62,486 nt of DNA from positions 1-62,486 of the forward strand of contig JAFULL010000047.1 in the NCBI GenBank assembly GCA_017473345.1. Direction: 5' to 3'. The position numbers and the translations under genes are program-made. Below the pieces are notes generated by a model. That model searched no databases and had not been told where the DNA came from. It saw only the letters and a list, made by a program, of their open reading frames with translations. Positions 1 through 62,486 of this stretch are shown here, piece after piece. Numbering within the stretch: the first letter of the stretch is position 1; every line of letters begins with the position of its first letter. Origin of the DNA: Clostridia bacterium. GTDB lineage: Bacteria; Bacillota; Clostridia; Christensenellales; Aristaeellaceae.

Positions 1-856
1 GGTTCTTCTTCTGCGGCATAATGCTGGAGCCGGTAGCAAAGCCATCGTCCATCACAGCAGTGCCGAACTCATTGGTGCTCCACAGGATGAGTTCCTCGCA
101 GAAGCGGCTGAGGTGCATCATGCAGGTGGAGGCAGCAGCCAGGAAGCTGATGAGGAAGTCGCGGTCGCTGACACCGTCCAGCGCGTTGTCGGTCACTTCG
201 GAGAAGCCCAGCAGTTCCGCCACGCGCTCACGGTTGAGCGGATAGCTGGTTCCAGCCAGCGCGCCGGAGCCCAGGGGCATGACGTCGGCCTCTTCATAGG
301 CGTTTTCAAAGCGCTTGACGTCGCGCATGAACATCTGCGCATACGCCATCAGGTGGAAGGCCAGGGTGATGGGCTGCGCCTTCTGCAGATGGGTATAGCC
401 CGCCATGATGGTGCCGGTGTGCTGCTCAGACAGATCGACGATCACGTCCAGCAGTTTCAACAGCAGCGCACGCACATTGGTGCAGGCCTGACGTGCATAC
501 ATACGCACATCCAGCGCCACCTGGTCGTTGCGGCTGCGGCCGGTATGAAGGCGCTTGCCCGCGTCGCCGATGCGCTCGGTCAGAAGCGCCTCCACAAACA
601 TGTGCACGTCCTCGGCGCCCATGTCGATAATCAGCTTGCCGGCACGGTATTCATCCAGAATTTCAGTGAGGCCCTTCACGATGAGCTCGCTGTCCTCTTT
701 GGAAATAATGCCCTGTTCACCAAGCATGGTGGCATGTGCGATGGAGCCGGTCACATCGCAGTCCAGCATACGCTGGTCAAAGGGAATGGAGGACTGGAAA
801 TCGTCCAGAAGTGCGTTGGTGGGCTTTTCAAAGCGCCCTGCCCAGAGTTTGGCCAT
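1..856 (-). CDS. argH: Argininosuccinate lyase, 3' end cut by the window edge
   Basis: Cleaves argininosuccinate to arginine and fumarate, the last step of arginine synthesis, in the cytoplasm. The protein begins [12 protein letters not shown] and includes [13 protein letters not shown] and, at the window edge, the fumarase/lyase superfamily signature [10 protein letters not shown], which carries the flexible catalytic serine loop. About 285 codons are present of the usual 460 or so; the rest lies left of position 1. The start ATG (854-856) has a good AAGGA site upstream. It follows the CNNM-type gene by 18 nt on the same strand, so it is probably co-transcribed with it and subject to the same leader. 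The identification is firm. Confidence 0.96.
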
Positions 857-874
857 ATCGTTTTCCTTCTTTCG

Positions 875-2122
875 TCAAGCTTCGATCTGTGTCAGCTGGA
901 TCTCCTGCACATGGCGTTCGTCAGCCTTCAGCACCACGGCATGCCATCCGCCGCAGTCAAACGTGTCGCCGGACTGGGGAATCTTTTCGGTTTTTTCCAT
1001 CACCCAGCCGCTGACGGTGCTGGCCTCGGTTTCGTCCTCAATGCCCAGCTTTTCAAACATTTCTTCGGGATCGGCAGAGCCCAGCACATGGCAGCTTTTG
1101 CCGTTTTCGGACATGCGGAAGGGTTCTTCCACCTCGTCATGCTCATCCCAGATTTCACCGACCAGCTCTTCCAGAATGTCCTCCATGGTCACGATGCCCT
1201 CGGTGCCGCCGTATTCGTCGGCAACCACGGCCATCTGGCTCTGGGTCTTCTGCAGAAGCTTGAGGGTATCGCTGATCTTGGCGCCGGTGGGCACATAAAC
1301 GGCCTTTTTCATGATCTCGTTCAGGCTGAAGTCGCCACCCTTGCGCACGCGGTTGTAAAAGTCCTTCTGGTGAACGATGCCCACGATGTGGTCCAGCGTT
1401 TCCTCGTATACGGGCAGACGGCTGTAGCCGGCCTGCTCGAACTGGTCGGCAGCCTCAGTCACGGTAGCCTCCAGCGGCACGCCCTCCACCTTCACACGGG
1501 GCGTGAGGATATCGCCCACGTCCAGGTCGTGGAACTCAATGGCGCTCTTGAGCAGTTCCGTCTCGTCGGCATCCATGCCGCCCTCCTGCTCAGCCTCCTC
1601 CACCATGGTCATCAGTTCATCGGTGGTCAGGCCCTGCTCTTCCTTGAAATTGAAGATGCGGCGCAGCAGGCTCTTCCACTGGGTGAACAGCCAGTTGATG
1701 GGCTTGAGCACCTTCAGGCACAGGCGGATATAGGGTGTCACTCCCATGGCCAGCGTTTCGGGCATTTCCTTGGCGATGCTCTTGGGCGATATCTCGCCAA
1801 ACACCAGCACGATCACCGTGATCACAGCAGTGGACAGGCCTGCGCCGCCGTTGCCGATGAGGCTGACAAAAAACAGCGTGGCAATGGAAGACAGCGCGAT
1901 ATTGACGATATTGTTGCCCACCAGAATGGTGGAAAGCAGCTCGTCATAGTTTTCAGCAAGCGCCAGCGCAGCGGCAGCGCGCCTGTCGCCATGCTCGGCC
2001 ATGTTTTTGAGCCTTGTGCGGTTGAGGGTGGAAAAAGCGGTTTCCGTAGCAGAGAAGAAGGCCGACAGGGCGACCAGTACCAGCATGGAAACGATCTGCC
2101 AGGTGATTTGCTGACCAGACAT
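875..2122 (-). CDS. CNNM/CorC (hemolysin C family) membrane protein with CBS pair
   Basis: 415 residues in the standard order of the family: an N-terminal CNNM/DUF21 membrane domain of about 190 residues with [16 protein letters not shown] near the start and [11 protein letters not shown] at the end of the helices, then a CBS pair ([40 protein letters not shown]), then a CorC_HlyC C-terminal domain from about residue 335. Family members include Mg2+ exporters or Mg2+/Co2+ efflux regulators; the old name hemolysin is misleading. Substrate cannot be read from sequence. AAGGAGG precedes the ATG. The gene is headed by a long structured leader with an intrinsic terminator, so expression is likely regulated by attenuation. 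Confidence 0.92.
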
Positions 2123-2363
2123 GGGTTGGGGTCCTCCTTAAAAAGTACCAACGTCAAAAAGCCCGTTGCCGCATCACACGGTCAGGCGGGCTGATGACGA
2201 TTGTATGGATGCGCTTTTTTGAAACACAAACAGACGGTCACGCATCTGACCGCCTACCACCGGAGTGTACACAAAGCCTGCCTCACCCGTGCATAACGGG
2301 GGCTTCAGACTGGCCGGATCGCCGTCCACGGCGAGATCACACTCCTTACTATCCAAATGGGAT
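2123..2363 (-). promoter_or_regulatory. Long structured 5' leader with attenuator; candidate riboswitch of unknown class
   Basis: About 240 nt of leader lies between the promoter and the CNNM gene. Read as RNA it has a closing stem (2339-2345 with 2262-2268), inside which are a 6-bp hairpin (2319-2334) and a 5-bp hairpin (2286-2300). Next comes hairpin 2235-2252, then a U-tailed terminator (2153-2192). The segment 2246-2252 can pair either within its own hairpin or with 2179-2185 in the terminator 5' arm, which is the logic of a transcription attenuator. I do not recognise the motif as M-box, yybP-ykoY, T-box, SAM, TPP or cobalamin class. Confidence 0.6.
2153..2192 (-). terminator. Attenuator hairpin in the CNNM-gene leader
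   Basis: On the minus strand AGCCCG pairs with CGGGCT (2187-2192 and 2160-2165) with a small inner stem, followed by a U run. It sits about 30 nt upstream of the start codon of the CNNM gene, so it can only serve as a conditional terminator in the leader. It could also stop stray transcription. Confidence 0.6.
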
Positions 2364-2369
2364 GCAGTC

Positions 2370-2398
2370 AGTGTACCATATACGCAAAAGATTGTCAA
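2370..2398 (-). promoter_or_regulatory. Sigma-A promoter of CNNM-argH unit
   Basis: TTGACA (2393-2398), 17-bp spacer, TACACT (2370-2375) on the minus strand. Expected transcription start is near 2363. It is back to back with the aldehyde dehydrogenase promoter; the two -35 boxes are 10 bp apart. Confidence 0.8.
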
Positions 2399-2408
2399 AT
2401 ATCCCGCC

Positions 2409-2437
2409 TTGCAAGCATCCTCAAAGCCTGCTACAAT
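2409..2437 (+). promoter_or_regulatory. Sigma-A promoter of aldehyde dehydrogenase
   Basis: TTGCAA (2409-2414), 17-bp spacer, TACAAT (2432-2437). The predicted start is near 2444, leaving a leader of only about 17 nt that consists almost entirely of the AAAGGAGG ribosome site. Confidence 0.78.
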
Positions 2438-2460
2438 ATTTGCACAAAGGAGGAGTGATC

Positions 2461-3831
2461 ATGGATGATTTTGCAATGCTCGTGGCCTCGCAGCGCGAAT
2501 TTTTCCTGACCGAAGCCACAAAGCCCTATGCATACCGCATGGAAAACCTCAGAAAGCTGGCCGGATGGATTGAACGGAACGAAAGCGACATTTTGCAATC
2601 TCTTACGCAGGATCTGGGCAAATGCGCCTACGAAGGGTACCTGACTGAAGTCGCCATCGTCAAGCAGGAATTGAAGGACGCCATGCGTCACCTGAAGGGC
2701 TGGATGAAGCCCCGGCGCGTGCCGACTGCCATCGGCCAGCTTCCAGGTGCATGCCGCATTCTCAGCGAACCCTACGGCGTAACGCTCATCATGTCGCCGT
2801 GGAATTACCCCTTCCAGCTGACCGTCGCGCCGCTCATCGGCGCCATCTGTGCAGGCAACTGCGCTGTGGTCAAGCCGTCGGCCTATTCTGCCGCCACTTC
2901 TGCACTCATCAAGCGCATGGCGGACGAGCTGTTTGATCCGGCCTATATTGCGGTGGTCGAAGGCGGACGCAGGGAAAATGCCGGGCTGCTGGAGCAGGCG
3001 TTTGATTTCATCTTCTTTACCGGCAGCCCGTCGGTGGGCAGGCTGGTGATGGAAAAAGCCGCTGCGCACCTTACGCCTGTCAGCCTTGAGCTGGGCGGCA
3101 AAAGCCCGGTCATCGTGGACGAAACGGCCGACATTGACCTTGCCGCCAAACGCATTGCGTGGGGCAAGTGCTTAAACGCCGGTCAGACCTGCGTAGCGCC
3201 CGACTATGTGCTGGTGCATCACAGCCGTGAAACGCAGCTGGTGGATGCTCTTATCCGCGAGATTCGCGCCATGTACACCAGTGCGCCGCTGGCCAACCCC
3301 GACCTGCCCAAAATCATCAACCAGCATCATTTCAACCGTCTGGTGGGACTTCTGCAAAGCGGCGTCATCAGCCACGGCGGGCAGATCGACATGGCCGCGC
3401 GCCGCATCGCGCCCACCATTCTCACCGACGTGCAGCAGGATGATCCCGTTATGCAGGAGGAGATCTTTGGCCCCCTGCTGCCCATTCTGACCTATACCAA
3501 GCTTGACGACGCCATTTCGCAGATCCGCAGCCGTCCCAGGCCGCTGGCGCTGTACCTGTTCACTCGCAGCAAAGAGGTGGAACAGAAAGTGCTCGGCGAG
3601 GTCAGCTTTGGCGGCGGATGCGTCAACGACGTGGTGCTGCACCTGGCCACCAGCCACATGCCCTTTGGCGGCGTGGGCGAAAGCGGCATGGGCGGCTATC
3701 ACGGCAAGTTCAGCTTTGATGCCTTCTCGCACCAGAAGAGCATTCTCAATCGTTTTGCCAAACCGGACGTTCCCCTGCGCTATGCACCCTACAGTGAGTC
3801 CAAAATGAAGCTGCTCAAAAAGCTGCTGTAA
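2461..3831 (+). CDS. NAD(P)-dependent aldehyde dehydrogenase (class 3/YwdH-like)
   Basis: 456 residues; oxidises an aldehyde to the acid. Cytosolic or membrane-associated like other class 3 enzymes, with the C-terminal basic/Leu-rich tail LLKKLL. Visible elements are SPWNYPFQL, GSPSVGR of the cofactor fold, the glutamate motif LELGGKSPVIV, the catalytic cysteine in NAGQTCVAPDYVL, and EEIFGPLLPI. The start MDDFAMLVASQ is chosen over longer upstream frames because AAAGGAGG lies 7 nt before it and an upstream start would lie before the promoter. Monocistronic between its own promoter and a terminator. The physiological substrate is not evident. Confidence 0.93.
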   Translation: MDDFAMLVASQREFFLTEATKPYAYRMENLRKLAGWIERNESDILQSLTQDLGKCAYEGYLTEVAIVKQELKDAMRHLKGWMKPRRVPTAIGQLPGACRILSEPYGVTLIMSPWNYPFQLTVAPLIGAICAGNCAVVKPSAYSAATSALIKRMADELFDPAYIAVVEGGRRENAGLLEQAFDFIFFTGSPSVGRLVMEKAAAHLTPVSLELGGKSPVIVDETADIDLAAKRIAWGKCLNAGQTCVAPDYVLVHHSRETQLVDALIREIRAMYTSAPLANPDLPKIINQHHFNRLVGLLQSGVISHGGQIDMAARRIAPTILTDVQQDDPVMQEEIFGPLLPILTYTKLDDAISQIRSRPRPLALYLFTRSKEVEQKVLGEVSFGGGCVNDVVLHLATSHMPFGGVGESGMGGYHGKFSFDAFSHQKSILNRFAKPDVPLRYAPYSESKMKLLKKLL

Positions 3832-3840
3832 CACACAAAA

Positions 3841-3867
3841 AGAGAAGCCTTTCGGCTTCTCTTTTTT
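3841..3867. terminator. Terminator between convergent genes
   Basis: AGAGAAGCC tttc GGCTTCTCT followed by six T. Sits between the converging aldehyde dehydrogenase and Eis-like genes; the A run on the other side lets it work in both directions. Confidence 0.85.
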
Positions 3868-3868
3868 A

Positions 3869-5017
3869 TTACACACGGTCCTGACCGTTCCACGAAAGCG
3901 GCAGCGGCAGCCATGCATTCAGCAGGGAATCCTGCGGGATGCACGCCAGCGCCGACGGAATGATCGGCCCGAACAAAAACTGCGTTGCGCTGCGGTGGTC
4001 AAGCGTGATTTCAGCAGGCGCATCGGTACGGCGTACGCTGGCCTTCTGGTCTTTGACGGTCATCTCCAGCGTGCCCCATCCCTTGACAGCGACGGTCGCC
4101 GTACCTTCGGGCAGCTTGCGCTTCAGGCAGGCCAGATCCAGCAGCGCTTCCGTCACACGGTCCCAGTGGATGATCTTGAACATGCTGGCAGGCTCCACGT
4201 TCCATTCCTCGCAGATGGCAAACGCAGCCTGCACCGCTTCATCCGTGGGAGAAAGCTGGAAGCGCACCTGCGGCACATCCGCATGCAGCAGCCACGAGGC
4301 CAGCACGTCCACCGCAGAAACGCCTTCCTTTGCGCCCTGTTCGGCGATCGCCTTGCCATCCGCGGCGGCGCACACATAACCCACGGGTTCGCCCTTGGCG
4401 TTCAGTGCCAGATAGGGCTTATGCTCCCACGCACGCATGCTCATGTAGAAATCAAGATGCGTCTGGCGCAGCGCATAAATACCGCTGCGCTGCTGGCAGC
4501 TGCGCGCAAAGGCAACGCCCTCATGATCATCTCGAGTAATCTCGCGGAAGGTGTATACCTCCGCCGCCGGATTTTCGTCCACGTTACGGCGCGTGAGTTC
4601 AAAATGATAGGTCGCGCCGGCATGGTCATACCCAAAACGGTTGTAGCGGGAACGCAGTCCGCCCAGGCGAGAGGCGTCCGCGCCGATACGCTCCAGTTCC
4701 TGCATGGCGGCGTCCATCATGGCCTTCATGCAGCCCTTGCCGCGCGCCTCCTGCAGCGTGCCCACATTGCCCACGGTGGAAAACACCAGTTCATGCCCGG
4801 CGATGTTTACCGGCAGCGCATATACGCCGATGACCGCAATCAGCTTGCCGTCCTCGCGCACACCAAAATGCTTTTGCATGTAGTCGTGTTCGCGCGACCA
4901 CATGATGGGCAAATGCTTTTCAAAATCCGCAATATGCGTAGGGGTGGTGAAGGAGCGGTTGAGCACCTGCAGCACTTCATCGTAATCTTTTTCCGTCAGG
5001 CGTTCCACATTGATCAT
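3869..5017 (-). CDS. Eis-like GNAT N-acetyltransferase
   Basis: 382 residues with the architecture of Eis-type acetyltransferases: an N-terminal GNAT domain (FSTVGNVGTLQEARGKGCMK is the acetyl-CoA loop, with R/GxGxM), a second degenerate GNAT fold, and a C-terminal SCP2-like domain beginning around residue 285 (GWGTLEMTVKDQKASV). Mycobacterial Eis acetylates amines, including aminoglycosides, using its C-terminal carboxylate; in Clostridia the natural substrate is mostly unknown. Its ATG overlaps the stop of the DUF3795 gene (ATGA, 5014-5017), so the two are translationally coupled. Confidence 0.87.
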   Translation of the reverse strand: MINVERLTEKDYDEVLQVLNRSFTTPTHIADFEKHLPIMWSREHDYMQKHFGVREDGKLIAVIGVYALPVNIAGHELVFSTVGNVGTLQEARGKGCMKAMMDAAMQELERIGADASRLGGLRSRYNRFGYDHAGATYHFELTRRNVDENPAAEVYTFREITRDDHEGVAFARSCQQRSGIYALRQTHLDFYMSMRAWEHKPYLALNAKGEPVGYVCAAADGKAIAEQGAKEGVSAVDVLASWLLHADVPQVRFQLSPTDEAVQAAFAICEEWNVEPASMFKIIHWDRVTEALLDLACLKRKLPEGTATVAVKGWGTLEMTVKDQKASVRRTDAPAEITLDHRSATQFLFGPIIPSALACIPQDSLLNAWLPLPLSWNGQDRV

Positions 5018-5301
5018 ACGGTTTTCCCTTCTGAAGAGCAGTCTTCGTTTTTCCAGTCGGTCAGCTGTTCAATTCGGGTTCCTTCGCTGTTGGTGGCGGG
5101 GTCGAATGCAAACTCATGCAGCTGTTTGCAGGGGAAGCGGTCGCACTGGCCGCAGTGCTCCTTGCCCTTGCCCTCCACACAGTTTTTGATGGAGCACTTT
5201 TTGTCCCAGTAGGGCTTCTTGATTTTCAGGCAGCCCTCGCATTTCATGATTTCGCGCCACTGGCATTCACTGCACAAAAGACCGCAGCGGGATTCTACCA
5301 T
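5014..5301 (-). CDS. DUF3795 small cysteine-rich protein
   Basis: 95 residues with nine or ten cysteines spaced as in DUF3795: RCGLLCSECQW, MKCEGCLK, KKCSIKNC, HCGQCDRFPC. The pattern suggests metal (zinc or Fe-S) binding but no function is known. It opens a two-gene unit with the Eis-like acetyltransferase and has its own strong promoter and an AAAAGGAGTG ribosome site. Confidence 0.85.
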   Translation of the reverse strand: MVESRCGLLCSECQWREIMKCEGCLKIKKPYWDKKCSIKNCVEGKGKEHCGQCDRFPCKQLHEFAFDPATNSEGTRIEQLTDWKNEDCSSEGKTV

Positions 5302-5339
5302 TGTATATTCACTCCTTTTCGGAACGGATCGTTGCTTCG

Positions 5340-5368
5340 AGTATAACAGGGCCTTGGGGCGCTGTCAA
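5340..5368 (-). promoter_or_regulatory. Sigma-A promoter of DUF3795-acetyltransferase unit
   Basis: TTGACA (5363-5368), 17-bp spacer, TACT-ended -10 TATACT (5340-5345) on the minus strand, with TG one base before the -10. Divergent from the dnaD-like promoter, 7 bp away. Confidence 0.85.
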
Positions 5369-5375
5369 CCGTGCT

Positions 5376-5403
5376 TTGCAAGCGCCAAAAACTGTGGTAT
5401 ACT
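5376..5403 (+). promoter_or_regulatory. Promoter of the dnaD-like operon
   Basis: TTGCAA (5376-5381), 16-bp spacer, TATACT (5398-5403). Predicted start is about 5410, giving a short leader before the AAAGGAG at 5425-5431. Confidence 0.7.
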
Positions 5404-5442
5404 GATGATAACTGCCCTTTGGTGAAAGGAGAAACTGCACGC

Positions 5443-6948
5443 ATGTCTGCATTTGAAACCGCCCGCGCGAGCCTGATGTGGGACGCCACGCCCGTATCCA
5501 ACGCCTTTTTATGCGAATTTATGCCCGCCGCGCCGGAAGGACATGTGAAGGTGTATCTTTACGGACTGATGTGGGCGCGCAGCGGCTTTTCCGACGGCAC
5601 CGACCAGTTGGAGGACATGAGCCAGGTGCTGGGCATGGATCGTGATGAGATCGAACGCGCCCTGCGCTACTGGGAGCGCTGCCGTCTGGTGGAGCGCATT
5701 CAGGACCTGCCTCCGCGCTACCGCTTTGTAAGCGTGCCCATGGTGCACCTGCAGCGCGAGCAGCTGCCCCACGACGACGATTACGAAGCCTTTGCCCAGG
5801 CGGTGTATGCGGCCTTCGGCGACCGGCGCAAGCTGCACGGCGGCGAAACGGTGCTGGCCTTTGAATGGGTGGAGCAGTACAAATTGCCTGCCGAGGTGGT
5901 GCTGATGCTCATCCAGCACATGATCGCTACCCGCGGCGTGAAGTTCAGCTTCAAGGAGGCCGAAAAGGTCGCCATCGACCTGTGTGAGGAAAAGGCCTTT
6001 ACCGTGGAGGCCGCCGAGGCTTACTTTAACCGTTCCGCAGCCGCCAAAAAGGGCGCGCGCAAGGTGCTGACCCATCTGGGCCTCAAGCGTTCCCCCACCA
6101 ATGACGAAATGGATCTTTACAGCAAGTGGACTATTGACTGGGGCTTTAACCCCGACGCCATCCGTGAAGCCTGCAAGGAGCTTACCAAGATCGCCAACCC
6201 GAACTTCGGCTATCTGGACAAGGTGCTGGAAGGCCTGCGCAGCCGCAGCACCACCAAAACCCTTACCGACCGTCATGTGCAGCAAACGCTGCAGGGCGAT
6301 CAGGCCGAGATCATGCAGGTGCGAGAATTTCTGCAGACGCTTGGCATTTCCATGGCCGTGGTCGATGAAGGCCTGCGTCTGCAGTACAATGCCATGGCGC
6401 GCGAGGGAGGTCACGAGCTGGTGATGCTGGCTGCGCGCGAGGTGGTCACCCACAGCAAGGTTCACACCATCGACAATGTGGCAAAACTGCTGGATTCCTG
6501 GGCCAAGCAGGGCATTGTGAGCGTGGAGGGCGCAAACGCCTATCTGGCCGAGGTGGAAGACCTCAATGCGCAGATCCGCGACCTGATGAAGATCGCTTCT
6601 GCGCAGGGCGGCTGCACGCTGCTCAACCGCAGCTATCTGAAGCAGTGGCAGAGCGAATGGCGCATGCCGCAGGCGCTCATCGAGCTGGCGGCCCAGCTTT
6701 CTCGCGGAAAGACCAAACCCATGCAGTACATGCACGCTTTGCTTTCCGGCTGGCACGACGAAAGCATTGCCAACGTTGAAGAAGCCCTTGCTGCGCATAC
6801 GCGCCGCGTTTCCCAGCCGCAGGACGCAAAGTCCGCCGCCCCTGCTGCAAAGCGCGTGGTGGAGCAGCAGTACGAGCAGCGTTCCTACGATCCGTCCGAA
6901 TATGACGACATCACCCCCGAACAGCTTGAGGAGATGACGAAGCTATGA
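5443..6948 (+). CDS. DnaD-domain primosomal protein
   Basis: 501 residues. Members of the DnaD/DnaB family remodel origin DNA and help bring the helicase loader to the chromosome in Bacillota. An N-terminal winged-helix-like region (GLMWARSGFSDGTDQLEDMSQVLGMD, about residues 35-95) is followed by a first DnaD-like segment around 135-200 and a second around 225-280, which ends in ANPNFGYLDKVLEGL. Start MSAFETARASL is chosen because AAAGGAG lies upstream and a longer frame would begin before the promoter. It overlaps the helicase-loader gene by 4 nt, which supports a role in replication initiation. Confidence 0.88.
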   Translation: MSAFETARASLMWDATPVSNAFLCEFMPAAPEGHVKVYLYGLMWARSGFSDGTDQLEDMSQVLGMDRDEIERALRYWERCRLVERIQDLPPRYRFVSVPMVHLQREQLPHDDDYEAFAQAVYAAFGDRRKLHGGETVLAFEWVEQYKLPAEVVLMLIQHMIATRGVKFSFKEAEKVAIDLCEEKAFTVEAAEAYFNRSAAAKKGARKVLTHLGLKRSPTNDEMDLYSKWTIDWGFNPDAIREACKELTKIANPNFGYLDKVLEGLRSRSTTKTLTDRHVQQTLQGDQAEIMQVREFLQTLGISMAVVDEGLRLQYNAMAREGGHELVMLAAREVVTHSKVHTIDNVAKLLDSWAKQGIVSVEGANAYLAEVEDLNAQIRDLMKIASAQGGCTLLNRSYLKQWQSEWRMPQALIELAAQLSRGKTKPMQYMHALLSGWHDESIANVEEALAAHTRRVSQPQDAKSAAPAAKRVVEQQYEQRSYDPSEYDDITPEQLEEMTKL

Positions 6949-7943
6949 CCAGCGAACAGATTTTGCTGCAGCTGCATCAGGAATATGCCCGCAGGCGCGA
7001 GGACAACATGCTGCTGTTTGAGCAGCGTCAGGCGCAGGCCTGCGAGCAATGCCCCGGCCTGCGTGAGCTGATCACCGCGCGCCACACCGCCGTGATGGCC
7101 GGCGTGCGCGCCACGCTGCTCAATGCCCGCAAGGATGGCGGCGCAGCCTCCGGCATGGCGCAGCGCATGGCTGACATGAACCGTCAGATCACCGACAAGC
7201 TCACTCAGCACGGTCTGCCGCAGGACTATCTGCAGCCCATCTACACCTGTCCCGATTGCCGCGATGAGGGTTACATTTACGATCCTTCCCGCCGCATGTG
7301 CGACTGTCTGCGCAAGGCCTTCAATCAGCGCCTGCTGCAGGAAAGCGGCATTGCCGGCGACATGCACACCTTTGCCGATTTTGACGAAACGCTCTTTTCT
7401 GACGAAACCGACGAGCGCGGCCTGAGCCAGCGCAAAGCCGCCGTTGCCATCCGCAACGTATGCGAAGCCTATGCCGACAGCTTCCCCGCCACGCCCGTGC
7501 GCGACCTGCTGCTGATGGGCAAAAGCGGCCTTGGCAAGACCTTCATGCTGCAGTGCATCGCCCACCGTGTGGCGCAGCGCGGCCATCTGCCCACCTGTAC
7601 CAGCGCCTACCGTCTGTTTGAGCTGGCGCGCCGTGCCTATATGGAAAATGACTCTTCCATCCTCGCGCCCATGATGGATGCGCCGCTCCTGCTCATCGAC
7701 GATCTGGGCACCGAGCCCCTCATGAACAACGTGACCGTCACCCAGTTGTTTAACCTCCTCAACGAGCGTCAGCTGGCCGGCCGTCACACCGTCATCAGCA
7801 CCAACCTCACCATGAGCGAGCTGCAGGAGCGCTACACCGAGCGCGTCACCTCCCGCTTCCTCGACGCCACCGGCTGCCGCAGGCTGCTATTCATCGGCGG
7901 CGACATTCGCCGCAACCTCAAACGGAAGGCGGACAACGCATGA
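6945..7943 (+). CDS. DnaI/DnaC-type helicase loader ATPase
   Basis: 332 residues; an AAA+ ATPase expected to load the replicative helicase. The N-terminal half holds a zinc-binding motif (YTCPDCRDEGYI...MCDCLRKAF, about residues 100-125) typical of clostridial DnaC/DnaI homologues. The C-terminal AAA+ core has Walker A GKSGLGKT, Walker B LLIDDLGTE and the sensor segment TNLTMSELQERYTERVTSRF. ATGA overlap with the dnaD-like gene before it (6945-6948) and with the ArsC-like gene after it (7940-7943): all three are translationally coupled. Confidence 0.92.
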   Translation: MTSEQILLQLHQEYARRREDNMLLFEQRQAQACEQCPGLRELITARHTAVMAGVRATLLNARKDGGAASGMAQRMADMNRQITDKLTQHGLPQDYLQPIYTCPDCRDEGYIYDPSRRMCDCLRKAFNQRLLQESGIAGDMHTFADFDETLFSDETDERGLSQRKAAVAIRNVCEAYADSFPATPVRDLLLMGKSGLGKTFMLQCIAHRVAQRGHLPTCTSAYRLFELARRAYMENDSSILAPMMDAPLLLIDDLGTEPLMNNVTVTQLFNLLNERQLAGRHTVISTNLTMSELQERYTERVTSRFLDATGCRRLLFIGGDIRRNLKRKADNA

Positions 7944-8290
7944 ACATTCAAATTTACGTCAGCAAAAAGAACCCCGACGTGCTCAAAGCCGAGCGCTTTT
8001 TCAAGGAGCGCCGCATTCCCTATCAGCTGATGGACCTCAAAAAGCACAAGCTGGGCCAAAAAGAGCTGGACACCTTCATCCGCGCCGTTGGTGCGCAGGC
8101 GCTTGTTGACCGTGAAGGCAAGAAAGCTCTCGAGCGTCCTGTCGCCCACATGAGCGACGAACGCTACATCGCCGCCGCCCTTCTGGACGATCCCTCCGCC
8201 CTGCGCACCCCCATCGTACGCAACGGCGCAAAAGTCACCGTCGGCGCAGACGAGGAGACCTGGAAAAAGTGGGTCGAAGACGCGAAGTAA
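7940..8290 (+). CDS. ArsC/Spx-fold protein lacking the catalytic cysteine
   Basis: 116 residues of thioredoxin-like ArsC/YffB type: beta strand QIYVSKKNPDVLKAERFF, then LGQKELDTFIRAVG, and RTPIVRNGAKVTVG, which matches the conserved RxPIVxxG segment. The N-terminal Cys of arsenate reductases and the CxxC of Spx are both missing; KNPD stands in their place. Oxidoreductase activity is therefore unlikely, and a binding or regulatory role is more plausible. It is the last gene of the dnaD-dnaI unit, coupled by a 4-nt overlap. Confidence 0.8.
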   Translation: MNIQIYVSKKNPDVLKAERFFKERRIPYQLMDLKKHKLGQKELDTFIRAVGAQALVDREGKKALERPVAHMSDERYIAAALLDDPSALRTPIVRNGAKVTVGADEETWKKWVEDAK

Positions 8291-8388
8291 GGGGGGGAAG
8301 ACGACGTTGGGAGGCGCTGCCTCCCACGCCCACCGCTCAAGGGCTGTCGCCCTTGAGAATCCCACCATTAGGACAAGGGTTCCTTTTT
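8291..8388 (+). repeat. Intergenic element with two GC-rich hairpins
   Basis: Two perfect inverted repeats in tandem: GGGAGGC gct GCCTCCC (8309-8325) and CTCAAGGGC tgtc GCCCTTGAG (8336-8357), then AATCCCACC. From general familiarity this two-hairpin form resembles dispersed intergenic repeats in GC-rich Clostridia, but only this one copy is in the window. Confidence 0.45.
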
Positions 8389-8412
8389 AGACAGCGGAAG
8401 CTGTCTTTTTTG
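8389..8412 (+). terminator. Terminator of the dnaD-dnaI-arsC-like operon
   Basis: AGACAGC ggaa GCTGTCT then a T run, between the plus-strand operon and the convergent methyltransferase gene. Confidence 0.82.
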
Positions 8413-9195
8413 TTACCTTTTTCTGTGCACATCCAGTATATGGTGTGTTGCGCCGGCCATGTCGACCCGTTCACAGATGGAAAAATGGTACTGCAGGTAC
8501 AGCTCGTACAGTTCGTCGCTCATCTCTTCAATCTGTTGGCGCATGAAATTTGTTGCCATGTCCGTGCCGACGTAGTGCAGCCGCTGTGTATGAAAATGGT
8601 TCATCAGTTCCTCGATATCTTCACGGCGGTACAGCTGGAACAATTCCTGCGGGTCAGAACGCGCCTTGAATGTGACCGGGTCGACAAGGGCGCGATAGTG
8701 GGGCTCCATCAGCATGCCGCGGCCGAAGCAGTACTGTACCATGGTTGCGTCATTGTTGCAGTAGGCTGCAAACAATATACCGCCGGTTTTGGTAACGCGC
8801 AGCGCTTCGCTTAATGCCTGCAACTGTTCACTCTGGTTCATCAGGTGGTACATAGGCCCCAGCAGCAGGGTAATATCATACTGTTCATCCGCAAAAGCGG
8901 ACAGATCAACAGCATTTCCCTGGGTGATGGTGATGTTTTCGCCGGAGTGGGTATTTTGCTGGAACAGTGCGATATTATGTTCCAGCAGTTCTACTGCATC
9001 CACCTGATATCCCATGCGTGCCAGCGCATGGCTGTAGCGCCCTGTAGCTGCGCCAATTTCAAGAATGCGCATGCCGGGCCGCAGATAGCGCTGAATATAC
9101 CGCATGGTGGTCAGGTATTCCACCTGACCGTAACGGGTGAGCAGGCGGCCGTCTTCGTCGTAGTTTTCATAAAACTGTTTGAGTACTTCATACAT
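8413..9195 (-). CDS. Class I SAM-dependent methyltransferase
   Basis: 260 residues of Rossmann-like methyltransferase. Motif I is RILEIGAATGRYSHAL (residues about 43-58), motif II is VDAVELLEHNI, and the post-II strand is YDITLLLGPMYHL. Substrate is not predictable; it belongs to the general Methyltransf_25 type. Ribosome site AAAGGGTG. Transcription from the gene upstream must pass the strong hairpin at 9224-9267, so it may have its own weak promoter or depend on read-through. Confidence 0.86.
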   Translation of the reverse strand: MYEVLKQFYENYDEDGRLLTRYGQVEYLTTMRYIQRYLRPGMRILEIGAATGRYSHALARMGYQVDAVELLEHNIALFQQNTHSGENITITQGNAVDLSAFADEQYDITLLLGPMYHLMNQSEQLQALSEALRVTKTGGILFAAYCNNDATMVQYCFGRGMLMEPHYRALVDPVTFKARSDPQELFQLYRREDIEELMNHFHTQRLHYVGTDMATNFMRQQIEEMSDELYELYLQYHFSICERVDMAGATHHILDVHRKR

Positions 9196-9223
9196 TTTCT
9201 TTCACCCTTTCAGATAAAAAATA

Positions 9224-9267
9224 AAAAAAGCAGGTCCGCCAGCGTTCAGCCGGGGACCTGCTTTTTT
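9224..9267. terminator. Strong bidirectional terminator-like hairpin
   Basis: AAAAAAGCAGGTCC (9224-9237) pairs with GGACCTGCTTTTTT (9254-9267). It lies between the HAD/small-ORF genes and the methyltransferase, so it ends the proS transcript or attenuates read-through into the methyltransferase. Confidence 0.82.
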
Positions 9268-9291
9268 GCCGTTTGCTGACACCTTGTCAGC

Positions 9292-9372
9292 TTAAAGAAA
9301 GGTACGGCAAGCAAGGCCCCGCATCTGCCAAGGCCAGTACTGATACTGCTTGTTTGCATTCAGCTTGCGCAT
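9292..9372 (-). CDS. Candidate 26-residue small protein
   Basis: An ORF of 26 codons plus stop begins 18 nt after the HAD gene stop with a good AAAGGAGA site 7 nt before the ATG. The peptide starts MRKLNANKQYQYWPWQMRG and is rich in aromatic and basic residues. It is directly followed by the strong hairpin at 9224-9267, so it would be the last gene of the proS transcript, or a leader peptide for the methyltransferase. I know of no homologue; the ribosome site is the main evidence. Confidence 0.4.
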   Translation of the reverse strand: MRKLNANKQYQYWPWQMRGLACRTFL

Positions 9373-9390
9373 TGCCGTTTTCTCCTTTGC

Positions 9391-10032
9391 TTATTGTTCA
9401 AAAATCCAATCCGCTGCCTGTTCAAGCGTATCCACCACAGGCACGCCCGCTGTCAGCAGCGTTTCGCGGCTCTGATGGCCACGTGCCACCAGAATGCACT
9501 TCGCGCCAATGGCACGCGCCACGTCGGCATCATGCAGCGTATCGCCGATCATGCAGGTTTCTTCAGCAGCGATCCCGCAGTTTTGCAGGTATTGTCTGCC
9601 GATATCCTCCTTGCTGCCGGCGTAGATATCGCCCAGTCCCAGCACATCGTGAAAATGATGCTGAATGTTGAACTGTGCGATCTGTTCTACCAGCATGTCA
9701 CGCTTCGTAGCGGACAGCACCACCTGCCGCAGGCCCGATCGTGCAAAGCGCTGCAGCGTTTGCAGTGCATCTGCATGCAGCGGTACGTTTGCAAAGCCGC
9801 GCACATATTCCCCCATCCACGCGTGGGCGACCTCCACAAAATTGGCGTCAGTCACGCCCGCGCGTTCGTAATACAGGCGGATAGGAAAGGTGAACTGCTC
9901 GTGATAGTCTTCGATCTTTTCAATGGTGGGAAGCCCGAAGGCTGGGAAGGTACGGTTGCGCACGCTGATGCCGTAGGCAAGATCGTCCAAAAGCGTACCG
10001 TTCCAGTCCCACAGGATCTGATGCATCATCAT
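9391..10032 (-). CDS. HAD-superfamily phosphatase, phosphoglycolate phosphatase-like
   Basis: 213 residues. Catalytic motif I is ILWDWNGTLLDD (two aspartates flanking WNGT), motif II is VVLSATKRD, and motif IV is MIGDTLHDADVARAIGAK. The cap is the helical C1 type (residues about 18-85). Likely hydrolyses a small phosphorylated metabolite such as 2-phosphoglycolate; the exact substrate is open. Several start codons run together (TTG ATG ATG ATG); I place the start at the ATG that overlaps the proS stop by one base (TGATG, 10030-10034), implying coupled translation. Confidence 0.86.
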   Translation of the reverse strand: MMMHQILWDWNGTLLDDLAYGISVRNRTFPAFGLPTIEKIEDYHEQFTFPIRLYYERAGVTDANFVEVAHAWMGEYVRGFANVPLHADALQTLQRFARSGLRQVVLSATKRDMLVEQIAQFNIQHHFHDVLGLGDIYAGSKEDIGRQYLQNCGIAAEETCMIGDTLHDADVARAIGAKCILVARGHQSRETLLTAGVPVVDTLEQAADWIFEQ

Positions 10033-11483
10033 CAATAAGCCTTTGCGAAGTAGATGACCTTGTCGGCCTTCTTACCGCAGCACACGCAGGTGTCGCCGCA
10101 CTTGTGGGCTTCCTGATCGAAGGGCATGTTGCGGGAGGTGGCGTTGAACTTCTCCTTGATCATGTCCTCGCAGGCCTGATCGCCGCACCACATGGCCTTG
10201 GCGAAGCCGTTCTGCACCTGCTCGCCCAGCTCATCGATGTTGCTGACGGTCTTGGTGCGCTCGTCACGGAAGGCCTTGGCCTGGTTGTACAGCGTCTTCT
10301 GGATGCCAGCCAGCAGATCCTTGAGGGCGTCGGCCAGGCCTTCCAGGGGCAGGGTGACCTTTTCACACAGGTCGCGGCGGAAGACGGTCACAACGCCGTT
10401 TTCCAGATCGCGGGGGCCAACCTCAACACGTACGGGCACGCCTTTGAGCTCCCAGTCGTTGAACTTGAAGCCGGCGGAAACGGTGTCGCGGTCGTCCAGC
10501 TTCACGCGGATACCGGCGGCCTTGAGCTCGGCATTGAGCTTTTCGCAGGCTTCCAGCACGCCGGGCTTATGAGCAGCGATGGGCAGGATGACAGCCTGGA
10601 TGGGCGCAATGACGGGGGGCAGACGCAGGCCGCGCTCGTCGCCATGGGTCATGATGATGGCGCCGATCAGACGGGTGGAAACGCCCCAGCTGGTCTCATG
10701 CACATACTCCAGCTTGCCGGCCTTGCTCTGGAACTGGATGTTGTAGGCCTCGGCAAAGTTGGTGCCGAAGTTATGGCTGGTGCCGGCCTGCAGGGCCTTG
10801 CCATCCTGCATCATGGCTTCCATGGAATAGGTGGCGCGGGCGCCGGCGAACTTTTCCTTATCGGACTTGCGGCCAACATACACAGGCAGCGCCAGCACGT
10901 CCTCAGCTACTTCGCGGTAGAGCTCCAGCATGCTGAGGGTCTCTTCCTCGGCCTCTTCAGGGGTGGCGTGGATGGTATGGCCCTCCTGCCACAGGAATTC
11001 GCTGGTGCGCAGGAAGGGACGGGTGCTCTTTTCCCAGCGCATAACGCTGCACCACTGGTTGTACTTCATGGGCAGATCACGCCAGGTCTGCACCCAGCGG
11101 GAGTACATTTCGCAGAAAATGGTCTCGCTGGTGGGGCGCACAGCCAGACGCTCCTGCAGCTTTTCGGTGCCGCCGTGGGTGACCCACGCCACTTCGGGCG
11201 CAAAGCCTTCCACATGCTCGGCCTCCTTAAGCAGCAGGCTTTCGGGAATCAACATGGGCATGGACACGTTTTCAACGCCCTGCTCCTTAAAGCGGCTGTC
11301 CATTTCCTGCTGAATACGCTCCCAGATGGCGTAGCCGTAGGGACGGATGGCCATGCAGCCGCGCACGGGCGTATAGTCGCACAGCTGGGTCTGGATGATC
11401 ACGTCAGTATACCACTGGGAAAAATCTTCGCTGCGGGGAGTAATAAACGCTGCGATGCTCTGCTTCTTTTCTTCCTTGGCCAT
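10032..11483 (-). CDS. proS: Prolyl-tRNA synthetase, short (archaeal/eukaryotic-like) type
   Basis: 483 residues. Charges tRNA-Pro with proline in the cytoplasm. The class II motifs are present: TSEFLWQEGHTIHATPEEAEEE around motif 2, RPTSETIFCEMYSRW, and TSWGVSTRLIGAIIMTHGDERGL for motif 3. The C-terminal zinc-binding domain carries CGDTCVCCGKKAD. Length and lack of the editing insertion fit the ProS type 3 enzymes common in Clostridia. Start MAKEEKKQS with AAAGGAGAGAACAACC upstream; longer frames run into the T-box leader and are rejected. Regulated by that T-box. Confidence 0.96.
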   Translation of the reverse strand: MAKEEKKQSIAAFITPRSEDFSQWYTDVIIQTQLCDYTPVRGCMAIRPYGYAIWERIQQEMDSRFKEQGVENVSMPMLIPESLLLKEAEHVEGFAPEVAWVTHGGTEKLQERLAVRPTSETIFCEMYSRWVQTWRDLPMKYNQWCSVMRWEKSTRPFLRTSEFLWQEGHTIHATPEEAEEETLSMLELYREVAEDVLALPVYVGRKSDKEKFAGARATYSMEAMMQDGKALQAGTSHNFGTNFAEAYNIQFQSKAGKLEYVHETSWGVSTRLIGAIIMTHGDERGLRLPPVIAPIQAVILPIAAHKPGVLEACEKLNAELKAAGIRVKLDDRDTVSAGFKFNDWELKGVPVRVEVGPRDLENGVVTVFRRDLCEKVTLPLEGLADALKDLLAGIQKTLYNQAKAFRDERTKTVSNIDELGEQVQNGFAKAMWCGDQACEDMIKEKFNATSRNMPFDQEAHKCGDTCVCCGKKADKVIYFAKAY

Positions 11484-11514
11484 GGTTGTTCTCTCCTTTT
11501 TGAACTGTTGATAT

Positions 11515-11781
11515 GAAAAAAGCCTCCGTTTCGCTCCCGGCCATGACTCTTTGTCATGCGCTGGGACGAAGGGAGCCTTCGCGGTACCACCCGGCTTAAA
11601 CGATGCTGCTTTGGGCAGACGTTTCACCTTTAGCGCCCTGTAACGCAGGCGACGCGTCGGGGATTGGCCGATCACAGACGAAAGCGGGATACAGCGGTTC
11701 AGCCGCCGGCCTTGCAGCCACGGGCCGGCTCTCTGAGGGCTGAGGAAAGCTGCGGTTCCTTCGCCGTTCCTGAAACGGAAC
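11515..11781 (-). promoter_or_regulatory. T-box leader of proS
   Basis: The antiterminator signature GGGTGGTACCGCG is present on the minus strand around 11579-11593, followed by a long terminator hairpin with a T run at 11515-11580. About 190 nt of stem I and following structure lie upstream. T-box leaders sense uncharged tRNA by codon-anticodon pairing; tRNA-Pro is inferred from the downstream gene because I did not assign the specifier codon with certainty. Confidence 0.93.
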
Positions 11782-11787
11782 GGGGTT

Positions 11788-11816
11788 ATTTTACCACAGT
11801 TTATCCGACTTTGCAA
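11788..11816 (-). promoter_or_regulatory. Promoter of proS
   Basis: TTGCAA (11811-11816), 17-bp spacer, TAAAAT (11788-11793) on the minus strand. Its -35 is only a few bases from the terminator of the coiled-coil gene. Confidence 0.78.
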
Positions 11817-11818
11817 CC

Positions 11819-11846
11819 AAAAAGCGCCCTGCCAAAGCAGGGCGCA
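11819..11846 (-). terminator. Terminator of the coiled-coil gene
   Basis: GCGCCCTGC tttg GCAGGGCGC then TTTTT on the minus strand, 19 nt after the stop codon. Confidence 0.85.
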
Positions 11847-11864
11847 GCAAAACTTTTTTGATTT

Positions 11865-12812
11865 TTACTCGGCGGCCGCGGAGGCAGCGGAGAGGGCTTC
11901 GACCTGAGCCTGCAGATCGGCGACCTGCTGTGCGCCGGCTTCGAGCGCGGCAGTGGCGTCTGCCAGCTGCTTTTCAACTTCGGCCTTGGCGGTTTCGATT
12001 TCAGCGGTCCTGGTTTCCGCAGCAGCCTTTGCAGTTTCAAGCTCGGCAACCTTGGCTTCAGCATCTGCCTTGGCGGTTTCCAGTTCGGCAGCTTTGGCTT
12101 CAGCTTCAGCCTTGGCGGTTTCTGTCTCGGCAACCTTACCTTCGATTTCAGCAACCTTGGCTTCCAGTTCAGCGACCTTCGTTTCAGCATCGGCCTTGGC
12201 GCTGTCCAGCGCGGCGGTGCTCACTTCCGCTTCGGCCCTGGCAGCTTCCAGCTCGGCGATCTTGGCTTCCGCTTCAGCCTTGCCGGTTTCCAGTTCAGCA
12301 ACTTTGGCTTCCACTTCAGCCTTGCCGGCTTCCAGCTCAGCAACTTTGTCTTCTGCTTCAGCCTTTGCAGCTTCCAGCTCGGCAACCTTGGTTTCCGCTT
12401 CAGCCTTGGCGGTTTCCAGTTCGGCAATCTTGGCTTCGTCTTCAGCCTTCACGGCTTCCAGTTCAGCAACCTTGGTTTCGCCCTCGGCCTTCGCGGCTTC
12501 CAGCTCGGCAATCTTTGCATCCGCTTCAGCCTGAGCAGCGGCAGCAGCCTCCAAATCGGCGACAGCAGTGGCGGCTTCAGCAGTTTTGGCTTCCAGCTCA
12601 GCAGCAGATGCAGTCAGCTTGCCTTCCACTTCGGCGACGTTTGCCTTGAGCGCATCCAGCTGAGCAGAGAGTTCAGCATTCATATCAAGTGCGGAGTTCT
12701 TGCCGCTGAATCCGACGATCGCAAGGATCACAGCGACAACCAATGCAATGCACACGGCAAAAAGGGGTGTTTTGTTCTGGGCAGGGGCAGCCGTGGGTTT
12801 GGATTCAGCCAT
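11865..12812 (-). CDS. Membrane-anchored Ala/Glu/Lys coiled-coil repeat protein
   Basis: 315 residues. One N-terminal membrane helix (LFAVCIALVVAVILAIVG, residues about 17-34) follows a short cytoplasmic head rich in Ala, Pro and Lys. The remainder, residues 45-310, is an almost uninterrupted coiled coil built from 14-residue units of the form KVAELETAKAEAEA (two heptads), visible in the DNA as a degenerate 42-bp tandem repeat. Composition is dominated by A, E, K, V and L. No enzymatic domain. It might act as a rigid spacer or wall-spanning rod; function unknown. AGGAGG precedes the ATG. Repeat number may vary between strains. Confidence 0.8.
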   Translation of the reverse strand: MAESKPTAAPAQNKTPLFAVCIALVVAVILAIVGFSGKNSALDMNAELSAQLDALKANVAEVEGKLTASAAELEAKTAEAATAVADLEAAAAAQAEADAKIAELEAAKAEGETKVAELEAVKAEDEAKIAELETAKAEAETKVAELEAAKAEAEDKVAELEAGKAEVEAKVAELETGKAEAEAKIAELEAARAEAEVSTAALDSAKADAETKVAELEAKVAEIEGKVAETETAKAEAEAKAAELETAKADAEAKVAELETAKAAAETRTAEIETAKAEVEKQLADATAALEAGAQQVADLQAQVEALSAASAAAE

Positions 12813-12850
12813 GGATGAAGACCTCCTGTTCGATTTTGAGATTTTCCAGT

Positions 12851-12859
12851 ATTATACCA
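12851..12859 (-). promoter_or_regulatory. Extended -10 promoter of the coiled-coil gene
   Basis: TGG TATAAT on the minus strand (TATAAT at 12851-12856). No good -35 at the usual distance, so recognition probably depends on the TG motif. Confidence 0.5.
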
Positions 12860-12934
12860 CATTCAAGGAAGAAACGGAAGTGTTTCGCCCAGTTTCTACA
12901 AATTTTCTTTCTATTCTGTCAAAAACTGGCGCTC

Positions 12935-12963
12935 TTGACGAACAAACCGGTGAACGGTATAAT
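12935..12963 (+). promoter_or_regulatory. Promoter of the small membrane protein/secDF region
   Basis: TTGACG (12935-12940), 17-bp spacer, TATAAT (12958-12963). No terminator is seen between here and secF, so it could drive secD and secF as well. Confidence 0.8.
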
Positions 12964-13011
12964 ATATTTTACGCGTTTTCAAAACAGCATGCGAAAATGG
13001 AGGTGACAATC

Positions 13012-13356
13012 GTGCGCAAAGTATGGCTGACAGCGCTTTTGACAGGGCTGTTTTTGCTGATGCTGAGCGCGCTGGTCGTCACTCCGGCTGACGAGGCCGC
13101 GCCTGCAAGGCTGCTGCCCGCACCGGCCGATCAGCATGCAGTGCTTTTGCCCCTGCCTGCGCCGCAGGCGCCTTCGGCTGCCGACGCTCCGGCGCGCAGT
13201 CCCGAATGGAAGCTGGCGGTGTGTGCGGCTGCACTGGCAATTTGCTGCATGGCTGCATCTGCTGCGCCGCGCGACGCCAACGGCCACGTGCTGCGCAGCG
13301 TGCGCTATGAAAACAGCGTATATCAGCTGTTCAGGCCGGAGATGGCCGGCGGCTGA
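13012..13356 (+). CDS. Small membrane protein of unknown function upstream of secD
   Basis: 114 residues from a GTG start chosen because GGAGG (12999-13003) sits 8 nt upstream. An N-terminal membrane segment (VWLTALLTGLFLLMLSALVV), a Pro/Ala-rich middle (about residues 25-60), and a second hydrophobic stretch (LAVCAAALAICCMAASAA) are followed by a polar C-terminus. I recognise no family. It lies 61 nt before secD on the same strand and may be co-transcribed with it. Confidence 0.65.
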   Translation: MRKVWLTALLTGLFLLMLSALVVTPADEAAPARLLPAPADQHAVLLPLPAPQAPSAADAPARSPEWKLAVCAAALAICCMAASAAPRDANGHVLRSVRYENSVYQLFRPEMAGG

Positions 13357-13417
13357 CAAACGCCCCTTCCCGCATCAAACCCCACCAAATATCAAACGGA
13401 AGGATGGTTGACTCTAT

Positions 13418-14767
13418 ATGAAGAGCAACAAATATCGCGTGCGCAAAAAGCTTGACAAGCGCAGCGGCGCGATCGTCGCGCTGTGCGTGACGCTGGTACT
13501 CACCCTGGCCGTGGGCTTCCTGGGCCTCAACGGCACCTGGCTGGACAGCCGCGGCCTGTACAAGCTGCTGCCCTGGCTGCCCACCGCTGACGTGGAAAAC
13601 TGGCCGCAGGCCATCTCGCTGGGCCTTGACCTCAAGGGTGGCGTGTATGTGGAATACGAAGCCACCATGTCTGACGAACTGGAGGAAGCCGGCTACGACT
13701 TCGGCACCCTGCTGGACTCCACCATGGGCGTCATTTCGAAGCGTCTGACCGAAAAGGGCTACCCCGAAGCCACCGTCAGCCAGCTGGGCGGCAGCGGCAT
13801 CCGCGTGGAGATCCCCTCTGTGACCGATCCCGCCGCAGTGCTTGACCTGATCGGCTCCCCCGCGAAGCTTGAGTTCCTGGATCCCCAGGGCAACGTGTTC
13901 ATGGAAGGCCGTCACCTGCAGGCCGCCACTCCCACCGTGGACGAAAGCTATCAGCCCGCCATCAGCTTCACGCTGACCAGCGAGGGCGACAAGCTCTTTG
14001 GCGATATGACCGCGCAGTCCATCGGCCAGAATGTGACCATCCAGCTGGACGGTCAGGTGCTGATGAGCCCCACCGTCAACGAAGCCATCTACGGCGGCAA
14101 GGTGCTGGTGACCGGTAGCTTTACCGCTGATGAAGTGGAAAACATCTGCCTGCAGCTGCAGTCCGGCGCTCTGCCGCTTGACCTGCGCCAGGACAAGCTG
14201 GACACCATTTCCGCCACGCTGGGCGTGGACGCTCTGTCCACCAGCGTGACCGCTGCTGTCATCGGCATTCTGATCGTGATGCTGATCATGATCATCCGCT
14301 ACCGCATGGCCGGTATCGTGGCTGACTGGGCGCTGGTGATCTACATCATCCTGCTGTTCCTGTTCCTGGCTGTGGTGCCCGGCGTGCAGCTCACCCTGCC
14401 CGGCATCGCCGGTATCATCCTTGGCATCGGCATGGCGGTTGACGCCAACGTCGTGATCTTCGAGCGCGTGAAGGAAGAAGTGCGCGAAGGCCGTCCCATG
14501 ATCCACGCCGTGCGCATTGGCTTCAAAAACGCCATGAGCGCCGTTCTGGACGCCAACATCACCACCATCATCGCTGCTGTGGTGCTGCTGGTCTTCGGTA
14601 CGGGCAGTGTGCAGGGCTTTGCCACCACGTTGCTGCTTGGCGTGATCACCTCCATGATCAGCGCCATCGTGGTCACCCGTTTCCTGCTCACCCGCTTTGT
14701 GCGCGTGTGGCCCAACACCAAGCTGTATGTGGCGGTCAAGGCCGCCAACGAAGGGGAGGCGAAGTAA
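13418..14767 (+). CDS. secD: Protein translocase subunit SecD
   Basis: 449 residues. Part of the SecDF complex, which uses the proton motive force to pull preproteins across the membrane after SecA. N-terminal membrane helix at about 20-40; conserved SLGLDLKGGVYVEYEA; a large extracytoplasmic P1 domain shorter than in Gram-negatives; and five C-terminal helices with the motif LPGIAGIILGIGMAVDANVVIFERVKEE (D and R conserved). Its TAA overlaps the first ATG of secF (TAATG), so synthesis is coupled. Confidence 0.95.
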   Translation: MKSNKYRVRKKLDKRSGAIVALCVTLVLTLAVGFLGLNGTWLDSRGLYKLLPWLPTADVENWPQAISLGLDLKGGVYVEYEATMSDELEEAGYDFGTLLDSTMGVISKRLTEKGYPEATVSQLGGSGIRVEIPSVTDPAAVLDLIGSPAKLEFLDPQGNVFMEGRHLQAATPTVDESYQPAISFTLTSEGDKLFGDMTAQSIGQNVTIQLDGQVLMSPTVNEAIYGGKVLVTGSFTADEVENICLQLQSGALPLDLRQDKLDTISATLGVDALSTSVTAAVIGILIVMLIMIIRYRMAGIVADWALVIYIILLFLFLAVVPGVQLTLPGIAGIILGIGMAVDANVVIFERVKEEVREGRPMIHAVRIGFKNAMSAVLDANITTIIAAVVLLVFGTGSVQGFATTLLLGVITSMISAIVVTRFLLTRFVRVWPNTKLYVAVKAANEGEAK

Positions 14768-15678
14768 TGATGAAGATCCAGAATCGCTCCCGCATCTGCA
14801 TTTGCGTTTCCGCTGCCATCATGGTGCTTGCGCTGGTACTGTCCCTGTGCGGACTGGGCATCAACTACGGCATTGACTTTGCAGGCGGTCTGAACATTCA
14901 GTACAACATGGGCGCTGCCTTTGAGCAGGCCGATATCGAAGCAGCTCTGAAGGCTCAGGGCATCACCGAGTACACCGTGTCCACCTCCGGCGAAGCGGGT
15001 CACACCGTGCAGATCCGCGTGCCCCAGCTGGGCGGCGACGACGAGATCCAGACCCTGCAGAATGGTCTGGAGGCTGCTCTGATCGAAAAGTACCCCGCCA
15101 TGGATACCGCCACTGCCACCGCCAGCTACGTCGGCCCCGTTGCGGGCAAGGTGCTGGTGAAGAACGCCATTCTGAGCGTCGTGCTGGCCAGCGTGCTGAT
15201 GCTGATCTACATCGCCGTCCGTTTCGACTTCGCGTCCGGTCTGGCGGCTGTGATCGGCCTGGTGCATGACGTGCTGATCATGCTCAGCTTCATGGTGCTG
15301 CTGCGCAGCTTCATCCAGATGAACTCTTCCTTCATCGCTGCAATGCTGACCATCGTGGGTTACTCCATCAACAACACCATCGTCATCTTCGACCGCATCC
15401 GCGAGAACAACCGCAAGCCCGCCTATGCCGGCCTGAAGCGCGAAGAGATCGTGAACGTGTCCGTTCGTGAGAGTCTGGGCCGCACCATCAACACCACCCT
15501 GACCACGCTGGTGACCATCGTTGCCCTGTATGTTCTGGGTGTGGACGCCATCCGTGAGTTCAGTCTGCCCATCATCGTGGGTATTCTGGCCGGCGTGTAC
15601 AGCGCCAACATGATCAACGGCTATGTATGGGCCATGCTTGAGGAACTGCGCCTCAACCGCAAGGCGAAGAAGGCCTGA
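14767..15678 (+). CDS. secF: Protein translocase subunit SecF
   Basis: 303 residues (first of two adjacent ATGs; the second at 14770 is equally possible). Conserved elements are GINYGIDFAGGLNIQ, the helix pair around VGYSINNTIVIFDRIRENN, and REFSLPIIVGILAGVYSANMI. Six membrane helices. Pairs with SecD, whose stop it overlaps. Followed by a terminator. Confidence 0.95.
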   Translation: MMKIQNRSRICICVSAAIMVLALVLSLCGLGINYGIDFAGGLNIQYNMGAAFEQADIEAALKAQGITEYTVSTSGEAGHTVQIRVPQLGGDDEIQTLQNGLEAALIEKYPAMDTATATASYVGPVAGKVLVKNAILSVVLASVLMLIYIAVRFDFASGLAAVIGLVHDVLIMLSFMVLLRSFIQMNSSFIAAMLTIVGYSINNTIVIFDRIRENNRKPAYAGLKREEIVNVSVRESLGRTINTTLTTLVTIVALYVLGVDAIREFSLPIIVGILAGVYSANMINGYVWAMLEELRLNRKAKKA

Positions 15679-15695
15679 AAAATGTAATTTTCCCT

Positions 15696-15727
15696 GACCG
15701 GAGCGTGATGAGCGCTTCGGTCTTTTT
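15696..15727 (+). terminator. Terminator of secDF
   Basis: GACCGGAGCG tgatgag CGCTTCGGTC (G-U containing) then TTTTT. Confidence 0.82.
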
Positions 15728-15733
15728 GCAGAT

Positions 15734-15772
15734 AAAAACGCATCAGGCCATGACTGTCTGATGCGTTTTTTT
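15734..15772. terminator. Terminator of LytTR-DUF3021 unit
   Basis: AAAACGCATCAG pairs with CTGATGCGTTTT; T runs on both strands, so it works for the minus-strand DUF3021 gene and backs up the secDF terminator. Confidence 0.82.
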
Positions 15773-15780
15773 GACTTTTA

Positions 15781-16203
15781 TTACTGCGCCTGCATTTTGC
15801 TGTTGAGCCGGTTGATCTGCTTTTTGGTTGTCAGGTAAATGATGAGCCAGATGAGTGCAAAACCCGCGACAAAAATAACAGTAAACGCTGCGATTGGCCC
15901 CAGCTGGGATTTCAGCCAGCCATTCATGAGGTACACCAGCAAATAGTCCAGATACAGCACGCCGCCATGGATGAGGATCGCCATAGGCAGAGGCAGCTGT
16001 TCCACCTGATACACCACAGGGATTCCTGCAGCGATAAACGCCATCACCGCCGAAGAAAGGATACCCATGCACACCTCTTTGACCGTCAGCGTTTCAACCA
16101 CGCCGTTTGAGCCCAGACAGGCATAGATAATCGCCAAAATCACCGGGCCGCCCCATGCAGCCATCATACCGCGCCTGATAAACTCCACCACATGCTTTTT
16201 CAT
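15781..16203 (-). CDS. DUF3021 four-helix membrane protein
   Basis: 140 residues with four hydrophobic segments (GMMAAWGGPVILAIIYACLG, VCMGILSSAVMAFIAAGIPVVY, MAILIHGGVLYLDYLLVYLMNGW, IAAFTVIFVAGFALIWLIIYLTT). DUF3021 proteins are habitually encoded beside a stand-alone LytTR regulator and are thought to restrain or sense for it. Start MKKHVVEF is used because it overlaps the LytTR stop by 4 nt (ATGA). Confidence 0.87.
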   Translation of the reverse strand: MKKHVVEFIRRGMMAAWGGPVILAIIYACLGSNGVVETLTVKEVCMGILSSAVMAFIAAGIPVVYQVEQLPLPMAILIHGGVLYLDYLLVYLMNGWLKSQLGPIAAFTVIFVAGFALIWLIIYLTTKKQINRLNSKMQAQ

Positions 16204-16643
16204 TTTGCGTTGATCCTCCTTTTGATTTCTGCAAAACACCGTCTGGAAACGTACTCTTTTCTGCCGCAGCGAAACACCGCGTCCACCGCTCCGCTGAAGC
16301 CGGCGCTGAACCGCATCAAATGCTTTTCGTTGGCAAGGGCTGATTTATTGATGCGGATAAAACTGGGCGGCAGCCGTTCCTCCAGTTCATACAGGCGCAG
16401 CTTTAACCGATATTCGTGGCCCCTGTTATCCACCGCGAAGGTCTTTCCTTCCTGCACGCAGATGAGCTCAATTTCCGAAAACGTGAGCATGCGCATGTCA
16501 TCCTCGGTATATCCGGGCAGCTGATCGTCTCCCGTATAATTTCGTACCAGTTCTTCGATCTCATCGGTAAGGGCTGTGCGCCGGTGTACATTCGCCACCA
16601 CTGTTTCGCGGCATTTGGGATCAATGTTGAGTGTAAATTCCAT
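16200..16643 (-). CDS. LytTR-family transcriptional regulator (no receiver domain)
   Basis: 147 residues. A short N-terminal part (1-45) is followed by a LytTR DNA-binding domain: DDMRMLTFSEIELICVQEGKTFAV, YELEERLPPSFIRINKSALANEKHL, then YVSRRCFAEIKRRI. The FxRINKSxLVN segment is the LytTR hallmark. No phospho-receiver, so control probably comes through the partner DUF3021 protein. A direct-repeat LytTR site lies just upstream of its own -35, which points to positive autoregulation. Confidence 0.92.
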   Translation of the reverse strand: MEFTLNIDPKCRETVVANVHRRTALTDEIEELVRNYTGDDQLPGYTEDDMRMLTFSEIELICVQEGKTFAVDNRGHEYRLKLRLYELEERLPPSFIRINKSALANEKHLMRFSAGFSGAVDAVFRCGRKEYVSRRCFAEIKRRINAK

Positions 16644-16675
16644 GAGGCGTTCCTCCGTTTCTTCCTTGCATATGT

Positions 16676-16704
16676 ATCATATCACTTTGGGGCCCTTCTG
16701 TCAG
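16676..16704 (-). promoter_or_regulatory. Promoter of LytTR-DUF3021 unit
   Basis: CTGACA (16699-16704), 17-bp spacer, TATGAT (16676-16681) on the minus strand. The -35 ends 9 bp from the LytTR direct repeat, a spacing suited to activation. Confidence 0.72.
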
Positions 16705-16713
16705 GAAATTTCG

Positions 16714-16743
16714 CTCAACGGTTCTTTTATCCCCCTCAACGGT
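16714..16743 (-). promoter_or_regulatory. LytTR-binding direct repeat
   Basis: On the minus strand ACCGTTGAG (16735-16743), 12 bp, ACCGTTGAG (16714-16722): two identical 9-mers 21 bp apart, that is two helical turns. The sequence and 12-bp gap match the published LytTR consensus (A/C-rich, then GTT, then A/G-T/G). It could also act on the divergent GH42-like gene, whose -35 starts 70 bp away. Confidence 0.8.
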
Positions 16744-16812
16744 CATGGAAGATTCTTCTGCATTCTTTCGATTTTCTGCACTCGTCTTTGGAAAGTGGAT
16801 ACGAAATCTGGA

Positions 16813-16841
16813 TTGACAAGGCAATGCGGCAATGCTATGCT
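16813..16841 (+). promoter_or_regulatory. Promoter of the GH42-like gene
   Basis: TTGACA (16813-16818), 17-bp spacer, TATGCT (16836-16841). Divergent from the LytTR promoter across a region containing the LytTR site. Confidence 0.8.
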
Positions 16842-16891
16842 TTGAATAGTCCCTTTTTCGAAATCGTTGACAAACAGGAGGTCCTTTCATC

Positions 16892-18751
16892 ATGTATTCC
16901 ATGAAAAACGGCATTCTTTATCAGGACGGCAAGGCCGTGTTCTGCGTAGGCCTGTCCTATTATCCCAGCTACCATGCCAAGAAGGTTCCCGTGCCGGAGA
17001 CCGGCGACCGCGTGGGCGAAATGGAAAAGGACATCCGTGCAATGAAGGAAGCCGGCTTCAATCTGGTACGCGGCGCTTCCATCGGCGACGTTCGCCGCGT
17101 CAATGGCGAAATCGAAGTGCATACCGAGTTCATCGAGCAGATGCTGGACGAGTGCGACAAGGTCGATATTGCCAGCATGATGCGTCTGCAGGGCTATTCC
17201 ATGAACCTCAGCGGCTATGACGATTTTCTGATGCTGGACGAAAAAGGCAACGAGATGGACACCACCGTCTGGTATGACTTCCTGCAGAACTCCATGTATC
17301 ACGAAGGCATCCTCAGGGATAACGACGAGGGTACTGTGGCGTTGGCAAAGCTGTACAGCAAACACCCCAACCTCGTGTCCTTCCAGACCTACAACGAGCC
17401 TCACTATCCGCATCCGCCCCGCAGCAACAGCATATACGACTATCACCCCGCTACCATCGCCGCCTACCGCAAGTGGCTGGTCGCTCAGGGCATCATGACT
17501 GCCGAAGCCGCTGCAGACTATGATCCCCCCCGCACGCGTCCCGCCAAGGGCGAGGATATCACCGAGTGGGTGAACTGGAGGCTTTTCTCCATCAAGACCC
17601 TGTCTAACTTCCTCAACCACACCGCTGATGTGGCCAAAAAGGTTGACCCCGAGATCGAGTCCCTCACCTGCCTGACCAGCGCTCCGACGCTGGCGCGAAA
17701 CAGCAGGGACGGCGTGAACTACTTTGACAACGCCAAGGGCATGGATACCGTGGGCATCACCCACTACCTCAGCTGCTACGGCGCCAGCTACTACCATGCC
17801 TGCCTGGTGCTGGACAATGCCGAATCCGCCGCTGCGCTCAACGGCAAGCACTGCTGGCTCATCGAATACGACGCCCGCACCAACATTACCCTGCAGAAGC
17901 TCTATCAGGAGACCTACGCCGCCATCGGCGCAGGCATCAAGGGCATCATGTACTACCAGTGGCGCGGCGACCACATCTTCCCCGACAGCCCCGAAGGCAA
18001 CGGCTTTGGCTTCGTCAACTACGACGGCACCAAGACTGAAAACTACGAACAGAAGCTGGACATGGTGCGCCTGCTCAACAAGCTGTCCGACGTGATCATC
18101 AATGCCGAAAAGAAGCGCTGCGGCGTGGCGATCCTTTCCTCCGACCATGCCTTCGTCAGCGCCGATGCGCTCGATAACGATGCCGACGCCGTGCGCAACA
18201 GCTATCTGGAGCTGTACAAGTCCCTCTACAAGCACGTACGCGCCGAGGGCATCACGGTCGACCTGACTGAAAGCGATATGCTCAAGAGCAACCCGCTGGG
18301 CTTCAAGGTGGTCATCGTGCCGAAGTATTCTCTGCTCAGCGAGCAGGAAAAGGCCGATCTGCAGGCCTTTGCCGACAACGGCGGCGCTGTGTACACCTGC
18401 GAGGATTCCACCCTGTCCCTGTACAAGCTGGGCCAGACCTTCGTCAAGTATGAGGACGCCGCCCACAACGTCATCGACATGCTGGAAGCTGAAGGCATCG
18501 AGCCCATCATCATTTCCTCCAGCCGCAGCATGATGGTGCAGGTCATCGAGGGCGAAGGCTACGCGCTGGCCTGCCTCAACAACATCAGCACCGTCAACAA
18601 GACCCTGGAAGGCGTGAAGCTGACCCTGAACAAGGTAAAGGCCACCAGCGCCACGCTGTACACTCCCTACAGCGAGGAAACCGTGGCTGTGGAAGGTGAT
18701 ACCATCTGCCTGCCCACCATCAAAGAGGGCGCGTTCCTGCTGCTCAAATAA
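16892..18751 (+). CDS. GH42-like beta-galactosidase family glycosidase
   Basis: 619 residues, cytosolic (no signal peptide). The TIM-barrel part has the clan A pair of glutamates: FQTYNEPHY (E169, acid/base) and CWLIEYDAR (E325, nucleophile), a separation typical of GH42. Residues from about 385 resemble the trimerisation/Rossmann-like domain (VIVPKYSLLSEQEKADLQAFADNGG) followed by a small C-terminal beta domain. GH42 enzymes act on beta-galactosides; the substrate here is inferred only at family level. AGGAGG at about 16878. Own promoter and terminator. Confidence 0.83.
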   Translation: MYSMKNGILYQDGKAVFCVGLSYYPSYHAKKVPVPETGDRVGEMEKDIRAMKEAGFNLVRGASIGDVRRVNGEIEVHTEFIEQMLDECDKVDIASMMRLQGYSMNLSGYDDFLMLDEKGNEMDTTVWYDFLQNSMYHEGILRDNDEGTVALAKLYSKHPNLVSFQTYNEPHYPHPPRSNSIYDYHPATIAAYRKWLVAQGIMTAEAAADYDPPRTRPAKGEDITEWVNWRLFSIKTLSNFLNHTADVAKKVDPEIESLTCLTSAPTLARNSRDGVNYFDNAKGMDTVGITHYLSCYGASYYHACLVLDNAESAAALNGKHCWLIEYDARTNITLQKLYQETYAAIGAGIKGIMYYQWRGDHIFPDSPEGNGFGFVNYDGTKTENYEQKLDMVRLLNKLSDVIINAEKKRCGVAILSSDHAFVSADALDNDADAVRNSYLELYKSLYKHVRAEGITVDLTESDMLKSNPLGFKVVIVPKYSLLSEQEKADLQAFADNGGAVYTCEDSTLSLYKLGQTFVKYEDAAHNVIDMLEAEGIEPIIISSSRSMMVQVIEGEGYALACLNNISTVNKTLEGVKLTLNKVKATSATLYTPYSEETVAVEGDTICLPTIKEGAFLLLK

Positions 18752-18765
18752 TGGCATACATCAAA

Positions 18766-18797
18766 AGAGGCTCTGTCTTGAAGACAGGGTCTCTTTT
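18766..18797 (+). terminator. Terminator of the GH42-like gene, overlapping the next promoter
   Basis: AGAGGCTCTGTCT pairs with AGACAGGGTCTCT, then TTTTT. The -35 box of the following gene begins in the loop. Confidence 0.78.
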
Positions 18798-18806
18798 TGG
18801 TATAAT
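18778..18806 (+). promoter_or_regulatory. Promoter of the cation diffusion facilitator gene
   Basis: TTGAAG (18778-18783), 17-bp spacer, TATAAT (18801-18806). The -35 and spacer are formed from the terminator hairpin of the upstream gene. Confidence 0.72.
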
Positions 18807-18854
18807 GGGCAAATGCTGTGCATATAACAGCCAAGCAACCAAAGGAGGCGGTTT

Positions 18855-20021
18855 TTGTTGACCGCATGGCTTATCAAACGCTTGATCCGCAACCATGAAC
18901 AGGTGTCCGATCCCACAGTGCGCGCCGCTTACGGCACGGTAGCTTCCAGCATCGGCATCGTTGTCAACCTTTTGCTGGCAGGCGCCAAATTTTTGATTGG
19001 CATCATCAGCCGTTCGCTTGCCATCACGGCGGACGCTGCCAACAACCTGTCCGACGCAGCGGGCAGCATTGTAACGCTCATCACGGTTCGCATCGCCAGC
19101 AAGCCCGTGGATGAAAAACATCCCTTCGGCCATGGCCGTATGGAATATCTGGGCTCGCTGGCAGTAGGCGTGCTGATCCTTGTAATGGGCGTAACGCTGC
19201 TCAAAGACGGCGTGATCTCCATCCTCAACCCGGCCCCGGTGAATGCCTCGCTGGCAGCGCTGGCCGTACTGGCCGTATCGATGCTGGGCAAGCTGTGGCT
19301 GTACCTGTTCTACCGCAAAATGGGCAGTTCCATCCACAACGGTACGCTGCTGGCGGCTTCCAAGGACAGTCTGGGCGACGTGCTGGCCACCGGCGCAGTA
19401 CTGGTGAGCGTGCTGCTGAGCATGCTGATGGGCTGGCATCTGGACGGCTGGATGGGCGTTTTGGTGGCACTGATCGTGCTGAAGGCAGGCTGGGAAGTAT
19501 GCAGCGAAACGCTGGACAGCCTGCTGGGCGGCAAGCCCGACCCGGAAAAGATCCAGCAGATCCGTGAGCTGCTGCTCAAGCGCGAGGGCATTCTGGGTCT
19601 GCACGATCTGGTGCTGCACGACTACGGCCCTGGGCGCTGCGTCGCATCGGTGCATGCTGAGGTAAGTGCCGACGGCAATATCCTCGACATTCACGAAATG
19701 ATCGATGACGCCGAACGCGAGATCGGCCACAAGCTGCACATGCCCATCTGCATCCACATGGACCCCATCGTCACCACGGACGAATCCACCAACCGCCTGC
19801 GCCAGCAGATGACAGATTTCCTGATCGGCATCGACCCGGCGCTGTCGCTGCACGATTTCCGCGTGGTGCCGGGGCAGGAACACACGAATGTGATCTTCGA
19901 CTGTGTGCTGCCGGCCGGCTTCCGTGACCCCGACATGCTGCTGCGCACGCTTACCGCCTATGCGCATTCGCTGGATGAGCGCTATCAGCTGGTGGTGCAG
20001 TTCGACACCGATTACACCTGA
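18855..20021 (+). CDS. Cation diffusion facilitator family transporter
   Basis: 388 residues. Exports divalent metal (Zn2+, Mn2+, Fe2+ or similar) in exchange for protons. Six helices with the metal-site segments TADAANNLSDAAGSI in TM2 and ASKDSLGDVLATGAV in TM5, plus the loop PVDEKHPFGHGRMEYL. The C-terminal cytoplasmic domain (from about residue 215) has the CDF fold with HDLVLHDYGPG and HVxAEV-like spacing, then an extra ~80-residue part with HTNVIFDCVLPAGF. Start is TTG (18855 or 18858) placed by AGGAGG at 18843-18848. Confidence 0.92.
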   Translation: MLTAWLIKRLIRNHEQVSDPTVRAAYGTVASSIGIVVNLLLAGAKFLIGIISRSLAITADAANNLSDAAGSIVTLITVRIASKPVDEKHPFGHGRMEYLGSLAVGVLILVMGVTLLKDGVISILNPAPVNASLAALAVLAVSMLGKLWLYLFYRKMGSSIHNGTLLAASKDSLGDVLATGAVLVSVLLSMLMGWHLDGWMGVLVALIVLKAGWEVCSETLDSLLGGKPDPEKIQQIRELLLKREGILGLHDLVLHDYGPGRCVASVHAEVSADGNILDIHEMIDDAEREIGHKLHMPICIHMDPIVTTDESTNRLRQQMTDFLIGIDPALSLHDFRVVPGQEHTNVIFDCVLPAGFRDPDMLLRTLTAYAHSLDERYQLVVQFDTDYT

Positions 20022-20034
20022 TGTTTCCACAGGC

Positions 20035-20063
20035 ATGAAACAGCCCCTCCTTTGCGTTATAGT
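20035..20063 (+). promoter_or_regulatory. Possible promoter of the LCP gene inside the hairpin
   Basis: ATGAAA (20035-20040), 17-bp spacer, TATAGT (20058-20063). The -10 lies in the hairpin loop, so a transcript from it would start near 20070 and lack the 5' arm. The match is moderate (4/6 and 5/6). Confidence 0.45.
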
Positions 20064-20086
20064 GTTATGACCACGCAAAGGAGGGG
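20044..20086 (+). terminator. 14-bp hairpin that contains the LCP-gene ribosome site
   Basis: CCCCTCCTTTGCGT (20044-20057) pairs perfectly with ACGCAAAGGAGGGG (20073-20086), then TTTTG. For transcripts coming from the upstream CDF gene it is a terminator and hides AAAGGAGGGG, the ribosome site of the next gene. Confidence 0.7.
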
Positions 20087-20090
20087 TTTT

Positions 20091-20921
20091 GTGTTTTTCA
20101 AAAGAACGACGGCAGTGGTACTTGCCCTGCTGCTTTTGTTTTCTGCCGCATCGGCCCAGCCGTATGAGGGGCTGCGCGTGCTGCTCATCGGCGTGGATGC
20201 GCGTTCCGCCGATCAGCCCGGGCGCAGCGACGCCATGATGCTTGCGCAGATCAGCCCAAGCGGAGAGGTGCGGCTGGCGTCATTTCTGCGCGACCTGTAC
20301 GTTTCCATTCCCGGGCATGGAAAAAACCGGCTGAACGCCGCCTATTTCTACGGCGGCGAGGACTTGCTGAAGCAAACGTTCGAAAAAAACTTCGGCATTA
20401 CGGTCGACCGCACGGTGACGGTGGATTTCTCTGTGCTTTCGGATCTGGTGGATGAACTGGGCGGCGTGCAGGTCGACATCACGCAGGCCGAACTCGCCTA
20501 TCTGAACCAGCTGCTGAAGGATCATGGCCGTGAGACTATGGCAGATGCCGGGCTGCAGCGGCTGGACGGGTTTCAGGCGCTGTGCTACAGCCGTCTGCGC
20601 AAGCTGGATGGCGATTTCCAGCGCACCTCGCGCCAGCATACGCTGATCGCCGCCATGCTTCAGCAGATGGCGCAGCTGGACCGCTGGACGCTTTTGAAGC
20701 TAGCGGTCAAAAACATCAGCCGTGTGCAGACGGATCTGTCTCTGGGTGACCTTACGCAGCTTGCTCCGCTCATTGCAAAGCTGGACGAAGCTGTCATCCG
20801 TACGGCGCATGTTCCCTTTGAAGGCGCTTTTTCAGAAGAAACGGTCAATGGCATGATGGTACTTTCCCCCGACCTGAAGCGCTGCCGCGCGCGGCTGGAG
20901 GCATTCCTCACAGAAGAATAA
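20091..20921 (+). CDS. LytR-CpsA-Psr (LCP) family protein
   Basis: 276 residues from a GTG placed by AAGGAGGGG 4 nt upstream. LCP proteins transfer polyprenyl-linked polymers such as wall teichoic acid or capsule onto peptidoglycan, outside the membrane. N-terminal signal/anchor (TTAVVLALLLLFSAASAQ). LCP core: VLLIGVDARSADQPGRSDAMM, LASFLRDLYVSIPGHGKNRLNAAYFYGG, FSVLSDLVDELGGVQVDI, GFQALCYSRLRKLDGDFQRTSRQ, with the conserved D and R residues that bind pyrophosphate and lipid. It precedes the first NAGPA/Lgt-like pair, suggesting a shared envelope-polymer role. Confidence 0.92.
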   Translation: MFFKRTTAVVLALLLLFSAASAQPYEGLRVLLIGVDARSADQPGRSDAMMLAQISPSGEVRLASFLRDLYVSIPGHGKNRLNAAYFYGGEDLLKQTFEKNFGITVDRTVTVDFSVLSDLVDELGGVQVDITQAELAYLNQLLKDHGRETMADAGLQRLDGFQALCYSRLRKLDGDFQRTSRQHTLIAAMLQQMAQLDRWTLLKLAVKNISRVQTDLSLGDLTQLAPLIAKLDEAVIRTAHVPFEGAFSEETVNGMMVLSPDLKRCRARLEAFLTEE

Positions 20922-20925
20922 ATAC

Positions 20926-20950
20926 AAGGGAGGCTGACAGGCCTCCCTTT
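20926..20950 (+). terminator. Weak terminator after the LCP gene
   Basis: AAGGGAGGC tgacag GCCTCCCTT with only a short T-rich tail; read-through into the next gene is possible. Confidence 0.6.
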
Positions 20951-21049
20951 GGTGTTCGTGCATGTCATACTATGGACTTTTTGCAAGAAAAATGGTATAT
21001 TGATTGATGTTTGACCATTTACGCCAAAAGGCTGGAAGGTAGTGTGACC

Positions 21050-21934
21050 ATGTTTCAGAATTTCAAGCGGCTGGCTGCGTGCCTGTGCGTTCTTTTGACC
21101 CTGAGCAGCTGCGCCTGCGCCGGTGAGATCGTTCCCCTGCCGGTGGATGATTCCCCCGCGCAGCCTGTGAATGAAAGCTATTATATCGACGGCACGCATT
21201 ACGAAGATCCCAGCCTGAGCATCTCCATTGAGACCTATCCCTGGGAGCAGACGGTGTGCTATGTGGCCCGCATCCGCATTGCTGACCCGAGCCAGCTTCG
21301 CAGCGCTTCCGCCTACGGCTTCAACCGCAAGCAGGTGGCGTCCGTCAAGGATATGGCCAACCGCATGAACGCGGTGCTGGCCATCAATGGCGACTACTGC
21401 TATTACCAGTTGTCCACCGTGGGTTCCTATCTGGTGCGTCAGGGCCGGGTGTATGCCGAACGCATGGCTGATGGCCGCGACATGCTGCTCATCGACGCCA
21501 ACGGCGACTTTACCATCGTGCAGGACTGCAGCCATGAAAAGCTGGCGCAGTACAGCGATCTGTCGCTCATCAACACCTTCAGCTTCGGCCCCGGTTTGAT
21601 CGTTAATGGTCAGCCGCTTGCAGAAAACTACCGCGCATCGTTCAACGGCTCGCTGGAACGCCACCAGCGCGCTGCCATCGCGCAGGTCAAGAAGGGCGAG
21701 CTGGAATACATCTGCGCCGTCAGCGAAGGTGACCGCGAGTCCAAGGACGGCGGTCTTACCCTGCACGAGTGGGCGGCTTTCCTGAACACCCTGAACGTGG
21801 AAAACGCCTACAACCTCGACGGCGGCAACTCCACGGCCATCATCTTCCACAATGAGAAGATCAACGCAGTCCAGAACCGTCACCATCGCAAGCTCAGCGA
21901 TATCATCTATTTTGCCAGCGCCTATCAGGAGTGA
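21050..21934 (+). CDS. Exported phosphodiester glycosidase (NAGPA domain), copy 1
   Basis: 294 residues. The NAGPA/DUF2233 family removes a sugar from a sugar-phosphodiester, as in the mammalian uncovering enzyme; bacterial members act on envelope glycans or phosphodiester-linked sugars. Signal peptide with a lipobox-like LSSC (residues about 17-20), suggesting a lipoprotein. Core motifs: AVLAINGDYCYYQ, GSYLVRQGRVY, NTFSFGPGLIVNGQPL, AYNLDGGNSTAIIFHN and terminal IIYFASAYQE. Start at the ATG preceded by GGAAGG. The Lgt-like gene begins 4 nt after its stop. Paralogue of 46167-47186. Confidence 0.85.
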   Translation: MFQNFKRLAACLCVLLTLSSCACAGEIVPLPVDDSPAQPVNESYYIDGTHYEDPSLSISIETYPWEQTVCYVARIRIADPSQLRSASAYGFNRKQVASVKDMANRMNAVLAINGDYCYYQLSTVGSYLVRQGRVYAERMADGRDMLLIDANGDFTIVQDCSHEKLAQYSDLSLINTFSFGPGLIVNGQPLAENYRASFNGSLERHQRAAIAQVKKGELEYICAVSEGDRESKDGGLTLHEWAAFLNTLNVENAYNLDGGNSTAIIFHNEKINAVQNRHHRKLSDIIYFASAYQE

Positions 21935-21938
21935 TTGA

Positions 21939-22826
21939 ATGACAACCTTCCCCTACATGGCAGCCGCAGTGCTCGCCGCGCTTGTCACGACTGTACTGCT
22001 GATTCTGTCCGCCATTCGCAGCCGTCTGGGCTGGAAGAGTGGCGTATGGATGAGTCTTTTGTCGCTGGTGTTTTGCATTGCCGGTGCAAGGCTTTATTAC
22101 ATCCTGACCTGCGACCTGATGGGTGCAGGCTTCTTCGGCCCGCTCTTCCCTGTGGATCCTTATTCCTACGCCTTCAGCGGCGGTATTCTTGGTTTCATTG
22201 CAGCTGCCGCGCTGACTGCCCGGCTGACAAACCAGCCTTTTGCCTGCATTGCTGACGCGTTTGTGCCCGCCGGTCTTTTCGGCGCTGCGCTGCTGCGCCT
22301 TGCCGAGGCGTTTTCCGACTTTGGCTGGGGCGACATGCTGGACGCCGCATGGCTGCAGCGTTATCCCTTTGCCATTCAGAACATGTACGGCGAATGGTGC
22401 GCCGCCGTGTTCAACCTGGAGGCGCTCTGTGCACTGGCCGTGCTGGTTTATGTACTGATCCGCAAGCTGCCAGGACATCGTCTTTCCATTGCGCTCCTCT
22501 GGTGGGCTGCCTCGCAGATCTTCTGCGAAAGCCTGCGCGTGGAGTCCATCCAGTGGGGCTTTGTGCGCATGCAGCAGCTGACCAGCGCCCTCATCATCGC
22601 TGCCGTCATGCTGGTTGCCCTGTGCCGTCGCCATGCGCTGCGCAAAAGCCTTGTGCACTGGCTTATCTTTGCCGCATGCGTCGGCGTAGTCATCTTCGTG
22701 GAATATGCCATTGACAAAATGCCCTGGGCAACATGGATCGATTACGTGGCCATGGCTGCCGCTGTGATCTGCATGGGCTTCAACGCCCAGAAGACGGTGC
22801 TTTTCTCCGATGAGGCTGCCGCATGA
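21939..22826 (+). CDS. Lgt-like multi-pass membrane protein, copy 1
   Basis: 295 residues, about eight membrane helices. The layout resembles prolipoprotein diacylglyceryl transferase: GARLYYI in the first third, SGGILGF, LRLAEAFSDFGWGD where Lgt has its GRIGNFxNxE signature, FAIQNMYGEW, and ESLRVESIQWGFVRMQQLTS near the end where Lgt has FFR...QxLS. Canonical Lgt residues are only partly kept, so this is probably a divergent subfamily with a different acceptor, not the housekeeping enzyme. Sits between the NAGPA gene and the LRR gene (ATGA overlap at 22823). Confidence 0.7.
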   Translation: MTTFPYMAAAVLAALVTTVLLILSAIRSRLGWKSGVWMSLLSLVFCIAGARLYYILTCDLMGAGFFGPLFPVDPYSYAFSGGILGFIAAAALTARLTNQPFACIADAFVPAGLFGAALLRLAEAFSDFGWGDMLDAAWLQRYPFAIQNMYGEWCAAVFNLEALCALAVLVYVLIRKLPGHRLSIALLWWAASQIFCESLRVESIQWGFVRMQQLTSALIIAAVMLVALCRRHALRKSLVHWLIFAACVGVVIFVEYAIDKMPWATWIDYVAMAAAVICMGFNAQKTVLFSDEAAA

Positions 22827-23698
22827 AAAAAGCACTGCTGTTGTTTCTTTTGTGTCTGCTTCTGACCGGCGCTGCCTGTGCCGAAAACGTGGAAGCCTTC
22901 GGCCTGAGCATTGATACAAACGCCACCGTCCTGGACTTTGACGCCGCAGGCGTGCAGGTGGATGACGCACAGGTACTTTCCGCGCTTGTCGAACAGCTGC
23001 CGCAATTGCAGGAAGTGCGGATGTTCGAAAGCAAGCTTCCCCGCAAGGACATGGAGTGGCTGTTTGACACCTATCCGAATGTGTTTTTCGGGTGGACGCT
23101 GCGCTTTGATATTCATACCGTGCGAACCGACGCCACAGCATTTTCCACGCTGCACCGCAGCCAGATCACCAACAAGCGTGACGATTACCACACCACGAAC
23201 GAGCTGAGCCAGCTGCGCATGTGCACGCGTCTCAAGGCGCTGGACCTGGGTCACAACAAGCTGACTGATCTCAGCTTCCTCAGCGGTCTTACCGAACTGC
23301 GCGTGCTGATCATCAGCCCCAATTACGGCATCACCGATCTGACGCCGCTTTCGGCACTGACCAATCTGGAATATTTGGAAGCCTTCAGCACCAACGTCAC
23401 AGATGTGTCGCCGCTTTCATCACTGGCAAACCTTCGCGATCTGAACCTGTCCTGCAGCGACCAGCTGCGCGATATCTCTCCGCTGTACGATCTGCCTGCG
23501 CTGGAACGCTTCTGGTGCGGCCGCAGCAAAATCCCTGATGAACAGGTGCAAGCCGTGCGTGAGCTTCATCCCGACTGTCATGTGGATGATGAAAGCCTGC
23601 CCACCCGCGGCGGCTGGCGCGAACATCCTCATTATGACGTGATCTACGCCATGTTCCGTGCGGGCGAATACACGCCTTTTGAACCGTACATATATTAA
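22823..23698 (+). CDS. Exported leucine-rich repeat protein
   Basis: 291 residues. Signal peptide KKALLLFLLCLLLTGAACA, with a Cys near the cleavage site but a poor lipobox. About five SDS22/internalin-type LRRs of 22-24 residues span residues 125-235 (LKALDLGHNKLTDLSFLSGL, LEYLEAFSTNVTDVSPLSSL and so on). The N-terminal part lacks repeats; the C-terminal 45 residues are His/Tyr/Pro-rich. No sortase signal. LRRs suggest protein or glycan binding at the surface. Overlaps the Lgt-like gene by 4 nt. Confidence 0.84.
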   Translation: MKKALLLFLLCLLLTGAACAENVEAFGLSIDTNATVLDFDAAGVQVDDAQVLSALVEQLPQLQEVRMFESKLPRKDMEWLFDTYPNVFFGWTLRFDIHTVRTDATAFSTLHRSQITNKRDDYHTTNELSQLRMCTRLKALDLGHNKLTDLSFLSGLTELRVLIISPNYGITDLTPLSALTNLEYLEAFSTNVTDVSPLSSLANLRDLNLSCSDQLRDISPLYDLPALERFWCGRSKIPDEQVQAVRELHPDCHVDDESLPTRGGWREHPHYDVIYAMFRAGEYTPFEPYIY

Positions 23699-23700
23699 AC

Positions 23701-23735
23701 AAGCCACGCCATTTCATCCGGCGTGGCTTGTTTTT
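23701..23735. terminator. Terminator between LRR gene and GH gene (convergent)
   Basis: AAGCCACGCC atttcatcc GGCGTGGCTT then gTTTTT on the plus strand. Confidence 0.85.
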
Positions 23736-23743
23736 GCAGACGA

Positions 23744-25714
23744 TTATTTTTCCTTCACAAACAGCATCGTGGTTCCTTTGGGTACTGTATACTTCAGCAC
23801 ACCATCCCTGCATTCATAAGTCTGGTCATGGAACATTTCGCGGTAGATGCCGTCTTCCTTCATGTGCAGCTCGCAGTCTTCACGCAGCGTGGTATAGGCG
23901 CCCACAAACTGGGAGCAGATGGACGTGCCTCCGCCGTTTTCATCCCAGATATGCACGCCTGCTTCTTTGGCGATATCGCGCCAAAGCTGCCACGGGCTTT
24001 GCGGAATGCAGGTGTAAACGTATTCTCCCTTGCGCGCGCAGCTGACGGCGCCGTCTTCGAAATATGCCAGCGGTTCGGCGGATTCGTCCTCCACCTGAAG
24101 CAGGGGCTGAACTTCCTTTGAAAAACGATAGTGCGCATCCTGATAAACCGATGCAGATTCACTGCTTTCCCTGAGCGCGATGTGCATGCCGCACATTTCG
24201 GAAAGATGTTCAGCGCTGAAGTCCTTCCCGTTCCACATGGCGGATGCATGGGCAAACACCTTGGTTTTCCCCTGAAGGTGATCCTTGATCCAGCTGCGCA
24301 TCTCATCCGTGAGCAGATAGGCATTCAGGAACACAAACATCTTGTAGCGGCTGACATCCAGTTTGGGCAGATCGCTCAGGTTGTACAGCTCAAACGGAGC
24401 GCCGCAGCGCAGCAGTTCATCGGTGGCATTCATGCTCAGCTCATGGGCAAGGCGCGTGTGCTGACGCACGCACATCAGCGAGATCGGGTCGATGAAAACG
24501 GCGATCTCCGCATTGGACTCGCGTTCGCCCTGCGCCATTTTATGGAAGAGCTCCGTTTCCAGTTTCAGTTCTTCTGCATATTCCGGGGCGCTGTAGTAGC
24601 CGCCGAAGAAGTCAAACCACCAGAAAGCCGCCTGCTTTTGCATCACGTTGCAAAGCTCGCGGCGGAAAACCTCGCGCCACTCTTCAAAGCTGTTATAGCA
24701 ATCCTTCAGAATGGTGCCGTTTTCCAGCGGGAACCGCGCCAGATCGGTGCGGTGGTCATTCTCGTGCAGGTACAGTTTGCCGTTAAGGCGGATGGAGTCA
24801 ACCGTGTACTGATAGGAACTCACGCCGCTGAGAAAACGGTTTTCATGATAGGCTGCGGGCGAGTAAAGCATGTCAATATCAGGCGAACGCCACACCTGCT
24901 CGTAGCCGTTGGTGTTCCAGTAGACCAGTGGACCCGAGGTGATCGCGTACCCATAGAACAGGCCAAACAGTTTCTGATGCTGAAGCACCTTCTGAGCCTC
25001 AGCTGCAAAGTAGCAGATCAGGTTGCTGATTTGATTTGTAGCAAGCTCCAGATAGCGGTATTCATCGCTGTCGGGCTTGCGCAGATCGCAGCCGGTGTCC
25101 AGCGATGCGACTGTAGGCACCTTGGCATCAGGCTTTCCGATTGCATCGCGCCACAGTTTGGTCAGGCGCGTGTTTTCGCGGTCAAAGTTTTTGTCGATGA
25201 GCGAATCGTCGAACCACTCGTTGGACAGGCCAGCAGCGATGCTGTAGCCCCAGATGCGGTCACCGTATTTTTCCTCCGCATAGGTGATAAACGCTTTCAG
25301 ATAATCGGCGGCAGAGCGTTTCCAGTCCTCATTGAGCGCCAGTTCACTGATGTGATGGTAGCTGTCGGTATCCTCATCGGGATGCTGCTGGGCAAACCAC
25401 GGGCATACGTCCAGCTGAAGCATCACATTGAAATAGGCATTGGGCGCATAGCGGCGGAACATGGCAAACTGATTGTCAAACGCCGTAAAGTCATACACAC
25501 CGTCGCCCATCCATACACCGCCGTACATGGAATACGGCACCTGCAAAGTACACGGCAGGCCGGAAACAAGGATCTGCATCAGTTCGATGCCTGCGCGCGA
25601 AGCCAGCAGCACATTGTCCGGGCGGGGCCGGAAAGAACGAAAAGCAGCCGGATCAAAACGTTCGCCATTAATATCGATAAACGGAATGCCTTTGTCATAG
25701 ATGATTTTAACCAT
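23744..25714 (-). CDS. Putative clan-A glycoside hydrolase (GH42-like)
   Basis: 656 residues, no signal peptide. N-terminal beta strand region (MVKIIYDKGIPFIDINGERF), then a TIM barrel with IAAGLSNEWF (E166, likely acid/base) and LYLHENDHR (E318, likely nucleophile), a 152-residue separation as in GH42. After about residue 400 come a Rossmann-like segment (YKMFVFLNAYLLTDEMRSWIKD) and a C-terminal beta domain. Only distantly similar to the enzyme at 16892. Start chosen at MVKIIYD because AGGAGG lies 7-8 nt upstream; a longer in-frame stretch would cross the promoter. Family placement is moderate. Confidence 0.68.
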   Translation of the reverse strand: MVKIIYDKGIPFIDINGERFDPAAFRSFRPRPDNVLLASRAGIELMQILVSGLPCTLQVPYSMYGGVWMGDGVYDFTAFDNQFAMFRRYAPNAYFNVMLQLDVCPWFAQQHPDEDTDSYHHISELALNEDWKRSAADYLKAFITYAEEKYGDRIWGYSIAAGLSNEWFDDSLIDKNFDRENTRLTKLWRDAIGKPDAKVPTVASLDTGCDLRKPDSDEYRYLELATNQISNLICYFAAEAQKVLQHQKLFGLFYGYAITSGPLVYWNTNGYEQVWRSPDIDMLYSPAAYHENRFLSGVSSYQYTVDSIRLNGKLYLHENDHRTDLARFPLENGTILKDCYNSFEEWREVFRRELCNVMQKQAAFWWFDFFGGYYSAPEYAEELKLETELFHKMAQGERESNAEIAVFIDPISLMCVRQHTRLAHELSMNATDELLRCGAPFELYNLSDLPKLDVSRYKMFVFLNAYLLTDEMRSWIKDHLQGKTKVFAHASAMWNGKDFSAEHLSEMCGMHIALRESSESASVYQDAHYRFSKEVQPLLQVEDESAEPLAYFEDGAVSCARKGEYVYTCIPQSPWQLWRDIAKEAGVHIWDENGGGTSICSQFVGAYTTLREDCELHMKEDGIYREMFHDQTYECRDGVLKYTVPKGTTMLFVKEK

Positions 25715-25753
25715 ATGAAAGCCTCCTGCACCGGTATTCGGATTGCTGTCTGT

Positions 25754-25762
25754 ATTATACCA
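25754..25762 (-). promoter_or_regulatory. Extended -10 promoter of the GH gene
   Basis: TGG TATAAT on the minus strand (TATAAT at 25754-25759), 40 nt before the start codon; no clear -35. Confidence 0.5.
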
Positions 25763-25786
25763 CCATCGGCCGCAAAAAGAAAAGCT

Positions 25787-25824
25787 GCCTTCTGCTGTTT
25801 TGCACATACAGCAGAAGGCTTTTT
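25787..25824. terminator. Terminator of the SGNH-like gene
   Basis: GCCTTCTGCTG (25787-25797) pairs with CAGCAGAAGGC (25809-25819); the minus-strand tail is T-rich (AGCTTTTCTTTTT). Confidence 0.78.
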
Positions 25825-25826
25825 GC

Positions 25827-26897
25827 TTACTCTTCTTCACTCAGGGCAGCTTCTTCGCCAGCTTCAATGCGCTGCTGATACAGCTCGCTCAGACTGGCCC
25901 ACTGGTCATCTTCGTGCGGTTCCAGACCGCATTCCTCCAAAAGATAGTTGCCCAGATAATCCATCACCTTGACTGTGCCCCAATGGTTGGTGTGCTCAGC
26001 ATCGTTGTTGTCGTCCTCGTACCAGTAATCAAGGCCGTCATAGTAAACTTCGCTTTCGTTGAAGTCGATAAAGTCCACCCCGTACTGGTCTGCAAACTCG
26101 CGAATGGCATTATGTTTTTCAAGCAAGTGCGCTGTTGTGGGCGTCTTGACGATCACAAACTGAATGCCCTCTTCCTGACACAGTTCCGCCATGCGGGCAA
26201 GGTACTGCTGCATAACGGGCTGCATTTCAAGTTTATCATCATACAGCCGTTCAAAAGGCTCATATGGCATGCCCTTTACATGCGTTTCAAACCCCGGGCT
26301 GTACCCCATCAGGCCGCGTTCATCCTTTTTGGAAAGTTCTTCCGCATTGATGTATTTCCAGCGGTCGTGATACTGGATGATTGGAAAGTAGTATTCAAAC
26401 GCATGATAGGATTCGTCCAGCTCGCAAATCTCGCGAATGGCATTGATCTTGACAGGCGACCATCTCATGGGATCCAGCGCCTGACGCACTCTGGTTTCGG
26501 AAGTATTCAGCGGCTTGTAATAGTAGTCAAAATAGTTGAACAAAAAGAAGGCTTCCAGCATCACAACTTTCGGACGTTGGGTATGCAAAGCCTCCTGCAG
26601 CCAGAAGTAGCTGATTGGAGGGCTTTGTTCCGCACTGCTGAGATTATAGCCTGTTATACCGTAATTGTTGTACAGTTCCATAGGGCTGAACGCAGCCACG
26701 CCGATGCTGGATCCAAAAAACAGCACGTCGACTGTATTGGGTTTCAGCTCATAGAATTCACGAAACGTAACAGTGTTTGGAAACGGCGCCAAAGCACTGT
26801 CCTGCGGCTGCATGGCAAAGCCCAGCCACACGATACTGCTCAGCAGTGCAAGCAGAAACATTGCACGCCGTGCAAACGGAAAGATCCATTTTTTCAT
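25827..26897 (-). CDS. SGNH/DltD-like exported protein
   Basis: 356 residues. One N-terminal membrane anchor (AMFLLALLSSIVWLGFAM). The SGNH-type block is VDVLFFGSSIGVAAFSPMEL (Ser in GSS), with a distal Asp/His pair in DAEHTNHWGTVKVMDYL. The order and spacing recall DltD, AlgX and related proteins that handle acetyl or D-alanyl groups on envelope polymers, working outside the membrane. No MBOAT acyltransferase gene is nearby, so its donor system lies elsewhere. C-terminus is acidic (EAGEEAALSEEE). Function beyond the superfamily is inferred. Confidence 0.72.
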   Translation of the reverse strand: MKKWIFPFARRAMFLLALLSSIVWLGFAMQPQDSALAPFPNTVTFREFYELKPNTVDVLFFGSSIGVAAFSPMELYNNYGITGYNLSSAEQSPPISYFWLQEALHTQRPKVVMLEAFFLFNYFDYYYKPLNTSETRVRQALDPMRWSPVKINAIREICELDESYHAFEYYFPIIQYHDRWKYINAEELSKKDERGLMGYSPGFETHVKGMPYEPFERLYDDKLEMQPVMQQYLARMAELCQEEGIQFVIVKTPTTAHLLEKHNAIREFADQYGVDFIDFNESEVYYDGLDYWYEDDNNDAEHTNHWGTVKVMDYLGNYLLEECGLEPHEDDQWASLSELYQQRIEAGEEAALSEEE

Positions 26898-26944
26898 CCA
26901 TGGTCTCCATGTTCAGGTTATAGCGCTCTTTCAGGGAGCATCAT

Positions 26945-26974
26945 ATTATAACATATTTCTTTTGTTCGTTTCAA
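26945..26974 (-). promoter_or_regulatory. Promoter of the SGNH-like gene
   Basis: TTGAAA (26969-26974), 18-bp spacer, TATAAT (26945-26950) on the minus strand. Confidence 0.72.
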
Positions 26975-27056
26975 TCGAATGCATTGCATCCGCGTATTTT
27001 ATATGAATATCATTCACTTTTTCAGCGCTCCTTTGCAAAATGCTCATCAACAAAGC

Positions 27057-27094
27057 AAATCTCCGTCCCATGTTTTCGCACAGGACGGAGATTT
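27057..27094 (-). terminator. Terminator of glgA
   Basis: AAATCTCCGTCC pairs with GGACGGAGATTT (12 bp); tail on the minus strand is GCTTTG, only weakly T-rich. Confidence 0.68.
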
Positions 27095-27097
27095 CGT

Positions 27098-28912
27098 TTA
27101 TTTCGGCCACGTCAGCATCGGACGAAGCTCCATTACCTTGGACAGGTTGCCGGTGATTTTCAGCTGACCCATCAGATACAGCTGGTCAAAGCCATACTTG
27201 CCCTTGGCCATGCCCATCAGGTAGTCGAAGTTTGCTGTGACGGCAGCATCGGCATCCGGCATAGCATACGGATATACATGCAGCTGCTCGTTATCAAACT
27301 CCATGCTGATGATGCCATGTGTACGGCCCACCATCGTGATCTGCAGCGTGCGATGATAATGCGGCAGAACGTCATTCTTGTGCAGGCGACGGTTTTCAGC
27401 GTCCACAGCAAGATAGGCGTCCGCCAGCATCTGATAGGCGTCCTCAAACGAAAGCGTCTGACCGTGACGTTCGTCAGAGATTTCCGCATACATGCGGTTG
27501 TATCGCTGTGCACTGCGTTCCCAGGAAAAATCCTTCAGCATGCAGCGATGGCGCAGCTTTTGGAAAGTATCCGGGCTGCAGAAGTACACCTTCAGTGCCT
27601 GACGGATGGCCAGCAGCAGTTCATAGCTGTGATAGGGCGAGAACGAGAAACCGTCGCCCACGCCGTCAAACTCACGATAAGGACGCACCGAGTCCTTTAA
27701 TCCGCCGGTTTCATGCACGATGGGCACCGTGCCGTAACGCATGGCCATCATCTGCGACAGGCCGCAGGGCTCAAATCGTGAGGGCATCAGGTAGAAGTCA
27801 GAGCCCGCAAAAACATGGCTGGCCCGGTAATCGTTGTAATCGCTGGAAAAACCAAACTGATCCGGCCAGCGGCGGCGGCACTCCTCAAAATAAGCCTCAT
27901 ACTGCGCATCGCCCTGACCATATACGATCATCTGCACGCCCATATCCATCAGAAGCGGCAGGATTTCCTTGATCAGTTCAATACCCTTCTGCTCCACCAG
28001 ACGGGCGACAACGGACAACAGCGGCCACTTGGGCTCCTCCAGCAGGCCAAATTCACGCTGGATATACTGCTTGCACTTTGCCTTTCCGGCCATGTCCACC
28101 ACAGAGAAGGCATACGGCAGGCGCTTGTCCTTCATGGGATCGTACAGATCCATATCGATGCCGTTGAGAATGCCGCGCATTCTGCGGCCGATGATATCTG
28201 CCACACCCTGCAATCCCGCGCCAAATTCCGGCCGGTGCAGCTCGCGCGCATACGTTGCCGACACAGTGGACACAGCGTCAGCCATCAGCATGGCGCCCTT
28301 CATCAGGTTGATATCATGGCGGCCCTCAAACTCATAACCCAGTCCACCGTCGTACCATCCCCAGGGCAGATCGAAGGTATCTGCCAGTTCATTTGCACCA
28401 AACTGGCCCTGATAGGCAATGTTATGGATGGTAAAGACCGTCTTGATGCGGTGCAGCTCTTCGTGCGCCATCTGGTCGTTCTTGAGATAGATAACTGCCA
28501 GCGCGGTCTCCCAGTCGTTGCAGTGCAGGATCTCCGGCACAAAGTCCAGGGAGTTGAGCAGCGCGATCACAGCGCGGCAGAACCACGCAAAGCGAAGCTT
28601 GTCGTCATCGTATCCGTACAGACGCGGACGCAGGAAAAACGACTCGTTATCGACAAACCACACGGTAACGCCATTCATATCGCCGCGCCACAGGCCGCAG
28701 TAATACTCGTTGCCGCCAAGGCGCACCGTGGTTTCAAGCACCCGGGTCAGTTGCTGGCCAAAGTGCTCCTTCACGCACTGATACATGGGCGTGATCACAG
28801 CCACTTCATCGCCTGCATCACACAGGGCAGGCGGAAGAGAACCGGCAACATCCGCCAGTCCGCCGGACTTGGAAAACGGCGCGCATTCGCTGGTGACAAA
28901 CAGAATTTTCAT
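27098..28912 (-). CDS. glgA: Glycogen synthase with C-terminal SCP2-like extension
   Basis: 604 residues, against about 475-490 for ordinary GlgA. Transfers glucose from ADP-glucose to alpha-1,4-glucan. N-terminal GT5 catalytic domain begins MKILFVTSECAPFSKSGGLADV (KxGGL, ADP-glucose binding); HNIAYQGQF and CNDWETAL follow. The GT-B C-terminal part has LPSRFEPCGLSQMMAMRYGTVP with conserved E and C, and ETGGLKDSV. From about residue 490 an added ~110-residue domain resembles SCP2: VTANFDYLMGMAKGKYGF and LYLMGQLKITGNLSKVMEL. No other glg gene is in the window. Ribosome site AAGGAG. Confidence 0.92.
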   Translation of the reverse strand: MKILFVTSECAPFSKSGGLADVAGSLPPALCDAGDEVAVITPMYQCVKEHFGQQLTRVLETTVRLGGNEYYCGLWRGDMNGVTVWFVDNESFFLRPRLYGYDDDKLRFAWFCRAVIALLNSLDFVPEILHCNDWETALAVIYLKNDQMAHEELHRIKTVFTIHNIAYQGQFGANELADTFDLPWGWYDGGLGYEFEGRHDINLMKGAMLMADAVSTVSATYARELHRPEFGAGLQGVADIIGRRMRGILNGIDMDLYDPMKDKRLPYAFSVVDMAGKAKCKQYIQREFGLLEEPKWPLLSVVARLVEQKGIELIKEILPLLMDMGVQMIVYGQGDAQYEAYFEECRRRWPDQFGFSSDYNDYRASHVFAGSDFYLMPSRFEPCGLSQMMAMRYGTVPIVHETGGLKDSVRPYREFDGVGDGFSFSPYHSYELLLAIRQALKVYFCSPDTFQKLRHRCMLKDFSWERSAQRYNRMYAEISDERHGQTLSFEDAYQMLADAYLAVDAENRRLHKNDVLPHYHRTLQITMVGRTHGIISMEFDNEQLHVYPYAMPDADAAVTANFDYLMGMAKGKYGFDQLYLMGQLKITGNLSKVMELRPMLTWPK

Positions 28913-29012
28913 AATTTATACAGCTCCTTGCTTTTGCACGATCTGCGAAATGCTGTTCCTGTTATTATTTCGGCATGCACCGGCTTTTTCCCTTTCCAAA
29001 AGCATGGATATC

Positions 29013-29043
29013 AAAAAACGGCCTCCTGAAAAGAAGGCCGTTT
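29013..29043 (-). terminator. Terminator of the giant surface-protein gene
   Basis: AAACGGCCTTC ttttc AGGAGGCCGTTT then TTT on the minus strand, just after the stop codon. Confidence 0.82.
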
Positions 29044-29051
29044 GGTTTTGA

Positions 29052-32000
29052 TTAACCCTTCTGTTTTTTGCGCTTGTTCAGGATGAACAGCAGCAGCAAT
29101 CCCAGCCCGCATCCGCCGGTTACACCCAGCGCGATGTAGAGCGGGTCGCCAGTCTTGGCGATTGTGTCAGGAATGCTGTCCAGTTCGAAGGGAATGCCCA
29201 TATCCAGGCATGCAGGCATGTCGAACACGGTAATCGTGATGCGTACAGGTTCGCCGTAGGCGTTGCGCTCGCGCACATCCACCTTGCCGCTGATGGTTAC
29301 GGTTTCTTCCCTGCCGGCGATTTCAAGGGTGATCGCACAGCTGAAGCTGCCGTCCTTTCCGGGCTTGAGATAGGTGGCGCCTGTGTTGAGCAGATACTGG
29401 CCGTCAACGCTGCCCACCGGACCGATCTGCAGATGATCCAGATCGGCGATGAAGCCTTCCTGCGCGTCGCCGTAAACCGTTTGCTTCACATAGCGTCCGT
29501 CATACTTTGCACTGTACTTGCCGTCCTTAACAGCAACGGAGCCGAAGCGGTTGCGGTACGTGGTATTTTCCACCGCGATGGTGGGCAGGAACTGCACCTC
29601 CACGCGCGTCTTGTACGGCATGCCGCTGGGGTCTTTGGCAAGGGTCAGCCTGCGGGTACCGTCTTCAAGCACCTGCAGCGCGGCATCGGGATACACAGCC
29701 CGCAGTGCGGACAGATCGCTGATATCTGCCACCGTGATGGTCTGGAAAGTTTCAGCGCCATGGTCCTGATAACGCACGGTGAAACCGGCGTCATGCATCC
29801 ATTCGCCTTCGTTCTTCCAGGACACATACAGCTTGCTTGCAATGTAGGGATCGATATCGCGAATCGTCGCTCCGTTTTCCGCCACGCCCACGAAGCCGCC
29901 TGCATTGGTCAGGCCTGGGTTTGCCGCGTTGGCCGTTACGTTGTCGATCTCCAGCAGGCAGGACAGTTCGTTGAGAATATCCTCAGCCACAAGCATATCC
30001 TGCTGCGTGCCGGGAGCAGTGGGCACGGTGTCCACCTCGGTGCGGTAACCGCTGACGTACTCCTCCTTCACGGTGTAAACCGCCTCGGTCAGAGCAGGCA
30101 CGCCGTCCTTCACCTCAGGCACGTATTTGGGCAGCTGACCGGTCACATAGTTCCAGACATTGCTGTCGGCTGCATCTACCTCAAAGGTGATCTGCGGCTG
30201 CGGCACAAGCGGTTTGCCGTTGGCCAGAATGATCAGCTTGATCTGTTCAGGACGTACGCCGTACTGGTTATCCCAGTCGCTCCACAGCTTGCGGCCGCTC
30301 AGGATGAGCGAATCAAGCGTGTTGGTCAGGGTGGATTGACCGGTCTGGGCTGCTTTGTAGCCATTGGGAACCTCATGTTCCACAGCACGGTACAGCAGCT
30401 TTTTGCCGTCTGCATCCACTTCGGGCAGGTCTTCAAAGGTGCCGCTCCACTGGTTGGCTTCGTCAAGCGTGAGGGTGAGCACCTTGCCGGAAGAATCCTT
30501 CACGTCCTGCCAGGCCGTCGGGTTATCCTCCGCCGTGCTTTGCAGCGTGACGATCAGTTCCGCCGGGCGGATGCCGTAGCGGTTGTCCTCGTCCACCCAA
30601 ACTTTTGTTACGGGATGAGTGGTGAGCTTCAGCGTGTTGTCGACCGTGACAACGTTGTTTTCGAGCACATAGGAATCCTCATAGCCGTTGGCCATATCCT
30701 TTTCAACAACACGGTAGGAAACCGGTTTGGCGGTGCCGCCTTCCAGGATATGCGTCGGCAGGTTGAGCCAGCTGAAGCCGTATGTGCTGCCGGCGGGAAC
30801 CACTGTGCCGTTGTACTGATCAACCCTGAGTGTCTGCGCCGTCCTGTCGGCTGCAACGCCTACCGCTGCGCCTGCGGGCTGCCAGCTGGTGTCGTTATCC
30901 GGCGTAAGGGTATACTGCAGTTCCAGCGTTACCTCTGCAGGACGGTAGCCGGTCCAGTCGTGCTGCACGTCGGTGATGTTGTCATCAGTCCACTTTTTGA
31001 TTGCATGGCGTTCCAGCGTAGTCACGGTGTTGGCAAGCGTCAGCACCGGAACCTCAGCGTCAGCGTCCATGTTGCCGGCATAGCCATCCGCAGGCAGCTT
31101 GTTGGAGATGCCGCTGCTTTCGTAGCCGTCAGGAATGATCTCCTTTACGAAATAGGTGTATTCCCTGCCGGATACGTCATACGCAGGCAGGCCGGAAACG
31201 CTGATGGTCCACACGTCGTCGGCCGCTTCAGCTTCCGGCTTGACCCAGGTAAGGGCAACGCCGTTCACCTTTTCAGCAGCATTCTCATCGATGGTATAAC
31301 GCCACAGTTCCACCTGCAAGTCAGCCGGACGGATGAGACTGAAGAGCTCGCCATCCTTCCAGTTTTTCTCAATGGTGAGCCGGAAGGGTTTGAGGGTGTT
31401 GGTCAGCAGCACTTCAGCCGTATTTGCGACGGCGAGTTCGTGTTCGTTCTGTGCACCGCCGGTCGCGCCGGATGTGCCGGACACAAGCGCCTGCGTGGGC
31501 GTGTAGCGGTCGGCTTCGGCTTCGTCAGCGTACACCTCGCGCACATAGTACATATACTGGCTGCGCGTCCCGCTTACAAGCTCGCCTGTTTCGGTTCCAA
31601 GGCCGGTATGCGTGGGAAGATTGTCCCAGGTATACAGTGTGTCAGGCTGCGCGTTGGTCTGCGTGGCCACCAGTTCGTCTGAATCATCCTCGCCGTCGAT
31701 CCTGCGCCAGAGTTGCAGATCGATCACAGGCAAATCGTCTTCGTCAGCCGTATCGCCCACCCATGTTTTCTGAGCAGTGATGCTGATGGGCAGGAACGTG
31801 TTGGTGATCTCATGCGTATCACCATTGAGCGTACTGAACAGATCTGCCGTTTTGACGTAGCCGTCGGGGATATGCGCCTGCTTTTCGACAACACGATACA
31901 CGATCTTCGTGCCGTTTTTATCACAGACAGGCAGCTTTTCAAAGGTCACTTCGTAGGCAGGGGCAGCAGCCGTCTTCACAACGACGGAACCGTTTTTGCT

Positions 32001-35000
32001 GAGTACGTCAGCAAACTGATCATCCGTCTGGCCTTCCAGTTTCGACTGCAGAGTGAGCGTCACCTTTTCAGGGCGCTGCTCCGATTCGTTTGCGTTGTTT
32101 TCAGGCCACAGTTTCTTCGCCTTTACATCGGTGGTCTTGAGGGTGTTCTTCAGCGTAACGGTGCCCTTGATCTGGTTCTCGCCGCCGACCAGACCACTCG
32201 AGTCTGCATCAATTTCACTCTGGCTGCCATCAAGCGTGTAGCCGGGCATTTCATCTTCGGTGAGGAAATAGGTGTATTCATTGCCCGCCGCGTCGTAGGC
32301 GTCCAGGCCCTCCTCGTAGCTGGACTGCCACATAGTTCCACCCGGATCGGCAGAGGTACCGGTCTCAGTGCTGGTTTTCACCAGTTTGATCTGCTCGCTG
32401 AAGCTGGGGTCAACCGTTTCATTGACTCTGCGCTGCAGCGTAATGGTCAGTTCTTCAGGACGGTCGTAGGCGTAATCTCCCAGCGTGCTGTGATCCCACT
32501 GCTTGACAATCACCAGGCGGATGGGCTGCAGCTTGTTGGTCATGATAACGTCCGCGCTTTCGAGCATGAACAGTTCGCTGGAACCGGTTACGCTTTCGTC
32601 CGTCGTCTGAGTGGTGTAGTAACGGCTGGAGTCAAATGAACTGTCTGTGAAAACCTCCTTGATATAATACACAAACTGGTCGCGCCTGCCGCTGACAACG
32701 CCGTTGGTTTCGCTGCCGGTGCCGCCATAGCGGGGCAGGTGGCTCCACGTATACTTCTTTCCAGCCTCAATGTTTTCAAACGTTCCCACATGCTGGTGCG
32801 CGGCCTCGGGTTTCTCATTCACCTTGCGCCACAGTTCAAGATTGATGTTCGGGCGAATCTCTTCGTTGTCGCCCTCCCACTTCTTGATCACAGAGATCGC
32901 GATCTCATCCAGCTCGTTGGTAATGACAAGCTTTCCGCTTTGCTCAGCAGCAACACCACTGTTGAGCACCTTATAGCCATCAGGCACATTGGCGCTGTGT
33001 TCAATGATGCGGTAGATGACCTGCTGGCCCTTGCTGTACTGCGGCAGGCCCGCGAAGCTCACGGTGTAGTCAGCAGGTTCCGCATTGGCTGTGACCGTGG
33101 TGGAGGCATTGGCCCTCTTCACATCGGTGAACGTGGTTCCTCCATCCACACTCTGCTGCAGCGTCAGCGTGACCTTTGCAGGACGGGTCGCGCTTTCCAG
33201 TTCGGCATTGCCCGCACTCCAAACCTTCACAGCACTGATCTGTGTGGAGGTCAGCGTGTTACGCAGTTCCAGTTCAGGCACGGTATTGCCGCCAATCACA
33301 CTTTCGTCCGCCGTGATCTCATTGGAGGTCAGGCTGCCGGAATAGCCGTTCACGGCCTCCTCGGTGGCATAGTAGGTGTAGGCATTGCCGTTCGCATCGT
33401 ATGCGGGAAGATCCCTTACCTCAACGGACCAGGTGGTCAGGTCGGTCACAGTGGTGCCGTCCTGCTGACCCTCATCGTTGGCCGTAAGGTTCTGGGGGGT
33501 AAGTGTGATGGCCTTTGTGTACTGCTCGTCAACAGCATTGCCCACCTTGCGATGCAGCGTAAGCTCAATGCTTTGCGGCCTCACATACTGGTAATCACCC
33601 AGCGCGCTGTGATCCCATTCCTTGGTCAGAGCCAGCTTGAAGGTACGCAGCGTGTTGGTAACAGTTACAGCGTTCGTGCTGCCGGTAGCTGCAGCATTGC
33701 CGTCGATGCCGGTGGTGGAGTAGTTCACCTTGTAGGTGGGCGTAGTGCCGTTGTTTTCAACCACATTGTCATCAACCACCTCGACCCAGCGGTAGGTATA
33801 GGCATTGCCGTCAGGATCGTAGCAGGGCAGATCGTCCGGATGGTCATACTTCCACTGGTTCGCATCGGACAGTACAGCAGACACAGCGGGCACGTCTGTC
33901 CAGCCCGTATCGGTGCTGATCTTGCGCTGCAGCTTCACGTTCACGCTTGCAGGACGCACGCTGGTGTCGCTATTGGGCTCCACCCAGTTCTTCTGCACGG
34001 TGGTTTTGAGGGTACGCAGCGTGTTGGTGATGCTGCCGCCCTCCGCCACACGATCGGTGGTGGACTGGGTGTAGTTGGTGTCAACAGCGCTACTGAGCAC
34101 CTCCTTGAAAGTATACACATACTTTTCGCCCGTGGAGGTATACTGCGGCAGATACAGTTCGCTGGCCGTAAAGGTACAGGTCCAGGTGTTGTCGCCGTTA
34201 TCCTGCCATGTGATGGAAGCGCCGGTGCCTTCCGTGCCCACCAGCGTGTTGAGCAGTACGGGCTCTTCCGTGCTGCCCTCCACGCCGCGGTAGAACAGAT
34301 AGGCAATGCTCTTAGGCTCGACAGAGCTGGTCGTCGTGGCGGTGCCGATCAGCGGACGATAGGCCTGCAGGTGTGTGGCCGTGTCGCCTGCCCATGCCTT
34401 GGTGGCAGTCAAAGACTGATAGCCTTCGTTGTACTCGTTTTCGACGGCGACGGTCTTTCCATAAGGCGTCTGCTGGCTTTGATGCGCAGCATAGGCTGCG
34501 TCACGATCGCTGCTGTACACCAGATAACTACCGTCATCAGAGGGTTTGACGGGCGTTCCATCCGCATACACCGTGTAACTGCTGGCAATATCATCACCGC
34601 CGTCGATGGTTTCGGTGATGGTATAGGTATACAGCCGTCCGTCAGGCGCAAAGTACGGGAAGTTCGTTGCAGTGCTGCCCTGCGGCCAACTCACGTTCTG
34701 ATGGGTCACATTGGTCCATACAGTGCCGGAGGGGCTGATGGCCGGGTGTTCGTCCGTGTTGATGTCACTTTCATCAATGACCTTGGTCCAGGTGCTCAGT
34801 GCTTCTGTGCCGCCCTTGTAGGTCTGCGTGAGGGTGAAGGTGACCTTGGGCCGTTTGATCTGACCGACGATATCGCCCAGCAAGTGGCCCCAGTCCCAGT
34901 CCTTGTCGATGGTGAACTGCGCCTCATAGCCGCCCGTCAGGGTGTTTTTGATGTTGCGGTTCGTGCCCTCGTCAGCGTAACTGAACGAGTAGTAGGTGAA

Positions 35001-38000
35001 GAACTCGTCTGTGTTGAAGTCGACTTCCTGACCTTCCGGCGGGATGACCTCTTCAACGACCCTGTACTCGTACTCCCGGCCATACACGTCATAGCGTTCC
35101 AGCTTTTTGGTACCCGTGGTCGTTTCCGCCGTCGGGGTATCGGGCGTATACTTTTCAAACAGGTACTGCAGATCCGGCGCGATGAGCGAATCAAACGTTA
35201 CGGTTTCAAATTCTTCGCTGGTATTGATACCCCTGCGCTGAAGGATGATCTTCAAATCAGGCAGATCGCTCATGCTGAAGCCGCTGGGAATGCGCTCCCA
35301 CACCTTGTGTCCGGCAAAGGTGATGGTATCAGCAAGGGTGTTGATGATGGTGCCGCTGGTCATTTCGCTCACATCGGCCAGCGCATAGGATTCCCCGGTG
35401 GCCATTTCCTGGAAGGCTTCCTTCGCATCAGAAGCCGTCTGCTTGGGATACTCCGTGCCATTGTAATAGCTGGTGTTGTACAGCGTGCCTCTCTGGGCAA
35501 TTTCCTCTTCCACAAAGTAGATATACTTGTAACCGTACTCATTGTACAGCGGGAAGCTGCCAAAGTCGCAGTGCCAGTGCCAGCGGTTGTCCGCTTTATC
35601 GGTACTCCAGCCCAGTTCTGCAACATACTGACGATCAGGCTCATCCGGCACGCCGTCGTTATCCCTATCAAGAGAACGATACAGTTTCAGGATGATATCA
35701 GGACGTTTGACGTTGCCGGGATCGCGCCATACCTTGTTGACAAACAGGTTTTTGCTGGATGCCAGCAGGTTGGTAAAGTTGCGGCTGATCGTGTCATTGG
35801 TGTGCTGTTCGCCCACCGTGTGTTCCTGAGTGCCTGCAGAACGGACAATGGGGAAATGCACATCCTCACCGTTAAGTTTAAGGGTAAGGCCCGTAGTGAC
35901 GTCCTGACCGTTGTAGAGGATCTTGCTTTCCTCAACGGTATAGTTGATCAAACATCCCTGATCGTCATACTTGCGCAGCGGACCGGTGGAGCCGTCGCCC
36001 TGCGTATCTACATCCCCTGTATACGGCACATGGATGGAAACGCTGTCTGCCGTTACAGGTTTGTCAATGGTATTGCCTTCCGCATCGACGGTGGTGTAGA
36101 AGTAGCTGGTATAGTTGCTGGCATCGATCTTCACGCCGTTGGCGTAAACGTCGAACACCGCTTCCAGTCCCGTCAGGTTGGGGACCTTCATCATCAAATC
36201 GCCCAGGTACCAGTTCTTGGTTACCTTGACCGTCACATCGCCCACACGGGTGTTGATGATGCGGGTCAGGCTGTCTGCGCCGCTGACACGGCCGGTAAGG
36301 CCCGTCACATAGCCAACAGTATAGTAATGCTCATCGGTTTGAATGATACCAGACTGATTAGGTGTAAATCGATCGATGGAAAGCTCTTTAATGTGATAGT
36401 TTTTCCTCTCTCCCTTGCCCGGATCATCATCCAGTTCATCCGAACTGACATAATGCCTGATCAGGCCCCACCACTGGGTATCCTCATCGATGACGTAGAT
36501 GTCGGTGCTGCCAGTTTCAGGCGTGAGCGAGAAGGTGCTGATGGCATAGGGATTCATGCCCAGCGTGGCAACAACCTCGGGTTCCTGTGTCGCAGGCTTT
36601 GTATAGATCAGCTGCAGGCGCACGGATCCACGGTGTTCTGCATCGCCGTCGTCATTCCATACCTTTTCCACTTCGAAGGGAATCTCAATACCGCCGTTTC
36701 CGGTATGCACATTGAGCAGCGTAGCCGTCTTGGGTGCGTCGACCGGATCGTCGTAGGTAAGGTCCTTGAAGGTATAGTTCAGCGACTTTTCGTCAGCTGC
36801 AGTAACGCTGCAGCTGATCTCTTTGATGTAATAGGTATACAGATAGCCCTCGCTGTCGTAGAGCGGCAGTTTGGTGAGCAGGTAATCAAAGTCACCGCTG
36901 CCCTCAAGCACCAGATTACCGTCGGAGACGGACGCAGTGGCTGTGCCGGACTCATCGCCCAGATAAGTCTGCGTTACCGCAAAGTCTTCTTCAACGGTAT
37001 TCTTTTCAGGGGCGTCGCTGCGGCGCGTCACATGAATGGTAATGGTGCCGGTCGCACCCTCGGGCAGATCGGCATCCCAGTCCTTGACGATGCGCAGCTG
37101 CGTTTCGCCCTTGAGCGTGTTTTTGACCAGCGGCACGCCATCCTGCACATCGTAATCGATGATGAAGGTATGGTCGCCCACGCGGTACTCCTTCTTACCC
37201 TCATTGATCTCTTCGGGGGAAGGTACCGCGCCCGGCTCGCTGGACACCATTTTATTGTTGATGGTCAGCGACATGCCGGTTTCGATGAAACGGTATTCGT
37301 ACATATCGCCCTGTTCATCATACAGCGGCTGATTGGCCTCGGTGAAGGTCAGGGTCATCTTTTCGGAGGTAAAGCCGCCATACACACCGCCGTTTTCACC
37401 AAGATCCACCTTGACCCATTCATCTTCAGAACCGGCCAGCCTGCGCTGCAGTTCAAAGGTAACGGTAGAGTTCATGTCCATGCCCTGAATGGCCGGAGCG
37501 ACGAATTTCTTGGTCACCTTGGGATTGGCGGGATGCTCCAGCTTGTTGGTCACAACAGCGTTGTTGAATACATACTGCGTGCCGCCTGCCGTATCCTTAA
37601 CGCCCTCCGGCAGCGTGCCGTTGTTGATGTAGCTCTTGTAATGACCGGTGGGGATCAGGCTTTCGTATGCGTAATAAACATACTCATGTCCGTTTTCATC
37701 ATAGCGGTCCAGCACAACAGGATTGCCGCTGGCATCCTTCAGCTGCACTTCTTCGCTGTTGATGATATTGCCATTCCCATCCTTGAGCTTCTCGCTGCCG
37801 GGGATCACCAGCACCGATACACCGGGCACAGGCGACAACGCCGACACGTCATGACCGCGGTCCACCGCAAAACGGAACAGGCGGAACTCCACCTTGGGAC
37901 GCTCGGTGTATTCTTCATCCAGCCAGTTCTTGGTGATCTGGAAAGTGGTGGTGCCCTTCAGGGTACTTTCGATCTCGCCGTTGTTGTACACTCTGGAGGT

Positions 38001-41000
38001 ATCGTTGACATAGTTGCCGGGGTTCTTTACCTCGTGTTCATACTCGCCAATGGTCTTGTCCTGACTGACGTAGCCCTCCGCAGGTTTGGCATAATAGGTA
38101 TAGGGCAGGCCGTCGGCATTAAACGCAGGCAGGCTGCCGCCCACCACCTGGGTGGTGGCATGCGGGCTGTGGTCAGCGTTTTCAACTGTGGAGGTCGTCG
38201 TGTCGCCGTCAGACCAGCTCAGGGCGCCGCTGGTGCCGCCGCAGTCATAACCCAGCGTGAAACAGTTATCCATCGTATCCGGGCCGAGCTGCGGACGCGC
38301 CGCCGTACCGGAGTGGTCGTTCCATTCCACGTCAAAGGTAAAGTCTTTCAGCGCGGTAAAGGAGATGCTGGTCGGATTTGTCTGATCGACGTTGAGTTCA
38401 AACGCGCGGGCATCCTGCGCTGCAGGCAGCGGGTCGCCGGTGAACATGTAATCCTTGTTGGGGGTAGCCGCATCGTTATGCGGGGCAGCGTTGGCCACAC
38501 GGTACTGGCGGTCAAGCGGCCACTCGTCAGTGAAGGAGCACACCCAGGCGGACGGGCTGGTGCCGTTGATCTGATAGCTGATGGCTGCATCGTCCGCATC
38601 ACCGGCGTTGAGGTTCTCCAGCTTCTGCCAGCTGTCGCTTTCCTCATCGTAGTACTCGATCCACCAGTCCAGCTCGGACGACTCAGGACGTGTGCCAAAC
38701 TGATCCAGGCCATCGTTCCAGTCGATCTCAAACACAACGGTCTGCGGGTCAGGCTTTTGGTAGGTGGTTGCGGGAATGACGTCATCGGGAGTGGGGGCGG
38801 TGGTAACAAAAGGCTTTACGGTCAGTTGTCCATCCACAGCGCCTTCAAGACCCTGATATTCCGGCTGATCCTTCAGGATGATCTGATACTCGCGGTCGGC
38901 CGATTCGGGCAGCTTGTCGACATATTCAATGATCCAGCTGTTGCCGTCTTCCACAACGCTCGCGCCGGTGATGGTGGTCCACTCGCCGTCGGGATCCTTA
39001 AACTGCAGCTCAAACACAGGCTCATCCGTGCCGGGACGGTAGCCGTGCGAGTTATTGTTGTCATCCCAGTTGATCTGGTATTTGACAGTGTTATCAGGAA
39101 TAGCGGTATAGGTAAAGGATACCGTTTTGTTCTCAGGCGTAAGCACAGCGCTGTGCTCGTGCGGTACAAAGCAGGACACGCCGTCCTCTTCCACGGTCAG
39201 TTCGCCCATTTCAACGCTGTAGGAGGGCTGTACACCGTGGAACTGGTAGGTATAAACTTTCTTTGCGTCTTCTTCATCTGGCTGCAGCGTTTCCAGCTTG
39301 GAAGCCGCCACTGCGTCCTCAAGGCCGATCAAAGCCTTGATCTTTTCAGCAGTGATCACAGGCACATATTCATTGATGCCTTTGTCGACCGTAACGCTGA
39401 TCGTATACAGCGGAATTTCCTGTTCATCCGCCGCATAGGCGACCTGATTGCCGGTGCTGTCGGTCAGGCTGACGGGAACAGACTTCACCGCCGGATCAAA
39501 GTATTCCACATCGCCGGCGTTGATGGTATATTCACCATCTGCATCAGGCTGGCGCACCACAACGGTGTACTGCCAGTTCTCATCCGGGCCGGTGAGGGTG
39601 TAGTCTGCCTCTGCCACAGCCTCGCCATTGCAACTCAGGCTCAGCTCCGGAGCCGTGCGGGGCAGGTCGGTATAGCCCTTGTCGTCCCAGGTGAGCACAA
39701 AGGTGAAGGTTTTACTCAGCTCGCTGGTGAGCATGTCGCCGTCATACAGCACAGACTGGCCTTCCGGATAGGTGTGCGTGTACTCGCCCAGATCAGCACT
39801 GGTGCTTTGCAGCATATCGGTCGCGACGGCATAGTACTGGTAAGCCTCGTCATTCTCATTGGCTGCGGGCAGGTGCTTCAGGCTGAAGGTGCTGCCATCT
39901 GTCTCGACGCCTTCCCAGCCGACGGTTTCGGCCTCGCCGTTTGCCGTTTTGCGGTACAGCGTGAAATACGTACTGATGTTTTCAGCAGTGATCTGAGGAC
40001 GCGCATCTTCGCTGCCGCTATCGAGCCAGTTGACGGAGAAATCAAAATCCGTCTGCTTCAGGAAGGTGATCTGGTTTTGATCGCCAAGCGTCAGATCAGA
40101 ACCCTGATATACATAACCGTCAGGCGCAGTGATTGCCTGGGCATCGATGGTGTACACCGCATCCTCAACGGGCCAGTAATCAATAACGGTCCACTTGCCG
40201 GCGGCATAGGTTGCCGTCAGGCTGACTTCCGTTTCACCAGCCGTGCGCGTAACGGTGATTTCTGCCGCTTCGGCAGGCACAGCCGCTTCGCCGTCCAGCC
40301 ACACACCGTCAATGACGAAGGTTTTGGGAGCGGGCGCTGTATAGGTATAGATCAGATCGCGGGTTTCAAGGCTGCCGCTGGCGATGGGAATCACCTTGTA
40401 TTCTGCATCGGACGGGTCAATATCCATGGCCTCAGCCACAACGGTATAATCCAGTCCTTTGATACCTTTGAACGTAATGACGAACCGTCCGTCCTTCGTG
40501 CCGACAGAAAAACTCTTCTGCCTGTTTCCATACAGAATGTCCAGTGCTTTTGCTACGTTCTCGGTGCTTGTTTCTGCCTGCATGTTGCCGTTGCTGTTGA
40601 GCACGACACTGAAAGTGATTTCCTCCGCATCCGCCTTGTAAACCACCTCAGTGGAGCCATCTTCAGCAAGGATAACGCTGGGATCGTGAGTAAAGCCATC
40701 CACATCCGGCGGGATGACCGCATACTGCGCAGGAGCCTGCGCGTTTTCATGTGTGAGCACATATTGGCCACTCACAACGCTCACTGTGCTGCCGTCCACC
40801 GCTGTTTCAAACGAAATCTCGCCAGTGGGGACAGACAGTTCAGGCAGATAGACGCTGTCCGTATCAAAGCGAACGGTAAAGGGAATGGTCACATCCTTCA
40901 CCAGCGTGGCTTCTACATGTTCACCATTTGTCAGCGTGCCTGCATTGCCGTTGTCAAACAGCCAGGTATAGAAAGAGGCAGCGTCAACGCTGGCAGCATA

Positions 41001-44000
41001 CTCCGCCGTAAGCTCAAAAGAAGTGCCGTCTGCATTGAAAAGAGCTTCCGTTGCCCGTACTGAAGTTACGGCGTTTGCGGTATTCATTTTTACGCTGATC
41101 GTTCCATCATGGTTGAGCTTCAGGTAGGGGCTCAGGGAAGCAAAATCAGTAACCGCAGGGATCTGGCTGACAAAGCCTTCCTGCTGCGTCCATTCGCTTT
41201 CGTTCCAGTCGATGATGAACGTATACTCGCCCTGCTGAATGAGCGTAAATGTCGCCTGATCGTTCTGCATTGCAGGCGTGGTCAGCGAGTAACCGTGGAA
41301 GCCTTCCACGGAGTAGCTGTAAACAGCACCATCCACCGGCCAGTTGTCCATTGCCTGGTATACGTTGGGTTCTTCACTGCTTTGTACAGCGGCAAAGCTT
41401 TCCCCGTCACCACGGGTGACCGTCACGGTGAGCTCAGGCTGCTGCGCGTTTTCCTGCTTCAGCCAGTTGGCCATGAGCGTGAATTTGCGCGGCTGAGGCG
41501 CAGTGATGGTATAGGCAAGCGTGCCGTCGGCGAGACTTCCGCCGGAAACTGCCTCGGCCTTCCACTCTTTATCGGAAGGATCGATATCCACCCCATTCAT
41601 GGAAACCGTATAGTCACGCCCTTCAACACCCGTGAAGGACACAGCAAAGCTGCCGTCGGCCTGCTGTACGACCGTGGGCGTCCTGGTAACATCGCCGCAG
41701 GTGATGGACAGTGCATTTGCAATTTCCTCAGCCGTCAGCACAGCTTCGGTGTTGCCGTTGTCCCGGAGAGAAACGGTAAAGCTGTATTCCTTTTCAGGGA
41801 TCGTGTAGGTATATTTGAGGCTGCCGGCTGCAAGGTTACCCTCGGAAACAGCTGCGATCTTCTGTTCTTTTTCAGACGGATCGACATCGATAGCGGCCAT
41901 GCTTACCGCATAGTCCATTCCCTCAACACCCTTGAAGGACACGGCAAAGCTGCCGTCGGCCTGCTGTATGACCAAAGGCGTTTTGACGGCATCGCCGCAC
42001 TTGACAGACACCGCATTTGCAACAGTATCCGTCATGAGCGCGGCTTCGCTGTTCCCCTTGGCGTCAAGCGAAACGGTGAAAGTATATTCCTTTTCAGGAA
42101 CCGTGTAGGTATATTCAAGAGTTCCGGCTGCAAGGCTTCCCGCAGAAGCAGCGGAAACCTTCACTTCGTTGTCGGAAGGATCGGCGTCCACAGCGTCCAT
42201 GGTTACGGTGTAGTCCAGCCCCTCAATGCCGGTAAAGGACACGGCAAAACTGCCGTCAGCCTGCTTTTCAACCGTGGGTATCCTGTCAACGCCGCTGCAG
42301 ACGATGGATACAGCGTCTGCAATGGTCTGATCCGCCAGCGCAGCTTCGCCGTGACCCTTGTTGTCAAACAAAACGGTAAAGCTGAAGGGTTTTTCAGCCG
42401 CCTGGTAGGTGATGAACTGTCCGGCGGTCACGTTGACCGCAGCATCCGTGCTGCGGGTAAAGCCTGAAACGTCGGGGAAAACAACAGGATAAACCTCGTT
42501 TTCTTCGGGCGTTTCATCCGTAAGCATATAGCTCCATGTGCTGCCATTGATTACCGGGCCGCTGAGCGTGCCGTTTTCAGCAGACACAGCCAGCTGATCC
42601 GGCACTGTCAGTTCAGCATAACCCTCCGGCTTATCCCAAACGATGGAGAAGGGGATCAGACGGGAGACGATGGGTTTGGGGTCGGGATCGACATCTGCCC
42701 GGCTGTAGACGACGACCGCAATACTGCTGTTTTCTGTCAGAGAAAAGCTTGCGGGCACAGGCGACAGCTTGATGTTGGCCTGCTCCATCTTAATCTTTAG
42801 CTCGCCCATATCGACAGTCAGCTCGTCGCCGGCATTGGCTTCAACCTTCACCCGATAGTTCAGCTGATCCACCGGATCAACATGGATGGATACATTACCG
42901 CCACTCACTTTGATCAGCCTGATAATGTCCTCCAGAGGCAGCATGCCGGAAGTGATTTCAGTATCACCCGCATTGATGCGAATGGCAAACTCATATTCAC
43001 ATGTAGTCAGCTGATCCGGCTTTTTGGCCAGCATCATTACACCGCGATTGGGATTGCCCAGCGCAAGCTGGAAAACAACACCGTTGTAGTCCCCGCCTAT
43101 ATCCGCGCTGGCGCTGCCCACCACACGGTAGTAGAAAGGCAGTTCGCCGGTCTGAAGGGAAACGGTATAAGTGGTGCCAGCTACATACGTTTCGTCCATG
43201 AAGCCATAGGTCACCGTCTCGCTGGTATCGGCAGAGAAAATCCCCTGATTGCTGCTGATGATCTCGTCGCCCTGGGGACGATGGGCCGTGATGGCCACGC
43301 CCAGCACAGACGGACGGGTATCATCGGCATTTTCGTTGTCATCCCATTTGACGCCAAAGGTAATATGCCTGGTTTCCACAGGCACGGGCGTGGGTTCGGC
43401 AGTCGGGGTGGGCGTCGGCTCAACCGTAGGCGTAGCAGTGGGTTCGGGCGTGGCGGTGGGTTCAGGTGTGGCCGTTATTTCGGGCGTGGCCGTTGCCTGC
43501 GGCTCCATGTACAGGCGGTGGAGCGGCTGAGCACCATATTCGTAGCCGGTGCTTGTGCCCGCGTAATAGGCCATGTCGTCCGCGCTCATTTCACGGATGC
43601 GCGTATCTGCGGCGTAGGCAAACAGCACCTGTCCCTCGTAGACACATGCAAAGAGTGCCGTATCGTATTCGTCGGTGCCTTCGCTCTTGGAAATAATATA
43701 AATAGCGCTGTTTTCAGAAACCGTACCCAGACGGCTGGCCTTGGAAAGGGAAATGTTTTCGTACACGCCTGATCCGGCACGCAGCCATGCATAGCCGGTC
43801 TGCGGAGCCGGGGCTTCGGCAGGATCGTCCGTTGGCACAGCGGTAGGCGTGGCTGTCGGTTCGGTCGTGGGTTCAGCAGTGGGCTCGGCCGTCGGTTCGC
43901 TTGTGGGTTCAGAGGTAGGCGTGGCCGTCGGTTCTGCAGTGGGCTCAGCCGTAGGTTCGGCGGTCGGTTCTGCAGTGGGCTCTGCCGTAGGTTCGACGGT

Positions 44001-44420
44001 CGGTTCTGCAGTGGGCTCAGCCGTAGGTTCGGCGGTCGGTTCTGCAGTGGGCTCAGCCGTAGGTTCGGCGGTCGGTTCTGCAGTGGGCTCAGCCGTAGGC
44101 TCGGCGGTCGGTTCTGCAGTGGGCTCAGCCGTAGGTTCGGCGGTCGGTTCCGCAGTGGGCTCAGCCGTAGGCTCGGCGGTCGGTTCTGCAGTAGGCTCAG
44201 CCGTAGGCTCGGCGGTCGGTTCTGCAGTGGGCTCAGCCGTAGGCTCGGCGGTCGGTTCTGCAGTGGGCTCAGCCGTAGGTTCGGCGGTGGGCTCAGTACC
44301 TTCACCAGAACCACCATCTGCATATGCGTAGTTCCATGTGCTCAAAGGCATTTTTTCAAACGGCGAAAAAAACATCATTGCAGCAAGCAGCAGCGCCGTT
44401 ACTCTTTTCAAATTCATCAT
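29052..44420 (-). CDS. Giant Cna-B repeat cell-wall-anchored surface protein
   Basis: 5,122 residues in one uninterrupted frame. Order: signal peptide (MMNLKRVTALLLAAMM, cleavage near AYADGG); PTAE tetrapeptide tract (about 40-190); SH3-like domain (about 205-285); Thr/Pro-rich stretch (about 305-350); some 16 Cna-B-like modules in which the strand A Lys is replaced by hydrophobics (about 350-2150); some 20 canonical Cna-B modules (2150-4820) each with xxxKxW, RPxxVxLxL, YxYxxxE and a closing TNTL, the Lys-Glu-Asn triad of internal isopeptide bonds; a C-terminal beta domain; and a sorting signal IAKTGD, hydrophobic helix, RKKQKG. Start MMNLKRV chosen for AAGGAG 9 nt upstream. Likely substrate of the divergent sortase. 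Confidence 0.93.
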   Translation of the reverse strand: MMNLKRVTALLLAAMMFFSPFEKMPLSTWNYAYADGGSGEGTEPTAEPTAEPTAEPTAEPTAEPTAEPTAEPTAEPTAEPTAEPTAEPTAEPTAEPTAEPTAEPTAEPTAEPTAEPTAEPTAEPTAEPTAEPTAEPTAEPTVEPTAEPTAEPTAEPTAEPTAEPTATPTSEPTSEPTAEPTAEPTTEPTATPTAVPTDDPAEAPAPQTGYAWLRAGSGVYENISLSKASRLGTVSENSAIYIISKSEGTDEYDTALFACVYEGQVLFAYAADTRIREMSADDMAYYAGTSTGYEYGAQPLHRLYMEPQATATPEITATPEPTATPEPTATPTVEPTPTPTAEPTPVPVETRHITFGVKWDDNENADDTRPSVLGVAITAHRPQGDEIISSNQGIFSADTSETVTYGFMDETYVAGTTYTVSLQTGELPFYYRVVGSASADIGGDYNGVVFQLALGNPNRGVMMLAKKPDQLTTCEYEFAIRINAGDTEITSGMLPLEDIIRLIKVSGGNVSIHVDPVDQLNYRVKVEANAGDELTVDMGELKIKMEQANIKLSPVPASFSLTENSSIAVVVYSRADVDPDPKPIVSRLIPFSIVWDKPEGYAELTVPDQLAVSAENGTLSGPVINGSTWSYMLTDETPEENEVYPVVFPDVSGFTRSTDAAVNVTAGQFITYQAAEKPFSFTVLFDNKGHGEAALADQTIADAVSIVCSGVDRIPTVEKQADGSFAVSFTGIEGLDYTVTMDAVDADPSDNEVKVSAASAGSLAAGTLEYTYTVPEKEYTFTVSLDAKGNSEAALMTDTVANAVSVKCGDAVKTPLVIQQADGSFAVSFKGVEGMDYAVSMAAIDVDPSEKEQKIAAVSEGNLAAGSLKYTYTIPEKEYSFTVSLRDNGNTEAVLTAEEIANALSITCGDVTRTPTVVQQADGSFAVSFTGVEGRDYTVSMNGVDIDPSDKEWKAEAVSGGSLADGTLAYTITAPQPRKFTLMANWLKQENAQQPELTVTVTRGDGESFAAVQSSEEPNVYQAMDNWPVDGAVYSYSVEGFHGYSLTTPAMQNDQATFTLIQQGEYTFIIDWNESEWTQQEGFVSQIPAVTDFASLSPYLKLNHDGTISVKMNTANAVTSVRATEALFNADGTSFELTAEYAASVDAASFYTWLFDNGNAGTLTNGEHVEATLVKDVTIPFTVRFDTDSVYLPELSVPTGEISFETAVDGSTVSVVSGQYVLTHENAQAPAQYAVIPPDVDGFTHDPSVILAEDGSTEVVYKADAEEITFSVVLNSNGNMQAETSTENVAKALDILYGNRQKSFSVGTKDGRFVITFKGIKGLDYTVVAEAMDIDPSDAEYKVIPIASGSLETRDLIYTYTAPAPKTFVIDGVWLDGEAAVPAEAAEITVTRTAGETEVSLTATYAAGKWTVIDYWPVEDAVYTIDAQAITAPDGYVYQGSDLTLGDQNQITFLKQTDFDFSVNWLDSGSEDARPQITAENISTYFTLYRKTANGEAETVGWEGVETDGSTFSLKHLPAANENDEAYQYYAVATDMLQSTSADLGEYTHTYPEGQSVLYDGDMLTSELSKTFTFVLTWDDKGYTDLPRTAPELSLSCNGEAVAEADYTLTGPDENWQYTVVVRQPDADGEYTINAGDVEYFDPAVKSVPVSLTDSTGNQVAYAADEQEIPLYTISVTVDKGINEYVPVITAEKIKALIGLEDAVAASKLETLQPDEEDAKKVYTYQFHGVQPSYSVEMGELTVEEDGVSCFVPHEHSAVLTPENKTVSFTYTAIPDNTVKYQINWDDNNNSHGYRPGTDEPVFELQFKDPDGEWTTITGASVVEDGNSWIIEYVDKLPESADREYQIILKDQPEYQGLEGAVDGQLTVKPFVTTAPTPDDVIPATTYQKPDPQTVVFEIDWNDGLDQFGTRPESSELDWWIEYYDEESDSWQKLENLNAGDADDAAISYQINGTSPSAWVCSFTDEWPLDRQYRVANAAPHNDAATPNKDYMFTGDPLPAAQDARAFELNVDQTNPTSISFTALKDFTFDVEWNDHSGTAARPQLGPDTMDNCFTLGYDCGGTSGALSWSDGDTTTSTVENADHSPHATTQVVGGSLPAFNADGLPYTYYAKPAEGYVSQDKTIGEYEHEVKNPGNYVNDTSRVYNNGEIESTLKGTTTFQITKNWLDEEYTERPKVEFRLFRFAVDRGHDVSALSPVPGVSVLVIPGSEKLKDGNGNIINSEEVQLKDASGNPVVLDRYDENGHEYVYYAYESLIPTGHYKSYINNGTLPEGVKDTAGGTQYVFNNAVVTNKLEHPANPKVTKKFVAPAIQGMDMNSTVTFELQRRLAGSEDEWVKVDLGENGGVYGGFTSEKMTLTFTEANQPLYDEQGDMYEYRFIETGMSLTINNKMVSSEPGAVPSPEEINEGKKEYRVGDHTFIIDYDVQDGVPLVKNTLKGETQLRIVKDWDADLPEGATGTITIHVTRRSDAPEKNTVEEDFAVTQTYLGDESGTATASVSDGNLVLEGSGDFDYLLTKLPLYDSEGYLYTYYIKEISCSVTAADEKSLNYTFKDLTYDDPVDAPKTATLLNVHTGNGGIEIPFEVEKVWNDDGDAEHRGSVRLQLIYTKPATQEPEVVATLGMNPYAISTFSLTPETGSTDIYVIDEDTQWWGLIRHYVSSDELDDDPGKGERKNYHIKELSIDRFTPNQSGIIQTDEHYYTVGYVTGLTGRVSGADSLTRIINTRVGDVTVKVTKNWYLGDLMMKVPNLTGLEAVFDVYANGVKIDASNYTSYFYTTVDAEGNTIDKPVTADSVSIHVPYTGDVDTQGDGSTGPLRKYDDQGCLINYTVEESKILYNGQDVTTGLTLKLNGEDVHFPIVRSAGTQEHTVGEQHTNDTISRNFTNLLASSKNLFVNKVWRDPGNVKRPDIILKLYRSLDRDNDGVPDEPDRQYVAELGWSTDKADNRWHWHCDFGSFPLYNEYGYKYIYFVEEEIAQRGTLYNTSYYNGTEYPKQTASDAKEAFQEMATGESYALADVSEMTSGTIINTLADTITFAGHKVWERIPSGFSMSDLPDLKIILQRRGINTSEEFETVTFDSLIAPDLQYLFEKYTPDTPTAETTTGTKKLERYDVYGREYEYRVVEEVIPPEGQEVDFNTDEFFTYYSFSYADEGTNRNIKNTLTGGYEAQFTIDKDWDWGHLLGDIVGQIKRPKVTFTLTQTYKGGTEALSTWTKVIDESDINTDEHPAISPSGTVWTNVTHQNVSWPQGSTATNFPYFAPDGRLYTYTITETIDGGDDIASSYTVYADGTPVKPSDDGSYLVYSSDRDAAYAAHQSQQTPYGKTVAVENEYNEGYQSLTATKAWAGDTATHLQAYRPLIGTATTTSSVEPKSIAYLFYRGVEGSTEEPVLLNTLVGTEGTGASITWQDNGDNTWTCTFTASELYLPQYTSTGEKYVYTFKEVLSSAVDTNYTQSTTDRVAEGGSITNTLRTLKTTVQKNWVEPNSDTSVRPASVNVKLQRKISTDTGWTDVPAVSAVLSDANQWKYDHPDDLPCYDPDGNAYTYRWVEVVDDNVVENNGTTPTYKVNYSTTGIDGNAAATGSTNAVTVTNTLRTFKLALTKEWDHSALGDYQYVRPQSIELTLHRKVGNAVDEQYTKAITLTPQNLTANDEGQQDGTTVTDLTTWSVEVRDLPAYDANGNAYTYYATEEAVNGYSGSLTSNEITADESVIGGNTVPELELRNTLTSTQISAVKVWSAGNAELESATRPAKVTLTLQQSVDGGTTFTDVKRANASTTVTANAEPADYTVSFAGLPQYSKGQQVIYRIIEHSANVPDGYKVLNSGVAAEQSGKLVITNELDEIAISVIKKWEGDNEEIRPNINLELWRKVNEKPEAAHQHVGTFENIEAGKKYTWSHLPRYGGTGSETNGVVSGRRDQFVYYIKEVFTDSSFDSSRYYTTQTTDESVTGSSELFMLESADVIMTNKLQPIRLVIVKQWDHSTLGDYAYDRPEELTITLQRRVNETVDPSFSEQIKLVKTSTETGTSADPGGTMWQSSYEEGLDAYDAAGNEYTYFLTEDEMPGYTLDGSQSEIDADSSGLVGGENQIKGTVTLKNTLKTTDVKAKKLWPENNANESEQRPEKVTLTLQSKLEGQTDDQFADVLSKNGSVVVKTAAAPAYEVTFEKLPVCDKNGTKIVYRVVEKQAHIPDGYVKTADLFSTLNGDTHEITNTFLPISITAQKTWVGDTADEDDLPVIDLQLWRRIDGEDDSDELVATQTNAQPDTLYTWDNLPTHTGLGTETGELVSGTRSQYMYYVREVYADEAEADRYTPTQALVSGTSGATGGAQNEHELAVANTAEVLLTNTLKPFRLTIEKNWKDGELFSLIRPADLQVELWRYTIDENAAEKVNGVALTWVKPEAEAADDVWTISVSGLPAYDVSGREYTYFVKEIIPDGYESSGISNKLPADGYAGNMDADAEVPVLTLANTVTTLERHAIKKWTDDNITDVQHDWTGYRPAEVTLELQYTLTPDNDTSWQPAGAAVGVAADRTAQTLRVDQYNGTVVPAGSTYGFSWLNLPTHILEGGTAKPVSYRVVEKDMANGYEDSYVLENNVVTVDNTLKLTTHPVTKVWVDEDNRYGIRPAELIVTLQSTAEDNPTAWQDVKDSSGKVLTLTLDEANQWSGTFEDLPEVDADGKKLLYRAVEHEVPNGYKAAQTGQSTLTNTLDSLILSGRKLWSDWDNQYGVRPEQIKLIILANGKPLVPQPQITFEVDAADSNVWNYVTGQLPKYVPEVKDGVPALTEAVYTVKEEYVSGYRTEVDTVPTAPGTQQDMLVAEDILNELSCLLEIDNVTANAANPGLTNAGGFVGVAENGATIRDIDPYIASKLYVSWKNEGEWMHDAGFTVRYQDHGAETFQTITVADISDLSALRAVYPDAALQVLEDGTRRLTLAKDPSGMPYKTRVEVQFLPTIAVENTTYRNRFGSVAVKDGKYSAKYDGRYVKQTVYGDAQEGFIADLDHLQIGPVGSVDGQYLLNTGATYLKPGKDGSFSCAITLEIAGREETVTISGKVDVRERNAYGEPVRITITVFDMPACLDMGIPFELDSIPDTIAKTGDPLYIALGVTGGCGLGLLLLFILNKRKKQKG
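43849..44300 (-). repeat. 36-bp tandem repeat coding for (PTAE)n
   Basis: Nine to ten copies of a 36-bp unit (three PTAE tetrapeptides) with scattered silent changes, plus degenerate copies at the edges ending in TATPTSEP. Intragenic; a hotspot for length variation. Not a CRISPR array, as there are no spacers. Confidence 0.9.
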
Positions 44421-44510
44421 GGTCATACGCTCCTTCAGCATCATATTGGGAAGCTGGCTTTTTGACAAAAAAGGCAAAAGACAGCATGTTTAGACAAACT
44501 ACCAATTTAT

Positions 44511-44519
44511 ATTGTAGCA
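44511..44519 (-). promoter_or_regulatory. Likely extended -10 promoter of the giant surface-protein gene
   Basis: TGC TACAAT on the minus strand (TACAAT at 44511-44516), about 90 nt before the start codon; -35 weak. Confidence 0.5.
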
Positions 44520-44577
44520 CATCTATTAACAATTGGAAAGGCCTCCCAACATCAACATGGTGTTTTGGCAAAATTTA

Positions 44578-44586
44578 TGTTATACT
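44578..44586 (+). promoter_or_regulatory. Extended -10 promoter of the sortase gene
   Basis: TGT TATACT (TATACT at 44581-44586) 31 nt before the sortase start. The sortase and surface-protein genes diverge from this 197-bp gap, so shared control is possible. Confidence 0.55.
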
Positions 44587-44617
44587 GGCTGCAGCAAACG
44601 CTGAAAGGAGAGCCTAT

Positions 44618-45517
44618 ATGCGCATACTCAGAAACATTCTGGCTGTAGGTTTTGTTGCAGGACTGATCTTTCTGGGCGTATATGCCGCAGGCTTTCTGCG
44701 CGCCTCGCAGCAAAATCAGCAGCTTGCGTCACAGGTAGCCGAGTTTCGGCAGCAGCAGCCTACACCTGCCCCCACTACCTTACCTACACAGACGCCGACA
44801 GCTGTGCCCACCGCCCCTCAAACGGCATCTCCGGCAGCAGTTGCCTCCCAAACCCCTGTTCCATCGCCAACTCAAAGCCCTACTCCCCGTCCGACAGCCA
44901 CGCCCTCTCCTTCACCCCGCCCGACAACAGATGCCCTTATGGCGCACTATGCGGCTCTGGCAAACGAAAACCCGCACATGATCGGCTGGATCCATATTGA
45001 AAACACCCCTGTGGATTATCCGGTGATGCACACACCGGACGACCCCGAATACTACCTGCACCGCAATTTTGAACAGCAGTACGCTCTGGAGGGCATTCCT
45101 TTTCTGGATGCGCGCTGCGATCCCATGCTGCCCAGCGGAAACCTGATCATTTACGGCCACAACATGCGCAGCGGCAGCATGTTCGGCACGCTGTACCAGT
45201 ACGCAGAAAAGGAGTATTTCCAGCAGCATCCGCTCATCTCATTTGATACGCTTGAGCGCCGTGGCACCTACCGCGTGTTTGCGGCCATCCCCATCGTGCT
45301 GATGGAGATGGATCACGAGCGCATGCGCTGCTACGCGCTGGAGCTGACGCAGGACAATGGACAGCTGGATGGTCTGCGGGCATACGTTGAAAAGTACGCC
45401 ATCCAGTACGATCTCACCGCCCTGCCGGACGCAGGGGATGAGGTCATCACCCTTTCGACCTGCACAGGCATCACCAACGCCAACCGGCTGGTGATTATGG
45501 CCGCACGCACAGAATAA
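44618..45517 (+). CDS. Class B sortase
   Basis: 299 residues. Membrane transpeptidase that cleaves a sorting signal and links the protein to the wall. N-terminal anchor (ILAVGFVAGLIFLGVYAAG), a Pro/Thr/Ser-rich stalk (residues about 45-105, TPTPRPTATPSPSPRP type), then the catalytic domain: GWIHIENTPVDYPVMHTPDD, LIIYGHNMRSG (H181), TLSTCTG (C282), NRLVI (R290). The IIYGHNM/LSTCxG form is that of SrtB. Start at ATG 7 nt after AAAGGAG; the longer frame upstream overlaps the divergent gene and is rejected. Probable enzyme for the neighbouring IAKTGD-signal protein. Confidence 0.92.
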   Translation: MRILRNILAVGFVAGLIFLGVYAAGFLRASQQNQQLASQVAEFRQQQPTPAPTTLPTQTPTAVPTAPQTASPAAVASQTPVPSPTQSPTPRPTATPSPSPRPTTDALMAHYAALANENPHMIGWIHIENTPVDYPVMHTPDDPEYYLHRNFEQQYALEGIPFLDARCDPMLPSGNLIIYGHNMRSGSMFGTLYQYAEKEYFQQHPLISFDTLERRGTYRVFAAIPIVLMEMDHERMRCYALELTQDNGQLDGLRAYVEKYAIQYDLTALPDAGDEVITLSTCTGITNANRLVIMAARTE

Positions 45518-45549
45518 AAAAGGCCCCGGCATCTGCCGGGGCCTTTTTT
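45515..45549. terminator. Bidirectional terminator, sortase/bcp
   Basis: AAAAAAGGCCCCGGCA tc TGCCGGGGCCTTTTTT between convergent genes. Confidence 0.88.
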
Positions 45550-46006
45550 ACTGCGCGAGTGCATTGAGCACATCCTGTGCGTTGGTGTCAGGTTTCACAC
45601 GCGGCATCACTTTTTGAATGACGCCTTCCTCATCGATGATAAAGGTCGTTCGAGCCACGCCCATCGTTACCTTGCCGTACATTTTCTTTTCCTGCCATAC
45701 TCCGTAGGCCTGAATGGCCTCCAGCTGCGGGTCGGACAACAGCACGAAGGGCAGATCATATTTCTGCGCAAATTTCAGATGCGACGCCTCCGAATCCTTG
45801 CTGACGCCGATCACAGCGATATCGCGGCTTTTGAATCCTTCATAGTTCTGGGCAAACGCGCAGGCCTGCCGCGTGCAGCCCGGAGTGTTGTCGCGCGGAT
45901 AAAAGTACAGCACGACCTTCTTTCCCAAAAAGTCCGTCAGGCGGACGGATGCGCCGTTTTGATCCATCAGGGTAAAATCAGGGGCTTTCATACCGGCTTG
46001 CAGCAT
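45548..46006 (-). CDS. bcp: Thioredoxin-dependent peroxiredoxin, PrxQ/Bcp type
   Basis: 152 residues. Reduces hydrogen and organic peroxides in the cytoplasm with thioredoxin as donor. KVVLYFYPRDNTPGCTRQACAF holds the peroxidatic Cys and a resolving Cys five residues later, as in atypical 2-Cys PrxQ. ARTTFIIDEEGVIQKVMPRVKP matches the C-terminal strand region with the conserved Arg. Start MLQAGMKAPDF follows AAAGGAGAACCAGTT; longer in-frame versions are unlikely. Confidence 0.94.
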   Translation of the reverse strand: MLQAGMKAPDFTLMDQNGASVRLTDFLGKKVVLYFYPRDNTPGCTRQACAFAQNYEGFKSRDIAVIGVSKDSEASHLKFAQKYDLPFVLLSDPQLEAIQAYGVWQEKKMYGKVTMGVARTTFIIDEEGVIQKVMPRVKPDTNAQDVLNALAQ

Positions 46007-46092
46007 AACTGGTTCTCCTTTGCTTTCAATGTGTAGCTTTGATAATACCCGCAAAACGCACAGCTGAAACACAACTGTTACATGCAAAAGCC

Positions 46093-46122
46093 TTGCCTGT
46101 ACCCTTACAAATAGAGTATAAT
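46093..46122 (+). promoter_or_regulatory. Promoter of the NAGPA2-Lgt2-ogt-pyk operon
   Basis: TTGCCT (46093-46098), 18-bp spacer, TATAAT (46117-46122). Confidence 0.65.
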
Positions 46123-46166
46123 AGACTGAATTTGTATGCACTCGCCCAGAAAGGAACGATGTTTTC

Positions 46167-47186
46167 ATGTCCAAACTGCTCAGCCGAATGCTGACCGTGC
46201 TTTCCCTCGTGCTGGCCCTGTCCCTCATGTTTGCCATCCCCTCCGGTGCCATCACTGAGGACGCCCAGACACGCTATTTCGACGCCCTGTGGGAGGAAGA
46301 GGAGGACTTCTTTGACGAAGAGGCCCGCCGCGAACCCATTGCCGTGATCGCCAACGCTGTTTTCAGCGACATTCTGCCCGCTGCCAATGTATCCGCCCTT
46401 GACGGCGACCTGTTCGCCCCCGGCAGCACCCCCATTGCAGAAAACTTCACCGAAAACGGCTACCGTGACGAAACCATCATTGTGGAGATGGATAAGCAGC
46501 GCATGTATGACAGCGACGTATTCATCGCCTATGTCAAGATCGCCACGCCCTCCCAGATCCGCACGGCGGTCGCCGGCAAGAAAATGGGTTCTTCCAGCAC
46601 CAACCATACGTCTGTCATTTCCAAAAACTACAACGGCATTGTAGCCATCAATGGCGACTACTACACCAAGACCAAGGCTGGCTACATCGTGCGCATGGGC
46701 AAGACCTACCGCGAGAAGACCAGCAAAAACATGGACCTGCTGCTTATCGACGAACTGGGTGATTTCCACATCATTCCCCGCGGCCACGACGTGCAGGAGG
46801 AAGGCATCGCCGTGTTCAAGTCCGAGCATGAGATCGTCAACGGTTTCTTCTTTGGACCCGGCCTTGTGATCGACGGTGAAAAGCAGGAGATCCCTGAAGG
46901 CTATCAGTTTGACCCCCATCAGAAGAACCCCCGCGCCGGCATCGCCCAGCTGGGTACGCTGACCTATGCGCTGGTGGTGGTCAATGGTCGAACCAACGAT
47001 TCCGAGGGCGTGACCATGGCCGAGTTTGCCGACATCATGAGCGAGCTTGGCGCAGTGCAGGCCTACAACCTCGACGGCGGCAACAGCGCCACCCTGGCTT
47101 TCAACGGCGAGGTCTATAACGACAAGCCGCAGGCAGAGCGTTCTGTGACGGACGTCATTTACTTTGCCAGCGCGATCGGAGAATAA
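46167..47186 (+). CDS. Exported phosphodiester glycosidase (NAGPA domain), copy 2
   Basis: 339 residues. Signal peptide (LSRMLTVLSLVLALSLMFAIPSGA, signal peptidase I type, no lipobox), then an acidic linker (EEEEDFFDEEARR), then the NAGPA domain: IVAINGDYYTKT, GYIVRMGKTYREK, GFFFGPGLVIDGEKQ, ARAGIAQLG-like segment, AYNLDGGNSATLAFN and a C-terminal VIYFASAIGE nearly identical to copy 1 (21050). Differs from copy 1 in lacking the lipoprotein Cys. Lgt-like gene starts 3 nt after its stop. Substrate unknown; envelope glycan phosphodiester is the family-based guess. Confidence 0.86.
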   Translation: MSKLLSRMLTVLSLVLALSLMFAIPSGAITEDAQTRYFDALWEEEEDFFDEEARREPIAVIANAVFSDILPAANVSALDGDLFAPGSTPIAENFTENGYRDETIIVEMDKQRMYDSDVFIAYVKIATPSQIRTAVAGKKMGSSSTNHTSVISKNYNGIVAINGDYYTKTKAGYIVRMGKTYREKTSKNMDLLLIDELGDFHIIPRGHDVQEEGIAVFKSEHEIVNGFFFGPGLVIDGEKQEIPEGYQFDPHQKNPRAGIAQLGTLTYALVVVNGRTNDSEGVTMAEFADIMSELGAVQAYNLDGGNSATLAFNGEVYNDKPQAERSVTDVIYFASAIGE

Positions 47187-47189
47187 ACC

Positions 47190-48134
47190 ATGGATACCAC
47201 TTTCATCTTTCTGGGCCTGACCGCCCATGCCTATGGCGCATGCGCTGCTGTGGCCGCGCTCGTCCTGCTGGCAGGTCTTTACAAAAAGTTGCCGCAGGGC
47301 GCCGCAGCGCTTATGGGCGTGCTGAGCATGGTGCTGGGCATTGCAGGCGCGCGTATTCTGTACTGCGTGTGCAACCTGTCCACCTTTACCGAAACCTTTG
47401 AAAACCCCTGGCTGATGCTCAACTTTTTTGACGGCGGCCTGTCCATGCCCGGTATGATCGCCGGGCTGCTGATGGCGGCTGCTATCACTGCAAAGGCCAG
47501 CAAAATCTCCTTTGCCCGTGTGATGGACGCGCTGTGCGTGCCTATGGGCCTTTCCATCGCCGTGCTGCGCTTTGGCGAGCAGTTTACCGATCTTGGCGTA
47601 GGCAAGGCCGTAAATGAAGGCTTTGCCACCGAAAAACTGGCATGGCTGTTTCAGCAGAGCCGCATGGGCGTGGCGGTGGAATACCGTCTGAACGTATGGG
47701 CTTATGAAGCTGTTGCAGGCGTTCTCATTTTTGCGGCTGTGCTGTTTTTCCTGCGCCGCCTCAGCGCCTGCGAGGGCCGCACCGCGCTGTTCTTCTTTTC
47801 GCTGTATGGCGCTTCACAGGTCATTCTGGAAAGCATGCGCGACGACGGCCATATGCTGCTCATCTTCCTGCGCATCGGTCAACTGGCCGCGGCGCTGATG
47901 CCTATCATCAGCTGCGCCATCCTGCTCAAAGGCCGCAGCCGCCGCGCCAAGCTCATCAGCTGGCTGACCATCCTCATTTGCGCCGCCGTGCTGGTCGTGC
48001 TGGAGTTTTCGCTTGACGGCCGCCTGACCATCGGCAATCCAACGCTGCTGCGGGATTACAGCATCATGGCTGCCGTATGCATCGGCCTGTTCGCACCGCC
48101 ATGCGCACTGCTGTTCAGCCGGAAAAGCGCATGA
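47190..48134 (+). CDS. Lgt-like multi-pass membrane protein, copy 2
   Basis: 314 residues, about eight helices. Same layout as copy 1 at 21939: GIAGARILYCV, FDGGLSMPGMIAGLL, VLRFGEQFTDLGVGK (copy 1 has LLRLAEAFSDFGWGD) at the Lgt-signature position, EYRLNVWAYEAVAG, ESMRDDGHMLLIFLRIGQLAA. The GGL...GMIAG and E-x-x-R-x-D...GQL elements are closer to real Lgt than in copy 1. Still missing a full HGxxY/GNFxNxE set. Could be a diverged diacylglyceryl transferase or a transferase acting on a glycan. Overlaps ogt by 4 nt. Confidence 0.72.
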   Translation: MDTTFIFLGLTAHAYGACAAVAALVLLAGLYKKLPQGAAALMGVLSMVLGIAGARILYCVCNLSTFTETFENPWLMLNFFDGGLSMPGMIAGLLMAAAITAKASKISFARVMDALCVPMGLSIAVLRFGEQFTDLGVGKAVNEGFATEKLAWLFQQSRMGVAVEYRLNVWAYEAVAGVLIFAAVLFFLRRLSACEGRTALFFFSLYGASQVILESMRDDGHMLLIFLRIGQLAAALMPIISCAILLKGRSRRAKLISWLTILICAAVLVVLEFSLDGRLTIGNPTLLRDYSIMAAVCIGLFAPPCALLFSRKSA

Positions 48135-48598
48135 AATACGCCTTTGTAATCGACCATTCCCCCATCGGTGCGCTGACGCTGGTGGAGGAAAACGGCGCGC
48201 TGGCGGAACTGCGCTTCGGCGCAAGCACAGGGGATGCTGTGTGCGCCCAAACCCCTTTGCTCACGCAGGCTGCACAGCAGCTTGAAGAATACTTCTGCGC
48301 AAAGCGCCGCACATTTACCGTTCCGCTCGCACCAAAGGGCACGCCCTTTCAGCTGCGCTGCTGGCAGGCGCTGTGTGATATACCCTACGGCCAAACCCGT
48401 ACCTACGCGCAGCAGGCGCAAGCCGTCGGCAATCCCAAAGCCTGCCGTGCCGTCGGCATGGCCAACCACCGCAATCCCCTGTCCATCTTCATCCCCTGCC
48501 ACCGCGTGGTTGGCAAAAACGGTTCGCTTACCGGCTACGGCGGCGGACTGCCCATCAAGGAAGCACTGCTGAATCTGGAAAGGATGAACGCATTATGA
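48131..48598 (+). CDS. ogt: Methylated-DNA-protein cysteine methyltransferase
   Basis: 155 residues. Repairs O6-alkylguanine by transferring the alkyl group to its own cysteine. Active site FIPCHRVVG (C123), preceded by the DNA-binding helix TYAQQAQAVGNPKACRAVGMANHRNP with the arginine finger, and followed by TGYGGGLPIKEALLNLE. The N-terminal part is the short Ogt type. Start ATGA overlaps the Lgt-like stop; its own stop overlaps the pyk start (48595-48598). DNA repair inside an envelope/glycolysis operon looks like simple co-transcription. Confidence 0.94.
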   Translation: MKYAFVIDHSPIGALTLVEENGALAELRFGASTGDAVCAQTPLLTQAAQQLEEYFCAKRRTFTVPLAPKGTPFQLRCWQALCDIPYGQTRTYAQQAQAVGNPKACRAVGMANHRNPLSIFIPCHRVVGKNGSLTGYGGGLPIKEALLNLERMNAL

Positions 48599-50358
48599 AA
48601 CTGCGTAAAACCAAGATCGTCTGCACGCTGGGCCCCGCCACTACCTCCGACGACGTACTGCGCGAGCTGATGTTGTCGGGCATGAACGTCGCCCGTCTCA
48701 ACTTTTCCCACGGCGATCATGAATTCCACCTCAACAACATGAACCGCATCCGCCGTCTGAGCGCCGAGCTCAACCTGCCCATCGCCATCATGCTGGACAC
48801 CCGCGGCCCGGAGATCCGTCTGGAGCTGTTTGAAGATCACAAGGTGGAACTGAAGAAGGGCCAGACCTTTACCCTCTGCACCGAGACCATCTCCGGCACG
48901 GCAGAGCGCGCCTCCATCACTTACAAGGAGCTGCCCCGCGACATTCGCGAAGGCACCACCATCCTCATCGATGACGGCCTGGTCAGCATGACGGTGCGTT
49001 CCCTTAATGACAAGGAGATCGTGTGCGTGGTCAACAACGACGGCGTTATCAGCGACCGCAAGGGCATCAACGTGCCCGACGTGGACCTCAGCATGCCCTA
49101 CCTCAGCCAGAAGGACCGTGAGGATATCGCCTTTGGCGTGCACAACGGTATTGATTTTGTGGCTGCCTCCTTTGCCCGCACCGCCGAGGACATCCTCGAA
49201 GTGCGCCGCCTGTTCAGTCAGGAGGGCCGTTCCAATGTCAACATCATCGCCAAGATCGAAAACATGCAGGGCGTGCAGAATATTGACGAAATCCTGCGCG
49301 TGGCTGACGGCATCATGGTCGCCCGCGGCGACCTGGGCGTGGAGATCCCGCTGGAGCAGGTGCCTGTGATCCAGAAAATGCTCATCCACAAGGCCTATAC
49401 CTCCGGCAAGCCCGTCATCACCGCCACCCAGATGCTGGACAGCATGATGAAGAATCCCCGTCCCACCCGCGCCGAATCCACCGACGTTGCCAACGCCATC
49501 TACGACGGCACCAGCGCCATCATGCTCTCCGGCGAGACCGCCGCAGGCCTGTATCCCGTGGAAGCAGTGCGCACCATGGCCTCGATCGCCGCATGCGCCG
49601 AAAACGACATCAACTATGCCAAGCGCTTCAAGGAGCGTGAAAGCGAAGGCACGCCGGACGTGACCAACGCCATCTCCCACGCCACCTGCACTTCCGCCCA
49701 TGACCTGGGGGCTTCTGCCATCATCACCGTCACCAAGAGCGGCCGCACCGCCAAGATGATCAGCAAGTACCGTCCCGAGTGCCCCATCATCTGCTGCACT
49801 ACGGACGAGACCGTCTGCCGCCAGCTCAACCTCAGCTGGGGCGTTACCCCGCTGATGATCGACGAGATCGACAACACCGACGACCTGTTTGAACAGGCTG
49901 TACAGGCCGGTGAAAAGGCCGGACTTTTGCACGACGGCGAGCTGGTGGTCATGACCGCCGGCGTGCCGCTGGGCGTGAGCGGCACCACCAACCTGATGAA
50001 GGTGCACGTGGTCGGCCACATTCTGGTCACCGGCAAGGGCGTCACCCGCGAAAGCTGCTGCGGCCGCCTGTGCGTGTGCAAGGATGCTGATGAAGCCCTG
50101 CGCACTTTCCGTGACGGCGATATTCTGGTGCTGCCTCAGACCAGCAATGTCGTGCTCCCACTTGTGCGCAAAGCCAGCGGCCTCGTTCTGGAGGATGACA
50201 ACCCCAACGGCCACGGCGCCATCGCGGGCATGAGCCTCAACCTGCCCGTCATCATCGGCGCTGCAGGCGCAACCAAGATTTTGAAGAGCGGCGCTGTTGT
50301 GACCCTCGACGCCGACCGCGGCGTTGTCAGCTGCAACCCCGGTCACGCGCCCGCCTGA
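48595..50358 (+). CDS. pyk: Pyruvate kinase with C-terminal PEP-utiliser-like domain
   Basis: 587 residues. Converts PEP and ADP to pyruvate and ATP. Starts KTKIVCTLGPAT; LDTRGPEIR, ARGDLGVEIP, TATQMLDSMMKNPRPTRAE and SGETAAGLYPVEA mark the active site. A C-terminal extension of about 110 residues (GKGVTRESCCGRL...NPNGHGAIAGMSLNLPVIIGA) is the PEP-synthase mobile-domain-like module found in Bacillus-type enzymes, including the GHGAI segment. Fourth gene of a tightly packed operon, ended by a terminator. Confidence 0.97.
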   Translation: MKLRKTKIVCTLGPATTSDDVLRELMLSGMNVARLNFSHGDHEFHLNNMNRIRRLSAELNLPIAIMLDTRGPEIRLELFEDHKVELKKGQTFTLCTETISGTAERASITYKELPRDIREGTTILIDDGLVSMTVRSLNDKEIVCVVNNDGVISDRKGINVPDVDLSMPYLSQKDREDIAFGVHNGIDFVAASFARTAEDILEVRRLFSQEGRSNVNIIAKIENMQGVQNIDEILRVADGIMVARGDLGVEIPLEQVPVIQKMLIHKAYTSGKPVITATQMLDSMMKNPRPTRAESTDVANAIYDGTSAIMLSGETAAGLYPVEAVRTMASIAACAENDINYAKRFKERESEGTPDVTNAISHATCTSAHDLGASAIITVTKSGRTAKMISKYRPECPIICCTTDETVCRQLNLSWGVTPLMIDEIDNTDDLFEQAVQAGEKAGLLHDGELVVMTAGVPLGVSGTTNLMKVHVVGHILVTGKGVTRESCCGRLCVCKDADEALRTFRDGDILVLPQTSNVVLPLVRKASGLVLEDDNPNGHGAIAGMSLNLPVIIGAAGATKILKSGAVVTLDADRGVVSCNPGHAPA

Positions 50359-50368
50359 TTGAAACTGC

Positions 50369-50398
50369 AAACTGCGGGGGAATTCCCCGCAGTTTTTT
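50369..50398 (+). terminator. Terminator of pyk operon
   Basis: AACTGCGGGG gaatt CCCCGCAGTT then TTTT. Confidence 0.88.
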
Positions 50399-50413
50399 GA
50401 AAGGACGATCCAT

Positions 50414-51283
50414 ATGAACCTGCTTATCAGCGCCTGCCTTATGGGCGTCAAGTGCCGCTACGACGGCAACACCAAACCGCTTGCCTGTCTGGACGAGCTG
50501 CTCAAAACCCATACGCTCATCCCTGTGTGCCCCGAGGTCATCGGCGGTCTGCCCACTCCGCGCGTGCCTGCTGAGCGCGTTGGCAGCAAAGTGATCACCC
50601 GTGACGGGCGCGACGTGACCGAAAACTACCGACAGGGTGCTGAGGAGGCGCTGCGTCTGGCGCAGATGACCGGCTGCACCCATGCGCTGCTCAAGGAACG
50701 CAGTCCCAGCTGCGGCAGCGGCACGATCTATGACGGCAGCTTCACAGGCCGCCTGTGTCCCGGCGACGGCGTATGCGGCGCGCTGCTGAAAGACCATGGC
50801 ATTCAGGTATTGGGCGAAAGCCGCGTGGGCGAGCTGCTCAGTCCGCTTGCTGTGCGTCAGGCTGATGAAAACGATGCAGATGCAGTGACCCACCTTGCGC
50901 TGGAGCTGTGGCCGGATCACGATTTTGACGAGCTGAAATCCGAAATGGAAGACGTGCTGGGCATGGCGCAGGCAGCATTTTTCCTGCTTATGCACAGCGA
51001 TACGCCTGTCGGCTTTGCACAGTGCCAGCTTCGCCACGACTATGTGGAAGGCACGGAAAGCAGCCCTGTAGGCTATCTGGAGGGCATTTATGTACAGCCT
51101 GCCATGCGTAAGCGCGGCGGCGCTGCAAAGCTGCTTGCCGCCTGCGAAGACTGGGCCCGCATGCTGGGCTGCAGCGAGTTTGCCAGCGACTGCGAGCTGA
51201 CCAACGAGCAAAGCCTGCGCTTTCATCTGCACGCCGGCTTTACCGAGGCCAATCGCGTCATCTGCTTCACCAAAAAATTGTGA
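50414..51283 (+). CDS. DUF523-AAC(6')-type GNAT fusion protein
   Basis: 289 residues. Residues 1-140 are a full DUF523 domain: ISACLMGVKCRYDGNTKP, PVCPEVIGGLPTPRVPAE, LLKERSPSCGSGTIYDG; a Cys-rich domain of unknown function. Residues about 147-289 are a GNAT domain of the aminoglycoside 6'-N-acetyltransferase kind: VRQADENDADAVTHLALELW, ESSPVGYLEGIYVQPAMRKR, AACEDWARMLGCSEFASDCE and the ending ANRVICFTKKL. These motifs are strongly shared with AAC(6')-I enzymes, so aminoglycoside acetylation is possible but not proven. No frameshift is needed; it is a true single-frame fusion. Starts 15 nt after the pyk terminator. Confidence 0.86.
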   Translation: MNLLISACLMGVKCRYDGNTKPLACLDELLKTHTLIPVCPEVIGGLPTPRVPAERVGSKVITRDGRDVTENYRQGAEEALRLAQMTGCTHALLKERSPSCGSGTIYDGSFTGRLCPGDGVCGALLKDHGIQVLGESRVGELLSPLAVRQADENDADAVTHLALELWPDHDFDELKSEMEDVLGMAQAAFFLLMHSDTPVGFAQCQLRHDYVEGTESSPVGYLEGIYVQPAMRKRGGAAKLLAACEDWARMLGCSEFASDCELTNEQSLRFHLHAGFTEANRVICFTKKL

Positions 51284-51383
51284 TCCGGCAGGAAAAACAG
51301 GTCAAACAGCGAAATTTGTTTATTTAGAGTGTTCTGTGTCCTCAGACACATTCGATTTGAAAAACATACAAGGTGGTGCCATT

Positions 51384-52652
51384 ATGCTGCATATCGAACT
51401 CCCCTATGGCAAGGGCAAAATGCCGCTGAATGTTCCCGATGACCGCCTTCAGGCCGTCATCGTTCCCAACCACGCTGAAGACCACAGCGCTGACCAGTCC
51501 GCCATCGTACGTGAAGCGCTGGAAAGCCCCATCGGCACGCCGCGCCTGTGCGAGCTGACCCAGGGTAAAAAGACCGTGCTGATCATCACCAGCGACCATA
51601 CCCGCCCCGTTCCCAGCCGCATCACCATGCCCCTCCTGCTGGAAGAAATTCGCCGCGGCAACCCCGATGCGCAGATCACCCTGCTAATCGCCACCGGCAT
51701 GCACCGTCCCACCACCGAAGAGGAGCTGCGCGCCCGCTATGGCGACGAGATCGTGAACAATGAAAAAATCGTTGTGCACGAAGCCATCAAGGACGAGGAT
51801 ATGGCGTTCTTTGGCACCCTGCCCTCCGGCGGCGAGCTGTGGCTGAACCATCTGGTGAAGGAAAGCGATCTGGTGATCGCCGAGGGCTTCATCGAGCCGC
51901 ATTTCTTTGCTGGCTTCTCCGGCGGCCGCAAAGCCATCCTGCCCGGCGTTGCTTCCCGCAAGACCGTGCTTTACAATCACAATGCGCAGTTCCTGCAGAG
52001 CCCCCACGCGCGTCAGGGCAGCCTGGATCAGAACCCCATCCACAAGGACATGCTCTATGCTGCTGAGCAGGCCAAGCTGGCGTTCATCCTCAACGTGCTC
52101 ATCGACGCTGACAAGCGCGTGATCGCTGCTGTTGCCGGTCATCATGAAAAGGCGCACCGCAGCGGCTGCGCCCTGTGCGAGAAGATGACCCGCGTGCCCA
52201 AGGTCGTCTCTGACATCGCCATCACATCCAACGGCGGCTATCCGCTGGATCAGAACGTGTATCAGGCTGTTAAGGGCATGACTGCGGCTGAAAGCTGCGT
52301 ACGCGAAGGCGGCGCCGTTATCATTTGCGCCGCGCTGGGCGACGGCCACGGCGGCGAGGCGTTCTACCGCTGGTTTGCCGACCGTCCTGATGCGGCGGCT
52401 GTCACCCGCGACATTGAAAGTGTGCCGCCTGAAAACACCCACATGGACCAGTGGGAAGCGCAGATTCTGGCCCGCGTGCAGGGCAAGGCCAACTGCTGGT
52501 TCGTCACCGGCGAAGAAAACCGTCAGCTGGTCGAAACCATGCACATGCGCTGGGCTCCCGACGCCGATACGGCGCTGGACGAGGCCACTAAGCTGCTGGG
52601 TGAAAACGCCACCGTCACCGTCATTCCCGACGGCGTGGGCGTGATCGTGTAA
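51384..52652 (+). CDS. LarA-family (nickel-pincer racemase-like) protein
   Basis: 422 residues. LarA interconverts D- and L-lactate with a nickel-pincer nucleotide cofactor; related proteins act on other 2-hydroxyacids. Key segments: IITSDHTRPVPSR, IATGMHRPTTEEEL (active-site His region), GFIEPHFFAGFSGGRKAILPG (His and the cofactor-linked Lys) and ITSNGGYPLDQNVYQAVKGM. No larB, larC or larE is in the window, so cofactor supply would be encoded elsewhere. Start at the ATG preceded by AAGGTGG. The exact substrate is undetermined. Confidence 0.88.
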   Translation: MLHIELPYGKGKMPLNVPDDRLQAVIVPNHAEDHSADQSAIVREALESPIGTPRLCELTQGKKTVLIITSDHTRPVPSRITMPLLLEEIRRGNPDAQITLLIATGMHRPTTEEELRARYGDEIVNNEKIVVHEAIKDEDMAFFGTLPSGGELWLNHLVKESDLVIAEGFIEPHFFAGFSGGRKAILPGVASRKTVLYNHNAQFLQSPHARQGSLDQNPIHKDMLYAAEQAKLAFILNVLIDADKRVIAAVAGHHEKAHRSGCALCEKMTRVPKVVSDIAITSNGGYPLDQNVYQAVKGMTAAESCVREGGAVIICAALGDGHGGEAFYRWFADRPDAAAVTRDIESVPPENTHMDQWEAQILARVQGKANCWFVTGEENRQLVETMHMRWAPDADTALDEATKLLGENATVTVIPDGVGVIV

Positions 52653-52660
52653 GAACATGC

Positions 52661-52696
52661 AAAAGGCGTTCAGACAAAAGTCTGAACGCCTTTTTT
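52661..52696. terminator. Terminator between larA-like and DUF89 genes (convergent)
   Basis: AAAAGGCGTTCAGAC aaaa GTCTGAACGCCTTTTTT. Confidence 0.88.
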
Positions 52697-52703
52697 CGTG
52701 CTG

Positions 52704-53585
52704 TTAAAACCGGGAATCGTGTGTCAGAATGCCGGTAAAACGCGGTACATTGAAACGGCTGGCAAACATGCTGCACTTGCACATGAACAGGTAATACACA
52801 TTCATGCCGCAGCCGCGCATGGTTTCAAAATTGGCCTGTCCCTTGGCAAGGATCACATCTGCCGTTTTCAGCGTATGGCTCGCCTCCTGACTGATCTCCT
52901 CCAGCCAGGTACCGGCCACATCGCTGCCATTATCCATCACCCGTGCGACGGTATCAAGGCCCACCTGTCGCGCGTCCTCGCGTGTAGCGTCGTTGAGCAC
53001 GTCGTCACCGCGTACAATGACAACCAGTTCAGCTTCTGGGTTCATGCGGCGGATGACGCGCATAAGCAGCTTGTCCATCACGATCTCGCCGCAGTTGTCC
53101 GTCAGATAGACGATGCGCTTTGCCGCAAGCAAATCAGCCCTGAGGCTGGCGACAGTCTGTTCATCCGCCTCAAAGGGCGGCGGAGAGGCCAGCAGCTCGT
53201 CCAGCTGCTGCTCGTCCACCTTGTGCATGGCCGCGCCAAAGTCAATGTAGTTGCCCGTAAAAGCGTATTTCAGCCCCTCCAGCAGCGGGTCGGCAGCAGC
53301 CTCAATGCAGCTTTGCATTTCACCTTCGCGCGCAAGCATCAGCGCGTTGAAATGCCGTTTGATCTGCGTGTAATCCTCCGCCGTGCCAAACAGCTCTTCC
53401 TTCAGCCGTTTGATCTCACGCGAAAGCACCGGCACGCCTACGTCGCGCCGCGCCCCGGCGATCAGCCCAAGCAGCCGCTGCATGTAATCCAGCTGCTTGT
53501 CAGGGGCGGCGTCGGCGGGGTATGCGTATAGCTGCCTTTCGACCAGGCAGCGTATACACTCGGGCTGCAGTCTGTTTTCTTTCAT
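52704..53585 (-). CDS. DUF89/ARMT1-like damage-control phosphatase
   Basis: 293 residues. DUF89 proteins are metal-dependent phosphatases thought to remove damaged or excess phosphometabolites. Conserved CIRCLVERQLY at the N-terminus (paired Cys), IVYLTDNCGEIVMDKLL (metal-binding Asp-Asn), VMDNGSDVAGTWL, VILAKGQANFETM and a Lys/Cys near the C-terminus (MCKCSMFA). Substrate unknown. It follows the M28 peptidase gene by 12 nt on the same strand and is last before a terminator. Confidence 0.88.
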   Translation of the reverse strand: MKENRLQPECIRCLVERQLYAYPADAAPDKQLDYMQRLLGLIAGARRDVGVPVLSREIKRLKEELFGTAEDYTQIKRHFNALMLAREGEMQSCIEAAADPLLEGLKYAFTGNYIDFGAAMHKVDEQQLDELLASPPPFEADEQTVASLRADLLAAKRIVYLTDNCGEIVMDKLLMRVIRRMNPEAELVVIVRGDDVLNDATREDARQVGLDTVARVMDNGSDVAGTWLEEISQEASHTLKTADVILAKGQANFETMRGCGMNVYYLFMCKCSMFASRFNVPRFTGILTHDSRF

Positions 53586-53597
53586 GGCGCGGCCCTC

Positions 53598-54824
53598 TTA
53601 TTCCGGCTTGCGCTTGCGCAGCAGGTAAAAATCCAGCTTTTCCTTCACATTGTCGGGAATCTCACGGCTGACGGGGCAAAGCTTTGCATTGGCCATGCGA
53701 TCGGTGAAGGCGGCGATGAACGCCACGTCCTCGGCCACCTGTTCAGCCTTCATGACCTTGCGGGTGTCATAGCTGTTGTGGATGGTGGCGGTATTCTGCG
53801 GCGCGATGCGTGCAAAGGAAAGCGCGGGCACACCCTTGTCAGCAAAGGGCGTGGAGTCGCTGGAGTACACGTCCTGACGGGTTTTGATGCTGAAACCCAG
53901 TTCGCTGCTCATGTAGTCGATATAGTTCACCAGCTTTTCCTCGGTGTTACAGCATGAGATAAATTTGCCCATGATGCAGCCGATCATATCGAGGTTGATG
54001 TTGAGCGCCATTTTGGGCAGCTCGCTTTCATGCGCCGCCACATAGGCCTTGGAGCCCAGCAGGCCGCGTTCCTCGCTGCCGCAGAACACAAAGCGCAGGC
54101 CGTAGCGGTGCGGCTGGCCAATGAAGTGTTCTGCCACACCCAGCAGGCCCAGGCAACCGGACATGTTGTCATATGCACCTTCAGACAGCGAGGTGGAGTC
54201 GTAATGCGCCGTCAGCACGATCCACTCGTCCGTCTCGCCGGGCAGATCCATCACCACATTGTGGGACTGGCCCTTGTATTCATCCTGCTTCAGGGTGATC
54301 TTTGCAGTCTGCACGCCCTTCTCCACCAGCGCAATGGCGTCCTTGGCGTTGATGTTCACGCCGGGGATCTTTTCGCCCTTGCTGATGTAGGTGCGCAGCT
54401 CGCGCTGGTCGATATCGCGGTCGGCATAATTGGCATTGCCGTCGTAGGTCACAAAGCCGACCGCACCGTTTTCGAGAAGATCACGGTACATCCAGTAGCC
54501 CAGATAGCCGTCGATCATCACAATTTTGCCCTTGCACTGGCTGAGGGCGACCTTGTCATTGCTGCGCAGATAGTAGAAGGGAGCCTCCACCTCGCTGCTG
54601 CCTGCACAACGATAACCCTTGCACGGCACGCTCACGCCGTCGGCCTCAAACACAGCCTCCTGAATGGTGGCCATATCCACCTCAAACGCTTCCAGATGGG
54701 CCTGCGCCCCCAATTTCTCGCAGCAGCCCTTCAGATATTCGGCGGTTTTCAGTTCCTCAGCGCTGCCGCCCATGCGCACATACGCCGTGTCTTCCAGAAT
54801 GCGGTTGATCTTCTGAATATCCAT
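53598..54824 (-). CDS. M28-family zinc aminopeptidase with PA domain
   Basis: 408 residues, no signal peptide. Zinc-dependent exopeptidase fold: VLTAHYDSTSLSEGAYDNMSG (first zinc ligands and bridging Asp), FVFCGSEERGLLGSKAY (catalytic Glu), NINLDMIG, SDSTPFADKGVPALSF and TIHNSYDTRK (last His). A protease-associated domain is inserted at about residues 60-180. Cytosolic peptide breakdown is likely and would fit with the branched-chain amino acid transporter genes upstream on the same strand. GGAGG precedes the ATG. Confidence 0.9.
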   Translation of the reverse strand: MDIQKINRILEDTAYVRMGGSAEELKTAEYLKGCCEKLGAQAHLEAFEVDMATIQEAVFEADGVSVPCKGYRCAGSSEVEAPFYYLRSNDKVALSQCKGKIVMIDGYLGYWMYRDLLENGAVGFVTYDGNANYADRDIDQRELRTYISKGEKIPGVNINAKDAIALVEKGVQTAKITLKQDEYKGQSHNVVMDLPGETDEWIVLTAHYDSTSLSEGAYDNMSGCLGLLGVAEHFIGQPHRYGLRFVFCGSEERGLLGSKAYVAAHESELPKMALNINLDMIGCIMGKFISCCNTEEKLVNYIDYMSSELGFSIKTRQDVYSSDSTPFADKGVPALSFARIAPQNTATIHNSYDTRKVMKAEQVAEDVAFIAAFTDRMANAKLCPVSREIPDNVKEKLDFYLLRKRKPE

Positions 54825-54856
54825 CTTTTTTCCTCCAAAAACGTTTCTGTTGCAAC

Positions 54857-54884
54857 ACAGCCGATGCGCGTACGCATCGGCTGT
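54857..54884 (-). terminator. Hairpin after livF
   Basis: ACAGCCGATGCG cgta CGCATCGGCTGT: 12-bp perfect stem, but no T run on the minus strand, so perhaps a 3'-end stabiliser or partial terminator between livF and the M28 gene. Confidence 0.5.
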
Positions 54885-54896
54885 ATCAAATTCTGT

Positions 54897-55604
54897 TTAA
54901 CCGCCCAGATAGGCCGCACGCACGCGGTCATCGGCCAGCACTTCGGCAGCGGGGCCGGACATGCTGATCTGGCCGGTGCCAAGCACATAGGCACGGTCGG
55001 CGATGGACAGCGCCATCGACGCATTCTGCTCGACCAGCAGAATGGTGGTGCCTGCCTCGTGCAGTTCCTTGATGATATCGAAGATCTGCTCCACCAGAAT
55101 GGGGGCCAGACCCATCGAAGGCTCGTCCAGCATGAGCAGCTTCGGCTTGCTCATCAGAGCGCGGCCCATGGCCAGCATCTGCTGTTCGCCGCCGGACAGG
55201 GTACCGGCGATCTGCTTTTCACGCTCGCTCAGACGCGGGAAGCGGTTGAACACGTCCTCGATGGAGGGCTCGATCTCGCTGTTGGGACGGGAAAAACCGC
55301 CCATTTCCAGGTTCTCGCGCACCGTCATCTGCTGGAAAATGCGGCGGCCTTCGGGGCACAGCGCCATGCCGTTGTAGACCATCTTGCTGGCATGCATGCC
55401 GGTGATGTTCTTGCCGTCAAAGGTGATGCTGCCCTCACGGGGCTTCAGCAGACCCGCGATGGTGTTCAGCGTTGTGGACTTGCCGGCGCCGTTGGCACCG
55501 ATCAGGGTGACAATTTCGCCTTCCTCCACCTCGAAGGAAATGCCCTTGATGGCGTGGATGGCGCCATAGTAGACGTGAATATTATCAACTTTCAGCAGAC
55601 TCAT
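54897..55604 (-). CDS. livF: Branched-chain amino acid ABC transporter ATP-binding protein LivF
   Basis: 235 residues. Walker A GANGAGKST, ABC signature LSGGEQQML, Walker B LLMLDEPSMGLAP, switch His in LVEQNA region (Gln-Asn form usual for LivF). Peripheral cytoplasmic subunit that powers import with LivG. Second-last element of the liv operon, 2 nt after livG. Confidence 0.95.
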   Translation of the reverse strand: MSLLKVDNIHVYYGAIHAIKGISFEVEEGEIVTLIGANGAGKSTTLNTIAGLLKPREGSITFDGKNITGMHASKMVYNGMALCPEGRRIFQQMTVRENLEMGGFSRPNSEIEPSIEDVFNRFPRLSEREKQIAGTLSGGEQQMLAMGRALMSKPKLLMLDEPSMGLAPILVEQIFDIIKELHEAGTTILLVEQNASMALSIADRAYVLGTGQISMSGPAAEVLADDRVRAAYLGG

Positions 55605-55606
55605 CC

Positions 55607-56458
55607 TCAGCCCTCCTTACGCTTGCCCAGATACGCCTCGATAACCGTCGGGTTGGACTGGATCTCGCTGGCGGTACCCTTGGCGATGATGCGGCCGTAG
55701 TTGAGCACGCAGATGCCTTCGCAGATGCCCATGACCAGGTTCATGTCGTGCTCGATGAGCATGATGGCGATCTGGAACTGGTCACGGATCTTGGTGATGT
55801 TTTCCATCAGTTCTTCGGTCTCGTGCGGGTTCATGCCAGCAGCGGGCTCGTCCAGAAGCAGCAGCTTCGGGTTGGTGGCCAGCGCACGCACGATTTCGAG
55901 GCGGCGCTGCGCACCGTAGGGCAGCGAACCAGCCTGCATGTCTGCCATGTCCTGCATGTCAAAGATGCTCAAAAGTTCCAGCGCCTTTTCATGCTGGGCC
56001 TTTTCCTGCTTCCAGTAGGAAGGGCCGCGCAGAATGCCCGACACCATGCCGTAGCGGATCTGGTTGTGCAGGCCAATGCGCACGTTGTCCTCAACGGTCA
56101 TGTTGCCAAACAGGCGGATATTCTGGAACGTGCGGGCGATGCCCAGCTTGCTGGCCTGCGCGGCGTTCATGCCGGCGGTGTCCTTGCCGTCAAGGATGAC
56201 CACGCCATTGGTGGGCTGATACACCTTGGTCAGCAGGTTGAAAACGGTGGTCTTGCCCGCGCCGTTGGGGCCGATGAGACCGGCGATCTCAGTCGCGCCG
56301 ATGGTGAGGTTAAAATCTTCAACGGCTTTCAGGCCGCCAAACTCAATGCCCAGATGGCGGGTTTCCAGCACAGGGCGCTTATCAACGTCGCGCTCCGGCA
56401 CGATGGAATAACTGGGCACGGGCACCATTTTGGTATTAGACTGTCGTTTCTGCGTCAT
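55607..56458 (-). CDS. livG: Branched-chain amino acid ABC transporter ATP-binding protein LivG
   Basis: 283 residues. Walker A GPNGAGKTT, LivG-type ARTFQNIRLFGNMTVEDNV, signature LPYGAQRRLEI, Walker B LLLLDEPAAGMNPHE, switch His IEHDMNLVMG. About 28 extra N-terminal residues precede the ABC domain. Overlaps livM by 4 nt (56455-56458). Confidence 0.95.
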   Translation of the reverse strand: MTQKRQSNTKMVPVPSYSIVPERDVDKRPVLETRHLGIEFGGLKAVEDFNLTIGATEIAGLIGPNGAGKTTVFNLLTKVYQPTNGVVILDGKDTAGMNAAQASKLGIARTFQNIRLFGNMTVEDNVRIGLHNQIRYGMVSGILRGPSYWKQEKAQHEKALELLSIFDMQDMADMQAGSLPYGAQRRLEIVRALATNPKLLLLDEPAAGMNPHETEELMENITKIRDQFQIAIMLIEHDMNLVMGICEGICVLNYGRIIAKGTASEIQSNPTVIEAYLGKRKEG

Positions 56459-57525
56459 ACTGCGTCACCCTCCTTTCCGGTATTCTTTCTGCCCTTCAGA
56501 ATGCCTTTTACAGTGGCCAGCTTGCCGGCCAGGAAGGGGCTGTTGGTGGTAAGCATGACCACGATGAGCACCACGGCGTACACCAGCATGCGGTAATTGC
56601 TGAACGCACGCAGCATTTCGGGCAGGATGGTCAGGAGCGTTGCGGCAATGATGGAACCGCGGATGTTGCCGATACCGCCCAGCACCACGAACACCAGCAC
56701 CAGAATGGAGGTGTCAAACTTGAACTTGCTGGCAGCCACGGTGGAGTAGTTCAGGCCGTAGAGAGCGCCGGCCATACCGGCCAGCACAGCGCTGGTGACG
56801 AAAGCCATCATCTTGTACTTGGTCACATTCAGGCCTACGGATTCAGCAGCGATACGGCTGTCACGGATGGCCATGATGGCACGGCCGGAACGGCTGTTGA
56901 TGAGGTTGAGCACCACGACCAGCGTAAACATGATGAGCACAAAACCCATCACAAAGGTGGATATCTTGTCCACACCCACAGCACCCTGAGGGCCGGCCAG
57001 CAGCGCTTTGCCCGGCAGCGTGGGAGTGTTGAAGCCGAAGATCAGCTTTTTGCCGTCCACGTTGATATAAACGCAGTTGAGCACGTTACGGATGATCTCG
57101 CCGAAGGCCAGCGTAACAATGGCCAGATAGTCGCCGCGCAGACGAAGCACGGGGATGCCGATCAGCACGCCAGCCACACCGGCGCATACGCCCGCCACGA
57201 TCATGGCGATGAGCAGGCGCACGGGCTCGTTTTCCATCTGGAAGGCATTGAGCAGCCAGCCGGAGACGACCGCGCCGCTGAAGGTGCCAACGCTCATAAA
57301 GCCGGCATGACCCAGGCTGAGCTCGCCGCTGACGCCAACCACCAGGTTGAGGCTGACGGCCATCACAATCCATGCGCAGATGGGAACCAGCTGGCCCTTG
57401 AGCGAACGGGACATTTTAAAACCATCGATGCTGCCGGACAGCGCCAGCTGGCACACGATGAACGCAATGGTCACCATGCCGTAGGTGATCAGGTTGCTCA
57501 TGAGCATTTTCTGCTTTCTCGTCAT
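56455..57525 (-). CDS. livM: Branched-chain amino acid ABC transporter permease LivM
   Basis: 356 residues with about ten helices. Typical LivM segments: VSLNLVVGVSGELSLGHAGFMSVG, RLRGDYLAIVTLAFGEIIRNVL, GRAIMAIRDSRIAAESVGLNV (EAA-like cytoplasmic loop), FVVLGGIGNIRGSIIAA. Start MTRKQKM chosen over an upstream in-frame codon because GAGGTGG lies just before it and the longer version would overlap livH. Confidence 0.94.
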   Translation of the reverse strand: MTRKQKMLMSNLITYGMVTIAFIVCQLALSGSIDGFKMSRSLKGQLVPICAWIVMAVSLNLVVGVSGELSLGHAGFMSVGTFSGAVVSGWLLNAFQMENEPVRLLIAMIVAGVCAGVAGVLIGIPVLRLRGDYLAIVTLAFGEIIRNVLNCVYINVDGKKLIFGFNTPTLPGKALLAGPQGAVGVDKISTFVMGFVLIMFTLVVVLNLINSRSGRAIMAIRDSRIAAESVGLNVTKYKMMAFVTSAVLAGMAGALYGLNYSTVAASKFKFDTSILVLVFVVLGGIGNIRGSIIAATLLTILPEMLRAFSNYRMLVYAVVLIVVMLTTNSPFLAGKLATVKGILKGRKNTGKEGDAV

Positions 57526-57535
57526 GCCTGCCACC

Positions 57536-58420
57536 TCACACTTTCTCGTGAATGGTCTTGCCAAGCAGACCCGTAGGCTTCACCAGCAGCACCACGATCA
57601 GCACAGCAAACACGAACGCATCGCCCAGTTCCATGGAAACATAGGCCTTGCCCAGAATTTCGATCACGCCCAGCAGAATGCCGCCAAGCATGGCGCCTGG
57701 AATGGAGCCAATGCCGCCGAACACAGCTGCGGTAAAGGCCTTGATGCCAGGCATGGCGCCGGTGGTGGGCTGCAGGGTGGGATAGGCGGAGCACAGCAGC
57801 ACGCCGGCCACAGCCGCCAGCGCAGAACCGATGGCGAAGGTGAGCGAAATGGTGGCGTTGACGTTGATGCCCATCAACTCGGCCGCGCCCTTATCCTCAG
57901 ACACAACACGCATGGCCTTGCCCATCTTGGTCTTGCTGGTGAACAGCGTCAGCACGATCATGATCACCACGCAGGCGGTGATGGTCACGATGGTCTCGCT
58001 GGTGATGATCAGCTGTCCGTTCAGCATGGACAGCGCACCCAGTCCCACCACGGAGGGGAAGCTCTTGGGGTTGGCGCCCCATACCAGCAGCGCAACGTTC
58101 TGCAGAAGGTAGCTCATGCCGATGGCGGTGATGAGCACAGCCAGCGACGTGGCCTTGCGCAGCGGCTTATAGGCAAGACGCTCGATGATCACACCCAGCG
58201 CCGTGCATACGACCATGGCCGCGATCACGGAGATGACCGGGGGAAAGCCCCAGTACTGCATGGCGCAGAAGGCAATGTACGCGCCGATCATGATAACGTC
58301 GCCGTGTGCAAAGTTAAGCATCTTGGCAATGCCATAAACCATGGTGTAACCCAGGGCGATGATGGCATACACGCTGCCAAGGCTGATACCGTTGCACAGG
58401 TAGGACAGGAACTGTATCAT
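57536..58420 (-). CDS. livH: Branched-chain amino acid ABC transporter permease LivH
   Basis: 294 residues. NGISLGSVYAIIALGYTMVYGIAKMLNFAHGDVIMIGAY is the conserved N-terminus, followed by GKAMRVVSEDKGAAELMGINV loop and AAVFGGIGSIPGAMLGG. Start MIQFLSYL has AAGGAAG 9 nt upstream. The 180-nt gap from livK holds two strong hairpins. Confidence 0.95.
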   Translation of the reverse strand: MIQFLSYLCNGISLGSVYAIIALGYTMVYGIAKMLNFAHGDVIMIGAYIAFCAMQYWGFPPVISVIAAMVVCTALGVIIERLAYKPLRKATSLAVLITAIGMSYLLQNVALLVWGANPKSFPSVVGLGALSMLNGQLIITSETIVTITACVVIMIVLTLFTSKTKMGKAMRVVSEDKGAAELMGINVNATISLTFAIGSALAAVAGVLLCSAYPTLQPTTGAMPGIKAFTAAVFGGIGSIPGAMLGGILLGVIEILGKAYVSMELGDAFVFAVLIVVLLVKPTGLLGKTIHEKV

Positions 58421-58491
58421 ACTTCCCACTTCCTTTTGTAGCAATTGGCTTTTGAAGCCGTTTTTTGAGTACCTTTATGAAAACGCAGTAA

Positions 58492-58539
58492 GGTAATCAA
58501 CGGTAGTCGGGCATAAATGACAAACTACCGTTGGTTACC
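58492..58539 (-). repeat. 16-bp hairpin in the livK-livH gap
   Basis: GGTAATCAACGGTAGT (58492-58507) pairs with ACTACCGTTGGTTACC (58524-58539) with a single G-U, 16-nt loop. No T run, so more likely an mRNA processing or stability element than a terminator. Confidence 0.7.
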
Positions 58540-58564
58540 CTCTGTATTGCATGTTCAGTTGGGC

Positions 58565-58595
58565 TGTCCGGCCCCGCTTTGCGCGGGGCCGGACA
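58565..58595 (-). terminator. GC-rich hairpin after livK
   Basis: TGTCCGGCCCCGC pairs with GCGGGGCCGGACA, 13 bp and very GC-rich, 6 nt after the livK stop. No T run follows; typical of the stem that protects the abundant binding-protein mRNA and reduces expression of downstream transporter genes. Confidence 0.65.
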
Positions 58596-58600
58596 CAAAA

Positions 58601-59728
58601 TTATTCCATGCCGACGTACACGCCGTTTTCGATCTTCACAGCGGTGGGCGTCTTGCTGACGGCGCCGGTGGCGTCCCAGGTCATGGTGCCGGTCAGGCCG
58701 GTGATCTCCAGCTTCTGCATCTGCTCGATCATCAGCTCGCAAACCTCTTCATAGGGAGTGTCGGGGGTGATGCCGGCAGCCTCGATAGCGGCCACAGCAG
58801 CGTACACAGCGTCATAAGCGTCAGCGGCGAACTGGTTGGGAACCTCGCCATAGAGCTCGTTGTACTTGGCAACGAAGTTCTTGGTCATATCGTCCTCAGC
58901 ATCAGCAGAGAAGGGGGTCAGCAGCAGCACGCCCTCGGCCAGGGAAGCGTCAAAGCCTTCCATGGTCAGGATGCCGTCCATACCGTCCACACCGAAGAAG
59001 GTGGGAGCATAGCCCATGGCGTTGGCCTGGGTCAGGATCATGGAAGCGGGGGTGTAGTAGATGGGCAGGAACACCAGCTCAGCGCCCTTGTTCTTGGCGT
59101 CGGCCAGCTGCACGGAGAAGTCGGTGGCAGTGTCGTCCGGGACGGTGGTCACAGACACGATTTCCAGGCCCAGTTCCTTGGCCTTGGGCTCGAAGGTCTG
59201 GTAGATGCCGGTGGAGTACACGTCACCGTTGTTGTAGATGATGGCGACCTTCTTGGCCAGGTTGTGGGCAGCGATGTACTCAGCGGAAGCAGAGCCCTGG
59301 TTAGGGTCGGTGAAGCAGATCTGGTACACGTTGTCCTTGCCTTCGATGGCAGCGGGAGAAGAAGCAGAGGGGGTCAGCATGAAGACGCGCTCTTCATAGG
59401 CAACGGCGCCCACAGCCTCGCAGGGCTTGGAGGTAACGGAACCGATGATCATCTGAGCGCCGTCATCCATCACGGCATTGTAGGCGTTGATGGACTTTTC
59501 GGGGTCATGCTCGTCGTCCTGAGCGTTCAGTTCGATCTGAATGCCGCCCTTGGCGTTGATCTCGTCGGCAGCGATCTGAGCGCCGCGGGCAACTGCGTTG
59601 CCGTAAATAGCAGCACCGCCGGTCAGGGGACCGATGACGCCCATCTTGATAGCGCCTTCAGCCATGGCGGGCATGGCAAAGCTCATGGCCATCACAAAAA
59701 CCATAAGAACAGAAACCAATTTTTTCAT
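58601..59728 (-). CDS. livK: Branched-chain amino acid ABC transporter substrate-binding protein
   Basis: 375 residues of periplasmic-binding-protein fold type I: IKMGVIGPLTGGAAIYG, GARQIAADEINAKGG-like segment, IIGSVTSKPCEAVGAVAYEE, FTDPNQGSASAEYIA, VPDDTATDFSVQL, FAADAYDAVYAAVAAIE. Signal peptide KKLVSVLMVFVMAMSFAMPAMA with a type I cleavage site and no lipobox cysteine, which is unusual for a Gram-positive binding protein. Start MKKLVSV follows GGAGG. Binds leucine, isoleucine, valine or related amino acids. Confidence 0.93.
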   Translation of the reverse strand: MKKLVSVLMVFVMAMSFAMPAMAEGAIKMGVIGPLTGGAAIYGNAVARGAQIAADEINAKGGIQIELNAQDDEHDPEKSINAYNAVMDDGAQMIIGSVTSKPCEAVGAVAYEERVFMLTPSASSPAAIEGKDNVYQICFTDPNQGSASAEYIAAHNLAKKVAIIYNNGDVYSTGIYQTFEPKAKELGLEIVSVTTVPDDTATDFSVQLADAKNKGAELVFLPIYYTPASMILTQANAMGYAPTFFGVDGMDGILTMEGFDASLAEGVLLLTPFSADAEDDMTKNFVAKYNELYGEVPNQFAADAYDAVYAAVAAIEAAGITPDTPYEEVCELMIEQMQKLEITGLTGTMTWDATGAVSKTPTAVKIENGVYVGME

Positions 59729-59785
59729 TTTGGATTTCCTCCCTGAAAAAGCTTTCACTCAGCCTTTCGGTGAATGATGCTGAAT

Positions 59786-59815
59786 ATTATACGCCTCATG
59801 CACTCATTTATGCAA
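59786..59815 (-). promoter_or_regulatory. Promoter of the liv operon
   Basis: TTGCAT (59810-59815), 18-bp spacer, TATAAT (59786-59791) on the minus strand. Confidence 0.7.
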
Positions 59816-59865
59816 TATCATTTTCGTTTTTTGTCTGTTTTTGGTCTGTATTTCAGCTGTATTTA

Positions 59866-60960
<1,095 letters not shown>

Positions 60961-62262
60961 TTACTTACCCTCCCGGTCACGTCCCGGCAGCACGCGCGCA
61001 AGCACTTTGTTCAAAGCATCCTCCGCGATGGTCTGAATGTCACGGGATGCATCCACCACCACAAAGCGCGCTTCATCCTGCGCGATCAGTTCTTCATACG
61101 CCTGCTGCACTCTGCCGTGGAACTCCACTGCCGCCAGCTCCAGCCTGTCCGGCTCAGAGGCCGCCAGCCTGCGCCTGAGCGCCTCGCGGTGGTCAATGGC
61201 CAGATACAGCGTGGCGTCGGGCAGCCTGCCGTTCACCGCAGGCTGATTGATCTGCTGAATGGTTTTCACACCCAGCTCGCGTCCGCCACCCTGATAGGCG
61301 ACCGAGCTGTCCACAAAGCGGTCGCACAGCACCAGTGCGCCGCGCTCCACCGCCGGACGGATGACCTGATGCACATGCTGCGCGCGCGACGCCGCATACA
61401 GAAGCGCCTCGCATGTGTCGCACATTTCCATGTTGGCAGGGTCCAGAATGATGCGGCGGATGTCCTCGCTGATGGCGCAGCCGCCGGGTTCGCGCGTGCG
61501 TACCACGTCAAAACCAAACTGGCGCAGACTGTTTTCCAGCAGGTTGACCTGCGTAGTCTTGCCGCTGCCATCCGGGCCCTCCACCGTAAGGAAGAAACCG
61601 CGCGGCATCTGTGCGCCGGGGCAGAGCAGATCACGCAGCTGTTCTGTGGTATCCACCAGCACTTTCGGCTGTGCATTTTCGAGTTCTTCGCGGCTGCCGC
61701 AGCCGTAGGCCACAGCGATGGCATCGATGCCATTGGCTTTGGCGCCCTCTACATCAAACTTGCGGTCGCCCACCATGGCGGCACGACGAAAGTCCTTCGG
61801 CAGCGCCATGCGCACGAGCTCCGGCTTGCCATGCTTGGCTGCGCCGTCCTCCTCGCCCACGACCAGATTGAAGTCCTCCAGCAGGCCAAAGTGGCGCAGA
61901 ATATCCACCGCCAGCCAGCGCGGCTTGCTGGTGGCCAGCGCTACATGCACACCGCCCTGACGCAGCATGGAAAGCATGCTGCGGATATTGGGGTACAGGC
62001 TGTAGCGGTACATACCGCGGGTGCGGAAATCCGCCCGATACAGCTGCATGGCTTCCTCCACGCGCTCTGCAGGCACGCCCAGCATATATTGGAAGGTGTC
62101 GCGCAGAGGCGGGCCGACCACCTGACGCAGATCAGCCTTTTCAGGAATGGCGCAGCCCAGCTGCTGCATGGCATATTTTACAGAGGATACAATACCTTCC
62201 TCTGCATCAAAAAGCGTTCCGTCCAGATCGAACGCCACGGCGTCATAGGGATAGTGATTCAT
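60961..62262 (-). CDS. tmk: HAD phosphatase-thymidylate kinase fusion
   Basis: 433 residues carrying two enzymes. Residues 1-215: HAD hydrolase with AFDLDGTLFDAEEGI, LATSKPRWLAVDIL, KHGKPELV and AAMVGDRKFDVEGAKANG, of the phosphoglycolate phosphatase/nucleotidase type. Residues about 222-425: dTMP kinase with P-loop FLTVEGPDGSGKTTQV, RTREPGG, and LCDRFVDSSVAYQGGGRELG, making dTDP from dTMP. A short linker around GAQMPRGF joins them in frame. The fusion might couple nucleotide phosphorylation with removal of an unwanted phosphometabolite; that is inference. The ribosome site is GAAGGAGCAGCC. Confidence 0.93.
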   Translation of the reverse strand: MNHYPYDAVAFDLDGTLFDAEEGIVSSVKYAMQQLGCAIPEKADLRQVVGPPLRDTFQYMLGVPAERVEEAMQLYRADFRTRGMYRYSLYPNIRSMLSMLRQGGVHVALATSKPRWLAVDILRHFGLLEDFNLVVGEEDGAAKHGKPELVRMALPKDFRRAAMVGDRKFDVEGAKANGIDAIAVAYGCGSREELENAQPKVLVDTTEQLRDLLCPGAQMPRGFFLTVEGPDGSGKTTQVNLLENSLRQFGFDVVRTREPGGCAISEDIRRIILDPANMEMCDTCEALLYAASRAQHVHQVIRPAVERGALVLCDRFVDSSVAYQGGGRELGVKTIQQINQPAVNGRLPDATLYLAIDHREALRRRLAASEPDRLELAAVEFHGRVQQAYEELIAQDEARFVVVDASRDIQTIAEDALNKVLARVLPGRDREGK

Positions 62263-62308
62263 GTGGCTGCTCCTTCACTGCTTGCTGGCTGTAAATACAG
62301 TCACGTAA

Positions 62309-62337
62309 AGCATAACAAAAAAAGCCCTTTCCTGCAA
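62309..62337 (-). promoter_or_regulatory. Promoter of HAD-tmk/mnmA
   Basis: TTGCAG (62332-62337), 17-bp spacer, TATGCT (62309-62314) on the minus strand. The -35 lies inside the terminator hairpin of the gene upstream (to the right). Confidence 0.72.
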
Positions 62338-62342
62338 GAGCT
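62315..62342 (-). terminator. Probable terminator of a gene beyond the right edge
   Basis: On the minus strand AGCTCTT gcagga AAGGGCT then seven T. The stem includes one G-U pair. It belongs to a gene that must lie right of the window. Confidence 0.5.
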
Positions 62343-62438
62343 GTGCTGTAGGTTTGTCAAACATCTTGGACAGTGAAGGCAGAAAGCCGCTGTCTAGGTG
62401 AAAGCCAATTGAGAGGCCGCATGGGCCTGGAGTTGCTG

Positions 62439-62474
62439 CGACTTTGGTGGGCAGTTAACTGCCCACCAAAGTCG
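62439..62474. repeat. 36-bp perfect palindrome
   Basis: Eighteen bases followed at once by their reverse complement, centred on GTTAAC (62455-62460 region), core CTTTGGTGGGCAGTT. No loop. Its role is unclear; a dispersed palindromic repeat, an operator-like site or a hairpin at the 3' end of an unseen gene are options. Confidence 0.8.
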
Positions 62475-62486
62475 GCGAGGGAGTAA

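What the first reader, a model, noticed from the sequence alone, without database searches (positions are those of the whole stretch)
21050..22826. Duplicated NAGPA + Lgt-like gene pair: possible undescribed envelope-modification module (copy 1, beside an LCP ligase)
The sequence shows an exported NAGPA-domain protein followed 4 nt later by an eight-helix protein that resembles Lgt in layout but replaces the Lgt signature by LRLAEAFSDFGWGD. The same pair recurs at 46167-48134 in an unrelated operon. Known: NAGPA enzymes cleave sugar-phosphodiesters and LCP proteins attach polymers to the wall. Inference: the pair makes or trims a phosphodiester-linked sugar or lipid group on an envelope polymer, the membrane protein acting as transferase and the NAGPA protein as editor.
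Basis: partly seen in the sequence, partly recalled or inferred. Interest (0 to 1): 0.78.

Follow-up and report, generated by a model that had tools for sequence, protein, structure and literature searches.

The report
Remodelled Lgt plus phosphodiester-glycosidase gene pair
In one family of bacteria, an altered relative of the enzyme that puts fat anchors on proteins nearly always sits beside a secreted enzyme of a kind that cuts sugars off phosphate; what this gene pair does appears to be undescribed and is probably surface-sugar chemistry.

The parts
21050..21934 (+). NAGPA-domain secreted protein, copy 1 (294 aa; N-terminal signal-like helix, phosphodiester glycosidase domain residues 107-288)
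   Evidence: Pfam PF09992 92.3 bits; AF2 pLDDT 91.1 and Foldseek matches to NAGPA/UCE and DUF2233 structures
21939..22826 (+). Lgt-like membrane protein, copy 1 (295 aa, nine predicted helices)
   Evidence: PF01790 53.7 bits; below the TIGR00544 lgt equivalog cut-off (41 vs 118.9); AF2 pLDDT 94.3, best PDB match 5azb
22293..22334 (+). codons for LRLAEAFSDFGWGD: R120 = E. coli R143 kept, E123 in place of N146, G131 = G154
   Evidence: alignment of 145 paralogs and 42 canonical Lgt
22515..22517 (+). codon for Q193, in place of Arg239 of E. coli Lgt
   Evidence: R239 role from PMC4728403 (passages)
22629..22823 (+). C-terminal extension with the last two predicted helices (234-260, 265-294) and paralog-specific E255, Y/F256, Y269
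   Evidence: C-terminal profile A4
22823..23698 (+). secreted leucine-rich-repeat protein, probable third gene of the unit (4-nt overlap)
   Evidence: PF12799 70 bits; two relatives found in this 65%-complete draft genome (itself and one on C76), both next to a NAGPA gene or pair
23698..23735 (+). 13-bp inverted repeat plus T run, likely terminator closing the three-gene unit (read by eye; its 9-nt loop is beyond the limit of the scan, which does not list it)
   Evidence: sequence
20091..20921 (+). LCP-family protein upstream; neighbour of copy 1, not a conserved member of the module
   Evidence: PF03816 116.4 bits; rare near other pairs
46167..47186 (+). NAGPA-domain secreted protein, copy 2 (339 aa)
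   Evidence: PF09992 104 bits
47190..48134 (+). Lgt-like membrane protein, copy 2 (314 aa; LRFGEQFTDLGVG, Q at the R239 position)
   Evidence: PF01790 86 bits

Best explanation
An outer-face envelope-glycan module of two paired proteins. SHOWN computationally: a secreted NAGPA-fold protein with its family motifs is encoded in tandem with (so probably co-transcribed with), and co-evolves with, a membrane protein of the Lgt fold. That fold's active-site pocket is rebuilt (N146 to E, R239 to Q) but strongly conserved, so it looks repurposed rather than decaying. INFERRED: the Lgt-fold protein binds a phospholipid-type substrate in the outer leaflet, and NAGPA cleaves the bond between a sugar and phosphate (its known chemistry) on that lipid-linked sugar. 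The donor is most likely a polyprenyl-phosphate sugar: in one clade of pairs a GT2-GtrA fusion, the enzyme type that makes polyprenyl-phosphate sugars together with the presumed flippase, lies upstream, and no GT-C glycosyltransferase was detected beside it. The pair would then either pass the sugar to an envelope acceptor (a two-protein substitute for the GT-C enzyme of three-component systems) or hydrolyse it to remove or recycle it. Different paralog pairs would serve different sugars or acceptors, some together with a surface LRR protein.
For: NAGPA directly upstream in 122 of 139 paralogs, plus 2 directly downstream, versus 0 of 36 canonical Lgt (9 of the 36 from the same family). NAGPA and Lgt-like distances correlate at r 0.705 for 79 pairs in 27 multi-copy genomes; shuffling partners within genomes gave mean 0.081, max 0.299, 0 of 2000 reaching it. 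Paralog profile hit at E <= 1e-10 in 74 of 120 family genomes; a close NAGPA match (E <= 1e-70) in 71 of those 74 and in 2 of the other 46 (my reading of the tables). Residue pattern in 145 paralogs: R143 133, E146 131, Q239 127, E243 133, R246 130; the 42 canonical have N146 and R239 by definition of the class. Fold matches to Lgt and to NAGPA. GT2-GtrA fusion upstream in 15 of 98 pairs with >= 2 kb in view, from 15 genomes. In those 15 loci 84 other non-overlapping ORFs were in view, 6 of them polytopic by a simple rule; none of the 6 matched a GT-C family in Pfam. The own genome has a GT2-GtrA fusion 44-47% identical to those on contig C2. Secretion-signal-like N-terminus, by a simple rule, in 118 of 122 paired NAGPAs.
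Against: The GT2-GtrA link is seen in 15 of 98 pairs, in one clade, and at neither window copy. No activity, substrate or complex is shown for any member. NAGPA's known reaction is hydrolysis, not transfer. The window's copy 1 has no glycosyltransferase next to it in the ORFs listed. A GT-C enzyme could be encoded elsewhere in these genomes, or be of a kind Pfam misses. Transfer by an Lgt-fold/NAGPA pair has no precedent that I found. I could not model the two proteins together.
Confidence: 0.4

Rival explanations
1. The Lgt-like protein is no longer an enzyme. It is a lipid-binding membrane anchor or scaffold that holds the secreted NAGPA (and perhaps the LRR protein) at the membrane; NAGPA alone is the catalyst.
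For: Loss of R239 and E151, which the Lgt crystal paper reports as intolerant to mutation (PMC4728403, passages). Paired NAGPAs have signal-like N-termini but rarely a lipobox (6 of 122), while the third NAGPA of this genome, without an Lgt-like neighbour, carries its own peptidoglycan-binding domain (one case). Cognate pairs co-evolve.
Against: The pocket positions are strongly conserved with new residues (E146, Q239) next to old ones (R143, E243, R246), which is unusual for a mere anchor. A nine-helix protein is a costly anchor.
Confidence: 0.25
2. One reading: the pair makes or trims a phosphodiester-linked sugar or lipid on a polymer that the neighbouring LCP protein attaches to the wall.
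For: An LCP gene (20091-20921) lies just upstream of copy 1. NAGPA chemistry fits phosphodiester-linked polymers (own knowledge; fold).
Against: LCP recurs in only 6 of the 122 pair loci, on mixed strands, though flanks were of limited length; none was seen beside copy 2.
Confidence: 0.12
3. A second, dedicated lipoprotein diacylglyceryl transferase that lipidates its neighbour.
For: Same fold; PF01790 hit in 40 of 40 members of alignment A1.
Against: R239 and N146 replaced; the lgt equivalog cut-off TIGR00544 is met by neither window copy; lipobox-like site in only 6 of 122 paired NAGPAs and 3 of 40 LRR proteins (simple rule); a canonical Lgt is present.
Confidence: 0.07
4. A competition or surface-variation system: the pair and its LRR partner diversify as an offensive or protective surface device.
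For: Several divergent copies in many genomes; LRR neighbours; NAGPA is reported in predicted conflict proteins with a lipid-acting TelC domain (PMC12419801, passages).
Against: No PADLOC hit for the six proteins scanned; no toxin-delivery domain among the neighbours that I scanned.
Confidence: 0.06

Closest known systems
Prolipoprotein diacylglyceryl transferase (Lgt, PF01790; E. coli Lgt 5azb)
   Different: R239 to Q, N146 to E, signature GRxGNFxNGE lost, C-terminal extension added; both window copies below the lgt equivalog cut-off; genes paired with NAGPA
NAGPA / uncovering enzyme / DUF2233 (PF09992; 6pky, 6u11, 3ohg)
   Same: Domain over cut-off, same fold, shared A-x-N-G and N-L-D-G-G-x-S motifs
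   Different: Own conserved N-terminal region (Y-x-D-x-S-I ... P-S-Q-L-R-T) and an Lgt-fold partner gene; substrate unknown
Three-component glycosylation systems (GtrA/GtrB/GT-C; CsbB-GtcA-YfhO)
   Same: In 15 of 98 pairs a GT2-GtrA fusion lies upstream of the pair; polytopic membrane protein plus an outer-face catalytic domain
   Different: NAGPA + Lgt-fold protein stands where a GT-C enzyme would be; most pairs, including both in the window, have no GT2-GtrA fusion in view
TelC + NAGPA two-enzyme proteins of spore-forming Bacillota (PMC12419801, passages)
   Same: NAGPA combined with a lipid-acting partner
   Different: TelC is a Lipocone domain within large proteins, not an Lgt-fold partner gene

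Membership tests
Lgt (diacylglyceryl transferase) | PF01790 over the gathering score | tested here: met
   53.7 and 86 bits vs 24.9 for the window copies; 40 of 40 members of A1 hit at E <= 0.01
Lgt (diacylglyceryl transferase) | Lgt fold | tested here: met
Lgt (diacylglyceryl transferase) | lgt equivalog cut-off TIGR00544 (118.9 bits) | tested here: not met
   41 and 64.3 bits
Lgt (diacylglyceryl transferase) | Arg239 | tested here: not met
   Q in both window copies and in 127 of 145 paralogs
Lgt (diacylglyceryl transferase) | Signature GRxGNFxNGExxG incl. N146, E151 | tested here: not met
   E at 146 in 131 of 145; E151 kept in 9 of 145
Lgt (diacylglyceryl transferase) | Arg143 | tested here: met
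   133 of 145
Lgt (diacylglyceryl transferase) | Transfers diacylglyceryl to lipobox Cys | not testable with these tools
   needs complementation or assay
NAGPA phosphodiester glycosidase | PF09992 over the gathering score and NAGPA fold | tested here: met
   92.3 and 104 bits vs 25; for copy 1 Foldseek 6u11, 6pky, 3ohg at E 1e-13 to 1e-12
NAGPA phosphodiester glycosidase | Conserved N-G and DGGxS motifs | tested here: met
   D115, D257, G258, G259, S261 invariant in 34; same motifs in PDB relatives
NAGPA phosphodiester glycosidase | Hydrolyses sugar-1-phosphodiesters | not testable with these tools
   no assay
Three-component glycosylation system | Polyprenyl-phosphate GT2 plus GtrA encoded with the outer-face enzyme | tested here: inconclusive
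   15 of 98 pairs; not beside either window copy; a homologous fusion lies elsewhere in the genome, C2
Three-component glycosylation system | GT-C fold third component | tested here: inconclusive
   none of the 6 polytopic ORFs among 84 other ORFs of the 15 GT2 loci matched a GT-C family; Pfam of A1 gave GT87 in 1 of 40, E 0.0045; the rest of the genomes was not searched
LCP-linked wall polymer module | LCP gene conserved beside the pair | tested here: not met
   6 of 122 pair loci, mixed strands, flanks of limited length

The most novel reading that the evidence does not exclude
A new kind of outer-face glycan enzyme: an Lgt-fold membrane protein, stripped of diacylglyceryl-transfer residues and given a new acid (at 146) and amide (at 239), holds a polyprenyl-phosphate sugar, and its secreted NAGPA partner cuts the sugar-phosphate bond and hands the sugar to envelope acceptors. 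This would be a two-protein replacement for GT-C glycosyltransferases that has radiated into several specificities within one bacterial family.
Probability: 0.25. Interest if true: 0.85.

Novelty: new variant of a known kind. Interest (0 to 1): 0.62.

Why it matters
Lgt is treated as a single-function family and a drug target. A domain-level annotation would call members of this paralog group 'prolipoprotein diacylglyceryl transferase' (40 of 40 scanned hit PF01790), which is very likely wrong. A tightly coupled, co-evolving partnership between an Lgt fold and a phosphodiester glycosidase gives a genetic handle on what bacterial NAGPA proteins do, and the GT2-GtrA loci name a testable substrate class.

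Tried and rejected

Classification: (C-terminal-profile threshold) called two canonical genes paralogs (L093, L179); (higher threshold) put two paralogs (L086, L090) among the canonical, which is why it shows 2 of 38 'canonical' with NAGPA. One search uses the seven-residue canonical signature and is the one I quote. One hit (L190, 6779-7612, a degraded Lgt-like ORF) was dropped before the counts. ORFs sharing their last 150 residues were counted once.

The 17 paralogs without NAGPA directly upstream: 2 have it directly downstream (L101, L074); a third, L079, also has one downstream that my rule missed because its predicted start overlaps the Lgt-like gene by 304 nt, and another 1.5 kb upstream; 3 have it 0.7-1.2 kb upstream (L041, L053, L112), in L053 with a CapA-type gene between; 4 have one 1.2-3.7 kb downstream (L098, L069, L192, and L189 on the other strand); 7 have none in view. 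Not all paralogs share the swap: 26 of 145 lack the E146 + Q239 combination.

Limits: fetched loci favour the best-scoring matches; the last 40 came largely from further down the list. Weak hits of profile A4 can be canonical Lgt (L179, E 6.6e-9), so I counted only E <= 1e-10. '82 genomes of paralogs' counts named loci separately and is an upper bound. NAGPA profile A2 was built from paired proteins of these genomes, so the 71/74 vs 2/46 contrast is partly circular. ORF starts were not curated; the signal-peptide and lipobox rules are my own simple ones. Structures: single proteins only. The promoter-like site 20973-21001 is no more than chance (1 found, 1.2 expected). That window copy 2 belongs with the GT2-linked clade holds in the Lgt tree (support 0.851) but not in the NAGPA tree. 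Das 2013 on DUF2233 is not held and is not used.

Full report
WHAT IS THERE. The window is contig C18 of a 2.4 Mb, 65% complete draft genome. Of the 21 named loci, 4 titles name a gut site (sheep rectum and rumen, water buffalo cecum, water deer rectum); the others do not say. Copy 1 looks like a three-gene unit: NAGPA (21050-21934), Lgt-like (21939-22826), LRR protein (22823-23698), then an inverted repeat with a T run. Copy 2 is NAGPA (46167-47186) and Lgt-like (47190-48134), whose stop overlaps an ATG at 48131 of an ORF that reads by eye like a DNA methyltransferase. A canonical Lgt sits on C4. A third NAGPA gene, on C76, lies beside the only other LRR relative found in this draft and carries a peptidoglycan-binding domain.

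IT IS A CONSERVED MODULE. I searched 120 genomes of the family, fetched loci, and classed 187 Lgt-family ORFs by the canonical signature: 42 canonical, 145 paralogs. With at least 1.2 kb upstream in view, 122 of 139 paralogs have NAGPA directly upstream on the same strand (within 300 nt; 91 of 122 within 30 nt; median 5 nt) and 2 more directly downstream; none of 36 canonical genes has one on either side. Partners co-evolve: distance correlation 0.757 over 120 pairs (permutation maximum 0.128), and 0.705 for the 79 pairs in genomes with several, against at most 0.299 when partners are shuffled within genomes. So each NAGPA tends to keep its own Lgt-like partner through duplication. An LRR relative lay within 3 kb of 37 of 140 ORFs classed as paralogs and of 0 of 36 others, though flanks were often short. 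In 60 paralogs with long flanks on both sides it was 18 within 4 kb.

IT IS RESTRICTED IN THE SAMPLES. The C-terminal part of the paralogs (profile A4) gave full-length hits in only one of 398 genomes of the phylum, the window's own; two others matched only columns 2-38 and 2-39 of 105. In 200 genomes of the order 13 hit, all in this family; one of the 13 (L179) is a canonical Lgt by signature. In the family 102 of 120 genomes hit at E <= 1e-4, 74 of them at E <= 1e-10, with up to 7 matches per genome.

WHAT THE SECRETED PROTEIN IS. A NAGPA-fold protein (pLDDT 91.1; matches to UCE and DUF2233 structures) with invariant D115, R207, D257-G-G and S261 among 34 aligned, a signal-like N-terminus in 118 of 122 and a lipobox-like site in 6 of 122 (simple rules).

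WHAT IT WORKS WITH. Recurrent neighbours of the 122 pairs were sought without prior choice: a cluster of 15 loci whose representative has CapA (PF09587) and DUF6273 domains; a glycosyltransferase (10 loci in that clustering; 15 by search) whose representative is a GT2-GtrA fusion (PF00535 47.4 bits, PF04138 33.2 bits); and a protein before it whose representative has an M1-peptidase domain. GT2-GtrA lies upstream of the pair in all 15 loci, directly or within about 2 kb, and the order M1-like, GT2-GtrA, NAGPA, Lgt-like is seen in 7 of the 15. Among pairs with 2 kb upstream in view this is 15 of 98. Those 15 loci hold 84 other non-overlapping ORFs of 90 aa or more; 6 look polytopic, and Pfam calls them MntP, MMPL, a sub-threshold acyltransferase match, a chance-level competence match, and nothing for two: no GT-C family. 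The 15 GT2-linked Lgt-like proteins fall in a clade of 21 (support 0.851), which also holds window copy 2; the matching NAGPA clade of 18 (support 0.773) does not include it. The own genome has a homologous GT2-GtrA fusion (44-47% identity) on C2, beside an ORF that by eye resembles the M1-like protein. Published systems are described so: a GtrB-type enzyme makes undecaprenyl-phosphate sugar, GtrA is the presumed flippase, and a GT-C enzyme adds the sugar outside (PMC11127046 and PMC7389260, passages).

MECHANISM. NAGPA's known bond (sugar-phosphate diester) is the bond in polyprenyl-phosphate sugars, and the Lgt fold holds lipid at the outer face. I therefore think the pair acts on a sugar-phosphate-lipid there, with the sugar either handed to an acceptor or removed. 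Everything beyond the pairing, fold, residues and neighbours is inference.

IS IT KNOWN. In the open PMC library no paper holds both 'diacylglyceryl transferase' and 'phosphodiester glycosidase', and the listings of searches showed no description of this pair. The closest precedent seen is NAGPA joined to TelC (PMC12419801, passages). Most subscription papers are outside that library.

Noticed in passing
window 29052-44477 (-) and 44615-45514 (+): A 5141-aa ORF with long EPTA repeats, many similar repeats and a C-terminal sorting-signal-like end (IAKTGD + helix, by eye), next to a sortase (PF04203, 43.5 bits).
   Followed up: no
L102 (G000:C76), 6168-8447: Third NAGPA of the genome carries a PG_binding_1 domain and lies next to the only other LRR relative found, without an Lgt-like gene in the stretch.
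   Followed up: partly
L190 6779-7612, L193 1797-2528, L198 6778-7524, L209 1603-2499: In one genus a further, much degraded Lgt-like membrane protein (PF01790 below cut-off in three of four, not listed for the fourth) sits between GT2-GtrA and NAGPA.
   Followed up: partly
L053 5058-6248, L098 6279-7406, L207 1276-3504: CapA-type (PGA_cap, PF09587) proteins, one with DUF6273, recur beside the pairs; in L053 one lies between NAGPA and the Lgt-like gene.
   Followed up: partly
L062 7936-9201: A PIG-L (GlcNAc-PI de-N-acetylase) domain protein near two NAGPA-Lgt-like pairs; its cluster recurs in 5 loci of 4 genomes.
   Followed up: no
L042 3174-3995, L050 3213-4037, L097 6483-7313: A similar gene (GNAT domain in L042) directly follows these Lgt-like genes, two of which (L050, L097) have no NAGPA in view.
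   Followed up: no
L190 1469-3526 (-): A 685-aa polytopic protein with a sub-threshold acyltransferase match overlaps the end of the Lgt-like gene.
   Followed up: partly
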